A stretch of DNA of 64,000 nucleotides from an uncultured beta proteobacterium (GCA_903832285.1 CAILAY010000009.1:124001-188000); one strand, 5' to 3'; positions 1-64,000 are shown, counted from the stretch's first letter. Numbers and translations are program-made. Notes: generated from the sequence alone by a model not told the origin.

Positions 1-1
1 C

Positions 2-67
2 CTGATCCACCAGGACTACGCCAAGCGTCAGGCGCCGCCATCCGGCGCCAATAGAGACGCCGGCTGA
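2..67 (+). CDS. C-terminal end of an upstream CDS truncated by the window edge (…LIHQDYAKRQAPPSGANRDAG*)
   Basis: Open reading from the window edge to TGA at 65-67; too short to identify. Confidence 0.3.
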   Translation: MIHQDYAKRQAPPSGANRDAG

Positions 68-79
68 GCCCGCTATAAC

Positions 80-1531
80 TTAGCTGGCCAATTCCCGGTA
101 CAGCGCCAGGTATTTCTCCGCGCTTGCCGTCCAGCCAAAGTCCTGCTGCATGGCACGCCTGACCACTTCGGCCCATTCATCGGCACGCGCATACAGGGCG
201 AAGGCTCGGCGCAGGGCGCGGCTGAACGCTTCGGCCGTGAAGTCATCGAACACAAAACCGTTGGCAGTTTGCGCGGCCAGGTCTTCGAGCGTGCAGTCGA
301 CGACGGTGTCGGCCAGACCACCGACGCGGCGCACCAGCGGCAGGCTGCCGTAGCTCAGGCCATACATCTGCGTCAGACCGCAGGGCTCGAAGCGTGAGGG
401 CACGAGCGTCACGTCGGTGGCACCGAAGATGCGGTGCGCCAGTGCTTCGTCGTAGCCCAGACGCACGGCCACAGACTGCGGATGCTTGCGTGCTTGTTCG
501 CGCAGCGCGGCCTCCAACCAACCTTCGCCGCTGCCCAGCACGACCAGTTGGCCGCCGCGCGAAAGCAGTTCGTCAATACCGGACAGCACCAGGTGCAAAC
601 CCTTTTGTTCCGTGAGGCGACTGACCACACCAAACAGCGGCGCCTGGCGTTTGACCGCCAGGCCCATCTCGGTCTGCAGCGCCTCTTTGCATCGCGCCTT
701 GCCTGCAGGTTTGCTGGTGGAATAACCCGACGTAATCAGTTTGTCGGTGGCGGGATTCCACACGGAGGCATCGACTGCGTTCAGGATGCCCGAGAGCGCG
801 CTGCGCCGCGCACGCAGCAATCCGTCCAGACCGCAACCCTGCTCGGGCGTCTGTATTTCCTGCGCGTAGGTGGGGCTGACGGTGGTGATGCGGTCGGCAT
901 AAAAGAGCCCCGCCTTCATGAAAGAAATCTGGCCGTAGAACTCCAACCCGTTGATCGAAAACGCGGCGTCGGGCAGCCCCAGTTCATGGAAGTGCTGGGG
1001 CGCAAAAACACCCTGATAGGCCAGGTTGTGCACGGTGTAGACGCTGGCCACACGCTGACGTTGGCGCTCGCGCGAGAACGCCAGATAGGCCGGTGCGAGC
1101 GCCGCGTGCCAGTCGTGGGCATGTACCACCTGCGGCGTCCATTGCGGGTCCAGACCCTGAGCCAATTGATCGGCCATCCAGCCGAGCAGCGCGAAGCGAC
1201 GATAGTTGTCGGCATAGGGTTGACGCTGCGCGTCTTCGTACGGACTGCCGGCACGATGGTAGAGCGCGGGTGCATCGATCACGTAGGCATGCACATTCAA
1301 CGTTGCCAATCGGCCGTGGCGCAGCGTCACCGTCTCGCCCCAGGGTGTTACCACCTGGCTCAGGACGGTCGCATCCGCAAGGCCCTGCAGTATCGACGCG
1401 AAGCCTGGCAACAGGACACGCACATCGCAGCCGACAGCAGTCAGCGCCGCGGGCAACGCACCGGCGATATCGGCGAGACCTCCGGTTTTGAGCAGCGGGA
1501 AAATCTCTGCGCTGACTTGAAGTACTTTCAT
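80..1531 (-). CDS. glgA: Glycogen synthase (ADP-glucose), GT5 family
   Basis: MKVLQVSAEIFPLLKTGGLADIAGALP N-terminus (KTGGL motif), HAHDWHAAL, VPSRFEPCGLTQMYGLSYG; start chosen at MKVLQ rather than the longer ORF start. Confidence 0.96.
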   Translation of the reverse strand: MKVLQVSAEIFPLLKTGGLADIAGALPAALTAVGCDVRVLLPGFASILQGLADATVLSQVVTPWGETVTLRHGRLATLNVHAYVIDAPALYHRAGSPYEDAQRQPYADNYRRFALLGWMADQLAQGLDPQWTPQVVHAHDWHAALAPAYLAFSRERQRQRVASVYTVHNLAYQGVFAPQHFHELGLPDAAFSINGLEFYGQISFMKAGLFYADRITTVSPTYAQEIQTPEQGCGLDGLLRARRSALSGILNAVDASVWNPATDKLITSGYSTSKPAGKARCKEALQTEMGLAVKRQAPLFGVVSRLTEQKGLHLVLSGIDELLSRGGQLVVLGSGEGWLEAALREQARKHPQSVAVRLGYDEALAHRIFGATDVTLVPSRFEPCGLTQMYGLSYGSLPLVRRVGGLADTVVDCTLEDLAAQTANGFVFDDFTAEAFSRALRRAFALYARADEWAEVVRRAMQQDFGWTASAEKYLALYRELAS

Positions 1532-1545
1532 GGGGCTGGCGCGCA

Positions 1546-2829
<1,284 letters not shown>

Positions 2830-2987
2830 GTGTGTCTCCTTTTGTCGATGGGTCTCTGCCTGAGCGCATTTTGACCGCTGTGGCGTTCGCTTTTCAAAGC
2901 CCGGCGAATAAATAATTGCGAGCCCGATCCGGGTGCGAACGCAGGCAGTAGTACAGTGCGTGCTCACCATCAGGTCAGGAGCACAAC

Positions 2988-3656
2988 ATGGGTCAGATCA
3001 TCGAGTTCAAGCGCCCCGACGGGGCATCAACGCGCGGCTATTTTTCAGACGCCGGCGCGGGCCGCCCCGGAGTCGTGGTGATTCAGGAATGGTGGGGCTT
3101 GAACGATCACATCAGCAGCATTGCCGACCGGTATGCAGCCGCCGGTTTCTCGGCCCTCGCGCCCGACCTTTACCGTGGCAGAGTGGCCAGCACGCCGGAC
3201 GAAGCCAGCCACATGATGACGGGTCTGGATTTCGCCGATGCCACGCACCAGGATCTCGCCGGTGCGGTGAAGTTCCTGGGCGAGCGCTGCGGCAAAGTGG
3301 GCGTCACCGGTTTTTGCATGGGCGGTGCACTCACCATCGCCGCCGCCGTGCACGTTCCGGCATTGTCTGCCGCCGTGTGTTTTTACGGCATTCCGCCAGC
3401 CACATTTGCCGATCCGGCGCGCATCAGGATTCCTTTCCAGGGGCACTTTGCGAACCGCGACAAGCACTGGGGTCCGGAGCAGGTGGACGTACTGGAACAG
3501 GCCATGCGGGCGGCGGGCGCGGCTCCCGACATCCATCGTTACGAGGCCGAGCACGCGTTCTTCAACCAGACCCGCCCCGAAGTCTTTGATGCGGTTTGTG
3601 CCAAACTGGCCTGGGAGCGCAGCCTGGCTTTCTTCACGCGGCATTTGTGCGCGTAG
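2988..3656 (+). CDS. Dienelactone hydrolase family protein
   Basis: [25 protein letters not shown] nucleophile elbow, [13 protein letters not shown]. Confidence 0.92.
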
Positions 3657-3699
3657 TTGCACACTGGACGCTCGCCGGAGAGGTTCTGAGAGCGAATTC

Positions 3700-4815
3700 G
3701 TGATCAAGGTTGTCGATGCCTTTTCGTCCAGCTACGCCCAGGCTCGCGCCAGGTTTCTGGATGCCGCTTCCCATGCCGGGCTTGCAGTTGCCAGTTACCC
3801 GCACCCCTTGCCGGGACGCGATGGCGAAGTGCTGGCGCTGGATGTGGTACGGGACGGTGCTGCCGATGCCGACAAGTTGCTCATCGTCAGCAGTGCCTGC
3901 CACGGCGTTGAAGGCTATTGCGGTTCGGGCGTGCAGGTGTTTGCGCTGCACGACGAGGCGTTTCGGGCGCACTGCGCGGCAGCGGGCGTGGCCGTGCTGT
4001 ACCTGCACGCGGTCAATCCCTACGGCTTCTCGCACACGCGCCGCGTGACACACGAAAACGTGGACCTGAACCGCAACTTCCAGGATTTCTCCCGACCCTT
4101 ACCGGTGAACGAGGCCTACCGCAAGTTGCATGCGCTCCTGCTACCCGATAGATGGCCACCTGGCCCCATGAACGTGGCGGCGCTGGCGCTGCATATTGCG
4201 AGACACGGCATGAAGGCCCTGCAAGCGGCGGTGACGGGCGGGCAGTACGAGTTTGCGGGCGGTCTGTTCTATGGCGGGACGTCTCCGACGTGGAGTAACC
4301 GGACTTTGCGGCAAGCACTGCGCGACCATGCCGCGGGGCACCGCCGGTTGGCGTGGATCGACCTGCACACGGGACTGGGACCGAGTGGCCACGGCGAACG
4401 GGGTTATGCCGGCAAGAGTCAGGACCGGGCGGGGTTGGAAAGGGCTCGCCTATGGTGGGATGGGGCTGGCACGACCCCCGTGAAGTTACTTGACGACGGC
4501 TCGTCGGTGTCGGCCCCGCTGATGGGGCTGATGTGGTTTGCAATTTACGACGAGTGCCCTGACGCGGAGATCACCTCCCTGGGCATGGAATTCGGCACGC
4601 TGTCGACGATGCAGGTGCTGAAGGCGTTGCGTGCCGAGCAGTGGCTGTGCAATCACCCGCAGGCCGGTGCGGTGCAAGCCGCACAGATCAGGCAGGACCT
4701 TCGCGACGCGTTTTACGTCGACACGTTAGACTGGAAAGAGAAGGTCGTGAGGCAGGCACTTGAAGCCATGCTGCAGGCGTTCGGCGGCCACAGTCCGGCC
4801 ATTTCAAACAACTAG
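3700..4815 (+). CDS. DUF2817 / M14-like metallopeptidase family protein
   Basis: SSACHGVEGYCGSG, HENVDLNRNFQDF, IDLHTGLGPSGHGE; probable GTG start inside the longer ORF (VIKVVDAFSSSYAQ). Confidence 0.8.
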   Translation: MIKVVDAFSSSYAQARARFLDAASHAGLAVASYPHPLPGRDGEVLALDVVRDGAADADKLLIVSSACHGVEGYCGSGVQVFALHDEAFRAHCAAAGVAVLYLHAVNPYGFSHTRRVTHENVDLNRNFQDFSRPLPVNEAYRKLHALLLPDRWPPGPMNVAALALHIARHGMKALQAAVTGGQYEFAGGLFYGGTSPTWSNRTLRQALRDHAAGHRRLAWIDLHTGLGPSGHGERGYAGKSQDRAGLERARLWWDGAGTTPVKLLDDGSSVSAPLMGLMWFAIYDECPDAEITSLGMEFGTLSTMQVLKALRAEQWLCNHPQAGAVQAAQIRQDLRDAFYVDTLDWKEKVVRQALEAMLQAFGGHSPAISNN

Positions 4816-4830
4816 AAAGAGAGAGACAAC

Positions 4831-6138
4831 ATGACCCTTGCAACCCATCCTGACCCGCAAAGAACGGCAGTTGCCGCGCCCACCATCACGCGCAACGTGG
4901 TAGTGGCAGCGGTGGCCGGCAACGCGCTGGAGTTCTATGACTTTGGCACCTACGCATTTTTTGCCGTGTTCATCGGCAAGGCTTTCTTCCCGGCGGCGTC
5001 CGACTTCACCAGCCTGCTGCTGTCGGTTACCGTGTTCGGTGTGGGCTTTGTGACGCGTCCGCTCGGAGGCATATTGATCGGCGCCTATGGCGACCGCGCC
5101 GGGCGCAAGCCAGCGATGATGCTGACCATTCTGTTGATCACGCTGGGGACACTGGGACTGGCGCTGACACCGACCTACGAGAGCATTGGCATGGCAGCAC
5201 CTGTGCTGGTGGTGCTGTGCCGGCTGGTGCAGGGTTTGGCATTGGGCGGCGAAGTGGGGCCGTCGACATCTTTTCTTATCGAGATCGCGCCCCCGGAAAA
5301 GCGCGGCCTCTATGCCAGTTGGCAGTTCGCCAGCCAAGGCATGGCGGTATTGCTGGCTGGGCTGGCCGGCGTGTTGCTGAGCAAGCTGATGTCACCGGAC
5401 GACCTGGCATCCTGGGGCTGGCGCATTCCGTTTGCAGCCGGCTTGTTGCTGGTACCGGTGGCGATTTACCTGCGTCGCCGTATGCCCGAAACCATGGAGC
5501 CCAAAGCCAGGAGCGGCGGCAATGGGGGGCCGGGCCTGATGCAACAGTTGCGCCAGAACGCGCGCGTCATCACGCTCGCGATACTGGTGGTGCTCGGCGG
5601 CACCGTGCCAACCTACGTCTGCATGTACATGACCACTTATGCCATCAAGACCCTGCAATTCCCGCTCACCACCGCCTTGGCGGCGACGGTGGCACTGGGC
5701 GTTTCGACCGTCATCTTTTCGCTCGTCGGTGGCTGGCTCGCCGACCGCTTCGGGCGCAAGCCGGTGATGCTGATCCCGCGCATTCTGGCGGTGCTGGTGG
5801 CCTACCCGGCTTTCTTGCTGCTGCTCGAAACCCGAACCCCGACCGTGCTGATGGGGGTGACGTTCCTGCTCGCGGCATTGACCTTCATCAGTGCAGCGGC
5901 ATCGCTGGTGAGCATCCCTGAATTGCTGCCGATCGGCATTCGTTCCACCGGCCTGTCGATTGCCTACGCCGTCGGGGTGGCCTTGTTCGGGGGTTCAACC
6001 CAACTCGTCGTCACCTGGCTCATTGGCGTGACAGGAAACCCGTTGGCGCCGGCATGGTACCTGGTGGGCACCGGCATCATCAGCGCATTGGCGATGCTGG
6101 CGTTGCCCGAGACCCGGGGTCGGGAGGTCAAGGCATAG
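4831..6138 (+). CDS. MFS transporter, metabolite:H+ symporter (MHS)-like
   Basis: NALEFYDFGTYAFFAVFIGKAFFP, RPLGGILIGAYGDRAGRKPAM, multiple hydrophobic helices. Confidence 0.9.
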   Translation: MTLATHPDPQRTAVAAPTITRNVVVAAVAGNALEFYDFGTYAFFAVFIGKAFFPAASDFTSLLLSVTVFGVGFVTRPLGGILIGAYGDRAGRKPAMMLTILLITLGTLGLALTPTYESIGMAAPVLVVLCRLVQGLALGGEVGPSTSFLIEIAPPEKRGLYASWQFASQGMAVLLAGLAGVLLSKLMSPDDLASWGWRIPFAAGLLLVPVAIYLRRRMPETMEPKARSGGNGGPGLMQQLRQNARVITLAILVVLGGTVPTYVCMYMTTYAIKTLQFPLTTALAATVALGVSTVIFSLVGGWLADRFGRKPVMLIPRILAVLVAYPAFLLLLETRTPTVLMGVTFLLAALTFISAAASLVSIPELLPIGIRSTGLSIAYAVGVALFGGSTQLVVTWLIGVTGNPLAPAWYLVGTGIISALAMLALPETRGREVKA

Positions 6139-6164
6139 TGCAGGCCGTCGTAGTGCCTGCCTGT

Positions 6165-7334
6165 TCAGGCAGCATGCATGCGCTGAAACAGACCGCCGGG
6201 AAGGCGTGATATTTCGCCACCGAGTTCCAGTTCGAGCAACTGAACCTGCAGCCCGGCCGCATCGATGCCGGTGCGTGCCACCAGTGCATCCAGACTGACC
6301 GGGTCGTGGCCAATTGCGTCCAGCAGAAGGCCGCCCTGCGCAGCGAAGTTGTCTGAGGTGGCCGCATCCGGGTTCGTGCTGGCACCCGTGGTATGGCTGA
6401 ACTGTGGCAGCTCTTCCAGAATGTCCTGCGCCGTCTCCACCAACTTGGCACCTTCGCGAATCAGCACATGGCAGCCGCGAGATTGCGGCGCGTGGATGGA
6501 CCCGGGTATGGCAAACACTTCCTTTCCCTGCTCGGCTGCCAAACGCGCCGTGATCAGCGAACCCGATTTCAGCGCAGCCTCGACCACCAGCGCGCCCAGC
6601 GACAGACCCGCGATGATGCGGTTGCGCTTGGGAAAGTTGGCGGCCAGGGGAGGCGTTCCCAGCGGATATTCACTGATGAGCAAACCGCGCTGCGCGATGC
6701 GGTGTGCCAGGTCCAGATGTTTCCCCGGATAGACCCGGTCCAGCCCGGTACCGACGACGGCGATGGTGGCCCAGGGGCCGGCGGCATGCGGCTCTGCGGC
6801 CAGCGCTCCCTCGTGCGCGGCGCCATCCACACCCAGCGCCAGGCCGGAAACCACGGTCAGCCCGGCATTCGCGCAGGCGAGTGAAAAATTTCGGGCGTTG
6901 ACCTGTCCTTGTGGCGTGGGATTTCGGCTGCCGACGATGGCCAGACAGTTTGCGAAGGGATCGGCGAGCGGCCCACTCAACTGCCCCATCAGATACAGCA
7001 GCAGCGGCGGGTCTTCGATATCCAGCAGACTGGCCGGGTAGAGCGCATCGCCCAGGACCAGCACACGACGCTGGATGCGTGCCACCTCTTCGGCCTGCAG
7101 CCAATCCCAGGTCCGCGCCACGAGGTCCGGCCACTCGGGCGGTTCCGCCAACAGGGAGTCGGCCTGCGCTGCACTCACGACTTGCCGCAATGCCAGCCGC
7201 GTTTGGGAAAACACCTCGCGCGGCAGACCGAACGCGGCCAGTAATCTGGCACCGCTAGCGTTGCCTACACCGGGGGTGAGCGTCAGTCTAAGCCAGCCAG
7301 CAAGTTCGTCGCGTTCCATGGTACGCGACGCCAC
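6165..7334 (-). CDS. dprA: DNA-processing protein DprA
   Basis: LAIVGSRNPTPQG, VVSGLALGVDGAAHEGAL, FPKRNRIIAGLSLGALVVEAALKSGSLITA. Confidence 0.95.
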   Translation of the reverse strand: MASRTMERDELAGWLRLTLTPGVGNASGARLLAAFGLPREVFSQTRLALRQVVSAAQADSLLAEPPEWPDLVARTWDWLQAEEVARIQRRVLVLGDALYPASLLDIEDPPLLLYLMGQLSGPLADPFANCLAIVGSRNPTPQGQVNARNFSLACANAGLTVVSGLALGVDGAAHEGALAAEPHAAGPWATIAVVGTGLDRVYPGKHLDLAHRIAQRGLLISEYPLGTPPLAANFPKRNRIIAGLSLGALVVEAALKSGSLITARLAAEQGKEVFAIPGSIHAPQSRGCHVLIREGAKLVETAQDILEELPQFSHTTGASTNPDAATSDNFAAQGGLLLDAIGHDPVSLDALVARTGIDAAGLQVQLLELELGGEISRLPGGLFQRMHAA

Positions 7335-7338
7335 AGCG

Positions 7339-8628
7339 TTACCTCGGGTTCGTCACGCGGTCGCCCACCTTTACGCCGTCGACGATTTCCAGAATCAGGG
7401 CGTAGGAGAGCTTTTCGAAGGGGCGAAACACCATCAGCAGGCCGTTGCGTTCGTTTGGAATCTTGACGTTCGATTTGGCAGGGTCTGTCTGATCCTTCAC
7501 GGTCGGGCCGTCCTTGAGGATGGCCAGCACGTCGCCCGACTTCAAGCCGTCGCTGGTGCCTCTGCTAAGCACGACCACCTGATTCTGTGCGGCGTTGGTC
7601 ACGCCCTCGCCGTACACCGAAATGATCCGTCCTTCGATCCGCACTTGCGGTGCACTTGGCACAAAGCTGCGGATCTGGCGTTCGGGCTCAGCGGTCAGCC
7701 GGTCCCCCACGCGCATTTCTTCTTTGGTCTCGACAATGTCTACGGATGCGGCCGTTGGCAGCCCGGCGTTCTCGCCCTCTGACTTGCCGCCTCCGCCCAG
7801 CAGGCGCGCCACCCAAGTTGTTCCCGCCGCGCCTGTGTTTGCCACAGGCGCGATCTCGCCTCGCACCAGCAGCGCCTTGCCCACGTAGGGCGCCTCATAG
7901 CCGAGTACGGCATGGGTATCGGGATCAAATAGCGGCTTGGGATTGCGGAACACCCTGAATGTCGGTTCCGGTCCGGTGTCGGGTTCAGTCACCGGAGAAC
8001 CCGCCGGACCCCGGATATATGCGCGGTCCCCTCGACTCAGCAACACCCGTCCCTCCTGGGTGGCGACGATGCGTGGTGACAACAGGAGTTCATCTTCGCT
8101 GACGATGTTGGGCTCCACCAGAAACGGCTCGATCAGGTGCGGCTCCAGGGTCGGTAACGCACCCGCGCTCAGGGTTTCGAACCGTGTGCGCGGCGAGATG
8201 CGCACCGTTGCTGTGGGCGCGCCGTCACCAACCGGTTCCGGCGAGCGCGTCGTCAAGGTGGCAACCCCATTCTTCTTTTCCAGAAAAAGCTGCTGCCCCG
8301 GATAGATCAGATGCGGATTGGCAATCTCCGCCAGATTCATGCCCCAGAGTTCGGGCCAGCGCCAGGGGGACTTCAGAAACAGGCGCGATATGGCCCAAAG
8401 GGTATCGCCAGCCTTCACGGTATAGCTGTCGGGCGCGTTGGGCGCCAGTTCGCTCAAGGGTACGCCCGCTTGCGCCACCTGGGTGGCAATGGCCTTTTGG
8501 CCGTCCGTAATGGGAAAATTCTGCGCCTGGGCGTTGCCCACCAGCGTCCAGCTTGCAATGGCGACGGCAATGCTGAGAAAGGCTGTGCCAGTTTTTGAAA
8601 GAGTGATGTCGTGCATGTCTTGCTGCAT
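7339..8628 (-). CDS. LysM peptidoglycan-binding domain protein
   Basis: DSYTVKAGDTLWAISRLFLKSPWRWPELWGMN LysM motif after a signal-like N-terminus; adjacent to dprA and def. Confidence 0.9.
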   Translation of the reverse strand: MQQDMHDITLSKTGTAFLSIAVAIASWTLVGNAQAQNFPITDGQKAIATQVAQAGVPLSELAPNAPDSYTVKAGDTLWAISRLFLKSPWRWPELWGMNLAEIANPHLIYPGQQLFLEKKNGVATLTTRSPEPVGDGAPTATVRISPRTRFETLSAGALPTLEPHLIEPFLVEPNIVSEDELLLSPRIVATQEGRVLLSRGDRAYIRGPAGSPVTEPDTGPEPTFRVFRNPKPLFDPDTHAVLGYEAPYVGKALLVRGEIAPVANTGAAGTTWVARLLGGGGKSEGENAGLPTAASVDIVETKEEMRVGDRLTAEPERQIRSFVPSAPQVRIEGRIISVYGEGVTNAAQNQVVVLSRGTSDGLKSGDVLAILKDGPTVKDQTDPAKSNVKIPNERNGLLMVFRPFEKLSYALILEIVDGVKVGDRVTNPR

Positions 8629-8812
8629 TGCGAAAAGCCTCCCAGGGCCAGTTGCCGGTCAGCCTGTTGCAGAGCCAAAAACCGGTCGGGGAACTTGATA
8701 AATCACGTGCGATTCTGCACTCAAGCCCTTGATTGAGCAACGATAATTGACTTTGGTCTGTAACGAAAAAACAAAAAGTCGCGAAAATAGCGACAACTAA
8801 GCCCGCAATCCC

Positions 8813-9322
8813 ATGGCCCTCATACCCATTCTTCTTTACCCCGACCCCAGGTTGCACAAGGTGGCCAAGCCGGTGCAGACGGTGGACAGCCGCATCCACA
8901 AGCTGGTCGATGACATGCTTGAGACCATGTACGAAGCCAATGGCATCGGACTGGCGGCCAGCCAGGTGGACGTGCATGAGCGTCTGATCGTGATCGATGT
9001 ATCGCAGGAACGCGACCAGCCACTGGTGCTGATCAATCCCGAGATCGTCTGGTCCAGTGAGGACAAGCTCCTGAACGAAGAAGGCTGCCTGTCAGTGCCC
9101 GGAATCTATGACGGCGTGGAGCGCGCAAAGTCCATCAAGGCCACTGCAACTGACCGTAGCGGCGAGCGCCGCAACATTGATGCAGAAGGCTTGTTGGCGG
9201 TCTGCATTCAGCACGAGATGGATCACCTGCTGGGCAAGGTGTTTGTGCAATACCTGTCGCCACTCAAGCGCAACCGCATCAAGACCAAGATGCTCAAGTT
9301 GGCGCGAGAGGAATCGCGTTGA
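8813..9322 (+). CDS. def: Peptide deformylase
   Basis: [46 protein letters not shown]. Confidence 0.97.
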
Positions 9323-10284
9323 GACTGGCCTTTGCCGGTACACCGGAATTTGCCCGTGCTGCGCTTGCAGCATTGCACGCGGCAGGACACGACATTGCCC
9401 TGGTGTTGACGCAGCCGGATCGGCCTGCAGGTCGCGGCATGAAGTTGCAGACCGCACCGGTGAAACAGTTCGCGCTGGAGCATTCGCTGGCGCTGGCACA
9501 GCCCAGAAGCCTTCGGCTTGACGGCAAGTATCCTGACGACGCTGCGACGGCGCAACTGGCACTGCTGGCGGCGCGGCCGGAGGTGATGGTGGTGGCGGCG
9601 TACGGCCTGATCCTGCCGCAATGGGTGCTGGATCTGCCGAATCTCGGTTGCCTGAATATTCATGCATCCCTGCTGCCGCGCTGGCGCGGCGCAGCGCCCA
9701 TCCAACGCGCGATCGAAGCCGGCGACGAGCAAACCGGTATCACGCTCATGCAGATGGATGCCGGGTTGGACACGGGCGACATGCTGGCAGTTGAAGCGGT
9801 TCCGATCTTGTCAACGCATACAACCGGCAGTCTGCACGACGCCTTGGCCGAACTCGGCGCGACCATGATTGTGCGTGCCCTGGCTCAGATGGAAACTGGC
9901 CAGCGCTTGACCGCGGTGCGCCAGCCCGAAGCGGGCATCTGCTACGCGCACAAGATCGAAAAACACGAAGCCGTGCTGGACTGGAATCACCCCCCCGAAC
10001 TCATCGTACGCCGCATCCACGCCTTCAATCCTTTCCCCGGTGCGAGCACCACGATGCGGGGCGAAACGGTGAAGGTCTGGGAGGCGACAGTGCAGCCCCT
10101 GGCGCAAGGAACAGCGACCACGGGCACAGTACTGCAAGCGGACATCGACGGCTTCGTGGTGCGTGCCGGGGAGGGCGGTGTGAAGCTCACACAACTGCAA
10201 CGACAAGGCGGAAAGCGTCTCGGCGCAGCGGAGTTTCTGCGCGGCTTTACATTGCCGGCCGGAACCGTGCTGGGCACGACATGA
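9319..10284 (+). CDS. fmt: Methionyl-tRNA formyltransferase
   Basis: [42 protein letters not shown] start overlaps the def stop by 4 nt. Confidence 0.97.
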
Positions 10285-11012
10285 CGAGGTTGCGCCGCCT
10301 GCTTCAGCATCCCGAGTTTGCGCGCGGAGCACGCGAAATGTCGCTGGTCTCTCCCGGACTGGCGGCCTGGGGCCTCATGACGGGTGTGGCCATGGTCAAT
10401 TCGGGCATGAGCGTGGTTGAGTCCATCGCCATGACGCTGCTGGTGTTTGCCGGCAGCTCGCAACTTGCGGCGATTCCGCTTCTGGCCGCGGGCGCTCCCG
10501 CCTTGGTGATTCTTGCGACGGCATTTTGCGTGAACCTGCGCTTTGTCGTTTTCAGCGCCCACATGCGGCCCTACCTCATGCACCTCAACCTGTGGCAGCG
10601 GCTGTGCACGGGTTATCTGACGGCCGACCTGAGTTATGTGTTATTCACGCGGCGCTACCCGCACCCGGCGGCGGACGGACAAGGCCGCAGCGAGCAGTTG
10701 GCTTATCTGTATGGCGGTCTGGCGTTCAACTGGATCAGTTGGCAATCTGCGAGCCTGCTGGGCATCGCGCTGGCACATTCGGTTCCGGTCAAATGGGGCT
10801 TGGGCTTTGCCGGCATCCTGGCGCTGCTGGGCGTGGCCAGTTCACTCGCATCCAGTCGCTTGCGCATGGTGTCGGCTGGCGTGGCCGGTGCGGCGGCGGT
10901 GGCCGCGTTTGCACTGCCGTTTCACCTGAACATCGTGGTCGCCATTGCAGCGGCGGTGGCGCTGTGTCTGATGGCAGAAACCACGGTCCGCGCGGCACGC
11001 GGCGAAGCATGA
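10281..11012 (+). CDS. azlC: AzlC family permease (branched-chain amino acid exporter large subunit)
   Basis: [45 protein letters not shown]. Confidence 0.9.
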
Positions 11013-11356
11013 ACCACTCCGAATTCTGGTCCTTCGGTGTGATCGTGGGCATGGCTGCAGTGACGGTGCTGACACGCTGCTTCTTCTTCCTGTCCAGCAG
11101 CGACTGGTCTTTGCCGCACTGGGCCCAACGCGGATTGCAGTACGCGCCCATCGCTGCCCTGTCGGCTGTCATCGTGCCCGAAATCGTGATGGCACAAGGT
11201 GCCCTGATTTCCACCTGGCAGGATGCGCGCCTGTTTGCAGCAGGCGCGGGAATTGCGTTTTACTTCTGGCGCAAGGGCGCAGGACAAGCGGTGCTCGGGA
11301 CCATTCTGGTTGGCATGGCGGTGTACCTGCCGCTGCATCTGGCGCTGGGCTGGTAA
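11009..11356 (+). CDS. azlD: AzlD family protein
   Basis: [51 protein letters not shown] overlap with azlC. Confidence 0.88.
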   Translation: MNHSEFWSFGVIVGMAAVTVLTRCFFFLSSSDWSLPHWAQRGLQYAPIAALSAVIVPEIVMAQGALISTWQDARLFAAGAGIAFYFWRKGAGQAVLGTILVGMAVYLPLHLALGW

Positions 11357-11443
11357 CCCCGGCGTTCAGCTTGTTGCAGCCATGTAACCGGTTTCGTGTG
11401 AAAATTGGCGGTTAAGCGAAACAAAATAACCAGGAGACCGCTC

Positions 11444-12877
11444 ATGACCCGTCGCGCCACCAAGATTGTCGCCACCCTCGGCCCCGCCTCCAGCGATCCC
11501 GCGATGCTGGAGCAGTTGATCCGCGCCGGCGTGGACGTGGTGCGCATGAATTTCAGCCACGGCACAGCCCAGGACCACATCGACCGTGCCACACTGGTAC
11601 GCGCTGCAGCGACGCGGGCCGGACGTGAAGTGGCCATCATGGCGGACCTGCAGGGCCCCAAGATCCGCGTGGGCAAGTTTGCCGATGGCAAGGTCATGCT
11701 TGAGGCAGGACAGAAGTTTGTGCTTGACGCGGCACGCACCGAGTTGGGCGATATTGACGCCGTGGGTCTGGACTACAAGACGCTGCCGAGCGAAGTCAAG
11801 GCGGGTGACGTGCTGCTGCTCAACGACGGTCTGATCGTGATCACGGTCGATTCGGTCAAAGGCGCGGCCGTGTTCACCACGGTCAAGGTCGGCGGGGTGT
11901 TGTCCAACAACAAGGGCATCAACAAACAGGGCGGCGGCCTCACGGCGCCGGCGCTCACGGCCAAGGACATGGACGACATCAAGACCGCCATGTCGTTCCA
12001 GGCCGACTACGTGGCAGTGAGCTTTCCAAAGAATGCCACCGACATGGAAATGGCGCGCCAGTTGTGCAACGTTGCGGGCGCCGATTTCAACCACAAGCCG
12101 GGCCTGATCGCCAAGATCGAGCGCGCCGAGGCGATCCCAAAACTTGAAGAGATCCTGCTGGCCAGCGACGGCATCATGGTCGCGCGCGGCGACTTGGCCG
12201 TGGAAGTCGGCAACGCGGTCGTGCCGGCGCTGCAAAAACGCATGATCAAGCTGGCGCGTGAGCACGACCGGTTCGTGATCACCGCCACACAGATGATGGA
12301 ATCAATGATCGCCAATCCGGTGCCGACGCGGGCCGAAGTCAGCGACGTAGCCAACGCCGTGCTCGATGGCACGGACGCGGTGATGCTTTCGGCCGAAACG
12401 GCCGCTGGCAAATATCCACTGGAGACGGTGTTGGAGATGGCCAAGATCTGCGAGGCCGCGGAAGCCGCGGAAGAGTTGACGCTGGACGCCGACTTCAGCG
12501 GCCGGGCCTTCAGCCGCATCGACCAGGCGATCGCGCTGGGCGCGCTGTTCACGGCACACCACCTGGGCGCCAAGGCCATCGTCGCGCTCACCGACAGCGG
12601 CTCCACGCCCTTGTGGATGAGCCGCTATCTGATTCATGTGCCGATCTACGCCCTGACCTCGAACCTCTCGACGCAGCGCCGCATGACGTTGTACCGCAAT
12701 GTGCACGCGCTGCTGATGGACACCAGCGCCGTACGCGATACGGCCTTGACTCAGGCCGAACGCCACATCAAGAGTCTGGGCGTGGTGCAGGCGGGCGACG
12801 TCTATGCCATCACCTGCGGCGAACCCATGGGGGCGCCCGGTGGCACCAATATGCTGAAGATCTGCCGCGTGCACTAA
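11444..12877 (+). CDS. pyk: Pyruvate kinase
   Basis: MTRRATKIVATLGPASSDP, RMNFSHGT, IMVARGDLAVEVG, VITATQMMESM. Confidence 0.97.
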   Translation: MTRRATKIVATLGPASSDPAMLEQLIRAGVDVVRMNFSHGTAQDHIDRATLVRAAATRAGREVAIMADLQGPKIRVGKFADGKVMLEAGQKFVLDAARTELGDIDAVGLDYKTLPSEVKAGDVLLLNDGLIVITVDSVKGAAVFTTVKVGGVLSNNKGINKQGGGLTAPALTAKDMDDIKTAMSFQADYVAVSFPKNATDMEMARQLCNVAGADFNHKPGLIAKIERAEAIPKLEEILLASDGIMVARGDLAVEVGNAVVPALQKRMIKLAREHDRFVITATQMMESMIANPVPTRAEVSDVANAVLDGTDAVMLSAETAAGKYPLETVLEMAKICEAAEAAEELTLDADFSGRAFSRIDQAIALGALFTAHHLGAKAIVALTDSGSTPLWMSRYLIHVPIYALTSNLSTQRRMTLYRNVHALLMDTSAVRDTALTQAERHIKSLGVVQAGDVYAITCGEPMGAPGGTNMLKICRVH

Positions 12878-13000
12878 AGCACCGCGATCCATTCGGACTG
12901 CGCACACTATCCAGGCGGGCTGTCCGCGCGTCCAGCCATAGCCCGTAAAATTGTCAGGTTCCCCAAGCGCTTTTTCTAACTTCTTTCTAAAGGTTTCATC

Positions 13001-14065
13001 ATGGCTCTCGTCTCTATGCGCGAACTGCTGGATCATGCCGCTGTCAACGGCTACGGCATCCCGGCTTTCAACGTCAACAACCTGGAGCAGGTCCAGGCCG
13101 TCATGTCGGCAGCCGATGAAGTCGGTGCACCGGTCATCCTGCAAGCCAGCGCCGGCGCACGCAAATACGCGGGCGAAGCCTTCATCAAGCATCTGATTCA
13201 GGCGGCCATCGAAAGCTATCCGCACATCCCTCTGGTGATGCACCAAGACCACGGTCAGAACCCGGACGTCTGTCAGGGCGCGATCAACCTGGGCTTCTCT
13301 TCCGTCATGATGGACGGAAGCCTGGAAGCTGACGGCAAGACCATCGCCAGCTATGAGTACAACGTGGAGGTCACGCGCAAGGTGGTGGCGATGGCGCACG
13401 CGACGGGCGTCACCGTGGAAGGTGAACTGGGCTGCCTGGGTTCGCTCGAAACCATGAAGGGCGACAAGGAAGACGGCCACGGCACCGATGCCACCATGAC
13501 GCGCGAGCAGTTGCTCACCAACCCCGAGCAGGCTGCAGACTTCGTCAAGCGCACACAACTGGACGCCCTGGCTATCGCCATCGGCACGAGTCACGGCGCC
13601 TACAAGTTCACGCGCAAGCCCACAGGAGACATCCTGGCGATCGACCGCGTCAAGGAAATCAACCGCCGCATTCCCAATACGCATCTGGTAATGCATGGCT
13701 CCAGCAGCGTGCCGCAGGAATCGCTGGCCATCATCCGCCAGTTTGGTGGCAACATGAAGGAAACCTACGGCGTGCCGGTGGAAGAGATCCAGAGGGCGAT
13801 CCAGTTCGGCGTGCGCAAGATCAACATTGACACCGACATCCGACTGGCCATGACTGCGGCCGTGCGCAAGTTTCTGTTTGAAAATCCTGAAAAGTTCGAC
13901 GCTCGCGACTGGCTCAAGCCTGCGCGTGAAGCTGCCAAGGCGCTGTGCAAACAGCGCTACATCGAATTCGGCTGCGAAGGTCAGGGCGCCAAGATCAAGG
14001 GCAACAGCCTGCAGGTTGTGGCTCAACGCTACGCCCGGGGCGAGCTGGCGCAATTGGTGAAATAG
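13001..14065 (+). CDS. fba: Fructose-bisphosphate aldolase class II
   Basis: [47 protein letters not shown]. Confidence 0.97.
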
Positions 14066-14118
14066 GCTCTGCAGCGGGTCCAGCCCCGCGAAGGGGGACA
14101 ACGCTGTTGCGATAATCA

Positions 14119-14147
14119 AGGCCCGCTGCTGATCCAGCGGGCCTTTT
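14119..14147 (+). terminator. Rho-independent terminator downstream of fba
   Basis: aaggcccgctg-ctgat-c-cagcgggcctt hairpin followed by a T-run. Confidence 0.8.
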
Positions 14148-14189
14148 TCATTGCTGCGCCCACCCGCCACATCCACAACGCCGCCTGTC

Positions 14190-15074
14190 ATGACTTCTGC
14201 CCTGCACACCTCGACCCTCACTTCCCTTCCCTTGCTGGCTCGCGGCAAGGTGCGCGACAACTACGCCGTGGGCAATGATCGACTCCTGATGGTGGCCAGC
14301 GACCGCCTCAGCGCGTTCGACGTGATCATGGGCGAGCCCATTCCAGGCAAGGGCGCGTTGCTCACCCAGATGGCGCTGTTCTGGTTCGACAAGCTCCAGG
14401 GCCTGTGCCCGAACCACCTCACCGGCGAGGCACCCGAGAGCGTGGTGAGCCGGGCCGATCTGCCGCAGGTGCGGGGCCGCTCCATGCTGGTGAAGCGCCT
14501 GAAGCCCATCCCCGTGGAAGCGGTGGTACGAGGTTATCTGGCGGGCAGCGGCTGGAAGGAATATCAGCAGAGCCAGTCGGTGTGCGGCGTGAAGCTACCC
14601 GCCGGATTGAAGAACGCGAGCAAGCTGCCCGAACCCATCTTCACACCCGCGGCCAAGGCTGAGATGGGTGAGCACGACGAGAACATCAACTACGAGCAGG
14701 TCGAGAATATTGTGGGCCCGGAACTGGCCGCGACGATCCGGCATTTGAGTATTGCGATCTACAAGGCGGCCGCCGAGATCGCCCTGACCAAGGGCATCAT
14801 CATCGCCGATACCAAGTTTGAATTCGGCCTGGACGGCAACGGCACATTGACCTTGATGGACGAAGTGCTGACACCCGACTCGTCACGCTTCTGGCCGGCA
14901 GAGAGCTACGTCGAAGGCAGCAACCCGCCCAGCTTTGACAAGCAGTTCGTGCGCGACTGGCTGGAGACTCAGACCTGGGACAAGACCCCGCCGGCACCGC
15001 GCCTGCCCGCCGAGGTGGTGGTGAAAACGGCCGCCAAATACCAGGAAGCGTGGCAGCGGTTGACTGGCGCTTAG
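14190..15074 (+). CDS. purC: Phosphoribosylaminoimidazole-succinocarboxamide synthase
   Basis: [52 protein letters not shown]. Confidence 0.97.
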
Positions 15075-15124
15075 CCGGTCCCCGGTCATACGCGGCCCTG
15101 ACATCGGGCTGACCTGGCAGGTCG

Positions 15125-15165
15125 AACCTGGCGTCACGCATCAGGCCAGGTTGCGAATGTTTTTT
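15125..15165 (+). terminator. Putative intrinsic terminator downstream of purC
   Basis: 8-bp stem aacctggc (15125-15132)/gccaggtt (15145-15152) followed within about 8 nt by TTTTTT. Confidence 0.5.
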
Positions 15166-15276
15166 GCCCGCCGGATGTCTTGTTGTTCGGCCACAATTCG
15201 TTTACACCCGTAGCTGTTACTGCATCTTTTGCGAGGTCTTTGCGAAGAAGGAGCAGGCACCCAAGCTGGAGTATGT

Positions 15277-18138
15277 ATGCACCACCTGAACGCCGCCCGC
15301 TGGGCAGCCTTGAACCCGCAATTGGACGAGCTGCTGACGCTGCCCCCGCTGGAGCAGGCGCGCCGACTGGATGCCCTGGCTGCCAACGATCCGGCAACGG
15401 CCGGGCAGTTGCGCGCGCTGCTGGATGCGCGTGATGCGGCCAGCCGCGTCGATTTCCTGGGCGGTGTGGCGCACGATCCACTGATGGGTCAGGCCGAGGC
15501 AGCGGGCGATGTGCTCGGCTCCTGGACGCTGGTGGAGCCCATCGGACAGGGTGGCATGGGGAACGTCTGGCGTGCGCGCCGATCGGATGGTCGGTTCGAA
15601 GGCGAGGCAGCCATCAAGTTACTGCGCTCCGGGTTCGTTGACAGTGTTGCGCGGGAGCGTTTTCGGCGTGAAGGTGCGCTGCTCGCGAAACTGCATCACC
15701 ATGGCATCGCCCAGCTGCTCGACGCGGGCATCACCACCAGAGGCCAACCCTATCTGGTGCTTGAGCTGATACGAGGAGAGCGCATCGACAGGTGGTGCGA
15801 GCAACGGGCTTTGGGAATTCGCGCGCGCATTGCTCTCTTCGGACAAGTCCTTGAAGCAGTCGCGGCGGCGCACTCGCAGTTGGTGATCCACCGCGACCTC
15901 AAGCCCTCCAACATCTTGATCGATGCCAGTGGCAGGGTGAAGCTGCTGGATTTTGGTATCGCGCAGTTGGTTGACAACGAGGCCGGTCCAGGGCTCACGC
16001 GAGAAGGGGCGCTGGCACTCACACCGGAGTATGCTGCGCCGGAGCAGTTCAGTGGCGACTCCCTGAGTATGGCGACCGACGTCTATGGCCTGGGTGTCGT
16101 GCTGTTCGAGTTGTTGACGGGCGTTCACCCCAACGGATTGACCCAAGGCAGTGCTCTGGAGTACATGCGATGCGCCGCAGAGGGCAACTTCAAGCTGGCC
16201 AGCGAGCGACCCGGCGTAAACCGCAAGCTGCTGCGCGGTGATCTGGACAACATATTGCGCAAGGCGCTTCAGTCCGAGTCCGGGGATCGTTACAGTTCGG
16301 TGCTGCAATTTGCCGAAGATCTGCGCCGCCATCTGGCGTACGAACCCATTTCAGCGCGACCCGATTCGTTGACTTATCGAATTGGCAGATTCGTCCAGCG
16401 ACACAAGCTGGGCGTCGCTGGAACGGCCTTGTTTTCCGTGGCCGTTGCTGCTGGCGCCATCGGCACGGTGTCCGAGTCACGGCGTGCCGAGGCCGAGTCG
16501 GTGATCGCCCGTGCGGAACGAACCAAAGCATTGGAAGCTGCAGCGGAGTCTGCCTTGCAGCGCAATATCGCACAACAGCAGTCCGCAGCGGCAAATCGTG
16601 CCGCGCAGCGCGCAGCCGAGTCTGCCGCTGCTGCCCAGGCTGCCGCGATAACTGCTGATATCGAACGACAACGTGCGACGCAGATGCTGGCACGCAGCGT
16701 GAATGCGGAATACTTCAACAACGACTTGCTGATGCACTCCGCCAATGCCGGTCGGTCGCTGGACTTCAAGGCAATATTGGCGCAGGGTGAGTTTCTGGCG
16801 ACGCGTGAAAACAGCAACCCGCGGTATCAGGCCAGCGCACTTCTGACGCTGGTCGAGTTCTACAACTCAACGGGCGATGGGGCAAAGGGAACTGAGCTCG
16901 CAACCCGTGCGATCCGCAGTGCCGAGACGGCTCAGGATCACGCACTCGCGCTCCACGCACACTGCGCCCTCGGGCGCTCGTTGGTGATCGACGAAAAGAT
17001 CAGTGAGGGTCGCGTTGAGATAGAGAATGCCCTGCACGCCGCAGGCGGTGATGCGCAAATCAAGACCTACTGTTTGGAGAGTTTGGCCGACGTGGCCATG
17101 CGTTTGCGGGATGGAACCCGCATGCTCGAATATGCCAATCAGGCTTTGGCCTCTTCCAGGACAATACCTGTTCAATCACCCGCGCAGTCAGCATCCCTGC
17201 TGATATCAATTGCTGATGCCCATCGGCTGTTGCACCATACGCGGGAAGCTGAACAGAACTATTCGGCAGCCTTTGATGCGCTCAACCGCGCGGGCGTGGG
17301 CGAAGGCTGGGAAGCTGCCGACCTGCTTACCAACTGGGCTGCTTTCACCTCCGGAACGGGTCAACAACTTCGCACGCTGGCGCTGGCGGAAAAGGCCATG
17401 GCCATTGCAGGCGGCAACGCGGGCGCTGACAATCTGAATCCGTCACTACTGTTAACCCGTTGCAGAACCTTGACCACTTTGAATCGACTCGATGAAGCGT
17501 GGCAGGCCACAGAACGTGCAAGCGAACGCGCCAAAGCCGTTGGGAACCGCCAGGTGCAGGCATTGGCCGAACAAGCCTTCAGCCGCATAAGCATGCTTCA
17601 GGGCCGATTTGCCGATGCGTGGCAACACGCCGATAAATTCAGTGAATTGGTGGGTGCTATTCCACCAAACTCCCTTCCAGCGCTGGCGGTGCAATTTTCC
17701 CGCGCCAGGATTCAGCAGGCACAGGGCTTGAATGACGACGCCCTGAAAACGCTGGACAGTATTCGCCAGCAGTTGGATACGCTGTCGACCAAGAAGGGAC
17801 AAAATCAAGGTGTCGTGCCCTTGGTGTGGCAAAACTGGCTGGAGCTGCACGCTGACCTGCTCGGAGCAACGGGACACGCCCAGACTGCAATTTCGGAAGC
17901 ACAGGAGGCCATCCGGATTGCGCGAAGCCTGCAAAGCGCGGGAGCAGCCTCAGCCGATACGGGAACGTCAATGCTCGTGCTGGCGCAGCTTCAACTCACG
18001 GCGGCGGACAGGTCAACAGCAGCAGGTACGGCTGCCGATGCTGCATCCATACTGGCAGCGTCTCTCGGGCCCGATCATCCGAAGACAATCGCGGCGCGCG
18101 AGTTGGTGCGCAACGCCACTTCGCCGGTACTGCAATAG
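15277..18138 (+). CDS. Ser/Thr protein kinase with single TM helix, Ala-rich coiled segment and TPR-like C-terminal region
   Basis: IGQGGMGNVWRA (P-loop), AIKLL, VIHRDLKPSNILID (HRD), LLDFGIAQ (DFG), TPEYAAPEQ (APE), TM LGVAGTALFSVAVAAGAIGTV, then a helical repeat-rich region. Confidence 0.93.
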   Translation: MHHLNAARWAALNPQLDELLTLPPLEQARRLDALAANDPATAGQLRALLDARDAASRVDFLGGVAHDPLMGQAEAAGDVLGSWTLVEPIGQGGMGNVWRARRSDGRFEGEAAIKLLRSGFVDSVARERFRREGALLAKLHHHGIAQLLDAGITTRGQPYLVLELIRGERIDRWCEQRALGIRARIALFGQVLEAVAAAHSQLVIHRDLKPSNILIDASGRVKLLDFGIAQLVDNEAGPGLTREGALALTPEYAAPEQFSGDSLSMATDVYGLGVVLFELLTGVHPNGLTQGSALEYMRCAAEGNFKLASERPGVNRKLLRGDLDNILRKALQSESGDRYSSVLQFAEDLRRHLAYEPISARPDSLTYRIGRFVQRHKLGVAGTALFSVAVAAGAIGTVSESRRAEAESVIARAERTKALEAAAESALQRNIAQQQSAAANRAAQRAAESAAAAQAAAITADIERQRATQMLARSVNAEYFNNDLLMHSANAGRSLDFKAILAQGEFLATRENSNPRYQASALLTLVEFYNSTGDGAKGTELATRAIRSAETAQDHALALHAHCALGRSLVIDEKISEGRVEIENALHAAGGDAQIKTYCLESLADVAMRLRDGTRMLEYANQALASSRTIPVQSPAQSASLLISIADAHRLLHHTREAEQNYSAAFDALNRAGVGEGWEAADLLTNWAAFTSGTGQQLRTLALAEKAMAIAGGNAGADNLNPSLLLTRCRTLTTLNRLDEAWQATERASERAKAVGNRQVQALAEQAFSRISMLQGRFADAWQHADKFSELVGAIPPNSLPALAVQFSRARIQQAQGLNDDALKTLDSIRQQLDTLSTKKGQNQGVVPLVWQNWLELHADLLGATGHAQTAISEAQEAIRIARSLQSAGAASADTGTSMLVLAQLQLTAADRSTAAGTAADAASILAASLGPDHPKTIAARELVRNATSPVLQ

Positions 18139-18343
18139 GGCCAGTGCTTTTCAGCATCACCCTGGCACGCTCCCCTTTCGGGAGCTGTCCTTGGACGTCA
18201 GCGTTAACCGGGTGCCGGGACGCGGCCAGCCGGTTCAAGCCAGACGCTGGCGCAAAACCATTAGGAATCCCATCACCATGAATGTTGATATATGAACTTA
18301 TATTGACAATTTAAACGTGCATTGATATCGTGAAAAGGAGGCG

Positions 18344-18445
18344 ATGGACAGCTGGCTTGAAGCCGCATGGAGGGTTTCCTTTCATGATCCGCTGACTATC
18401 GTTACTGTCGCTCGGTGTCGCCAAAGTACGGGGACTTCAGGCTGA
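18344..18445 (+). CDS. Possible small ORF (33 aa, MDSWLEAAWRVSFHDPLTIVTVARCRQSTGTSG) or 5' remnant of a disrupted gene
   Basis: AAAAGGAGG directly upstream of the ATG; TTGACA-17 nt-TATCGT about 20 bp further upstream. Confidence 0.3.
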   Translation: MDSWLEAAWRVSFHDPLTIVTVARCRQSTGTSG

Positions 18446-18786
18446 GTATCTTTTTCAGACACTACCCATTTTTTCGGTGTACTGAGCTTCGACATAGAGT
18501 TGACAACGAGATTCAACATTGGATTGACGCGTTGCTGGAGCTGCCCCACGATCGACTGGCTGAGCTGCCCGAGGAGTCAACCGAGACCGTTGAGATCGCA
18601 GGAAGATCGGTGCGAATGACGGTTTTGCGCGAGCCACTTATTGACGGCAGCGTGTTATACGCTGTTTGCGCCAATCCACCCGCGCGTTTCAAACCCGCCA
18701 GCCGGTGCGCAGCGCGCGGCTTTGTTGTCGATCCGGTCGGCAAACGATCCCACTTGGCCGAACCCGTTTTGCGGATCTACGTCTGA
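18415..18786 (+). CDS. Hypothetical protein; only the region from about 'DNEIQHWIDALLELPHDRLAELPEESTETVEIAGRSVRMTVLREPL' looks protein-like
   Basis: Open frame of 123 codons with a plausible internal domain but unconvincing N-terminus. Confidence 0.4.
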   Translation: MSPKYGDFRLSIFFRHYPFFRCTELRHRVDNEIQHWIDALLELPHDRLAELPEESTETVEIAGRSVRMTVLREPLIDGSVLYAVCANPPARFKPASRCAARGFVVDPVGKRSHLAEPVLRIYV

Positions 18787-18975
18787 AAAGTGGCGCTTGG
18801 TTTCGGAGGTCAAAGCGCCAAGCGGGTCCTGGGGACGAGTCAATTGCAAGGCCAGACTCATTCTGGCAGACGCCGAGATAAATAGTCTTCAAGATCACCG
18901 CGCCATCTGCCGAAAACAGGGGACGGGCTGACTCCTGTGGCATAACTCACAGTGGCGGGTCTGGGGAGTATTGAT

Positions 18976-19869
18976 ATGTCTATTGGAGCAGTGGCCTCGG
19001 CCAGCGCCGGCGTCTATCAGGCGCCGGCTTACGCACCCATGACCGCGGCTACGGCAGCGCCGACAAACGCCGCGCACGGGACGGATAACGATCGCGATGA
19101 CGCGCCTCGCGCGGGGCAGAACTCGCTGGTGAGCGCCATGATGGCGGCATTGCAGGCCTTGGGTGTTGGGCAGGGGGCCGTCAATGCACCGACTGCGACT
19201 GCAACTGCGCCCGCTGCCCCGCCAGCGGTGGCGCCAGTAACGGCTCCCGCGACGGGTGCAGCAAACGCTGTGACCCCACCCGCGACGCCCGATGTGACGG
19301 CCAGCGCTGATGCCATCAAGCAGGCGGTGCAAGACTTTGCCCATGCGCTTTTTGATGCCTTGCATCATGCCGGTCGCGGCGACCATGCCCATCATCTCGA
19401 TGAGAACAGCCACGGTGGCGAACGCCAGAACAGCCGGGTCCATGGCTACGATGGCTTTTCGCAGCGCCTGCAGAAGCTGGCGTTGTCGCTGGGGGCAGCA
19501 GCCGCAGTGCCAGCGGACGCAAGCGCTGGCGCCAGTGGCCCCGCTCCGGCCGCACCCGGCCGTGCTGCAACGCGTCTGCTGGATGCCTTCACTAAGCTGA
19601 TGGGGCTGCTGCAGCCCCCGACTTCCGTGGCGCCGCCGGTAGCACCTGCCACACCTGCCACACCTGCCACACCTGCCACACCTGCCACACCTGCCGCGCC
19701 TGCCGCGCCCGTCGACGCTGTTGTGGTCGCACCGGCAGCATCCTCGGGCGCCACCTCTGTGGCCGATAAGCTCAAGCAGTTTCTGCTCGCCATGGCACAA
19801 GCGCTGCGGCCGTCCTCCTCCCACCCGCCACCCAACGCCGTGGGATCGTTGGTCAACGCCACGGCTTGA
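18976..19869 (+). CDS. Ala/Pro-rich low-complexity protein with several short amphipathic helices and a (TPA)n linker
   Basis: RBS ggggag upstream of ATG; MSIGAVASASAGVYQAP…; repeated helical blocks separated by AP-rich linkers. Confidence 0.65.
   Translation: MSIGAVASASAGVYQAPAYAPMTAATAAPTNAAHGTDNDRDDAPRAGQNSLVSAMMAALQALGVGQGAVNAPTATATAPAAPPAVAPVTAPATGAANAVTPPATPDVTASADAIKQAVQDFAHALFDALHHAGRGDHAHHLDENSHGGERQNSRVHGYDGFSQRLQKLALSLGAAAAVPADASAGASGPAPAAPGRAATRLLDAFTKLMGLLQPPTSVAPPVAPATPATPATPATPATPAAPAAPVDAVVVAPAASSGATSVADKLKQFLLAMAQALRPSSSHPPPNAVGSLVNATA
19639..19710 (+). repeat. In-frame 9-bp tandem repeat (gccacacct)5 plus degenerate copies, encoding (ATP)n
   Basis: Five identical gccacacct units from 19648, then gccgcgcct and gccgcgccc. 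Confidence 0.95.
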
Positions 19870-19896
19870 CGCCAGTTATTTCCCGCGTGCGAGGGG

Positions 19897-22800
19897 TCAG
19901 GAAACCTGCTGCAACCCATCAGGCGCAGCAGGCTTCCCGTCATTGACTTGTTCGGCCGGCACGTACCCCAGAACATAGAACTCCCGCGCGAACACCGGCC
20001 GCTCGGCGACGCCGGGCCTCGTCACCTGGCCGATGGGCGAACTGTCGGTGATATTGAAGTCGGCAAAGTGGCGTTCGTACTCACGCACGATGAGGCGACG
20101 GCGCTGGCCTTGCTGTGTGGGAGGCACGAGCATGCGGCCCGAAAACAGCAGGTCGTTGCGCAGCAAGTGCAGGCTTTGCAATCCGGCGTTGAAGATGTCC
20201 GACGAGATGATCGCCGAAGGCAGCGCGGCGCTTTGGCTCCCGGCCTTCTGACCTGGGGCGCTCTTCTCCTCCATTGCACGCTGAACGGTGATCAGCGGAG
20301 CCGTCTGGCCAGGCACGGCGTCGCCACTGAGCGGCGTGATCGTGGTCACATCTACCCAGTCGAGATCGGTGTCCAGGCCGCTGCTCTGCTGTTGCACCAC
20401 CATCTCGATGCGGTTGTGGCCACGGTCGTAGCCAAGCAGGTGGCCGAAAGCATCGGACAAGCCCGCAGGGGCATCAAGACGCCCCGTGAGTTCGCCACGC
20501 GCCGAGGCCGAGCCGAACTCCGGTGCAGCGCCGAACACTTGAAGGTTCATAAGGTTGCGTTCAATGTGTGTGAGGTGCAGTTCACGCGTGGGCAGCAGTT
20601 GCGCGTATTGGGTGTGCGCCACCGGCGAAAGTGCGCAACCGCCGACGGAATAGGGTTGCACTCGCACCAGCGCCAGGCGCACGAAGGGGTTGTAGCTTGC
20701 GCCCGCGTCGATCTCGATGTCGGCGAACCAAAGGCGGCGTTGAAAGTCGTAGTGCACGCGGTGGGCAGCGATTTCCATGTTGCCGTTGGCTTCCGGCAGC
20801 GTGAAGCTGTAGCTTGCCACCCTCGCAGCAAATGCGCTGGCGTGCATCACATTGCGCGGCAAACTACTCCCCAAGATGGGGTCCTGCCCCCACTGTGACA
20901 CCAAGCCGATCAGTTCGTCGGGCAGATCGGTAAAGGCTTGTTCCGTCGGGTTCGATGACCCCACCACAACGCCGAGCAACTCGCCTTCACCGCTTGAAAA
21001 CCACGGTCGTTCCAGGTACACACGCAAGCCGTTGCCGCGGCGAATGCTGACGGCATCTTGCCCGTTAGCGCTTGCCGTCTCGCTCCAGCGAAAGGTGGGT
21101 ACCACGTAGGCAATCTTGGGGACATCGGGTCGGCGGCTGCCGGGAACGATGATGCCGGGTTGCGGCGGCAGGGCATTGGGCAGCAATGGGGCGCCCAGCT
21201 CGGCGTCCACAGGAATGGGCGTGGGGGCGATGTCGGGGTCGGGGTATTGGTTCCCATAGGTTGAGGGCAAGGCAAGCACATGGCCTTCATACACCGGCCC
21301 CACGCGCACCAGACTGTTGCTGTCTGCAGTGATGGCCGGGGGCAGGTACTCGCGAAAGCGCGTGCTGGCGCGCAACTGGTAGCGCACGAGCCTGAACTTG
21401 TGGTCGCCAAACTCATGACGAATGTGCGCGAGCGCCGCCTCGGCGTTGCCGCGGCCCATGTCTTCAAACACCACGCCGCTGGCAGGCTCCTGGCTTTGCA
21501 GTGGTGGCGATGCAATGCCCACCTCGGGAAGTTGCGCGGTGAAGCGGCGACGCACAGGGGCGGGATGGACCGGATCGTCCAGCCATTCAAACCACTCGGC
21601 CAGGACTTCGAGTTTGGCGGTCGAGCGTGCGTGATAGCGCACCAAGGTGCGTCTCATCTCTGACCACGTTGCGCCGGGCCCGCGCATGATGGTCAAGCGC
21701 TCAAACACCGGCGCACACACCGGCTGCTGCGTGGCGTGCACCAGCACCAGGGGTCGATCGGGCGTGACCATCCAATGCGCGCCGAGCACGCTTTGGATGG
21801 CCACCTTCACCGGCGTGGCAGCGAGCTGCGGGATCGCGAGATGGTCAACATAGTGTGGCCTCAGCGCGCTGGCGTAGCGCAGGTTGGCGATCTCGCCCTT
21901 GCGCAGGTAGACCGTCAGGATGCGCTCGTTGCCGCCTTTCCAGGTGGGCAATTGAATGGGAAGGTCGATGCCCGGAGTGCAGCCGTCGAAGCCGGCTTCA
22001 TCGGGGTGTTCGACGATCACCAGCCGAAAGCCCTGCAGCTTGGGCCAGGTACCCGCCAACGGGACGATGAGCACATGCTCTTCGGTGCCAGGGATGCGCA
22101 CCGCGCGCACACCATCGGTGGCGTTGATCACCGCGTCGGCAAACACGCCGGGCACGCCGCGCATCGCCACGGCGGCAGCCATCGGGTCGGGCAGGTAGGG
22201 CGTGGCGAGGCTCGCCTCGGTGTGGACGAGGTACTCGCCAGGCAACAGGCGAAAGCCTTCTGGTGGTTTGTCGGTCAACTCCCGCTCCGGGGATCGTGGC
22301 ACCGCACCGTCCTTGGGTGGCGTCACGATGTGGACGCTGCTGCCGCCGTCGTAGAGCGTGCCCGCTTCGAGCGAGGTGATGAGCTTGTAGGTGTCTGCCT
22401 TCTCAGCAGCCGTACTTGTGGGGCCGAAGGCCTGCTCAAATGCGCCATGCTGCTCGGCCATGAGCTGGCTGGTCTTGGGCGGAACAAAGTGGCGCTGGTT
22501 CTCGGCCGTGTAGGCAAAGCCGCTGTCGCTGGGCACGTTGGCCGCATAGGTTGGGTGGGTCAGATAGGCGGGTGCGGTTTGGTCGAAGTTGCTGCGGATC
22601 ACCATGCGCTCCAGCGACTCGCCCTCCGAGACGCGGTCGCGCAGCGAGAGCACCGGCGCGTCGAGTGGCTCGTAGCGCAAGTAGCTGATGGGCTCGCTGG
22701 CTTCTTCCAGTTTGCCAAGCGAGTGGTCGTCAAAGAGCAGGCTGTTGCCCGCCAGATCGACCAGGCGAGCGCGCATCCGATAGGCGCTGCCAAAGCGCAG

Positions 22801-24690
22801 GCGCGGCAGGCTGCCGGACGCGGCGCTCACGTTGCGCGTGATGGGTGTGCCGTCGGCGTGGGTGTCGGCAGCGCTTTGTGCATCCACCTTTTCTTCTTGA
22901 ATCAGGCCCAACTTGTCACGATCCGAGGCGGGCGTGCTGCTGTCGGGATAGGGGCGGATGCGTCGGCCGGGCCGAGGGGCGACGAGGCTCCAGCCCGTCC
23001 ACTTGACGAGCGACTCATGAAGGTAGTGGTCCTGCGTGGCGCCCGGTGGCAATTCTGCTGGCGGCTTGGTGCTGGTGGAGGCGCCCGACACATAGCCTTC
23101 GTCCTTGGCCGGGTGGAGCGCTGGGCCGGCGCCGTCGGCCCAGCCGTACTCGGCCACGCGCTGGCACAGCGAGTTCCAGACGCCCGATTGCTCGGTGAAA
23201 ACGTCCACGCGGTAGCCACGCAGCACGTCCTCGGCATAGAACACGATGTTGTCGCCAAGGTGGCTGTTGACGGCGTCGTTCTTGAGGCTCGATGCAATGG
23301 TGTCGTCGGCCACATTGCCGGCGCGGCCATGCTCCACCAGGGTGATGCCGCCCGAGCGTAACGCCGCCACGGTTTCTCCCTGGCTGGTGGTGTAGGTGAG
23401 TTCGCCGGGTTGGCTCAGTGTGTCGGGGTCGAGCGGGTTGGACACCTTGGCCAGGTGGTCTTGCAGCGACAACGCGAAGCCCACCGTCTTGAGTGCGGCG
23501 CCGTCGGGGTCGACGGCGGTGAGAGCAAAGCCGCCGCCCTTGCCGCTGAACTCTTGCGCCTGCTTGCCGATGGGCCGTGCGCCAGAAAGGCGCAACAGCC
23601 CTGCTTGGTGGCGCGGGGTACGGGTGTCGCACGTGAAGCGCTTGGGCGTGAGCCAGAATGCGGTGGCGGGCGTGGTCTCTTCGGTGTTCACGTGCCAGCC
23701 ACCGTCGTGCTTGATCTCCAATCGCATCGTGCCTCTGAGCAACTGCTGCGGCTGACCATGCGCTTGCTCTACCAGCTTGCCGCTGCCGACCACCACCGCG
23801 TCGAGAACCAGGCCAAGCTCTCGCATGAGCGCTGGTGCATCGGCAAAACTGGAGGCGAGGCGATGGAAGTCAAACCCGGGCGCCTTGATGGCCGGACTGG
23901 CGGCACCGGCCACGGGCAGACGTTGGTAGGGGCGCTCGTTCTCGGGCCGTTGGTAAAAGCGGTTGGCCTGAAATAGCCCGTATTCAGGTTCGCCCGAAAA
24001 GTATTGAGCTGCAGCGCCCGACAGGTGTGCAGGTAGCGCGCGGCGCAGCTTGCGCCCGCCAATGAAGCTGGTGCTGTTGTCGTGCGGCCGGCCGTCGATG
24101 CCGGTTACTGTGCCGGGGGCGTAGCCCTGGTCGCTGAAGTAGTCGTCGTTGAGGCCGCTCTCGAGTCGCGTGCTGCCGCCTTCTTTGGTGCGACCATCAC
24201 TGAACCAGCGCCGGATGCCCGGGCTTCGTTTGGAGTGACCAATGCCGATCTCGGCCAGCATGCCTTGTATCCGGCTGCCCGGTCCAAAGAGTGAAGGGCG
24301 CGTCAGCCCGTCTTGCTCGGCCAACTCGCCGTAGTGGCTGTGCAGGTAGCTCACCACCGTACGTACCGGGAACGAGCGCAGATTGTGTTTGGACAGGTCG
24401 TTGTACACATAGCCTGCCACCGGCAGCGCCTCGGGGAACACGCGGTGCCACAGCACGGCGTCGGGTCGGGTGATGGGCTTGAGGTCGAACGCGCGGGCGG
24501 CCACGCGCAGGCGAAAGTGCGATGCGGCCAACAATGCCGGCCAGGCAAGCACATCAGGAAAGCCCTTGAGCACTTGCTCATCGGGCGCCAGCGGGGTGAG
24601 CCGGAACGACGGCACCAGCGACACCACCAGTTCGCCGTCCCGGCCATAGCCCTTGGGCAGCACGGTCCAGATGATTTTTTGTGTGGGCAT
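19897..24690 (-). CDS. Giant uncharacterised protein (about 1597 aa), second gene of a two-gene unit
   Basis: Single uninterrupted frame; MPTQKIIWTVLPKGYGRDGELVVSLVPSFRLTPL start; no signal peptide. Confidence 0.88.
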   Translation of the reverse strand: MPTQKIIWTVLPKGYGRDGELVVSLVPSFRLTPLAPDEQVLKGFPDVLAWPALLAASHFRLRVAARAFDLKPITRPDAVLWHRVFPEALPVAGYVYNDLSKHNLRSFPVRTVVSYLHSHYGELAEQDGLTRPSLFGPGSRIQGMLAEIGIGHSKRSPGIRRWFSDGRTKEGGSTRLESGLNDDYFSDQGYAPGTVTGIDGRPHDNSTSFIGGRKLRRALPAHLSGAAAQYFSGEPEYGLFQANRFYQRPENERPYQRLPVAGAASPAIKAPGFDFHRLASSFADAPALMRELGLVLDAVVVGSGKLVEQAHGQPQQLLRGTMRLEIKHDGGWHVNTEETTPATAFWLTPKRFTCDTRTPRHQAGLLRLSGARPIGKQAQEFSGKGGGFALTAVDPDGAALKTVGFALSLQDHLAKVSNPLDPDTLSQPGELTYTTSQGETVAALRSGGITLVEHGRAGNVADDTIASSLKNDAVNSHLGDNIVFYAEDVLRGYRVDVFTEQSGVWNSLCQRVAEYGWADGAGPALHPAKDEGYVSGASTSTKPPAELPPGATQDHYLHESLVKWTGWSLVAPRPGRRIRPYPDSSTPASDRDKLGLIQEEKVDAQSAADTHADGTPITRNVSAASGSLPRLRFGSAYRMRARLVDLAGNSLLFDDHSLGKLEEASEPISYLRYEPLDAPVLSLRDRVSEGESLERMVIRSNFDQTAPAYLTHPTYAANVPSDSGFAYTAENQRHFVPPKTSQLMAEQHGAFEQAFGPTSTAAEKADTYKLITSLEAGTLYDGGSSVHIVTPPKDGAVPRSPERELTDKPPEGFRLLPGEYLVHTEASLATPYLPDPMAAAVAMRGVPGVFADAVINATDGVRAVRIPGTEEHVLIVPLAGTWPKLQGFRLVIVEHPDEAGFDGCTPGIDLPIQLPTWKGGNERILTVYLRKGEIANLRYASALRPHYVDHLAIPQLAATPVKVAIQSVLGAHWMVTPDRPLVLVHATQQPVCAPVFERLTIMRGPGATWSEMRRTLVRYHARSTAKLEVLAEWFEWLDDPVHPAPVRRRFTAQLPEVGIASPPLQSQEPASGVVFEDMGRGNAEAALAHIRHEFGDHKFRLVRYQLRASTRFREYLPPAITADSNSLVRVGPVYEGHVLALPSTYGNQYPDPDIAPTPIPVDAELGAPLLPNALPPQPGIIVPGSRRPDVPKIAYVVPTFRWSETASANGQDAVSIRRGNGLRVYLERPWFSSGEGELLGVVVGSSNPTEQAFTDLPDELIGLVSQWGQDPILGSSLPRNVMHASAFAARVASYSFTLPEANGNMEIAAHRVHYDFQRRLWFADIEIDAGASYNPFVRLALVRVQPYSVGGCALSPVAHTQYAQLLPTRELHLTHIERNLMNLQVFGAAPEFGSASARGELTGRLDAPAGLSDAFGHLLGYDRGHNRIEMVVQQQSSGLDTDLDWVDVTTITPLSGDAVPGQTAPLITVQRAMEEKSAPGQKAGSQSAALPSAIISSDIFNAGLQSLHLLRNDLLFSGRMLVPPTQQGQRRRLIVREYERHFADFNITDSSPIGQVTRPGVAERPVFAREFYVLGYVPAEQVNDGKPAAPDGLQQVS

Positions 24691-24743
24691 GACTCGCTCC
24701 CTGCTTGATGAGGTGTTCGAAGGACGCTGATCGCCTGGTGGCT

Positions 24744-27700
24744 TCAGGCGAATGCTTCGCAGTAGTCGCGCCAGGCATACTGCGTGAGCGGTGTGATCAC
24801 GACGCCATCGCCCGGGCCCATGAGCGCGGCAAACGACGGGTCGCCGCTGGAGCCAGCGAACTTGCGCTCGCACGAAATCGACACGCTGGCCGAGAAGAAC
24901 AGTACGTGCACTTCGATGGTCAGGCTGGCGTGTCCGATGCACTTGCCTTCCTCGAAGATGTAGCAGAGGTCCATGTACAGTTCGATGGACGCCGAGATCA
25001 GCCCTAGCACATCCACGTAACCACCCAGGCGGAAGTAGCCGGTGAGCGAAGCCTTGTCCGGCTCCATCTTGAAATAGATGCCGGCCATGACATGCACGCC
25101 GCCGCTGGCCACACCGAAGTCAATTGCGATCGCCGCGCCGAACTCGAAACTGGCTTCGAGCTTTTGCACACCATGCGGGTCAATTGAAATACCAAAGAAC
25201 CCGCCACCACCAAACAGTGAGACCGTCAGGTTGAACGGCGCCTCGCGCGTGCAGAAGTTGAAGCGAACCGAGAGCGGCTGACCAATGAACGGCACCGTGA
25301 AGCCGGCCCCCAGGCTCAGGTTGGTAAGGCTCATGACCCCCACCGCAAGGTTGGGCAGAGCCACCGAGAAGCTGGCATCGATTCCGTGCTCGTCCACCGT
25401 CAGCCCCGGCGGATCGGAGAAGCCGTCAAGCGGGATCAGGTCGCGCAGCGCTTCCACGAACGAGAGCACCCCGATGAAATGGATGCCCGAGAAACCCACG
25501 TCCACATTGGTCTTGAGCGACGAGTCGGCGCTGAACTCGATCTTCTCGAATTCGAGCTTGATGAAGCCGGCGTCCTTGTCTCCCAGCAAGTTCAGGTCGA
25601 AGTGATTCAGCGCGCAACGCACATTTGCCACCGGCGCGCCGCCGCTCTTTTTGACCTTGGCTTCCACCGCCACCACGAAGCCCTTGGGGTCGTTGGGTTT
25701 GAACAGGTTGCCCAGCGCAGACAGCGGGTGGCCCGAGGCCGGAGGCCAGGGGGCAAGCGTGGGCGTGAAGGCAAATCGCACCACGATCTCATCGCCGATG
25801 AGCGACTCGATGATGGGCAGCAGCTTGTCCACGGCAGCCAGTACATCGCCCAAGCTGCTCACCAAGCCGAGCAGTGTCTTCTTGACTGTGCCTTCAATGA
25901 GTTTCAACGGCGAAAGTGCGGTGCCAAACGCGCCCAAAGAGCCGTTCAGCGCGGTCAGCAGCGGGCCGAGCTGCCCGTTATCGATCAGGATCTTGATCTG
26001 GTCGGGCGACACCAGCACCGGTAGGAGTTTTTGGTAAACATCCTTGGCAGCGTTCAACGCGGAGGGGATCTGTGCGAAGTCGGCGAGTGTGTTCTGCACC
26101 TGCTGGATGCGCTGCTGCACGAGGGCGATCTGCTGTCGCACTACCTGGATCGTGGAGGCGGACAGCCCATCGGCACCCGGCAGCTTGAGCACGTTGTCGC
26201 GGCTGAACAGCGCAGTGGCCATGGCCTGAAGGGCGCCAAGCACCGGGTCGAGCGCGGCCTGCAACTGCACCGGGTTGGCAAGCAGTGCGTCGGACGCCGA
26301 GCCCAGTGCGGAGGCAACGGTGGTGGCCGCAGTCACTACCGCCTGTGCCTGTGCTTTCAGGGCCGAAGTGTTGGCGTCGAGCACCGCGAGTTGCTGGGCC
26401 ACAGTATCGAATGCGGCTTTGATGGCCTGCTCGATCGCGGCTTTGGCGGCGTTCTTGACCAGGCCGGCGATCACATCGTCAACCTTGTCGAGTTGCCCCA
26501 GGTTGTTGAACAACGCTTCACCCTCTTGCAGCGCTTCGGTGACGAAGCTGGGCATCTCGTCAAAGCCGGCCGCACCCGCGATCTCCTTGACCAACTCGCC
26601 CAGCGGGATGCAGCCAAACAGCAGGGGCGACAGGCTGCCGAAAAAATCGGTGGGCTTGAACTGCCCCGCAGCCACTTGCGCAAGGTCGCCCGACACCGGG
26701 CCCTTCAAGCGCGACAGACCGGTGGGGGCGAGGCTGGGTTGCACGAAGCCGCCGGAGCGATTGCCGCAGCTCGTGAAGTCGAGCGCCTGCCCGCCCGCTT
26801 GGAGCTTGGCATAGACCTCGCCATCACCGAAGCCGGTCTCCAGGGATAGGAAACCCTCTTCATAGTTCAGCACGTTGTTGCCCGTGCCGCCGGTGAGCGC
26901 ACCGATGGTGGGCAGGCGCACCTCGGCCTGGATGATGCTCGGACGCATCAACGGACTTTCGATGTTGCCGAGCAGGCCTTCGGTCTCGCTGCCGAAGACG
27001 ATGCGCTCAACTTCATTGGCGGTGTCGCCTGGTTTGGACGGTGGCGCGAGTGCCACCTTCTGGCGCTGCATGATGGCGGTACGCCAGGGCTCATGGGCCG
27101 GGGTGAGCCAGTCTTGCTGCGCGGCGTGGAAGCCGTCCATGACATCACCAACCACCGGATTGGCCACCGCGTTGTCGATGAAGATCGCCGGCAGATCAAA
27201 GTGGACTGGGTTGCCGTCGAGGTCGGTGGCCTCGTACTTGAAGCGGAAAGGCTCCGAGCCGCCGGATGTCGGAATCGACGGCCAGAACATCGCCTGGCCC
27301 TGGGCCTTGCCATTGACGTAGAGCTGGGTCGCGCTGGGGTCGGCAATGTCGGGTGTGACCTCAGTCAGCAAGCGCACCACGGGGAAGGGGAAGGCGCGGT
27401 GGTAGTACTGCCGCTTGCCGCCCACCATCTTGAACAACCGGGTCTCGGGGAACTCGCGCACCGGCTCGCGCACGATGAAGTACATCCGTTGCAGCACGTA
27501 GGCCGGGTTGCCGGGTTCGCCCTTCAAGAAGAATCGCTCGCTGACCTTCACCAGCGACACGCGATGGCCGAACGGCAAGCAGTAGCCCTTGTAGATGACG
27601 CGCACATAGTGATCTCGTGCCTGTGCTGCGTGATGCACCCATTGCTCGACAGAGAGCCCGGGTGGAACATGCCAGTCGCCCCGTGCGTCGAGCCAGCCGC

Positions 27701-29129
27701 CCATGCTCGAGAGCATCAGCCGTTGGCAGTTGACCGGCTCATGGTGCCCACCGTGCAGCGCGAAGTTGCCCGACAAATGCACGACGTTGTAGCGATCTCG
27801 GTCATCCAACGTTTGGCGAAAGAGCTTGAACGGTTTAGTGTCGGGACCCATTGCGTGGGGGGTGGCATCCCAGTGGTCGGTGAAGATCGTCTGATCAGAC
27901 TCCGGCCCACCGCGTGCCCAGATGGCACGAATCGGTTCATCCAGCGGCTCGTGGATGTCGCTGTCGGCCTCCTTCTTTTTCGCCATCCGCGTGAGCCACA
28001 GGCTGGTGTGGCCCGTGGCCGCAGAAGACGCGGGCAGCGCGTCATGCGCAAAGCGCGCTTCGCCGTTGGGCGAGAGTTGCAGGCGGAACGGCAGTTCCAC
28101 TGCGGTCTCATTCAAGGCCGGCTTCTTGGGCCGCGGTACCGTGACGTACTTGAAGAGGGGCGACTCGACCGCAACGAGGGCCGACACCGAATTGCTGAGC
28201 GCGAGGGCCGACAGGGTGGTGGGCAACGTCTGCGCCTGGCCAGCCGCGCTGGCCACGCGTTCCAACGACGCATTCGCTTGCGGGAAGGGCAGGTCACCAC
28301 GACGCATCAGCACCACGCTGGCCTGCGCCCCAAGACGACGCGCCAGTTGTTGATTGCGTTGCGCACTTGCCAACACGGCGGCTTTGTCGCTCACACTCAA
28401 GAGCTTGTAGGCTGCGCTCACGTCGGATTTACGCGCCTTGCGGTACGCCGCGACTTTGGCGCGGCGCAAAGGCAGTTGATAGCGCGCGTTGGCGGCCACG
28501 TTGAGGTTGAGCGCGCGGCAAGCATCCAGAACGCCCGCGAGCGTGTAGCGGACCGGCCAGCAGTTGGCCGCGCGCAGTTTGTCTTCGTCAAAGCGGAAGA
28601 CCAGACGGCTCGGATAGGCGATGCGCGTGCCGATAGGGGGTGGCACCAACTTTTCTTCCAGCGTCGGCGGTGGCGCCGGCTGATTGACGTGGCCGTCCTG
28701 CTGCGTATTCCCGCTCTTTGACGCCGCAAAGAACACTCGCTCGGCAATGGCTTGCGGCGCGAAGTGCAGGGTGATGTAAGCCGCACCCCGACCCGTGATG
28801 GCCAGGGTTGGAGCGCCAACTGAAGTGCCGGTGGGAGGCAGCGCGTGCAGATTGCGCAGCTCAAGGTTGAACGAGAGCAGGTCTTGTGAGCGCACCACCC
28901 ATTGACCGTGGCGTCGCAGTGGCTCAGGCGCGAGCAACTCGCCCAACTGCATGCCTTCAATGAAGTCGGGCCGCAAAGCCAGTTCCTGAAGGAAAGCAGC
29001 TGGTGAGAGCTTGCGTCGCCGGGATAGTCGCAAGGCTCGATTTCCTGCAGCGCCCGATCCGCTGCCTGAACCGGTATTCATTCCGGCATCCGAAGACTTG
29101 GCACCCGAAGAATGTTGAACCATGGTCAT
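24744..29129 (-). CDS. Giant uncharacterised protein (about 1461 aa): N-terminal mixed region, central Ala-rich helical region, C-terminal Gly/Phe-rich beta-like region; possibly DUF6603-like
   Basis: Single uninterrupted frame; FEFGAAIAIDFGVASGGVHVMAGIYF…LTGYFRLGGYVDVLGLISASIELYMDL…LTIEVHVLFFSASVSISCERKFAG C-terminus; 53-bp gap to the downstream giant gene. Confidence 0.88.
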   Translation of the reverse strand: MTMVQHSSGAKSSDAGMNTGSGSGSGAAGNRALRLSRRRKLSPAAFLQELALRPDFIEGMQLGELLAPEPLRRHGQWVVRSQDLLSFNLELRNLHALPPTGTSVGAPTLAITGRGAAYITLHFAPQAIAERVFFAASKSGNTQQDGHVNQPAPPPTLEEKLVPPPIGTRIAYPSRLVFRFDEDKLRAANCWPVRYTLAGVLDACRALNLNVAANARYQLPLRRAKVAAYRKARKSDVSAAYKLLSVSDKAAVLASAQRNQQLARRLGAQASVVLMRRGDLPFPQANASLERVASAAGQAQTLPTTLSALALSNSVSALVAVESPLFKYVTVPRPKKPALNETAVELPFRLQLSPNGEARFAHDALPASSAATGHTSLWLTRMAKKKEADSDIHEPLDEPIRAIWARGGPESDQTIFTDHWDATPHAMGPDTKPFKLFRQTLDDRDRYNVVHLSGNFALHGGHHEPVNCQRLMLSSMGGWLDARGDWHVPPGLSVEQWVHHAAQARDHYVRVIYKGYCLPFGHRVSLVKVSERFFLKGEPGNPAYVLQRMYFIVREPVREFPETRLFKMVGGKRQYYHRAFPFPVVRLLTEVTPDIADPSATQLYVNGKAQGQAMFWPSIPTSGGSEPFRFKYEATDLDGNPVHFDLPAIFIDNAVANPVVGDVMDGFHAAQQDWLTPAHEPWRTAIMQRQKVALAPPSKPGDTANEVERIVFGSETEGLLGNIESPLMRPSIIQAEVRLPTIGALTGGTGNNVLNYEEGFLSLETGFGDGEVYAKLQAGGQALDFTSCGNRSGGFVQPSLAPTGLSRLKGPVSGDLAQVAAGQFKPTDFFGSLSPLLFGCIPLGELVKEIAGAAGFDEMPSFVTEALQEGEALFNNLGQLDKVDDVIAGLVKNAAKAAIEQAIKAAFDTVAQQLAVLDANTSALKAQAQAVVTAATTVASALGSASDALLANPVQLQAALDPVLGALQAMATALFSRDNVLKLPGADGLSASTIQVVRQQIALVQQRIQQVQNTLADFAQIPSALNAAKDVYQKLLPVLVSPDQIKILIDNGQLGPLLTALNGSLGAFGTALSPLKLIEGTVKKTLLGLVSSLGDVLAAVDKLLPIIESLIGDEIVVRFAFTPTLAPWPPASGHPLSALGNLFKPNDPKGFVVAVEAKVKKSGGAPVANVRCALNHFDLNLLGDKDAGFIKLEFEKIEFSADSSLKTNVDVGFSGIHFIGVLSFVEALRDLIPLDGFSDPPGLTVDEHGIDASFSVALPNLAVGVMSLTNLSLGAGFTVPFIGQPLSVRFNFCTREAPFNLTVSLFGGGGFFGISIDPHGVQKLEASFEFGAAIAIDFGVASGGVHVMAGIYFKMEPDKASLTGYFRLGGYVDVLGLISASIELYMDLCYIFEEGKCIGHASLTIEVHVLFFSASVSISCERKFAGSSGDPSFAALMGPGDGVVITPLTQYAWRDYCEAFA

Positions 29130-29441
29130 GCTCCCTCTTTTCGTAGCCCACCTGCCGCAAGCTCCATTGATCCCAGCTTTGCTCGTTGCCCATCTGCCAA
29201 CTGACGGGAGCATCGGCCGCGAAACAGAGATCAGGGTTGGTTTTCGTAGCAACTATACAACTGATAATTGCCGCGCCTCCGCGAAGGGCAAAGTGAGTGT
29301 GAACCGTGGCGCCCCTTTGATGCGGTGAGCCGCGCTGAGAGTGACCTTGTTGCGATGAAGGGGACTCATCCAGCGACAAAATGACTCTCGCCACATCCGG
29401 TGGCTCAGACAGCAGCTCTATTCTGCTGAGGGAGATTCACG

Positions 29442-29741
29442 ATGGTTGTTTTTAGCCGGGGCGCGTCCATCGCGCCGGGAAAGACCGCAAGTGCGATTCG
29501 CTTTGCCCACGAAATTAGCGCCTATCTCAAGTCCACTTGTGGTATCGAACTTGAGGTTTTGATGCCGATCGGTGGCAACCCGAATCGTATCGGCTGGTCG
29601 ACCCGATACCAGGATCTTGCGGCACTGGAGGCAACGACTGCAAAGATGACAGCCGACCCGAAATACTGGGAAATGGTAAACAAGGGCGCTGACAACTTTA
29701 TCGCGGGGTCAATCCGCGACGCGATGTGGCGCACGGTTTGA
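29442..29741 (+). CDS. Small protein (99 aa), possible NIPSNAP/dimeric alpha-beta-barrel-like
   Basis: RBS gagggag upstream; MVVFSRGASIAPGKTASAIRFAHEISAYLKSTCGIELEVLMPIGGNPNRIGWSTRYQDLAALEATTAKMTADPKYWEMV. Confidence 0.7.
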   Translation: MVVFSRGASIAPGKTASAIRFAHEISAYLKSTCGIELEVLMPIGGNPNRIGWSTRYQDLAALEATTAKMTADPKYWEMVNKGADNFIAGSIRDAMWRTV

Positions 29742-29873
29742 GCCGGTAGTTGGCACGGGGCGTTGCCGCAGCGACCCAAGGATTCGCCACCGGACATGTC
29801 ATCTGCATGACGGCTCCGCGCACTGAAGAACTACGTCAGAAGAACCACCACAACATTAAGTTTCACCCCGCGG

Positions 29874-30830
29874 TCAGTTCAGCATCATGCTCAGGCGGCG
29901 GCGGTAGCGCGACACCAGTTCCGCCTGCGGGTCTTCCTTCGCCGCGGACTTGCCGGCGATCTCGATGCCGCCTGTGGTCTTGTTGCCAGCGTCGGCACTC
30001 GTTTTAGGCTTCGGCGGCGTGAGCAACTCCAGGATTGCGACCATGGTTTTGCGCGCGGCTTCGTCGTTCCACTTCTTGTCGCGCATGATGATTTCCAGCA
30101 ATTCGTCCATGGCGGCGGTCCACTCGCCTTGCGCCATGAGAACGCGGCTCTTGGCATAGCGCAGTTCGAAGTCGCGCTTGTTTTCGCCGATCCTCGTGTC
30201 AAACTGTTCCACGGACCACGCCGAGCGGGCGTCGCTGGCGGCAAATTTCAAGGCCTCAAGCCATTGCGCCAGCGCTGAAAATCGCAGTCCCAGAGGAATT
30301 TCGCTCAACTTTGGCGCAAGCGCGCCTTGCGCCTCCTCGAAAAGGTGGGAGCCAATGAGCAAGCGCACATAGTCGTAGCGCGCATCATCATTGCCCGGAT
30401 TCATTGCCAGCGCTTCAGCCAGCTTGTCGAGTGCCGCAGCGGTGTCGCCTTCGGCCAGGAGCTCCTGTGCTTCCTCAGCCTCGGTGGCGGCAGCCAATTC
30501 TTCCTGCGACGGCAGATGCTTGTCCAAGAACTCCCGCAGCTTGCCTTCGGGCAGCGCACCCGCGAAGCCGTCCACGGGCTTGCCGCCGATCATCAGAATG
30601 CAGGTGGGAATACTGCGGATGCCGAAGGCTGAGCTGAGCTGCTGCTCCTGGTCGGAGTCGATCTTCACCAGCTTGAAGGCGCCGGCGTAGTCTTGCTCCA
30701 GCTTCTCAAGCAGCGGGCCGATGACTTTGCAGGGACCGCACCAAGGCGCCCAGAAGTCGATCAGGACAGGCGTGGAGAAGGAAGCGTCGATGACGTCGGT
30801 CTGAAAATTTTGTTCGGTAATGTCAATCAT
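29874..30830 (-). CDS. cnoX: Thioredoxin with C-terminal TPR-like region (CnoX/YbbN-like)
   Basis: VLIDFWAPWCGPCKVIGPLLEKL active site, FGIRSIPTCILMIGGKPVDGFAGALPEG, helical C-terminal half. Confidence 0.88.
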   Translation of the reverse strand: MIDITEQNFQTDVIDASFSTPVLIDFWAPWCGPCKVIGPLLEKLEQDYAGAFKLVKIDSDQEQQLSSAFGIRSIPTCILMIGGKPVDGFAGALPEGKLREFLDKHLPSQEELAAATEAEEAQELLAEGDTAAALDKLAEALAMNPGNDDARYDYVRLLIGSHLFEEAQGALAPKLSEIPLGLRFSALAQWLEALKFAASDARSAWSVEQFDTRIGENKRDFELRYAKSRVLMAQGEWTAAMDELLEIIMRDKKWNDEAARKTMVAILELLTPPKPKTSADAGNKTTGGIEIAGKSAAKEDPQAELVSRYRRRLSMMLN

Positions 30831-30866
30831 TCGGGATAGCTCAGGGGTAAAACGTAAAATTCAACA

Positions 30867-31367
30867 ATGACTCAAATTCTAGTTGGCGTGGTGATGGGCT
30901 CCAGTTCTGACTGGGAAACGATGCAACACGCGGTGCAGATACTGCAACAGTTCGGCATTGCCCACGAAGCGCGTGTGGTGTCTGCGCATCGCATGCCGGA
31001 CGACATGTTCGCCTACGCCGAGAACGCCGTGCCGCGCGGCCTGAAAGCCATCATCGCCGGTGCGGGTGGTGCGGCCCACCTGCCCGGCATGCTGGCGGCC
31101 AAGACCCTGGTGCCGGTGCTGGGCGTGCCGGTGGCTGGCAAGCATCTGCAAGGCGTGGATTCGCTGCACAGCATGGTGCAGATGCCCAAGGGCGTGCCCG
31201 TGGCAACCTTTGCCATCGGCGCTGCGGGGGCCGCAAATGCGGCGCTATTTGCAGTGGCCTTGCTGGCCAATGAAGACCCCGCGCTGCGCGCGCAACTGCA
31301 GCGTTGGCGAGAGGCGCAAACGGAGATCGCGCGTACCATGACGCTACCGCCAGCAGTCGGGTCATGA
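30867..31367 (+). CDS. purE: 5-(carboxyamino)imidazole ribonucleotide mutase
   Basis: [48 protein letters not shown]. Confidence 0.97.
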
Positions 31368-32566
31368 AGGCGATTCTTCCTGGCACTTCTGCCAGTGGGC
31401 AGCAGACCACGCTGGGTGTGATGGGCGGCGGTCAGTTGGGTCGCATGTTTGTGCACGCCGCGCAAGCGATGGGCTACTTCACGGCGGTGCTCGATCCAGA
31501 CCCCGCCAGCCCGGCCGGCCTGGTAAGCCACTTCCACATTCAGACCGGCTACATGGATGAGCAGGGGTTGGCGCAGATGATGCAGCGCTGCGCTGCCATC
31601 ACAACCGAATTCGAGAATGTTCCTGCGCCGGCGCTTCGCACGCTTGGCGTGCAGCGGTTGGTGGCGCCACGCGCCGACGCGGTCGCCGTTGCGCAGGATC
31701 GCGCTCTGGAGAAAGCGCATTTCGTGCGCTGTGGTGTGCCCTGCGCGCCTTACGCGGTGATCGCTTCGGCCGAGCAGTTGCGCGCCGTGCGTGATGCACT
31801 CTTGCCCGGAATCCTGAAGACGGCGCGTCTGGGCTACGACGGCAAGGGCCAGATCCGCGTCAACAGCCGCGCTGAATTGACCAGCGCCTGGGCCCAGCTC
31901 AAAAGCGTGCCCTGCGTGCTGGAGCAGATGTTGCCGCTGGCGAACGAATGTTCCGTCATCGTGGCGCGCGGCGCCGACGGCACCGTGGTCAACTTTCCAC
32001 CGCAGCTCAACCTGCATCGTGACGGCATCCTCGCCGTGACCCAGGTATTCGAGGGAAATCTTCCCGCAACGCTGACGCAAAAGGCGGTGGATGCGGCGGT
32101 TGCCATCGCTACCGGCCTGGACTACATCGGTGTGCTGTGCGTGGAGTTCTTCATCCTTCAAGCTGGCAGCAGCGCGGCCCGGGAATTGGGAGCGTTGGTG
32201 GTGAACGAGATCGCGCCCCGCCCGCATAACAGCGGGCACTACACGCTCGATGCCTGCGACCAATCGCAGTTTGATTTGCAGGTGCGAACGCTTGCCAATC
32301 TGCCGCTGGTGCAGCCGCGCCAGCACAGTCCGGCCATCATGCTCAATCTGCTGGGTGACCTGTGGTTGCGCAGCAGCGATACGGCGCTCACACCGCCCTG
32401 GAGCGAAGTGCTGGCCCTGCCCGGAACCACGCTGCAGTTGTATGGCAAGCTAGAGGCGCGCCCGGGCCGAAAAATGGGACATCTGAACATCACCGGGGCG
32501 CAGCTGGCCCAAGTCCGTGGCACGGCGCTGCGTGCCGCAGACCTGCTGGGCATCGCCCCGTTCTGA
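31364..32566 (+). CDS. purK: 5-(carboxyamino)imidazole ribonucleotide synthase
   Basis: [54 protein letters not shown]. Confidence 0.96.
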
Positions 32567-32587
32567 GCTGTTGCTGCGCGTTTGTTC

Positions 32588-33604
32588 ATGATTCTTCCCG
32601 GCGATCGCTCCGAGTCCGTTGCCGCCGCCGTGCGCGCGCTGGCTTCGGGCGAACTGGTTGGCATGCCGACGGAAACCGTTTACGGGCTGGCGGCCGACGC
32701 CAGCAACGACGTGGCCGTGGCCAGGATATTCGCCGCCAAGGGGCGCCCGAGCGAGCATCCGCTGATCGTGCATGTGGCGAATGCCAGCGCGGTGACGCAG
32801 TTTGCCTGGCATATACCGGCGTTTGCTCAAGCCTTGATGAACTCCTTTTGGCCCGGACCGCTGACGCTGATTCTGCATCGCTTGCCCCAAGTGGCGGCCG
32901 CCTGCGCTGGGGGACAGGACTCGATCGGGTTGCGCTGCCCATCGCACCCGGTCGCGGCGGCTTTGCTGAACGCTTGCGCCTGCGCGGGTATCAGCGGTCT
33001 GGCCGCCCCCAGCGCAAACCAGTTCGGGCGTGTGAGCCCCACCACAGCAGCGCACGTTCAGTCCGAACTGGGCGAGAAGCTGCTGATTCTGGACGGCGGC
33101 GCCTGCAGCGTCGGGATCGAGTCGACCATCATCGACTGCACACGCGGTGTGCCGGTGTTGCTGCGCCCCGGCGTGCTGACGCGGGCGCAGTTGGAGGCGG
33201 TTTGCAATGGCCCGGTACTGGGGCGCGACGCGCTACCCGTTCAGGGAACGGTGAGCCCACGCGCCTCCGGAACCCTGGAGTCGCATTACGCGCCCAGGGC
33301 CAAGTTGCGGCTGATGGATGCGAAGGCCCTGCAAACGGCAGCATCCCTGCTCGCAGCGGAACTGTGCGATGCCCACGTTGGTCCGGCGACGGTCGCACTG
33401 TACAGTCGCGTGCCGCTGGCGGACACTGGACGCGCGCTGCTGCAGCGGCGGATGCCGGACGATGCCGAGGCGGCAGCCCGGGAGTTGTTCTCGGTATTGC
33501 GCGATTTCGATGCCCATGGGGTGAAGCTGATCTGGGTGGAGTCGCCCCCGGATTCCCCCGACTGGGATGGCGTGCGGGACCGGCTTCAGCGGGCGGCATC
33601 TTGA
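32588..33604 (+). CDS. tsaC: L-threonylcarbamoyladenylate synthase (Sua5/TsaC family)
   Basis: GELVGMPTETVYGLAADASND, KGRPSEHPLIVHV, FWPGPLTLIL, APSANQFGRVSPTTA. Confidence 0.95.
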   Translation: MILPGDRSESVAAAVRALASGELVGMPTETVYGLAADASNDVAVARIFAAKGRPSEHPLIVHVANASAVTQFAWHIPAFAQALMNSFWPGPLTLILHRLPQVAAACAGGQDSIGLRCPSHPVAAALLNACACAGISGLAAPSANQFGRVSPTTAAHVQSELGEKLLILDGGACSVGIESTIIDCTRGVPVLLRPGVLTRAQLEAVCNGPVLGRDALPVQGTVSPRASGTLESHYAPRAKLRLMDAKALQTAASLLAAELCDAHVGPATVALYSRVPLADTGRALLQRRMPDDAEAAARELFSVLRDFDAHGVKLIWVESPPDSPDWDGVRDRLQRAAS

Positions 33605-33606
33605 GA

Positions 33607-33739
33607 GCTTGCGGGACGGATCAAGAGCTACGCGAAGCGAGCTTTGCTCGGTCCTCAAGTGATCGTCAGATGTTGGATGTTGCTTGCGGGACGGGTCAGG
33701 AGTTACGCAAGGCGAACTTTGCTCGGTCCTCAACTGACC
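33607..33739. repeat. Imperfect tandem repeat, two approximately 58-bp copies with 75-bp period
   Basis: gcttgcgggacggatcaagagctacgcgaagcgagctttgctcggtcctcaa(gtgatc) versus gcttgcgggacgggtcaggagttacgcaaggcgaactttgctcggtcctcaa(ctgacc). Confidence 0.9.
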
Positions 33740-33794
33740 AAGAAGGGCTTCACAGGCCCTCGTTAAACTACTCGCCTAGAACTTGGAGATTTGA

Positions 33795-34757
33795 ATGATT
33801 TCAACTTGGTCACGTCGTGCTGCCATGCTAGCTGCCGGCGCAACTTTGTCATTGTTGGTCGGCTGCGGTGCCAGCACCACTGTTTCGGGCTTGAAGCCCT
33901 CGCGCATCATCTCGTTTGGTGATGCCTTCAGCGACGTCGGCCAGCACGGTGGAATGAAGTACACCGTGAATGACAACAGCGTTAACAACTGGGTCAACAC
34001 CGTGGCCAACGGTTTTGGCCTGAGCATTACACCCTCATCCGTCGGTGGTACCGGCTATGCGCAGGGTTTGGCCCGTGTCAACACGTCGACCAATGCGGCT
34101 GGCATCTCGGGTACCCCGAGCGTGAGTCAGCAGATCGACGCATTTCTCGCCGTCGACAACTTTGGCCCGAGCGACGTGGTGCTCATCAACGGCGGCGTCA
34201 GCGACATCGTGGCTGAGATGAATGCCGTGAACGCAGGCGTTCAAACCACGGCCCAGATGCAGACGAATGTGCAACAGGCCGGGCGCGACCTGGCGGCGCT
34301 GGTGGTGCGTTTGGTAGGCAGCGGTGCCAACTACGTGGTGGTGCTCGGCACCTACAACCTGGGACAGACACCCTGGGCGACGGCGACCGGGAAAAATGCG
34401 CTGCTGACAAGCACCAGCACGCTGTTCAACGACGCCATGCTGGTTCCCATCGTGTCCATGGGAAAGAATGTCCTGTATGTGGATGCGGCGTATTACCTCA
34501 ATCTGGTTTCCAACCCGCTCTCGGCACCCGCGTACGGACTGTCGAATGCCACTACGCCGGTGTGCACCTCGGTCGACTATGGAACCGGCATCGGGCTCGG
34601 GACGGGCCAGGTGAGCTCGCTGCTGTGCACCCTCAACACCATCGTGAATGGCGCCAACATCGCCAGCTATGCTTTCGCAGATGAGCTGTATTTCACGCCC
34701 GCGGTACAGCGCCTGTTTGGCAATTATGCGTATTCCCGATTGAGAACTCGGTGGTGA
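33795..34757 (+). CDS. SGNH/GDSL-type hydrolase, predicted lipoprotein
   Basis: Lipobox LVGC after a signal sequence; RIISFGDAFSDVGQ; INGGVSDI. Confidence 0.82.
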   Translation: MISTWSRRAAMLAAGATLSLLVGCGASTTVSGLKPSRIISFGDAFSDVGQHGGMKYTVNDNSVNNWVNTVANGFGLSITPSSVGGTGYAQGLARVNTSTNAAGISGTPSVSQQIDAFLAVDNFGPSDVVLINGGVSDIVAEMNAVNAGVQTTAQMQTNVQQAGRDLAALVVRLVGSGANYVVVLGTYNLGQTPWATATGKNALLTSTSTLFNDAMLVPIVSMGKNVLYVDAAYYLNLVSNPLSAPAYGLSNATTPVCTSVDYGTGIGLGTGQVSSLLCTLNTIVNGANIASYAFADELYFTPAVQRLFGNYAYSRLRTRW

Positions 34758-34771
34758 TGATGGCTGGCGGC

Positions 34772-34819
34772 GACTGTCCATAAAAAAACGACCCGAGGGT
34801 CGTTTTTTTATGGACAGTC
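34772..34819. terminator. Bidirectional intrinsic terminator, perfect 23-bp palindrome with 2-nt loop
   Basis: gactgtccataaaaaaacgaccc-ga-gggtcgtttttttatggacagtc between convergent genes. Confidence 0.95.
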
Positions 34820-34824
34820 AGTGG

Positions 34825-35526
34825 CTAGAAGCTGTACCCCGCGGTCAGGGTGAACACGGTTGGACTGAACTTGATATCAGCTTTGCGTTCGATGCCCAGG
34901 GTGTTGCTGGTGAGTTTGGTCTTGACTTGTGCGGTCGCCAGTGACCCTGTCACCGACCAGGCACCGCTCATTTTGGCTGTGACGCCGAGTTGTGCTGCCA
35001 GGCCAGTCGAGTCGGTCAACTTGAGCGTCGTCGGTCCGCCGTTGAGGGCGTTGTTGGCTGCTGTCGAGTCGGCCTTGTCGAACTTGGTGTAGTTCACACC
35101 CAGACCAACAAAGGGACGAAACTGGCTGCGGCTGTCGCCAAACTTGTAGTTGACAAACAGCGTCGGTGCCACCTGGCGGACCTTGGCGCCAACCGCACCA
35201 TTCAAAGCGGCCGCGCTACCCGGTACCGCGGACGGGTTGAGCACCACTATCGATACGTCGTGCGTGGGCGGAATACCCAACGCCAATTCAACTTCGACGT
35301 TGGGAGCGACTTCCTGACCCAGGCTGAAGAACACGGTGGTCTGATTCTTGACCTTCAGGCTCAACGCGTTCGCCGGTGTGTACGGCCCTGATATCGCGGA
35401 TGCCGATGAATTGGGCTCGATGTAGGTAACGCCAAGATTGACGGTTGTCGATTCGGCCAGAGCACTGCTGCATGCGCTCATTGCCAATGCGGTCGCGACG
35501 GCTGCCGAAATAATTGAGTGTTTCAT
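34825..35526 (-). CDS. ompW: OmpW family outer membrane protein
   Basis: NLGVTYIEPNSSAS, VELALGIPPTHDV, FRPFVGLGVNYTKF, C-terminal aromatic …FTLTAGYSF. Confidence 0.92.
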   Translation of the reverse strand: MKHSIISAAVATALAMSACSSALAESTTVNLGVTYIEPNSSASAISGPYTPANALSLKVKNQTTVFFSLGQEVAPNVEVELALGIPPTHDVSIVVLNPSAVPGSAAALNGAVGAKVRQVAPTLFVNYKFGDSRSQFRPFVGLGVNYTKFDKADSTAANNALNGGPTTLKLTDSTGLAAQLGVTAKMSGAWSVTGSLATAQVKTKLTSNTLGIERKADIKFSPTVFTLTAGYSF

Positions 35527-35544
35527 TGTATTTGCTCCGTCGAA

Positions 35545-37131
35545 TTAGAACTGCGAGAAGAAGCCACGCGCGGCGGCGGTGCAGAAGGGAGGCACCAGGC
35601 CACCGTGGTAGGCGACGGTCACGGCCATGGCTGCTGCTGCAGCTCCGGCGGCACCACCACCCGCTGCGGTTGCCGCTGCGGTTGCGGTCGCCGTCTCAAG
35701 TTGGGCAAACCCCGCCTTGGCAGCATAGAACGGATCGGTGGCCGGTCCGCTGGACGTGGCCAGCGAGTCAACGTCCAGCACCGTGACCAGACCTGCCGCC
35801 ACATAGGGCGCCCAAACGGCCTGCATCACCTGGGCATTGGCCTGCCAGAACACCGTTGGATCGCCATTGCCGCCACACAGCAGCATCGGCGCCTTCATCG
35901 GCGTTCCGGTAGTTGCCCAGCCCGTGCGTAAATCATTGATCTTGGCAGCCTGGCGGAACGGGCTTGCCGGTGCAGCCGCAGGCGCAAAACCCTGATCCGG
36001 ATTGGCCATGGCATCCATCAGATAAGCCAGTCGGGCGCTGTTCTTGATCAGGTTGCTGGTGCCAAAGCCCAGTGCAAACAAGGCATCCGTGGCACCCGTA
36101 CCGGTGGGCGGTGTGATGCTCGCGAACATGGGGTCCGGTGGCGTGCTGTTAAAGAGCGCCGTCAATGGCAATTTTCCGCTGCTGAACAAGGTGGTGTCGT
36201 CGAACGTCCCCGGCATCAGCGTTTCAATGCCGGTGGCATAGTTGCTTTCATAAATGTCGGACGGTGTGGTGTAAAGATTGTTGTAGGCTTTCTGATAGCT
36301 GGTGGTGATCAGTGGCAAAAACTCGGTGCTTCCCAAATCCACGTCGCCAGCGAAGATGGCGTCAGACATGACAGACATCGCGTAAGGGCCGGACATCGGC
36401 GCCGCCGCTGTCACAACAATACCTGCAGCTTCCATCGCGCGCTGTGTGGCCATGGCCACGTGCCCGCCCTGGGAATAACCCGATACGAACAGCTTGGCGC
36501 TGGCGGTCGTGGGAGACAGCAGCGTGGGCAGTGCTGCCTTGGCCGCTGCCAGCGCGTCAATCATTTCCTTGGACTGCTGGTCGGCGTTGAGGTAGGGGTG
36601 GTAGCCCAGTGTTGAGCTGTCATAACCCGCGTAGTTGGGAGCCACCACGATATAGCCTTGGGCCGCAAACATGGCGGCAACCAGCAGAGATTCAGAGTAG
36701 GCCGGGTTGGTGGGATCAACCCAATTCGCCATGTTAAAGCTCTTGGTGGGATTGGTTCCGTGGGCGTACACCAGGATCGGGCGCGCGCCGGTGCAGGCGG
36801 CGGCGCTACCCGTCGGCACCATCAGGGCGCCAGAGGCGGTCGTGGCCTCCCCGGCGCCACCGACGGTACCGTATTTGATGTACTGCACGTCAACACCGCA
36901 GGTGGGTGTACCCGCAACCTGCATCAGACCCACTCCGGAGGCACTTGCCCCCAATGCGGCAGTGAAGTCAGCGGCCGTCAGCGCCGTTATGCGGGGCGGC
37001 GGACTCTGCATCAACTGACCCCGAGTTGGGGCAGAAACTTGCGTCCCCAGAGGCCCACCACCTCCGCCGCCGCAGGCAGCGACCAATAGCGCCGCGCTGA
37101 TCGCGGCCACTGTGATTTTGAAATTTCTCAT
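35545..37131 (-). CDS. Alpha/beta hydrolase, secretory-lipase-like, predicted lipoprotein
   Basis: LLVAACGGGGGG lipobox, ILVYAHGTNPTKSF, FVSGYSQGGHVAMATQRAME (GxSxG). Confidence 0.85.
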   Translation of the reverse strand: MRNFKITVAAISAALLVAACGGGGGGPLGTQVSAPTRGQLMQSPPPRITALTAADFTAALGASASGVGLMQVAGTPTCGVDVQYIKYGTVGGAGEATTASGALMVPTGSAAACTGARPILVYAHGTNPTKSFNMANWVDPTNPAYSESLLVAAMFAAQGYIVVAPNYAGYDSSTLGYHPYLNADQQSKEMIDALAAAKAALPTLLSPTTASAKLFVSGYSQGGHVAMATQRAMEAAGIVVTAAAPMSGPYAMSVMSDAIFAGDVDLGSTEFLPLITTSYQKAYNNLYTTPSDIYESNYATGIETLMPGTFDDTTLFSSGKLPLTALFNSTPPDPMFASITPPTGTGATDALFALGFGTSNLIKNSARLAYLMDAMANPDQGFAPAAAPASPFRQAAKINDLRTGWATTGTPMKAPMLLCGGNGDPTVFWQANAQVMQAVWAPYVAAGLVTVLDVDSLATSSGPATDPFYAAKAGFAQLETATATAAATAAGGGAAGAAAAAMAVTVAYHGGLVPPFCTAAARGFFSQF

Positions 37132-37165
37132 CCGGTTTCTCCTGGTTGGTCTGAGTCGAAAACGC

Positions 37166-37189
37166 AAAATAGAACGAGCGTTCTATTTT
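37166..37189. promoter_or_regulatory. Perfect 11-bp inverted repeat, TetR-type operator candidate upstream of the lipase gene
   Basis: AAAATAGAACG-AG-CGTTCTATTTT, about 35 bp upstream of the 37131 start. Confidence 0.8.
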
Positions 37190-37291
37190 TCAGGGATCAT
37201 GATACCTTGAGCCAATTACCGGTGGTAAGGGGTAAACACTGACAGCAGGCCAGGGATCGGTAAAACCCATGTGAAGCGTGACCTCGCGACG

Positions 37292-37573
37292 CTAACGGTA
37301 GCGCAGTTTCATCGCCAGTATCAGCCCGGCCAGACTCAGGGTGATGGCGTTGGCCGCGACGATAGGCCAGGCACCAAGCAGCAGGCCGTAGACCAGCCAG
37401 AGCGCCACACCCAAAGTGAATGCGCTGTACATGCCCAGCGAGATGCCGCTGACATCCTTGGTCTTAAACGTGTGCAAGGCCTGCGGTGCAAAACTGGCGG
37501 TGGTAAGCGCGGCGGCAAGGTAGCCCACCAATTCAGGGGTAAGAATCAATTCGAAAGTCCTCCATGAAATCAT
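37292..37573 (-). CDS. SemiSWEET / PQ-loop transporter
   Basis: LVGYLAAALTTASFAPQALHTFKTKDVSGISLGMYSAFTLGVALWLVYGLLLG. Confidence 0.88.
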   Translation of the reverse strand: MISWRTFELILTPELVGYLAAALTTASFAPQALHTFKTKDVSGISLGMYSAFTLGVALWLVYGLLLGAWPIVAANAITLSLAGLILAMKLRYR

Positions 37574-39012
37574 TCGTCGCGCACGGTCCAGTCGATGAGA
37601 GCATCGATGGCGGGGCGTGCGGCTTGCGCGTTGGCATGGTTGACTATCGCCACCAGCACATAGCGTCGTCCGCTGGCGCCATCGACGTACCCGGCGACCG
37701 CACTGACGCCACGCAAGCTCCCGGTCTTGAGGTGGGCCCGGCCAGGTGTTTCTGACTGGCTGCGGCGCAGCGTGCCGTCGACGCCGCTGACGGGGAGTGA
37801 CGCCATCAGTTCCGACATCACTGGCGAGCGATAGGCCGTTTGAAGAAGCAGCGCCAAAGCCTGCGCACTGATGCGGCCGTCACGCGACAGCCCTGAGCCG
37901 TTGTCCAACGCGGGGGCATCGATGTTGTTGGCACCTGCGCCGGGCGCGATGCGATCAGTCCACCAGACATTCACCACCTCGCGCGCACCCGCCATCGTGG
38001 CAACAGCAGCGCCGGCGTCAGGGCGACTTCCAGCTCTCAGACCGAGCGTCAGGAAAACTTGCTGTGCCATCACGTTGTTGCTGTATTTGTTGATGTCGCG
38101 AATGACTTCTGCCAGTGCCGGCGAGATCAATTCAAAGGCTGGCTTCAAGTCTGCCGGCACCTTGCCCTCGCGCACCTTGCCACTGAGCTTGCCACCCGCT
38201 TCACGCCACATAGCTGCGACTGCGCGCACCGAATAGCTGGCCGGGTCGGCATAGGCCACGGGCCAGATTCTTTCGCCACACTTCAGTGGATAACGGCCGG
38301 CAAATCGAATGCGCGCCGGGTCCGAAAAGTCGGCCTTGAGCGAGCTGCGGTAGTCATTGCACTCACCCGCAGAAAGAACCACGGTAGCCTGGGTCTGCAC
38401 TCCGGACAGAGGTGGCTCGAATTGCACACGCGCCAGTCGGTTCGCGGCGTCGGGAACAAAGGTCATGACCACCGACTTGTAGTTCACCAACAGTGCGTCA
38501 GGCGCGGCGTTGTAGGGTCGCAGCGGCTCACCGTCGAACTCGGCGGGATCCTGTACCACGGTCTCGAAGGCGCTGCGATCCAGCACGATGTCGCCCGCGA
38601 TTGCTCTGATGCCCAAGCCCTGTACGCGTCGCAGCAATAGCCACAGCCGCTCGACCACCAGTTTGGGGTCGCCATGGCCCTTGATGATGAGATTGCCATG
38701 CAGTGTGCCGTCATGCACGTTGCCGTCAACGAATACCTGCGTGCTCCAGGTGAAGGCAGGTCCGAGGAGATCCAGCGCGGCGTAGGTCGTGACCAACTTC
38801 ATGACCGAGGCCGGGTTCAAGGCCACATTGGCGCGGTGACTCAGGCGCGCAGGGGTACCTCCCTGGGCCTCCGCCACAAGCACACTGATGGCGTCGCCGG
38901 GCACCTTGACGGCCGCCAGCGAGGCCTCTATTTCGGGCGGCAAGCCGAGGGCCCACAGGGGCTGGTTTGCCCACAAAAGCGAACAGAACAGGATGCGTTG
39001 CAGCAAGGACAT
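37570..39012 (-). CDS. dacB: D-alanyl-D-alanine carboxypeptidase/endopeptidase (PBP4 family)
   Basis: LNPASVMKLVTTYAALDLLGPAFTW (SxxK), KYSNNVMAQQVFLTLG (SxN), LKTGSLRGVSAVAGYV (KTG). Confidence 0.95.
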   Translation of the reverse strand: MSLLQRILFCSLLWANQPLWALGLPPEIEASLAAVKVPGDAISVLVAEAQGGTPARLSHRANVALNPASVMKLVTTYAALDLLGPAFTWSTQVFVDGNVHDGTLHGNLIIKGHGDPKLVVERLWLLLRRVQGLGIRAIAGDIVLDRSAFETVVQDPAEFDGEPLRPYNAAPDALLVNYKSVVMTFVPDAANRLARVQFEPPLSGVQTQATVVLSAGECNDYRSSLKADFSDPARIRFAGRYPLKCGERIWPVAYADPASYSVRAVAAMWREAGGKLSGKVREGKVPADLKPAFELISPALAEVIRDINKYSNNVMAQQVFLTLGLRAGSRPDAGAAVATMAGAREVVNVWWTDRIAPGAGANNIDAPALDNGSGLSRDGRISAQALALLLQTAYRSPVMSELMASLPVSGVDGTLRRSQSETPGRAHLKTGSLRGVSAVAGYVDGASGRRYVLVAIVNHANAQAARPAIDALIDWTVRDE

Positions 39013-39049
39013 GGCAGGATTATCCGGGCACGGGATAATCGACGCCTGC

Positions 39050-39778
39050 ATGAAACTTCTCGCCTTTGATACCAGCACCGAAACCATGTCCGTCGCCGTC
39101 TGCCGCGATGCCGCCGATGGTTCGCCCCGAATCTGGCAGCACAGCGCGGCGGGTGGCGCAAAGGCCTCCAGCACGTTGATTCCTGCCATCATGGCGCTGC
39201 TCAACGAGGCGGGATTGCGGCTGAACGAGCTGGACGCGATTGCCTTCGGCGCCGGGCCGGGCTCCTTCACCGGCCTGCGCACAACGTGCTCGGTCGCGCA
39301 AGGCCTGGGGTTCGGGGCGAACGTGCCGTTGCTACCCGTCGGTACGCTGTTGGCGCTGGCGGAGCAGGCGCGCCAGGCGCGCTCTGATCCATGGGCTCGC
39401 CTTCGGGTCGTGGCCGCGCTGGATGCACGCATGGATGAGATCTATGTGGCGCGCTATGAATTCAATGACGGAGAGTGGGCCCTGCACGGGGATTTTGATT
39501 TGATTCGCCCTGAACAGCTGGTACTGGACCCCGGTTGGGTGTTGGCGGGCAACGTTGCTGCGGCTTATGGTTCCAGGCTGGTGTGGTCGGACGGATTGGC
39601 TGGCGAAATCGTTGCGGCGCTGCCGTGTGCCGTCGCCATGCTGCACCTCGCCCCCGCCCTGATCGCCCGCGGACGGGCCCTGCCTGCGGATCAGGCCCTG
39701 CCCTGCTATATCCGCGACCAGGTCGCCAAGACCACGCAACAGCGAGCAGCAGAAAAATTGACGGCGCTGGCCGCTTGA
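39050..39778 (+). CDS. tsaB: tRNA threonylcarbamoyladenosine biosynthesis protein TsaB
   Basis: MKLLAFDTSTETMSVAV, AFGAGPGSFTGLRTTCSVAQGLGFG. Confidence 0.95.
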   Translation: MKLLAFDTSTETMSVAVCRDAADGSPRIWQHSAAGGAKASSTLIPAIMALLNEAGLRLNELDAIAFGAGPGSFTGLRTTCSVAQGLGFGANVPLLPVGTLLALAEQARQARSDPWARLRVVAALDARMDEIYVARYEFNDGEWALHGDFDLIRPEQLVLDPGWVLAGNVAAAYGSRLVWSDGLAGEIVAALPCAVAMLHLAPALIARGRALPADQALPCYIRDQVAKTTQQRAAEKLTALAA

Positions 39779-39801
39779 ACCGGTTGCTCGCAGACTTCAC
39801 C

Positions 39802-40269
39802 ATGTTCCTCGCCCGCAACGACGATTCGCTCCAATTTCTTCCGCTCACTGAAGCGCGGCTGGACGAGGTATTGCGCGTGGAGCAGCAGGCGCACGATCAT
39901 CCCTGGACCCGGCGCCATTTTGCCGACACTCTGGTCGCAAGTTATCAGGGGCAATTGCTGTGCAGCGCCGATGACATTCTGGGCTATTTCGTGGCGATGC
40001 GCGGCGTGGACGAAGTGCATCTGCTCAACATCACCGTGGCACCCGCCTATCAGCGCCAAGGCTGGGGCCGGATGCTGCTGGATGCACTCGTGATCTGGGC
40101 CCGCGCCCAGGGCGCGCAATGGCTGTGGCTGGAGGCCCGGGTCAGCAACCTGCGCGCACTGCATGTCTACGAATCCTTCGGTTTGAAACGCGTGGGTGAG
40201 CGCAAGAACTATTACCCGGCCGCGCTGGGTCGTCGCGAACACGCGGTCGTGATGAGCCTCAAACTGTGA
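39802..40269 (+). CDS. rimI: Ribosomal-protein-alanine N-acetyltransferase
   Basis: VDEVHLLNITVAPAYQRQGWGRMLLDALV, WLEARVSNLRALHVYESFGLKRVGERKNYY. Confidence 0.93.
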   Translation: MFLARNDDSLQFLPLTEARLDEVLRVEQQAHDHPWTRRHFADTLVASYQGQLLCSADDILGYFVAMRGVDEVHLLNITVAPAYQRQGWGRMLLDALVIWARAQGAQWLWLEARVSNLRALHVYESFGLKRVGERKNYYPAALGRREHAVVMSLKL

Positions 40270-40279
40270 ATGCATCGCC

Positions 40280-41089
40280 ATGAGCCTGACACTCGATTCG
40301 CGCCAGCGTGCCATGTTGAAAGAGATGGGCGTGAAGGTTTGGTCGCGCGTTGTGCCCGTGCAGGCGCCGGGCGAGCGCGCAGCGAGAACCGTTCGCACCA
40401 CGCCCACGGCAGACACCAGTGCGATGGTTGTACAGCCGCGCGTCGCTGGGGCCGAAACGATGGACTGGGCTGCCTTGCAACAGGCAGTGGCCGATTGCCG
40501 CGCCTGCGCTCTTTGCAACGGACGCAAGCACACCGTTTTCGGCATGGGCGGCTTGGAGCCGCCGAACGCAGGGCGACCGCCGGTGGCCAACTGGTTGATC
40601 GTCGGAGAAGCACCCGGGGACCAGGAAGACTTGAGCGGATTGCCTTTTGTCGGCCCCGCCGGGCAACTGCTCGACAGCATGCTCAAGGCCATGGGACTGG
40701 ATCGCAAGCGCGGTGCAGCGGTTGGCGATGGACAGGCGGCACAGGGCAGCTACATTGCCAACGTGCTCAAGTGCCGCCCACCCAGCAACCGCAACCCTGA
40801 AGGCGAAGAAGTGGCGCAGTGTGCGCCCTACCTGCGGCGCCAGATCGAGCTGCTACAACCCAGGATCATCCTGGCCATGGGGCGTTTTGCCGCGCAAGCC
40901 CTGCTGCATGACAGCGTGCCCGATGTGCACAGTCTGCCGCTGGGCAAGCTGCGCGGACAAGTGCACTCCTACCGCGGCATCCCGGTGGTGGTGACCTATC
41001 ACCCGGCGTATCTGCTGCGCGCCTTGGGAGACAAGGCCAAGGCGTGGGCGGACTTGTGTTTGGCGATGCAGCGTTTTTCCGATCCATGA
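40280..41089 (+). CDS. Uracil-DNA glycosylase, Fe-S family (type 4-like)
   Basis: CRACALCNGRKHTVFGMGG, IVGEAPGDQEDLSGLPFVGPAGQLLD, YIANVLKCRPPSNRNP, VVTYHPAYLLR. Confidence 0.93.
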   Translation: MSLTLDSRQRAMLKEMGVKVWSRVVPVQAPGERAARTVRTTPTADTSAMVVQPRVAGAETMDWAALQQAVADCRACALCNGRKHTVFGMGGLEPPNAGRPPVANWLIVGEAPGDQEDLSGLPFVGPAGQLLDSMLKAMGLDRKRGAAVGDGQAAQGSYIANVLKCRPPSNRNPEGEEVAQCAPYLRRQIELLQPRIILAMGRFAAQALLHDSVPDVHSLPLGKLRGQVHSYRGIPVVVTYHPAYLLRALGDKAKAWADLCLAMQRFSDP

Positions 41090-41331
41090 CCCCGGACGCT
41101 ATCGCCACGCTTGCGTGGCGGACCTTGACAATGACACCCTCACCACCGTTCTGTGACCGCCACCACGCTTCCGTCGAGCGAGTCAATGAACACTTCAGAC
41201 AAAACCCGGACGTGCTTGCGCTGTTTGGCTGCAGGCTGATGCTCGCTCACAAAACTGCTTCTTTATCCGTATTCATCACCGATAGCGAACTCAATCGGCT
41301 TGCGGGTCATATGTCGGTTGGCGATCTCTAG
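41044..41331 (+). CDS. Hypothetical short ORF
   Basis: Open frame only; overlaps the end of the UDG gene; weak support. Confidence 0.2.
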   Translation: MGGLVFGDAAFFRSMTPDAIATLAWRTLTMTPSPPFCDRHHASVERVNEHFRQNPDVLALFGCRLMLAHKTASLSVFITDSELNRLAGHMSVGDL

Positions 41332-41375
41332 CGAGCAGCAGCTGCGACTCGTGGTGCCGAAGCTAAAATCCAGGC

Positions 41376-42215
41376 ATGACATTCATTGAAAAGTTGCGTG
41401 TTGCCGAGCGTCAAAACGGCTCTCTCTTGTGTGTGGGACTGGATCCGGATCCGGGTAAATTTCCCTCCCATTTCAAGGGTGATGTCGGCAGGATTTACGA
41501 CTTTTGTGCGGCCATCGTGGATGCCACGGCTGATCTGGTGATCGCCTTCAAGCCACAGATCGCCTACTTCGCGGCGTGCCGCGCCGAAGCTCAACTGGAA
41601 CGGTTGATAGCGCACATGCGCCGCGCCGCGCCCCACGTACCCGTGATTCTGGATGCCAAGCGCGGCGACATCGGCGCCACCGCGGAGCAGTACGCGATCG
41701 AGGCCTTCGAGCGCTATGGTGCCGACGCGGTCACGCTCTCGCCCTTCATGGGTTTCGATTCGGTACAGCCGTATCTGAAATACCATGGCAAGGGGGCGTT
41801 CCTGCTGTGCCGCACCTCGAATCCTGGTGGCGACGATTTTCAGGCGCAGCGTTTGAGCAGCGTTGCCGGAGAACCGCTGCTGTACGAACATATTGCCCGT
41901 CTGGCGCAGGGCCCGTGGAACCTGAACGGACAGTTGGGTCTGGTGGTGGGCGCAACCTACCCGACTGAGATCGAACGCGTACGCGCCGTGGCACCCACGT
42001 TGCCGTTGCTCATCCCTGGGGTCGGTGCGCAGGGCGGCGACGCGCTGGCAACGGTCAAGGCAGGCTGGCGCGCCGAGCGCGCCGAGACCGTGGCGCCGAT
42101 CGTGGTGAACTCTTCGCGCGCCATTTTGTACGCTTCGGGCGAAGCTGACTTTGCCCAGGCGGCGCGGCGAGAAGCGGGCAAGACACGCGATCTGCTGCGA
42201 GCGGCACAAGCCTGA
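41376..42215 (+). CDS. pyrF: Orotidine 5'-phosphate decarboxylase
   Basis: [45 protein letters not shown]. Confidence 0.96.
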
Positions 42216-42227
42216 CGCTGCGGCTTG

Positions 42228-42959
42228 CTACGGCAAAGCCAGCATCACCATGGCCGCCAATGGCGCTGTTTCCGCACGCAAGACGCGTGGGCCGAGCGTC
42301 ACCGGAAAGTAGCCGCAAGCTTGCGCTGCCGCTTCCTCTGCAGCACTCAATCCACCCTCAGGACCGGAAAGGATGGTGATCGGTCCAGCGTTGACGGCGG
42401 CATTCGAAGGGGTCTGAATCCCAGGGCTCAGGCTGAGCAAATAGCGTATTTCTCCCGGCGCTGAAAATGGCTTTGAAGACCGGACCTTGAGCCAGTCTGC
42501 CAATGGCTGCAAAGGATGAATCGCCGGCACCCGGTTGCGCCCGCACTGCTCACTGGCAGCGACGGCGATGGCTCGCCAGTGCACCTGCTTCTTCTGCGCA
42601 CGCTCGCCGCTCAAGCGCAATACGCTGCGTTCGGTGAACAGCGGCGTGATGCTGGCCACGCCCAACTCAGTTGCCTTTTCCACTAGCCAGTCCATGCGCT
42701 CGTTCACCGGCGTGCCCAGAACCAGATGGACGGCGCGCGCTGTCTCACGCTCAACTCCGGCGTGGGCTCCGACCTCAACCTGCACTTCGCCGCGTCCCAT
42801 GCGCATGACCGTGGCCTCGAACTCGCCACCTTCGCCGTTGAACAGCGTGACCTTGTCGCCGGGTTGCAGGCGCAACACCTGCACGTGCCGCGCGGCGCCG
42901 TCGGGCAGGTTCAAAGCATCTCCGGTGGCCAGTGGCAGCGGGCAAAAGAATCGTGGCAT
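42228..42959 (-). CDS. rsmE: 16S rRNA (uracil1498-N3)-methyltransferase
   Basis: MPRFFCPLPL, RMDWLVEKATELGVASITPLFTERS, ILSGPEGGLSAAE, LGPRVLRAETAPLAAM. Confidence 0.95.
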   Translation of the reverse strand: MPRFFCPLPLATGDALNLPDGAARHVQVLRLQPGDKVTLFNGEGGEFEATVMRMGRGEVQVEVGAHAGVERETARAVHLVLGTPVNERMDWLVEKATELGVASITPLFTERSVLRLSGERAQKKQVHWRAIAVAASEQCGRNRVPAIHPLQPLADWLKVRSSKPFSAPGEIRYLLSLSPGIQTPSNAAVNAGPITILSGPEGGLSAAEEAAAQACGYFPVTLGPRVLRAETAPLAAMVMLALP

Positions 42960-42986
42960 GGGTAGACGGCTGGCTGCAATGTGGGC

Positions 42987-44114
42987 TCAGACACGGCCAA
43001 AGGCAAAGCCGGTGGCGGCCTGAATGCCTTCCACCTGATCAACCAGTTTGAGCAGCGGTTTGAGTTCCCGGTAGCGCGCCGCAGTGGCGCGGATATAGCC
43101 GATGAAGCGCGGTGCATCAGCCAAGTATTTGGGTTTGCCATCGCGCAGCGTCAGCCGCGCAAAAACGCCGGCGATGCGCAGATGGCGCTGCAAGCCCATC
43201 CATTCCACAGAGCGATAGAACTCGCCGAAATCCTCCCCAACGGGTAGGCCCGCCTTGCGCGCCTTTTCCCAGTAGCGCACCGTGATGTCGAGCACAAAAT
43301 CTTCCTCCCAGCTCAGGAAGGCATCCCGCATCAGGCTTGCAATGTCGTAGGTGATGGGGCCATAGGTGGCGTCCTGGAAGTCCACGATGCCCAAGCCGGC
43401 ACCTTCTTTGCCCGACCATGGCAGGATCAGATTGCGCGGCATGAAATCGCAATGAACGTACACGCTGGGTGCGCGCAGGTTGTCTGCAACGATCTTTGAA
43501 AATACGTCCTCCAGCGTGGCCAGCGTTTTGCTGTCCAGGTCCACGCCGCGGTGCCGCTGCAAATACCAGTCTGGAAAGAGCGCCAGTTCGCGCCACAGCA
43601 AAGATTCATCGTAGATTGGCAGCACGCCCGGCTTGGACGCGAGTTGCCAGGCGAGCAGGGAATCCAGCGCCTGCAGATAGAGCGCGTGATTGGCGTTGGC
43701 ATCGTGCGGATCGATGATATCCATCATCGTCTGCGATCCCATGTCGCTCAGCAGCATGAAGCCCTGGACCGGGTCCCAATCCATCACCCGGGGCGCGTTC
43801 AGTCCGGCCGCGTCCATGATGCCTGCCACGTGTACAAAGGGCGTGCTGTTTTCCAGGTCCGGTGGCGCGTCCATGATGATGAGGCTGGCGACGTCGCTAC
43901 CGGGCTGCACATCGACGCGCAAATAGCGCCTGAAACTGGCGTCGGCAGAGGCCGGGCGCAGGCTCGACGAAACAAGGCCGTGGGTGCTGCTGAGTCGATG
44001 CAACCAGGCCGTGAATGCGGCTTCGCGTTGCGGGTCGCTCCAGGTCACGATCGTCGAAGGGAGTGCTGCGCGTGCGCCGGGGGTGGGTGACGTGGAGTGC
44101 GTGCTGTGGCTCAT
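42987..44114 (-). CDS. amgK: Aminoglycoside phosphotransferase-fold sugar kinase (AmgK-like)
   Basis: SDASFRRYLRVD-type start, VHCDFMPRNLIL, GIVDFQDATYGPITYDIASLMRDAF; divergent from lptD. Confidence 0.9.
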   Translation of the reverse strand: MSHSTHSTSPTPGARAALPSTIVTWSDPQREAAFTAWLHRLSSTHGLVSSSLRPASADASFRRYLRVDVQPGSDVASLIIMDAPPDLENSTPFVHVAGIMDAAGLNAPRVMDWDPVQGFMLLSDMGSQTMMDIIDPHDANANHALYLQALDSLLAWQLASKPGVLPIYDESLLWRELALFPDWYLQRHRGVDLDSKTLATLEDVFSKIVADNLRAPSVYVHCDFMPRNLILPWSGKEGAGLGIVDFQDATYGPITYDIASLMRDAFLSWEEDFVLDITVRYWEKARKAGLPVGEDFGEFYRSVEWMGLQRHLRIAGVFARLTLRDGKPKYLADAPRFIGYIRATAARYRELKPLLKLVDQVEGIQAATGFAFGRV

Positions 44115-44201
44115 GGATAATCCATTCTACAAAGCCTTCACTTTTCCCATGTACTTCCAGCGCCCAAGATCCATGCACGGCCCACGGCCGGCGCGCACGC
44201 C

Positions 44202-46634
44202 ATGACGGGAAGACTTCGCTGGTGGTGGCGAGTCTCGCAACAGTTTCGGGTTGGCGTTGAGCCGTGCGGTCCATCGCAGGTGGACATCGGATTGCGCATA
44301 CATCCGATAGCGGTCGCAGTTGCCGGTTGGCCGTTGTTGCTGGCGTTGTCTAGCCATGCGCAGGACCCAGTCGATGCGCAAACCCTGGTGCTGAAGTCGA
44401 GCCCGCAGTTGCAGGAAGGAATTTCTCCGACCACGCGCGCCTTGCTACCGACTTTTGTCAGCGGCGACAACTTGGCGGGACGCCAAGATATGGAAACGAC
44501 AATTGAAGGCCACGCCATGCTGCGCCGCGGCGATACCGTGATCCGCGCTGACCGCATCGAATATGACCAGTCAGTCGACTTGGCGAAGGCGCAAGGCAAC
44601 ATCCGAATCAATCGATCGGGCAACGTCTACGAAGGCTCTTCATTGGAACTCAAGCTTGAATCGTTCCAGGGATTTATGGAGCATCCTGGTTATCGGTTTC
44701 TGAGGAATGAAGCGCACGGCGAGGCTGATCGGGTGGATTTTCTCGACGCCAGTCGCTCTGTCGTCCACAACGCAAACTACACCACTTGCCAACGTCAACC
44801 CGGTGCGGGTTGGATGCCTGACTGGATCTTGCGCGCCTCCAGCATCCAGATCGACACCGAGGAGGAGGTTGGCCAAGCCGAGAATGCGGTGCTGAGCTTC
44901 AAGGGAATGCCGATATTGCCGATCCCGAGCATCAGTTTTCCCTTGAGTGAGAAGCGCAAATCGGGCTTCATGCCACCGACCTTTGTGCCCGACAACATCA
45001 ACGGCCTTGAGTTCGCCCTGCCCTATTACTGGAACATCGCACCCAATCGGGATGCAACCTTGACTCCTTCCGTCATGAGCAAGCGTGGCGTCGATCTTGG
45101 AGCTGAGTTCCGTTATTTGGAATCCGATTTGAAAGGGCAGGTGCAGGCCAACTTCATGCCCACCGATACTTTGCGCAACCACGACCGCTGGAGCCTGGCC
45201 ACGACTCACGACGGCACAATTGAAACCGGCATTGATGGACTGGGTGGTCTGGAGTTCAAGGTAAACCTGAACCGGGTGAGTGACGACTATTACTGGCTTG
45301 ATTTCCCCCGGAGCACCAGCTCGCTGACGCCCCGGCTTTTGACGAACGACGTTGCTCTGTCGTGGCACCGTGATGACGTTTCTGCCACGCTGCGAACCCT
45401 GAAATGGCAGACTCAGCAGGACGTGGCGGCACCGATCACGCCGCCCTACGACCGGATGCCCGAGCTCGGGGCGCGCTACGCTCCCGCTCCTTTTGTCGGT
45501 TTCGATTATTCGCTGGACCTGGATCTCACTCAGTTCCAGGGCGATCGTGCGCTGACCAGCCAGGTCAATGCCTTGCGCGGAATTGCAGTGGCTCAGCTGA
45601 GTCGTCCCTGGCTGGCGCCCGGCTGGTACGTCACGCCCAAGCTGCAATGGAGTGCCACCCACTACGAGTTTGACGCGCCCCTGGAAAACCATGCAAGGTC
45701 GGCCAATCGTGTGCTGCCGACGTTCAGCCTGGACAGTGGTCTGCTGCTGGAGCGTGACGCTTCTTTTCTGGGGCGCAACTTTCGCCAGACTCTGGAGCCG
45801 CGGGCGTTCTACGTGTACACCCCGTTTCGCAACCAGGGCTCACTGCCTGTCTACGACTCCGCTCCTTACGATTTCAATTTTGCGTCCATCTACAGTGAAA
45901 ACGCGTTCAGCGGTAGCGACCGCATTGCGAACAGGAACCTCATGACCCTGGGTGCGACGACGAGATTGCTGGACCCGGTCACGGGCGCTGAAGACGCTCG
46001 CTTTGGCGTGGCGCAACAGTTGCGTTTTCAAGAGCAGACTGTGACCCTGCCGGGTGGCACTCCCGTGTCCGACCACACCAGCGACTTGATGCTGGGAACG
46101 ACGATCAACTGGAATCCCCACTGGTCGCTGGACTCGACGGTGCAGTTCAATCCTTCCACCAACTCTTCCGAGCGCACGACCGTGAGTGCTCGCTACAACC
46201 CCAGCAACTACCGGGTGTTGAGTGCTACCTACAGCTTGCAGCGCGGGGTCAGCGAATTGGTGGATCTGGGCTGGCAGTGGCCCATCAATGACATTTGGGG
46301 CGACAAGGGACAGGATCGTGGTGCGGGCCTGGGTCTGGGGGCGGGGCGCTGGTACAGCGTGGGCCACCTGAACTACAGTTTGAAAGACAAGAAGCAGATA
46401 GATTCGATCTTCGGTTTTGAGTACGATGCGGGCTGTTGGCTGGGACGGATCGTACTGGAGCGGTTGCACCGTAGTGGCGCGACGGCCAATCAGCATTTGA
46501 TGTTTCAATTGGAGTTCGTTGGCTTCTCCCGATTGGGCTCCAGTCCGCTTCAGTCCCTGAAAGAAAATATTCCCCGATACCAGTATCTGCGCGAGCAGAC
46601 CACCCAGCCCAGCCGATTTGGCCAATACGATTAG
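44202..46634 (+). CDS. lptD: LPS-assembly protein LptD
   Basis: OstA-like N-terminus (AMLRRGDTVIRADRIEYDQSVDLAKAQGNIRI), PILPIPSISFPLSEKRKSGFMPPTF, C-terminal barrel; next to surA. Confidence 0.95.
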   Translation: MTGRLRWWWRVSQQFRVGVEPCGPSQVDIGLRIHPIAVAVAGWPLLLALSSHAQDPVDAQTLVLKSSPQLQEGISPTTRALLPTFVSGDNLAGRQDMETTIEGHAMLRRGDTVIRADRIEYDQSVDLAKAQGNIRINRSGNVYEGSSLELKLESFQGFMEHPGYRFLRNEAHGEADRVDFLDASRSVVHNANYTTCQRQPGAGWMPDWILRASSIQIDTEEEVGQAENAVLSFKGMPILPIPSISFPLSEKRKSGFMPPTFVPDNINGLEFALPYYWNIAPNRDATLTPSVMSKRGVDLGAEFRYLESDLKGQVQANFMPTDTLRNHDRWSLATTHDGTIETGIDGLGGLEFKVNLNRVSDDYYWLDFPRSTSSLTPRLLTNDVALSWHRDDVSATLRTLKWQTQQDVAAPITPPYDRMPELGARYAPAPFVGFDYSLDLDLTQFQGDRALTSQVNALRGIAVAQLSRPWLAPGWYVTPKLQWSATHYEFDAPLENHARSANRVLPTFSLDSGLLLERDASFLGRNFRQTLEPRAFYVYTPFRNQGSLPVYDSAPYDFNFASIYSENAFSGSDRIANRNLMTLGATTRLLDPVTGAEDARFGVAQQLRFQEQTVTLPGGTPVSDHTSDLMLGTTINWNPHWSLDSTVQFNPSTNSSERTTVSARYNPSNYRVLSATYSLQRGVSELVDLGWQWPINDIWGDKGQDRGAGLGLGAGRWYSVGHLNYSLKDKKQIDSIFGFEYDAGCWLGRIVLERLHRSGATANQHLMFQLEFVGFSRLGSSPLQSLKENIPRYQYLREQTTQPSRFGQYD

Positions 46635-46644
46635 CACCTACACC

Positions 46645-48012
46645 ATGACTTATCCTTTGCGTACCCTTTCCCTTCTGTTTCTAGCCTGTATCGCGGCCGT
46701 GCCGGCACAGGCTCAGGGCCTGCGCCCACCCTCGAACTTGAACCTGAACAGCGTCGCTGCCAGAGCTGTTCAGGGCGGGCCGCAGCAGGCCGACTACATC
46801 GTCGCGGTCGTCAATGCAGAGCCAATCACACGCAGTGAATTGCAATTGCGAGTGGCGCGTGCACGCGCCCAGTTGAGCCAGCAGGGCATCGCCATTCCGG
46901 CGCAGGAGGAGTTGGCACGACAGGTGCTGGAACGCCTGATTGGGGAAAAGGCGCAGCTTCAGATGGCCAGTGAGAATGGGGTTCGCGTCGAGGAGGATGC
47001 GATCGATCAGGCGGAGCAGAACGTGGCGCGTCAAAACCAGATCGATGTGGCTGAATTGCGCCGTCGGGTGCAAGTCGATGGGCTCAGCGCAACCCGCTTT
47101 CGGGCCGAATTGCGTGACCAGATCGCACTTTCCCGCTTGCGCGAACGTGAGGTCGACGCGCGCGTGAAAGTGAGTGAACTTGAGATCGACCAGTATCTGC
47201 GAGATCAAAAGAGCAGCACGGATTTGTCGGGTCTGGAGCTGGAACTGGCTCAAGTCCTGGTTGAGGTTCCGGAAAAAGCGACACCAGAGCAAACAAAAGC
47301 TTTGCTGGCGCGCGCGCAGACGGTACTTGAACGCGCCCGGGCGGGGGAGGATTTCAGTGGGCTGATCCGGTCGTTCTCGGATGGAATGGAACGCGCAAGC
47401 GGCAAGTCGATGGGTCTTCGCGGCGCGGACCGTTATCCAACCCTGTTTGTTCAAGCGATTCAGGGCCTGGACAAGGGCGCCATCGCCGGACCGCTGCGCT
47501 CTGCGGCAGGGTTTCATATTCTCAAACTGGTGGACAGGCGCAGTGCAGGTCTACCCCCCAGCACCGTGACGCAGAACCATGCGCGCCACATCTTGCTGCG
47601 CGTTGGACCGCAGTTGACACAGGCCGCTGCGGTTGCGCAACTGGCAGAAGCCAGGAAACGTATCCAGTCCGGGCAGGCTGAATTCGCCGCCGTGGCGAAG
47701 GAACTGTCGCAAGATGGCAGTGCCAAGGACGGAGGAGATCTGGGTTGGGCCGCTCCGGGCCAGTTTGTTCCGGAGTTCGAAGATGTGATGACGAACCTGA
47801 CTCCCGGGCAAATCAGCGACCCGGTTGTTTCGCGGTTTGGCGTGCATCTGATCCAACTGATTGAGCGGCGCGAAACACCCGTAAGCGTACGCGAGCAACG
47901 GGAACTGGTGCGCAATTTCGTGCGGGAGAAGAAGCTTGAGGAAGCCTACGTTACCTGGACCCAGGATGTCCGTGGCAAGGCCTACGTCGAATTCCGCGAA
48001 CCCCCGTTGTGA
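46645..48012 (+). CDS. surA: Peptidylprolyl isomerase SurA
   Basis: Signal peptide, SurA_N region, two parvulin domains ([12 protein letters not shown]…, [20 protein letters not shown]). Confidence 0.95.
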
Positions 48013-48818
48013 AGCCAGCCCCCCACGTTGCGCGTAAGCGTTTCGGTCAACATTTTCTGACCGATCAGGCGGTCGTCGAAGCCATCGTGCGTGAGATTGC
48101 TCCCAGACCGGAGCAACTCATGGTTGAAATCGGTCCCGGCCTGGGCGCATTGACCCAACCCCTGGTGGAACGCTTGGGTCGCCTGGCGGTGATCGAACTG
48201 GACCGCGATCTGGCCGCCAGATTGCGCTCACACGCGCAGTTGGACGTGACGGAATCCGATGTGCTCAAGGTCGATTTTTTTGAGTTGGCGCGATCCCTTG
48301 CGGCCGCGCGTCTGGATGCCAAAGGAGTGATGCTGGCGTTGAAACTGCGAGTGGTAGGCAACCTTCCATACAACATTTCCACTCCTATCCTGTTTCATTT
48401 GCTGGATTTTGTGACGGTGATCGAAGATCAGCACTTCATGCTACAAAAAGAGGTGGTGGACCGCATGGTTGCGCGACCTGCCACCAGCGATTACGGTCGT
48501 TTGAGCGTAATGCTGCAATGGCGCTACGCCATGGAAAACATACTGTTGGTTCCGCCGCAGTCGTTTCATCCACCGCCACGGGTGCACAGCGCAGTCGTTC
48601 GGATGCTGCCGCTCGCGAAGCCACCATCAGTTGAGGTTGGCCGTCTGAGTGAGATCGTGCAGGTGGCCTTCAGCCAGCGCCGAAAACTGCTGCGACATAC
48701 CCTGGGAAAGTGGTTGGAACAACAACATTTCAGCGCTAACTTCGACTTGCAGAGGCGGGCCGAGGAAGTGCCGGTGCATGAATATGTTGAACTGGCGGCC
48801 AATTCAACATATTCATGA
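48009..48818 (+). CDS. rsmA: 16S rRNA (adenine1518-N6/adenine1519-N6)-dimethyltransferase
   Basis: [39 protein letters not shown]. Confidence 0.97.
48777..48817. repeat. 15-bp perfect inverted repeat over the 3' end of rsmA
   Basis: catgaatatgttgaa (48777-48791) / ttcaacatattcatg (48803-48817). Confidence 0.95.
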
Positions 48819-48819
48819 A

Positions 48820-48844
48820 AAATCCCGTCGCGTGGACGGGATTT
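48820..48844 (+). terminator. Hairpin downstream of rsmA, probable terminator
   Basis: aaatcccgtc-gcgtg-gacgggattt. Confidence 0.65.
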
Positions 48845-49069
48845 AGATAGATGCCACCGACGTTTCATTCGGGCCGAAACTGCCGCGTCAGGCCACTTGG
48901 ACGTTAAGCCGCGGCGAGCCAATAGCCGGAATTGAATGGGCTGCTCATGCGCAGCGCTAACGGCGATACGTCGAGCAACTTGTCAGTGGGCATCTTCTCG
49001 CCTGCGTCGTGGCCCAATTCAATACCGCTTACCAAGGTCGCGGTGTCCTCGATTGGACTAGCCTCTTTC

Positions 49070-49104
49070 GCCCGTTCTGCCTGGCTGGAGGTTGCAGAAC
49101 GGGC
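49070..49104 (-). terminator. 11-bp stem-loop abutting the barstar stop codon
   Basis: gcccgttctgc / gcagaacgggc; no clear T-run on the minus strand. Confidence 0.45.
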
Positions 49105-49505
49105 TACAGAAAAGAATAGAAACATCGAAACGGTATCTTCCGTTCGCCCCAATAATCAGCGGTGTCCCGGAAAATATCCAGCAACTGCTCGCGCGCTTCC
49201 TTGTCGAACTTGGCATGCGCTGGAATGTGTTCCAACACCACGACAAATCCGGGCTGTTGGCCAGACTTATGCAGCGGATCAGTCAGGCAGTCATAGAGCG
49301 CGTCGAAGTTCTTTCCAAAATGTGCAGGGAAAGTAAATTTCTGGGCGATCAGGTCCAGCACATCCTGCTTGCTTTGGGCGGTGGCTAAATTGGCGTACAG
49401 AAAGTGGTGGCCCAAATGTTGGGCCGCCTCCTGCAGGTCGCTCACGCGAAAGGCGCGAATCGACTGCACGATGTTGGTTCTGACGTTACGAAGTGGCATT
49501 TCCAT
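49104..49505 (-). CDS. Barstar family ribonuclease inhibitor
   Basis: FPAHFGKNFDALYDCLTDPLHKSG, FVVVLEHIPAHAKF, C-terminal IPFRCFYSF. Confidence 0.9.
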   Translation of the reverse strand: MEMPLRNVRTNIVQSIRAFRVSDLQEAAQHLGHHFLYANLATAQSKQDVLDLIAQKFTFPAHFGKNFDALYDCLTDPLHKSGQQPGFVVVLEHIPAHAKFDKEAREQLLDIFRDTADYWGERKIPFRCFYSFL

Positions 49506-49571
49506 CTCCGCTTCTCTTTCTCATTAGGACAAACAAAATGACTGCATCAAATGCAGTCACAACAAAACTTC

Positions 49572-49976
49572 TTACCGGGTAATCTTGCGAAAGCCCGCAT
49601 AGTGATCGTCGCTGTAATAGCAAACTTCAGGATTCTTCGGCATACCGCCACAGGCGATCCGCCGCGCTCCGCGACTCCTCACCCCTGGTGTCTTGACCGT
49701 GTACTCGCGGTAATAACCCCGCTCGCGCACCGGCAACCGACGCTCCCGATTCCCGAAAACAGCGCCATCCTTGTCATAAGGAAACGGACCCCCCTGAAAA
49801 ATCAGTGCGTACGTTTGCTGACCCTGTACCGGCAAGTCACCCAATGTCACCGTGCTATCACCAATACCTCGTGCCCCAGCAGAGATGCCATTTGCATGCG
49901 CTAAAAGGGTGCCCCCAAGAAAAGCTGCCAGTAAAAAACTGACCACTGGCACTTTGTGTGCCGCCAAACGCGCCAT
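49572..49976 (-). CDS. Secreted guanyl-specific ribonuclease (barnase/RNase Sa-like)
   Basis: Signal peptide from MARLAAHKVPVVSFLLAAFLGGTLLAHA; VFGNRERRLPVRERGYYREYTVKTPG, YYSDDHYAGFRKI with E/R/H catalytic candidates; upstream of barstar. Confidence 0.88.
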   Translation of the reverse strand: MARLAAHKVPVVSFLLAAFLGGTLLAHANGISAGARGIGDSTVTLGDLPVQGQQTYALIFQGGPFPYDKDGAVFGNRERRLPVRERGYYREYTVKTPGVRSRGARRIACGGMPKNPEVCYYSDDHYAGFRKITR

Positions 49977-50144
49977 GAAATGAAAACTCGGTTTGAAAAA
50001 CGCCAGAAGGCATCGGGTAAACCCGAAAAGCACTGGGGGCAGAGTGTGCCCGATACAGCGGAAAAAAGCAAGCATTTGCTCAAATAATGGGCAAATCCAA
50101 CGGGCTCTCAACCCGCGAGAGTGGGTGCTAGCTAAGCTGTCAAT

Positions 50145-52457
50145 CTATTGGCGTGCAGCATTCGCATCAGCCACTGTGAGCGCTGTCATGTTCACTATGC
50201 GGCGCACGGTCGTACTGGCGGTTAAGATGTGCACTGGTTTGGCAGCTCCCAGCAAAACCGGCCCGATGGCGATGTTGCCTCCGGCAGCGGTCTTTAGCAG
50301 GTTGTAAGAAATATTGGCGGCGTCGATGTTGGGTAGCACCAGCAAATTGGCGCTGCCAGTCAGCGTGTTGTTCGGCATGAGTGCGTGTCGTGCAGCGGCG
50401 TCCAGCGCCGCATCTCCGTGCATTTCCCCGTCCACCTCCAACCACGGCGCCTGCGCGCGCAACACAACCAGGGTCTGGCGCATCTTGAGGGCGCTAGGTT
50501 GGTTGGACGAGCCAAAGCTGGAATGGGACAGCAGAGCGGCTTTGGGTTTGATGCCAAAACGCATCATTTCTTCGGCGGCCATCACCGTGATTTCAGCGAG
50601 TTGATCGGCAGTTGGATCGTAATTGACGTGGGTGTCAACCAGGAACACTTGTCGATCCGGCAGCATCAGACCATTCATGCAGGCGAACGCGCTGACGCCA
50701 CTGCGCTTGCCGATGACCTGTTCGATGTATTGCAGGTGCATGGCAGTTGAGCCCCAGGTGCCGCAAATGAGGCCGTCGACGTGACCTTTATGCAACAGCA
50801 TCGAGCCGATAAGCGTGAGCCGCCGCCGCATTTCGATCTTCGCCATCTGCGTGGTGATGCCTTTGCGTTCGGTCATGCGGTGATAGGTTTGCCAGAAATC
50901 GCGATAGCGCTCATCCTGCTCGACGTTGACGACATCGTAGTCGACGCCCTGTTCCAGCCGAAGTCCGAACTTCTCGATGCGTGCCGCAATCACACCCGGT
51001 CGCCCTATCAGTGTTGGTCGGGCCAGTCCCTCGTCCACAACGATCTGCGCAGCACGCAATACGCGTTCCTCTTCCCCTTCAGCGTATCCCACGCGCTTCT
51101 TGATGGCTTTTTTGGCCGCGGTAAAGATCGGCTTCATGGTTGTGCCTGAAGCGTAGACAAAGTTCTGCAGCCGCTCTCGGTAGGCATCCATGTCCCAGAT
51201 CGGGCGTAGCGCCACGCCGCTCTCGGCGGCAGCCTGCGCCACGGCCGGCGCGATCTTCATCATCAAGCGCGGATCAAAGGGCTTCGGAATCAAATACTCC
51301 GGGCCAAATGCCAAGGGTTCTCCGGAATATGCGGCAGCGACCACCTCGCTCTGCTCGGCCTGGGCCAGTTCGGCAATGGCATGCACAGCCGCGATTTCCA
51401 TTTCGACCGTGATCGTCGTGGCGCCGCAGTCCAGAGCGCCCCGGAAAATGTAGGGAAAGCAAAGAACATTGTTGACCTGATTTGGATAATCGCTGCGGCC
51501 TGTCGCCATGACGGCGTCATCGCGCACGGCCTTGACTTCCTCTGGGGAAATCTCAGGTGTTGGATTTGCCAGCGCAAAAATCAGCGGCTTGGCGGCCATC
51601 TTGCGCACCATCTCAGACTTGAGCACACCACCGGCTGACAGCCCCAGAAATACGTCCGCACCTTCGACGATCTCGCCCAGAGTGCGGGCGTCGGTCTTTT
51701 GTGCAAAGACGATTTTGTCGTCGTCCATCAACTCGGTGCGGCCTTGGTACACCACACCAGCGAGATCAGTCACATAAATGTTCTCCCGTGGAATCCCGAG
51801 TTTGACCAGCAGCCCCAGGCAGGCAAGTGCAGCCGCGCCAGCGCCGGAGGTCACCAACTTGATTTGTTTTGGGTCTTTCCCCACGACTTTGAGGCCATTG
51901 AAGATAGCAGCACCCACGACAATGGCTGTGCCATGCTGGTCGTCATGGAAAACGGGGATCTTCATGCGCTCACGCAACTTGCGCTCTACATAAAAGCAGT
52001 CGGGTGCCTTGATGTCCTCCAGATTGATACCGCCGAATGTGGGCTCCAGCGCCGCGACGATGTCTACAAGTTTGTCCAGATTCCGTTCGTCAATCTCCAG
52101 ATCAAAGACGTCGATGCCGGCAAACTTCTTGAACAAGACGCCCTTGCCCTCCATCACAGGCTTGGCCGCTAGCGGGCCAATGTCTCCCAGTCCCAGCACT
52201 GCGGTTCCGTTGGTGATGACCGCTACCAGATTTCCCCGACTGGTGTAGCGGAAGGCCGCCGCCGGGTCCTTCACGATTTCTTCGCAAGGCGCGGCAACGC
52301 CTGGCGTATAGGCCAGGCCTAGGTCGTGCTGATTCACGAGTTGTTTGGTCGCCGCAATCGAGATCTTTCCGGGCGCCGGGAATTCGTGGTAGTCGAGTGC
52401 CGCGCGACGCAGTTCAGCGCCCCGATCATCATGATTGGTTGGCGAGTTCTTGGGCAT
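50145..52457 (-). CDS. maeB: NADP-dependent malic enzyme, malic plus phosphotransacetylase-like domains
   Basis: [45 protein letters not shown]-terminal PTA-like domain. Confidence 0.96.
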
Positions 52458-52613
52458 ATTCTTGGTCTCCCGACTCTGGCAGCCTGACGGTCGCCGATTG
52501 TATAAATTATCGCTGGGCCCGATGACTCATTAATCGCACCGGGCGCTGCAAGTTGTTCATTGTAGGCGTGCCAACTCAAGCTTCTGATGCTCTGGGACAG
52601 TCACGGTGCCGCA

Positions 52614-54008
52614 TCACCCGCGCATCAGGGCTTCGATTTCGTCGCCGTCCACCGGCACGGTGCGACTGATTAAGTCGCAACCCTCAGTGGTCACGATCGC
52701 GTCATCTTCAATCCGGATCCCGATGTTGTGATAGCACTCTGGCACCCCCGCATCGGCACGCACATAAATCCCGGGCTCGATCGTCAAAACCATTCCGGCG
52801 CGCAAAATGCGGCTGGGCCGGTTGACTATGATTTCGCCGGACAATGGGTCCTTGCGCTCGTCGGTTTGGCCGACCTCGCCGGGTTCCACATAGCTTCCAC
52901 AGTCGTGCACGTCCATCCCTAGCCAATGGCCGGTGCGATGCATGTAAAACTTGGAATAGGCGCGCTTCTCGATAACATCGTCCAAGGTGCCCACCAGATT
53001 CGCATCCAGCAGACCAAGGTCCAGCATGCCCTGGGCCAGAACCTTGACTGTGGCATCGTGCGGATCAGTGAAACGGGCACCTTCACGCGTGGCGGTTATG
53101 GCTGCCACCTGGCTGGCCAACACCAGGTCATAGAGCGTGCGCTGCGCGGCGCTGAAGCGTCCATTGGCAGGAAATGTGCGCGTGATATCGCTGGCGTACC
53201 CGTTAAGTTCACATCCGGCGTCCATCAGCACCAATTCTCCGGCGTGAACCGGGGCGGCATCCGCCCTGTAATGCAGCACGCAGGCATTTGCCCCGGATGC
53301 GACGATTGAGCCGTAAGCGGGAAATTGCGAGCCATGGCGGCGGAACTCGTGCAGCACTTCCGCCTCCAGGTGGAACTCGCGTACGTCCTTGCCGGCACGC
53401 AACATCTGTGCGCTGCATTGCATGGCTCGAATGTGCGCCTGCGCTGAAATTTCTGCGGCCCTGCGCATAAGGTCTTGTTCGTGTGCGTCCTTGAAGAGGC
53501 GCATTTCATCCAAGGGGACACATGCGTCACACTGCAACCGCGGTGTCAGGGCCCCATAGCGAACGCGAGCGCGAACCTTGTCCAGCCAGGACATCACCCG
53601 TGACTCGATGCCTTGTTGGGTCGCAAAGGGGTACCAGACGGCGTTTCGGTTCTCCAGCATCGTAGGCAGTTTGGTGTCCAGTTCCGCAACGGAATACGCA
53701 GCATCCACGCCCAACGCAGCGGGCGCCTCTACGGGTCCAAGTCGACTGCCATCCCAGATTTCACGCTCTGGGTCCTTAGGTTGACAAAACAACGTAGAGT
53801 GCCCGTCGGCGGTGATGACCAGCCAAGCGTTGGGCTCGCAAAATCCTGTCAAATAGTAGAAATAGCTGTCGTGTCTGTAGGGGAAATCGTTGTCACGATT
53901 GCGCGCCCGTTCGGGAGCGGTGGGCACAATGGCGATGGCGTTCTGGCCCAACTGGCTCGCGAAGCGCGCGCGCCGGAGCGCATAAATGGGTTTATCATTC
54001 TTGGGCAT
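52614..54008 (-). CDS. pepP: Xaa-Pro aminopeptidase
   Basis: HDSYFYYLTGFCEP, LVLMDAGCELNGYASDITRTFP, HRTGHWLGMDVHDCG, VLTIEPGIY. Confidence 0.95.
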   Translation of the reverse strand: MPKNDKPIYALRRARFASQLGQNAIAIVPTAPERARNRDNDFPYRHDSYFYYLTGFCEPNAWLVITADGHSTLFCQPKDPEREIWDGSRLGPVEAPAALGVDAAYSVAELDTKLPTMLENRNAVWYPFATQQGIESRVMSWLDKVRARVRYGALTPRLQCDACVPLDEMRLFKDAHEQDLMRRAAEISAQAHIRAMQCSAQMLRAGKDVREFHLEAEVLHEFRRHGSQFPAYGSIVASGANACVLHYRADAAPVHAGELVLMDAGCELNGYASDITRTFPANGRFSAAQRTLYDLVLASQVAAITATREGARFTDPHDATVKVLAQGMLDLGLLDANLVGTLDDVIEKRAYSKFYMHRTGHWLGMDVHDCGSYVEPGEVGQTDERKDPLSGEIIVNRPSRILRAGMVLTIEPGIYVRADAGVPECYHNIGIRIEDDAIVTTEGCDLISRTVPVDGDEIEALMRG

Positions 54009-54137
54009 GGTGCAGTCCTGAAGTACCCCCCGATTTTCAACCAATTTGTTCTGGCGGGTTCTTTAATGGTTATTGCCGATCGGTACGGCCTGCAGTTCGA
54101 GGTCGGGTAAATAATGCGCTTTCCGGAAAGAAACAAT

Positions 54138-54935
54138 ATGTCTTTGCTCAGCTGGTTCTCACGCAAGAAGTCCGACTCGTCTATCACCCTGCACGGTCCT
54201 GATATCAGGCAACCGGTAGAACACACCCAGCCTATGGCACTTGAGCAGACTAATTCCTCGGCGTTGAGTGCGTTGGCTGAGCCTCGCCCTGCCAATCGCG
54301 CCGTAGAGAATGCGGCGGTGCGCGAACAGTTGAAAACCCAGAGTCTCGCACGGCGAGAACAACTGTACGGGGCCGTGCGGGAATCACTGCTTCGCATTGG
54401 AATTCTGGCTGCCAGCTACAAATTCAAGGTATTGGCACTGGATCAGGCCGGTCGGCAATACCTGGTAATGATTGACGTGGCCGCGAACCTGAGCGACGAC
54501 GTTGCGAAAATGTCGCAGGTTGAGACGCTGATTGCCGCCAATGCGAAGTCTCGTTACGACCTCGTCGTGACCGCGGTGTATTGGCGCAGGGACGATCCTT
54601 TAACCGAGCACAGGATACAGACGGTTGGCGCTACCCCCAGCCCTGCATCGGCTGAGGCCCCCCCCAAGATGACAGAAATTTCCAAGAAGTTGACCGAGCC
54701 CGCGGCGACAGCCGATCAGGCAGGGTCCCGCTATGAGCCGCTTCAGACTGAAGAGATGTTGGCATTCAAGCGTGCACTCGCGGTCACCGCGAACCCGCCT
54801 GCACCCGCGGCCACGGCGCGGGCTCCCGTGCGTGGCTTCAGCCCATTGGCGACTGGCTATGAAGATACGCAAGTGGTGAGTCCGGATACGCGGCCCCCAA
54901 AACTGGATAACTCGCAACGCGGCGATCTGAATTAG
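54138..54935 (+). CDS. Conserved-looking hypothetical protein
   Basis: RBS-like aaagaaa upstream of ATG; structured block REQLYGAVRESLLRIGILAASYKFKVLALDQAGRQYLVMIDVA followed by a disordered tail. Confidence 0.65.
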   Translation: MSLLSWFSRKKSDSSITLHGPDIRQPVEHTQPMALEQTNSSALSALAEPRPANRAVENAAVREQLKTQSLARREQLYGAVRESLLRIGILAASYKFKVLALDQAGRQYLVMIDVAANLSDDVAKMSQVETLIAANAKSRYDLVVTAVYWRRDDPLTEHRIQTVGATPSPASAEAPPKMTEISKKLTEPAATADQAGSRYEPLQTEEMLAFKRALAVTANPPAPAATARAPVRGFSPLATGYEDTQVVSPDTRPPKLDNSQRGDLN

Positions 54936-54964
54936 TGGTCGACCCAAACTGGGCTGGCATGCGC

Positions 54965-55519
54965 TCAGTGTCCGGCGAAATCAAGCAGCGTATAGAGTTC
55001 GAGTCCGCTGGCCCGCACCTTGGCCGATCCGCCTAGTTCGGGCAAGTCGACGATCGCGGCCCCCTCGATCACGACAGCACCGAGTTTCTCCAGAAGATTC
55101 TTTCCCGCAAGCATGGTGCCACCCGTCGCGATCAGGTCATCAATCAGCAGGACACGGTTGCCGGGCCTGACAGCGTCCGTGTGCAATTCCACGGTGGCGC
55201 TGCCATATTCAAGCTCGTAGGTCTCCTTGACCGTTTCAAAGGGCAGTTTGCCCTTTTTCCGTATGGGTATGAAGCCGACGTTGAGTTCATAGGCAACCAC
55301 CGCACCCAGTATAAAACCGCGAGCATCCAGCCCAGCGACAACATCGGGCCGCAGATCCGGGTCCATATAGCGGTGCACGAAGGCATCGATCAGCACACGA
55401 AAAACCTTGGGATCCTGTAGCAATGGTGTGATGTCGCGAAACTGGACTCCAGGCGCGGGCCAATCTGGCACGGTTCGGATGTGCCCCTTGAGGTATTGAC
55501 TGATGCTGAAGTTGTCCAT
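54965..55519 (-). CDS. apt: Adenine phosphoribosyltransferase
   Basis: [45 protein letters not shown]. Confidence 0.96.
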
Positions 55520-55558
55520 ATTTGATCACGCAAAACGTTGATTCAATAGGCGGATAGC

Positions 55559-57544
55559 TTACCCTGCAAGCAGACACTGTTCTGCGAGCGCCAGCGCTTC
55601 GGGTTTTCCACTCAACACCAGTGTGTCCCCAGCTTCCAGCACCGTGTTCTCACCGGGGGTCACAGCTTGGCCGCGATCCTTACGTAACGACACCATGCGA
55701 ACGTTCAACTTGGACAGCCCGAATTCAGGCAGCGACTTTCCAACGCCGTGCGCGTTCGGGGTAAGCGTCACTGTGACCAGACGTTCGTGCTCCAACTCTT
55801 CCACCGAATCATCGTCGGCGCCGTGAAAGTAGCCGCGCAGCAGGTTGTAGCGTGCATCGCGCTGCTCCTGCACAATGCGGATGACGCGTCGCATCGGTAC
55901 ACCCACCAGAGCCAAAGCGTGGCTGGCCAGCATGAGGGAACCCTCAATCGCCTCGGGCACGACCTCGGTGGCGCCGGCCGCCTGCAGCCTCTCCAGGTCG
56001 TGGTCGTCCTGGGTGCGCACTATGACGGGCACGGTCGGCGCATGCAGGCGGGCATTCGCCAGCACCTTGAGCGCGCTGGGCGTATCGAGATAGGTCACCA
56101 CCAAAGCACTGGCGCGGGCCAGGCCGGCCGCAATCAGGGCTTGCAGCCGCACGGCGTCACCAAATACCACCGGCTCACCCGCAGCGGTGGCCTGACGTAC
56201 CCGGTCCGGATCCAGGTCCATGGCCATGTAGGGAATGCCCTCGCGTTCCAACATGCGCCCCAGATTCTGCCCACAACGACCATAGCCGCAAATGATGACG
56301 TGCTTGCTCGTGCCAATGGATTTGCGTGCGATGCTGGTCATTTGCAGCGACTGCTGCAGCCACTCGCTGCTGACCAGCTTCATCACGATCACGTTGCTGT
56401 ACATGATGATGAATGGGGTGGCGAGCATGGATAGCACCATGCTTGCCAGGATCGGATTCAGAAGTGCGGGTTGCACCAGCCCAGTCCCCTGTGCAAGCGA
56501 CAACAAAACGAAGCCGAACTCGCCCGCTTGCGCCAGGTACAGCCCGGTACGCAGGGCAACTCCGTCGGTCGCGCCGAGACCCTTTGCCAAGGCTGTAACC
56601 AGCACCAGTTTGAACAGTACCGGCAACGTCACAAGCACCAGCACCAGCGGCCATTGGCGGGCAACTTCACGCCAATCCAGCAACATGCCAATGGTGATGA
56701 AAAAGAGTCCTAACAGGACATCGTGGAACGGCCGAATGTCGGTCTCCACCTGGTGCTTGAATTCGGTTTCTGAAACCAACATGCCAGCGATGAACGCGCC
56801 AAGCGCCAAGCTCAGTCCGGCGAGCTCGGTGAGCCACGCCAACCCGAGCGTTATCAGCAGAAGATTCAGGACAAACAACTCCTCGCTCTTGCGCCTTGCC
56901 ACCAACGTGAGCCACCAGCGCATGATCCGCTGACCACCTGCCAGCAAGAGTGCAATGAGAATGGTGGCCTTGAACGCCGCGATGGCCAGAGCCGAGACAA
57001 GTTGCTCCCCAGATGTTCCCAGCGCAGGGATCAGCACCAACAGTGGAACGACGGCCAGGTCCTGAAACAGCAACACCCCCAGCACACGTTTACCATGTTC
57101 CGACTCAATTTCCAGTCGCTCGGCCATGAGCTTGATAACAATTGCCGTGCTGCTCATGGCCAGTGCGCCCGACAATGCCAATGCGGTGGGCCAGGACATC
57201 TGCCATTGGGCAGGCAGCAGCAGTCCCAGACCCCAGGATCCGAACGTGACCAGAACCATGGTCAGCACGACCTGAAACAGCCCCAGCCCGAATACGTGAC
57301 GACGCATCGCGCGGAGCTTGTGCAGGTTGAATTCCAGACCGATCACGAACATCAGGAACACCACACCAAACTCGCCCAGATGCTGAATGCCTGCGGAATT
57401 CTGCGCCAGTGCGAGCGCATTCGGGCCGATGACGATGCCTACCGCGAGGTATCCCAGTATCGGAGGGAGTTTGAGCGAGCGGCTCGCGACCACACCTAGC
57501 ACCGCAGCCAGCAGGTAGAGCAAAATGAGTTCGAGCGCATTCAT
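55559..57544 (-). CDS. Monovalent cation:proton antiporter-2 (Kef-type) with TrkA-N and TrkA-C domains
   Basis: LPPILGYLAVGIVIGP, FGVVFLMFVIGLEF, HVIICGYGRCGQNLGRMLE, C-terminal TrkA_C-like segment. Confidence 0.94.
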   Translation of the reverse strand: MNALELILLYLLAAVLGVVASRSLKLPPILGYLAVGIVIGPNALALAQNSAGIQHLGEFGVVFLMFVIGLEFNLHKLRAMRRHVFGLGLFQVVLTMVLVTFGSWGLGLLLPAQWQMSWPTALALSGALAMSSTAIVIKLMAERLEIESEHGKRVLGVLLFQDLAVVPLLVLIPALGTSGEQLVSALAIAAFKATILIALLLAGGQRIMRWWLTLVARRKSEELFVLNLLLITLGLAWLTELAGLSLALGAFIAGMLVSETEFKHQVETDIRPFHDVLLGLFFITIGMLLDWREVARQWPLVLVLVTLPVLFKLVLVTALAKGLGATDGVALRTGLYLAQAGEFGFVLLSLAQGTGLVQPALLNPILASMVLSMLATPFIIMYSNVIVMKLVSSEWLQQSLQMTSIARKSIGTSKHVIICGYGRCGQNLGRMLEREGIPYMAMDLDPDRVRQATAAGEPVVFGDAVRLQALIAAGLARASALVVTYLDTPSALKVLANARLHAPTVPVIVRTQDDHDLERLQAAGATEVVPEAIEGSLMLASHALALVGVPMRRVIRIVQEQRDARYNLLRGYFHGADDDSVEELEHERLVTVTLTPNAHGVGKSLPEFGLSKLNVRMVSLRKDRGQAVTPGENTVLEAGDTLVLSGKPEALALAEQCLLAG

Positions 57545-57620
57545 GCCGCGATACTAGCAAGAGAAAGGGTCGGCGCCGGCAAGGTCTGGCTGGGAATGCC
57601 CCCGCCGATAGAATGCTGCC

Positions 57621-58622
57621 ATGACCGTCAGCCCCATCGCACCCGCTTCCTTCGACGCCACCCAGGCACTGCGCCTGGCCCACGAAACCTTTGACATAGA
57701 GGCGGCAGCAGTGATCGGTCTGAAGGCGCGGTTGAACACCTCATTCGCTCGGTCCGTGAAAATGATGCTTGGTGTGCGTGGCCGGGTGGTCGTCATGGGC
57801 ATGGGCAAGAGCGGGCATATCGGGCGCAAGATCGCCGCCACACTAGCTTCCACAGGAACACCTTCACTGTTCGTGCATCCGGCGGAAGCAAGCCATGGTG
57901 ATCTGGGAATGATCATGCCGATCGATCTGGTGCTGGCAATTTCCAATAGCGGTGAGAGCGAGGAGCTCACGGCCATCCTGCCAGTACTCAAACGCCAGGG
58001 TGTGCCGTTGGTTGCAATCACCGGCGGGGCCCAGTCCACCCTTGCCCGGCACGCCGATGAAACCCTGGACAGCGGTGTGGAAAAGGAGGCTTGCCCGCTC
58101 AATCTGGCTCCCACCGCGAGCACCACTGCGCAACTTGCGCTGGGCGACGCGCTGGCGGTGGCGCTTCTTGATGCCCGCGGATTCAGGGCCGAAGACTTCG
58201 CACGATCACATCCTGGCGGCGCCTTGGGACGCCAGCTGTTGACACACGTCAGCGACGTGATGCATACGGACGAGGCGATTCCGATGGTGCAACCGCAGGC
58301 GGGACTAAGTGAACTGATGCGGCAAATGAGTGTTAAGGGGTTGGGCGCCTGCGCAGTGGTTGATCCGCGACAAAAGCTGCTGGGAATCTTCACCGATGGC
58401 GATCTGAGGCGTCTGATTGAGACGGGTGTTGATCTGCGCAGCACGACAGCGCAACAGGTCATGCATCCGAACCCACGGACCATCCAGGCGCCTGCACTCG
58501 CGGCAGAAGCGGCGGAACTCATGGAGCAGCACCGAATCACCTGCGTGCTGGTGACCGGAGACGATGGGGTTCTGGTCGGTGTAGTCCATGTGGGCGACTT
58601 GATGCGCGCCAAAGTGATATAG
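57621..58622 (+). CDS. kdsD: Arabinose-5-phosphate isomerase
   Basis: VVVMGMGKSGHIGRKIAATLASTGTPSLFVHPAEASHGDLGM, ISNSGESEEL, paired CBS domains. Confidence 0.95.
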   Translation: MTVSPIAPASFDATQALRLAHETFDIEAAAVIGLKARLNTSFARSVKMMLGVRGRVVVMGMGKSGHIGRKIAATLASTGTPSLFVHPAEASHGDLGMIMPIDLVLAISNSGESEELTAILPVLKRQGVPLVAITGGAQSTLARHADETLDSGVEKEACPLNLAPTASTTAQLALGDALAVALLDARGFRAEDFARSHPGGALGRQLLTHVSDVMHTDEAIPMVQPQAGLSELMRQMSVKGLGACAVVDPRQKLLGIFTDGDLRRLIETGVDLRSTTAQQVMHPNPRTIQAPALAAEAAELMEQHRITCVLVTGDDGVLVGVVHVGDLMRAKVI

Positions 58623-58638
58623 GCGAATCCGTCGCGGC

Positions 58639-59184
58639 ATGAATCCTGTCCTCCAATTTCCGGCGGAATTGCTGTTGAAAGCGCAAGGCATACGCGTTGT
58701 CTTCTTTGACGTGGATGGCGTTTTCACGGACGGTGGAATCTTTTTCACGGAGTACGGCGAAACGATCAAGCGGTTCAATACTCTGGATGGACACGGGATA
58801 AAGTTGCTGCAGAAAGCAGGAATCACGCCCGCGGTCATTACCGGACGCGATTCCAAACCCTTGCGGTCGCGACTGGAGGCGCTGGGTGTCACACATTCAC
58901 GCTTCGGCACTGAAGACAAGGGCCCTGCGGCTGAGGAGATGCTGCAAACGCTGGGACTCCAATGGGACCAGACCGCCGCCATGGGAGACGACTGGCCCGA
59001 CTTGGCGGTGATGCGGCGCTGCGCGCTAGCCTGCGCGCCTAAGAATGCACACCTGGAGGTGCGGAACTGCGCACATTACGTGACGCAAGTACACGGCGGT
59101 AATGGTGCTGTGCGCGAATTCTGCGATCTGCTGCTGCTGGCAAGCGGTCGATATGCCTCCCTATTGCGGGCTGGCTTGCCATGA
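58639..59184 (+). CDS. kdsC: 3-deoxy-D-manno-octulosonate 8-phosphate phosphatase
   Basis: RVVFFDVDGVFTDGGIFF, ITGRDSKPLRSR, MGDDWPDLAVM. Confidence 0.95.
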   Translation: MNPVLQFPAELLLKAQGIRVVFFDVDGVFTDGGIFFTEYGETIKRFNTLDGHGIKLLQKAGITPAVITGRDSKPLRSRLEALGVTHSRFGTEDKGPAAEEMLQTLGLQWDQTAAMGDDWPDLAVMRRCALACAPKNAHLEVRNCAHYVTQVHGGNGAVREFCDLLLLASGRYASLLRAGLP

Positions 59185-59807
59185 ACCGGCAATTGCTGGG
59201 TATCTGGGATCGGATCTCCATCTACTTGCCCATGATTTTGATGGGGCTGTTGGCATTGGGCTCGTGGTGGCTGGTTCGCAGCACGCCGGGTTTCACGCAG
59301 GCGTCCCGGGCGCTTTCTCTGCGGCATGAACCGGACTACTTCATGCGCAATTTTTCCATCAAGACCTTCGACGCGAAAGGGCGCATGAAAAACGAAATCT
59401 TCGGCGCCCAGGCGCGGCATTTCCCCGACACCGATACCGTCGAGATCGAGCGCGTGCGATTGCGCTTGGTGTCCGAACAGGGCGGCATCATTACCGCCGC
59501 CGCCGATCGCGCTTTGACGAATGGAGATGGGTCGGAAGTGCAACTGATAGGAAATGCCAATGTAGTGCGCGAGGCCCGCACTGATGCGTCAGGGCGTCAG
59601 ATCCCGGCGAGCGAACTGCGCGGCGAGTTCTTTCGCGCGTACACCAACTCTGAACGCGTCAAAACCGACAGGCCGGTTCTGTTGTTACGCGGCAATGATC
59701 AGTTTTCAGCCGACGGCATGGACTTTGACAATGTTGAGCGCGTGCTGTCGCTGCATGGACGCGTCAGAGGTGAACTTCAGGCCAATCCATCCAGGCAGTC
59801 TCAGTAG
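59181..59807 (+). CDS. lptC: LPS export periplasmic protein LptC
   Basis: N-terminal TM helix, HEPDYFMRNFSIKTFDAKGRMKNEIFGAQARHFPDTDTVEIERVRL; ATGA overlap with kdsC. Confidence 0.9.
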   Translation: MNRQLLGIWDRISIYLPMILMGLLALGSWWLVRSTPGFTQASRALSLRHEPDYFMRNFSIKTFDAKGRMKNEIFGAQARHFPDTDTVEIERVRLRLVSEQGGIITAAADRALTNGDGSEVQLIGNANVVREARTDASGRQIPASELRGEFFRAYTNSERVKTDRPVLLLRGNDQFSADGMDFDNVERVLSLHGRVRGELQANPSRQSQ

Positions 59808-59850
59808 CTACCGCCAGTGTTACGGTTTTCGGAAAAGAAACCGGGTCACA

Positions 59851-59874
59851 AAAAAAGGGCCCCGAGGGCCCTTT
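59851..59874 (-). terminator. Intrinsic terminator for the minus-strand RRM gene
   Basis: aaagggccc-cga-gggcccttt with A-run (T-run on minus strand). Confidence 0.8.
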
Positions 59875-59900
59875 GGTATTTCGTGGCGCGGGGCCCGAAA

Positions 59901-60287
59901 TCAGTAGCTGCTGCGGCCGCCGCCGTATCCACCACCACCACCGCCACCACCGCTGCGACCAGCACCACCGCCGTAGCCGCCACCACCGCCAGCACCACCG
60001 CCGTAGCCGCCGCCACCGCCGGTACGGGGAGGACGCGCTTCCATCGGGCGAGCTTCGTTCACCACGAGACCGCGGCCACCGAATTGCTGACCGTTCATGC
60101 CCTTGATCGCGGCTTGTGCTTCGGCATCGTTGCCCATTTCCACAAAGCCGAAGCCTTTGGACCGGCCCGTGTCGCGCTCCATCATGACCTTGGCGCTGGA
60201 AACAGTGCCAAACGCGGCAAAAGCTTGCTGCATGTCTTCATCGCGGAAAGAATAGGGCAGGTTGCCCACGTAAAGTTTGTTGCCCAT
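59901..60287 (-). CDS. Glycine-rich RNA-binding protein (single RRM)
   Basis: MGNKLYVGNLPYSFRDEDMQQAF (RNP2), GRSKGFGFVEM (RNP1), GGGYGGG-rich tail. Confidence 0.95.
   Translation of the reverse strand: MGNKLYVGNLPYSFRDEDMQQAFAAFGTVSSAKVMMERDTGRSKGFGFVEMGNDAEAQAAIKGMNGQQFGGRGLVVNEARPMEARPPRTGGGGGYGGGAGGGGGYGGGAGRSGGGGGGGGYGGGRSSY
59961..60020 (-). repeat. 30-bp tandem duplication in the Gly-rich tail of the RRM protein
   Basis: agcaccaccgccgtagccgcc(a/g)ccaccgcc twice. Confidence 0.9.
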
Positions 60288-60782
60288 GAAGGGACTCCTG
60301 AAAAAAAATCAAAACGCGATGGAGTCCGATGTACGCAATCAACAAACCAATGAAGACTTAACAGACGCGAAACTGACCATTCACCGCAAACCCGTGAGCT
60401 GACAAGCAGCCACACTCGGTCATTATGCGCGATGTTGTTGAAATTGCCAAGAAGTCGACGCTGTAGAGCCGATATGCCTGGAAATGCGCTTTTTGGAAGG
60501 CGGTTTGTGGTATGAAAGCGACATGCAGGCGAGGCCTTGATCGGTGACGGCGTAGCCTTCCCCCGCGTCGGCTTTGCATACGATGTTGCGCCGCGCCATG
60601 GTCTCGACCTTGGCTCCGTCGTGGTTTCTGCAATTGCAACTTCGGCTTGCGGGTCGAGCTTTCTCACGGGCTGGGCAATGATCAATTTGCAATGATCCGA
60701 CGCGATTCCCGCGAAGGTAAAACCATGCCCATGGTTCATCGAAACCGCACGCTGCAATTGGGACCCTTTGCGGCTGCGACCG

Positions 60783-62234
60783 TTACCGCGGCATCAGAAA
60801 CACGGACTTTTCACTCAACTTTCCCAGACCAGTGAGTGACTCAATCTCGAACAGGATCGGTAGCGAGCCGGCACGAACAGGATCGCTGGGTGTGAGCACG
60901 CTCAGCACCACCCAGCGAGATTGGGCCGGGTCCACGCTAACGCTGCCGTTGGAGGCCAGCGTCATGCCCGGCCAACCGTTGACGGAGATGCGGAACGGTT
61001 GCACTGACTCGGTGGCGTTCATGATCTGTAGCCGGAACAGGTTCTCTATCCTGCCATCGTCAGTCACACGCGACATCACCGCGCGGTCTCGCACCACGTC
61101 CACCTTGAAGGGAATGCGCGTGCCCAGGCTGATGAACATGGCAAGCATCACCCCCGCCAGGATACTGGTGTAAACCAATACGCGCGGACGGAGGATGTGG
61201 CGCAGGACTTGCGCGGGATTCCAGCCAAGTTTTATGGCATTTTGAGTGGAGTATTTGACCAGACCACGCGCATAACCCATCTTGTCCATCACGGTATCGC
61301 ACACGTCGGCGCAGGCGCCGCAACCGATGCACTCGTATTGCAGACCCTTGCGGATGTCGATACCGGTGGGACATACCTGCACGCACAGATCGCAATCCAC
61401 ACAGGCTCCCAAACCGAGTTGGGCCGGATCGGCTTTGCGTGAACGCGCGCCGCGGGGTTCACCCCGCTCGCTGTCGTAGGTCACGATCAGGGTGTCCTTG
61501 TCGAACATGGCGCTTTGAAAGCGGGCGTAGGGGCACATGTATTTGCACACCTGCTCGCGCATGAAGCCCGCGTTGCCGTAAGTGGCAAAGCTGTAGAAGA
61601 ACACCCAAAAGATTTCCCATGCGGAAACCTGCCACAACAGGATCTGTCCTCCGAGTTCGCGGATCGGCGTGAAATAGCCGACGAAGCTAAAACCGGTCCA
61701 CAAAGCCAGCGCAATCCAGACGACCTGCTTTCCAGTTTTGCGCGCCGCTTTCTCCGGCGACCAGGGTTGCCCGTCGCGACGCAGGCGGGCCGAGCGGTCC
61801 CCTTCGAACTTGCGCTCGATCCACATGAAGATCTCGGTGTACACCGTTTGCGGACAGGCGTATCCACACCACAAGCGCCCCGCCACTGCCGTGAACAAGA
61901 ACAGGGAGAGCGCAGAGATGACCAACAGGCCGGTCAGGTAGATGAAGTCCTGCGGGTACAGCACCAAGCCGAAGATGTAGAAACGCCGCGCCGTCAGGTC
62001 AAACAACACGGCCTGGCGTTGACCCCACTGAAGCCAGGGAAGACCGTAAAAAACCAGTTGCGTGAGAAACACCACACCCCAGCGCCACTGTGAAAACCGG
62101 CCTGAAACGCTGCGCGGATAGATTATCTGGTGGCCCGCATACAGCGACACCACCTGATCGGATGCCGGTGGATTGGTGGCGGGCGCAACCGATGGTTTAG
62201 TGACAGGGTCAACTTGCATGAAAAATCCGCTCAA
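60783..62234 (-). CDS. ccoG: Cytochrome c oxidase accessory protein CcoG
   Basis: AGRLWCGYACPQTVYTEIFMWIERKFEGDR, CVDCDLCVQVCPTGIDIRKGLQYECIGCGACADVCD. Confidence 0.96.
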   Translation of the reverse strand: MSGFFMQVDPVTKPSVAPATNPPASDQVVSLYAGHQIIYPRSVSGRFSQWRWGVVFLTQLVFYGLPWLQWGQRQAVLFDLTARRFYIFGLVLYPQDFIYLTGLLVISALSLFLFTAVAGRLWCGYACPQTVYTEIFMWIERKFEGDRSARLRRDGQPWSPEKAARKTGKQVVWIALALWTGFSFVGYFTPIRELGGQILLWQVSAWEIFWVFFYSFATYGNAGFMREQVCKYMCPYARFQSAMFDKDTLIVTYDSERGEPRGARSRKADPAQLGLGACVDCDLCVQVCPTGIDIRKGLQYECIGCGACADVCDTVMDKMGYARGLVKYSTQNAIKLGWNPAQVLRHILRPRVLVYTSILAGVMLAMFISLGTRIPFKVDVVRDRAVMSRVTDDGRIENLFRLQIMNATESVQPFRISVNGWPGMTLASNGSVSVDPAQSRWVVLSVLTPSDPVRAGSLPILFEIESLTGLGKLSEKSVFLMPR

Positions 62235-62310
62235 TCTTTGATTTCAGGAACCCGATTCGACTTCAGTTGAGGTCAGTTGTCTGTGACACAAGTCACCCAG
62301 TCGACGCAAG

Positions 62311-63756
62311 TCAACCCTCGCGGCGCGGCGCCCGGGTCCCAGTGGAGTCGACCAATTTGCCAAACACTTTCCAGAATGCCGCGTCCTGGGTGGTGGCGAA
62401 GTTGATGCGCATCAGGGTGCTGGGGACTCGTGCGGCGTGAAACAGCGAGCCTGGCGCCAGCAAGTAGCCGTGGTCCAGCATGCGCTGCGACAGTTCGTCG
62501 GTGTCCACGCCCGTGTCGACCCAGCCGAAAAGACCTGCAGGCTCTGCGGCAAACGTGCAGCCGTGCGCCAACGCCAGTTTCACGCTGCGCGAGCGCGCCA
62601 TATCCAGTCGCTGGCGTATGCGTTCAGCGTGACGCCGCAACTGCCCCTGGTCGATGCACCACGCCAGCGCCTTTTCCAGCAGCGCAGGCGTGGTCAGCGT
62701 GGTCAGCATCTTGGTGTCCAGCAGGCGCTCCACCAGCGCGTTCGGCGCGGCCATGAAACCGACGCGCCAATTGGGTGCGAGGATCTTGGCGAAGCCACTG
62801 ACGTAGATACTGCGCTGCAATCCATCAAGCGCAGACAAACGCGTTTCGTGCCCAGATGCGAGATGGCTGTAGGTGTCGTCTTCCAACACGTAGAAGTCGT
62901 ACGCGTTTGCCAGTTGCAGCACGCGGTGGGCACGACCGGGAGTGATGCAGTAGCCGGTGGGGTTGTGCAGCACGCTCACGCTCACGAACAGTTTCGGCGC
63001 CTGCGAGGTGCCGGCATGCGCCTCGCAATAACGCGTCATCACCTCGAGGTTGGGACCCTCGGCGCGGCGCGGCACGGGCAGCATGCGGATACCCAAGGCA
63101 TCGAGGCGTGCGAACTCTATCGCCCAGCCCGGCTCCTCCACCATCACGGTGTCGCCCGCGCGCAGCAGAGTGCGGCTCACAATGTCCAGTGCGTGCGTGG
63201 CGCCGACCGTGGTGATGATTTGCTCGGGCGCGGCCGGCACGTTGATCGTTGCCAGCTTGCGCGACAAGGCCTCGCGCAGACCCGCGTCTCCCGCTGGTTC
63301 GCCGTAGCGCAATGAGAACGACTGCAGGGCTTTGTTGCTGCTGTACTTGCGCACCGCCGTGGGCATGAACGTGCTCTCCATCCAGTCCGGGGGAAACGCA
63401 CCCATGCCGGGCTGAGGCTTGTCACTGGGCCGATGGAACATGCTGCGGATCAGGGCAGCAGCATTCACCGGCGCACGCATCGCTGTGGTCGCGGTACTAC
63501 CGGCTACAGCGGCCGACCCCGGGCTGGCGGCCTCGCGCACATAGAAACCCCGGTTCCGACGCGACAACACCAGGCCCTGGGCCAGCAGTCGGTCGTAAGC
63601 CGCGACCACAGTCGAAGGGCTGAGCCCGTGAATCTGCGCACACTGCCGCACCGACGGCAGCTTGGCACCGGGCGCCAGCAGGCGCGTGCCGATGCGCTGG
63701 GCGAAGAGCTCAGCCAGTTGTTCAGTAAGCGACTGTGCGGCGGCGGGCGTCAACAT
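62311..63756 (-). CDS. MocR-type GntR/aminotransferase transcriptional regulator
   Basis: LPSVRQCAQIHGLSPSTVVAAYDRLLAQGLV wHTH, then an aminotransferase fold (VYVSGFAKILAPNWRVGFM). Confidence 0.94.
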   Translation of the reverse strand: MLTPAAAQSLTEQLAELFAQRIGTRLLAPGAKLPSVRQCAQIHGLSPSTVVAAYDRLLAQGLVLSRRNRGFYVREAASPGSAAVAGSTATTAMRAPVNAAALIRSMFHRPSDKPQPGMGAFPPDWMESTFMPTAVRKYSSNKALQSFSLRYGEPAGDAGLREALSRKLATINVPAAPEQIITTVGATHALDIVSRTLLRAGDTVMVEEPGWAIEFARLDALGIRMLPVPRRAEGPNLEVMTRYCEAHAGTSQAPKLFVSVSVLHNPTGYCITPGRAHRVLQLANAYDFYVLEDDTYSHLASGHETRLSALDGLQRSIYVSGFAKILAPNWRVGFMAAPNALVERLLDTKMLTTLTTPALLEKALAWCIDQGQLRRHAERIRQRLDMARSRSVKLALAHGCTFAAEPAGLFGWVDTGVDTDELSQRMLDHGYLLAPGSLFHAARVPSTLMRINFATTQDAAFWKVFGKLVDSTGTRAPRREG

Positions 63757-63914
63757 GGAAGGCGTTAATCTGAGGTCCGGCGGTAGGACGGCTGTGCTGG
63801 CCCGTTAAGCCATACAGTCAAATGTTTTGCTTGGATAACTGTACTGATACTGTGCTGACTGCAACTATAAAGTGATACTTCACCCGATGGCAAGTCCCCG
63901 CCATTAACTTCGTC

Positions 63915-64000
63915 ATGACTGCTTCCGAATTCACCGCCCTGTTGTTGCTCACTACCGCCGCCAGTTTTACGCCCGGGCCCAACACCACCCTGTCCACGGC
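63915..64000 (+). CDS. LysE/RhtB family translocator, truncated by window end
   Basis: MTASEFTALLLLTTAASFTPGPNTTLST…. Confidence 0.85.
   Translation, partial: MTASEFTALLLLTTAASFTPGPNTTLST

Follow-up and report, generated by a model that had tools for sequence, protein, structure and literature searches.

Several described systems come close to parts of the arrangement analysed here. PaoABC is a Tat hitchhiker complex (PMC4273604), and the cargo of the Tat pathway is usually quoted, in review, at up to ~150 kDa (PMC6708511). TatAdCd of Bacillus subtilis is a translocase with a single cargo, PhoD (PMC6708511), while Giant1-5 of fructophilic lactobacilli are five genes for surface proteins of 3000-8000 aa, found in one narrow group (PMC12863079). 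Published work on giant proteins, on the size of Tat cargo and on private TatA holds precedents, but no account of the gene 1/gene 2 pair that is the subject of this study.

The pair lies in a stretch of 64,000 nucleotides from an uncultured beta proteobacterium (GCA_903832285.1, CAILAY010000009.1:124001-188000), hereafter the window. With Tat hitchhiker complexes such as PaoABC it shares subunits that are made together and, in many of its relatives, a Tat signal on one subunit; unlike them, the window copy is without a Tat signal, no cofactor-binding domain was found in the pair, and the predicted cargo is 260-570 kDa, against the ~150 kDa usually quoted (PMC6708511). A signal on one subunit and none on its partner is found in relatives and not in the window pair, and because this defining signal was looked for there and not found, we withhold the hitchhiker label from the window pair. 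A tatA gene beside the pair suggests, as for TatAdCd and PhoD, a translocase component co-expressed with one cargo, whereas among the tat genes tatA alone was sought, and of roughly a hundred loci four proved to have it as a neighbour. Like Giant1-5, the pair consists of consecutive, accessory genes for very large and presumably extracellular proteins, but it has two subunits and occurs in many phyla, the two systems being compared by description only.

The features of the locus are collected in Table 1. Both proteins have full-length homologs in many phyla (~27-78% identity), and dN/dS equals 0.09-0.15 between close relatives and 0.17-0.26 against neighbours that are 71-77% identical. With such homologs, and with purifying selection this strong (overall dN/dS 0.09-0.26), both frames are true coding genes and have not arisen by chance. 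A purine-rich stretch resembling a ribosome-binding site precedes the ATG of each gene. As judged from the alignment, compact homologs have no helical insertion in gene 1, and in the giant forms of Rhizobiaceae it is far longer. The motif WxxYCxAFA is kept in 12 aligned gene 1 homologs, Bacillus and Streptomyces among them, and in a 64-row consensus, and gene 1 terminates in or near it from Bacillus through to Pseudomonadota. An earlier, sequence-only reading had described two uninterrupted minus-strand frames, of 1461 and 1597 codons and separated by 53 bp, with signature stretches quoted from them, and had suspected homologs in actinobacteria and other phyla; the frames are indeed open throughout, the stretches are present in the proteins, and such homologs were found. 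New relative to that reading are the helical insertion and conserved C-terminus of gene 1, the Tat signal of distant gene 1 proteins, the neighbouring tatA genes and the location on a mobile island.

Table 1. Features of the gene pair and of the segment that carries it (window coordinates).
Feature	Position	Strand	Details and basis
Inserted segment with the pair, 14.8 kb	15059..29871		Between convergent purC (left) and a thioredoxin-TPR gene, trxA (right)
Gene 1	24744..29129	-	1461 aa, 156 kDa; uninterrupted ORF and translation, homologs
Gene 1, predicted layout: N-terminal beta domains, helical insertion, C-terminal amphipathic beta-sheet domain			AlphaFold of compact homolog L097 gene 1, pLDDT 84
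Gene 1 residues ~869-1112: Ala-rich helical (coiled-coil-like) insertion, 244 residues	25794..26525	-	Alignment, compositional helical profile matches
Gene 1 residues ~1110-1440: most conserved region, long-stranded antiparallel beta-sheet	24810..25802	-	Alignment and model strands
Gene 1 C-terminal motif WRDYCEAFA (consensus WxxYCxAFA)	24747..24773	-	Alignment
Intergenic gap, 53 bp, gene 1 stop to gene 2 ATG	24691..24743	-	Sequence
Ribosome-binding-site-like AGGGAGCGAG immediately 5' of gene 2 ATG	within 24691..24743	-	Sequence
Gene 2	19897..24690	-	1597 aa, 174 kDa; uninterrupted ORF and translation, homologs
Gene 2, probable array of Ig/Fn3-like beta-sandwich domains			AlphaFold of L094 gene 2 residues 1-1200, pLDDT 89
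Gene 2 signature GLRVYLERPWFSSGEGELLGVVV, near-invariant across phyla	20962..21030	-	Alignments; served as scan pattern

Gene 1 and gene 2, whose giant products are mostly beta, make up one mobile unit and are not inherited apart. Gene 1 lies directly 5' of gene 2 on the same strand in all 91 loci where both are visible, with a median gap of 15 bp (range -4 to 309 bp, 86 loci with a placeable gene 2 start), and in the six loci without gene 1 the contig itself begins within gene 2. Among GTDB species representatives, a profile of gene 2 gave 384 relatives, 78 loci of which were fetched and read; tblastn against plasmids gave adjacent pairs in Rhizobium, Cupriavidus, Diaphorobacter, the Bacillus cereus group and Streptomyces. 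Since the GTDB scan was seeded with gene 2, a less biased test of presence and absence was made in 350 genomes of the order, where the gene 1 profile and the gene 2 profile each matched the same five genomes and no others. Additionally, the pairwise identities of gene 1 and gene 2 correlate with r = 0.963 (55 loci). Pieces of gene 2 are retained near transposase-like genes in Ensifer L130, Rhizobium L131 and Bradyrhizobium L132, and in Rhizobium L007 gene 1 is split. The proposal of the sequence-only reading that the pair is inherited as one obligate unit, with homologs of both always adjacent, is therefore borne out, the singletons being solely contig ends or remnants near transposase genes. 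We infer that the two proteins bind each other as a heteromer. Expression of the pair may, as that reading also supposed, be conditional.

A conserved third gene beside the pair was sought across phyla and none was found. The Ser/Thr kinase that adjoins the pair in the island was also considered as a partner and rejected, no homolog of it lying beside other pairs. Extra secreted-looking proteins are common to small clades only (Balneolota/Rhodothermota).

About 20 distant gene 1 homologs have a twin-arginine (Tat) signal at the N-terminus; a strict rule gives 16 of them and inspection by eye another four, to which Ruegeria L129 is added with the N-terminus KISRRTFLGSSLAITAAPALA; calls beyond NCBIfam were made with a home-made rule that combines a regular expression with hydrophobicity. 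Such N-termini occur in Streptomyces, the long forms of Rhizobiaceae, Ruegeria, Balneolota, Rhodothermota, Bacteroidota, Armatimonadota, Myxococcota, Chloroflexota and others, and the same scan gave no Tat signal on gene 2. With the NCBIfam TAT model (TIGR01409, cutoff 16.7 bits), 2 of 10 tested N-termini reach the cutoff (L017 with 23.3 and L018 with 16.7 bits), and most of the others are just under it or not reported. Gene 1 of the window has SRRRKL at its N-terminus with no hydrophobic stretch after it, hence no Tat signal, and neither window protein has a signal peptide, as had been noted from the sequence. The genome has another pair, on contig C56, and neither this pair nor its plasmid relatives show a Tat-type N-terminus.

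A tatA gene (PF02416, E 2e-9 to 3e-15) adjoins the pair in three loci; in L083 and L093 it lies immediately 5' of gene 1 and in L017 immediately 3' of gene 2, while a fourth follows the gene 2 remnant in Ensifer L130; no further convincing tatA is present in the flanks of the loci scanned. As L017 and L130 belong to related lineages, these amount to about three independent associations. In a FastTree tree (unrooted, with several long branches), the window falls in a clade that has strong support and consists of 54 rows, nearly all from Pseudomonadota; the scan gave no Tat signal in this clade, and its members have in common a ~240-aa helical insertion and a C-terminal extension of gene 2. This clade sits next to six Tat-bearing rows, the direction of the Tat change being unrooted.

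Therefore, since the two genes are constantly co-inherited and gene 1 of many distant relatives has a Tat signal, in some cases with tatA, a giant complex outside the cell is probable. To hypothesize, gene 1 and gene 2 would encode the two subunits of a giant, mostly-beta, mobile heteromer that is extracytoplasmic in the wider family, with gene 2 as a Tat hitchhiker, a reading to which we give about an even chance. Gene 1 would be the carrier subunit, with the twin-arginine signal in many lineages, and signal-less gene 2 would leave the cell as a hitchhiker on it, several lineages presumably supplying a private tatA for the pair. Because the gene order is tightly spaced, the subunits probably assemble in the cytoplasm, and the conserved sheet of gene 1 together with its C-terminal WxxYCxAFA helix are candidate contacts to gene 2. 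The predicted mass of the pair in Tat-bearing members (~260 to 570 kDa) is above the ~150 kDa quoted for Tat, so that gene 1 might be exported without gene 2. As the Pseudomonadota clade of the window is without a Tat signal, its copy would be exported by another route or would have been recruited to an internal role.

The second of these possibilities can be extended to a cytoplasmic complex in the window clade (a scaffold, a sequestering or a storage particle), the Tat signal being limited to lineages that place the scaffold outside. It seems rather unlikely, although the 54 rows without a Tat signal and the same lack in the C56 pair and its plasmid relatives speak for it, and the insertion and the gene 2 extension of the clade are consistent with a change of use. 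Against it, the conserved sheet of gene 1 and the core of gene 2 are identical in kind between Tat and non-Tat members, and Ig/Fn3-like arrays are extracellular as a rule.

The structural models are of homologs of the window proteins, with the window proteins included in the alignments behind them. Gene 1 of L097 (compact, 985 aa) was modeled with pLDDT 84 and pTM 0.70, and residues 1-1200 of L094 gene 2 with pLDDT 89 and pTM 0.74, both mostly beta. In Foldseek searches against the PDB, the gene 2 model matches Ig/Fn3 domain arrays non-specifically (E down to 9e-8), and the gene 1 model has large barrels and, in a few cases, lipid-transfer proteins among its matches (E down to 4e-4). The pair is thus like PDB Ig/Fn3 arrays, large beta-barrels and lipid-transfer sheets in its secondary-structure pattern, but the TM-scores are ~0.1 by query length and the rmsd mostly >20 A for both genes, with no specific superposition. 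Judged by its model, gene 2 looks like Ig/Fn3-like sandwiches joined in a chain, with generic PDB matches. The sequence-only reading had named a confident structural match to a well-characterised system as what would speak against it; the homolog models gave generic PDB matches only.

In the C-terminal sheet of gene 1, 16 long strands are hydrophobic on one face and polar on the other (mean face difference 2.95 vs 1.25 +/- 0.24 when shuffled within strands). Long amphipathic strands would also suit an outer-membrane beta-barrel of the porin, LptD or usher type; the Foldseek TM-scores are ~0.1 here too, and the relatives include Gram-positive bacteria, which have no outer membrane, and Tat-type members. 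The strongly alternating faces of the strands would also agree with a carrier of hydrophobic ligands in the manner of apolipoprotein B/MTP or TULIP-type proteins, the complex moving lipids or other hydrophobic compounds, and among many porins there are weak Foldseek matches to ApoB-100, MTP, P47 and OrfX1-OrfX3. Such a function is doubtful, as these matches have E values of ~6e-3 to 9e-3, probabilities of 0.13-0.47 and TM-scores of ~0.1, and alternating strands occur in ordinary beta-sandwiches and outer-membrane barrels too. On the preferred reading of an exported heteromer, the Ig-like array and the amphipathic sheet would most likely make the pair an accessory extracytoplasmic binding or structural complex.

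Searches with single sequences and with profiles (Pfam, NCBIfam, PHROGs, PADLOC, PDB) gave no significant match for the two window proteins in Pfam-A, NCBIfam, PHROGs, PADLOC or PDB sequences, the profile searches yielding solely compositional helical matches to the coiled-coil-like insertion of gene 1. In keeping with what had been read from the sequence, neither protein has a significant match to autotransporter, RTX, Rhs, helicase or nuclease domains in Pfam and NCBIfam. No PADLOC-DB model for anti-phage defence matches the window genes or gene 1 of L017. A phage structural protein or phage origin was rejected, with no significant PHROGs match and no match among phage records; in one IMG/VR contig (L102) the pair lies near phage head-like genes. 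The pair fits no known family and is in this sense new, though it may turn out to have an ordinary role.

The pair is accessory and horizontally mobile, as can be seen from its plasmids, an island with an empty site and its patchy occurrence. Window positions 6612-15058 and 29872-33594 are contiguous by blastn in L125 (subject positions 5533 and 5529). Since the flanks at 15058 and 29872 abut in the same-genus genome G274, the window has a 14.8-kb insertion and the purC-trxA site is empty in G274; in three more genomes of the genus the similarity ends at ~29874-29878, the same right-hand edge. Terminal repeats of at least 11 bases were looked for over a few hundred bases at either end of the island, and there were none. 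The pair is absent from four other species of the genus (0/4) and, with its own genome counted, present in 5 of 121 close relatives and in 2 of 274 genomes of the class. The pairs closest to it belong to Rhizobacter and Pelomonas (70-71% in gene 2), and one near relative is in a MAG labelled Holophagaceae, which could be misbinned. The pair on contig C56 (L022) is much diverged from that of the window, and in Microvirga, Tistrella and Candidatus Chlorohelix its relatives are two-gene units too. Copies in L009 and L014 adjoin NRPS/PKS-type genes, and the L018 and L019 copies are on plasmids near restriction or Dpd genes. Soil, water or sediment is the source of many carriers, and these are not bound to a host.

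A reading of the pair as a toxin-like effector, or as a large antagonistic factor that is secreted, would agree with this patchy, plasmid-borne and island-borne distribution and with the NRPS/PKS-type, restriction or Dpd neighbours. We find it slightly harder still to credit than the lipid carrier, since there is no toxin, nuclease, protease or PADLOC match, no conserved immunity gene and no conserved third gene outside small clades, and many carriers are not host-bound. That the two proteins are merely co-transcribed and do not bind each other is very improbable, as invariant adjacency across phyla, with neither partner lost and no third gene, exceeds usual co-regulation.

The preferred reading of an exported heteromer, with its physical complex, the co-export of gene 2 with gene 1 and the role as an extracytoplasmic binding or structural particle all inferred, can be taken a step further. 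Tentatively, the family could be an undescribed class of giant, cofactor-free two-subunit complexes of ~260-570 kDa that fold and assemble inside the cell and are exported whole by Tat, in some cases with a private TatA, and redeployed without a signal in Pseudomonadota. The pair is very large, and its carriers number hundreds of species (one scan of species representatives gave 384 relatives); no intact locus was seen in which it is split. Pfam-A and NCBIfam contain no family model for it, and no structure of a relative has been solved. Its Tat-signalled members, some of them beside tatA, are a natural test of the maximum size of folded Tat cargo, and the same members test whether a cargo-specific TatA raises this limit.

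The table collects features next to the pair and at homologous loci. The small frame between trxA, the thioredoxin-TPR gene, and gene 1 is divergently oriented with respect to gene 1. On the other side of the pair, Pfam matched nothing in either of the overlapping frames, of which the plus-strand one is rich in Ala/Pro, and no homolog of this Ala/Pro-rich frame, nor of the Ser/Thr protein kinase, was found beside other copies of the pair.

Features at the pair and at homologous loci
Feature	Position	Strand	Size	Context
Intact small frame	window 29442-29741	+	99 aa	between trxA and gene 1, within insertion
Two overlapping open frames	window 18952-19869; 18895-19824	+; -	~305-309 aa	directly downstream of gene 2
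Ser/Thr protein kinase, long C-terminal region	window 15229-18138	+		within 14.8-kb insertion, with the pair
Ruegeria sp. THAF33 pair	L129 4656-20290		gene 1, 3311 aa; gene 2, 1899 aa	plasmid
Viral-collection pair and adjoining genes	L102 33-3759; 6406-14233
Second two-gene unit, own genome	L022 8319-16862	-		contig C56

In Balneolota/Rhodothermota (L076, L078, L080, L092), two more conserved genes lie downstream of gene 2, both with secreted-protein-like N-termini; those of these genes that were searched against Pfam gave no confident match. Gene 1 of Ruegeria sp. THAF33 begins with a textbook Tat (twin-arginine export) signal. Three small genes come after the pair on this plasmid, and secreted-protein-like N-termini are seen in two of them.

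L102 is the sole match from the viral collection. Here the pair adjoins genes that resemble those for the prohead protease, portal and terminase of phages; this locus is perhaps a prophage edge.

The genome from which the window comes also carries another two-gene unit, which has diverged strongly; a gene for an ECF sigma factor lies a few kb downstream of it. Relatives of this second unit are carried by plasmids of Microvirga, Tistrella and Candidatus Chlorohelix.
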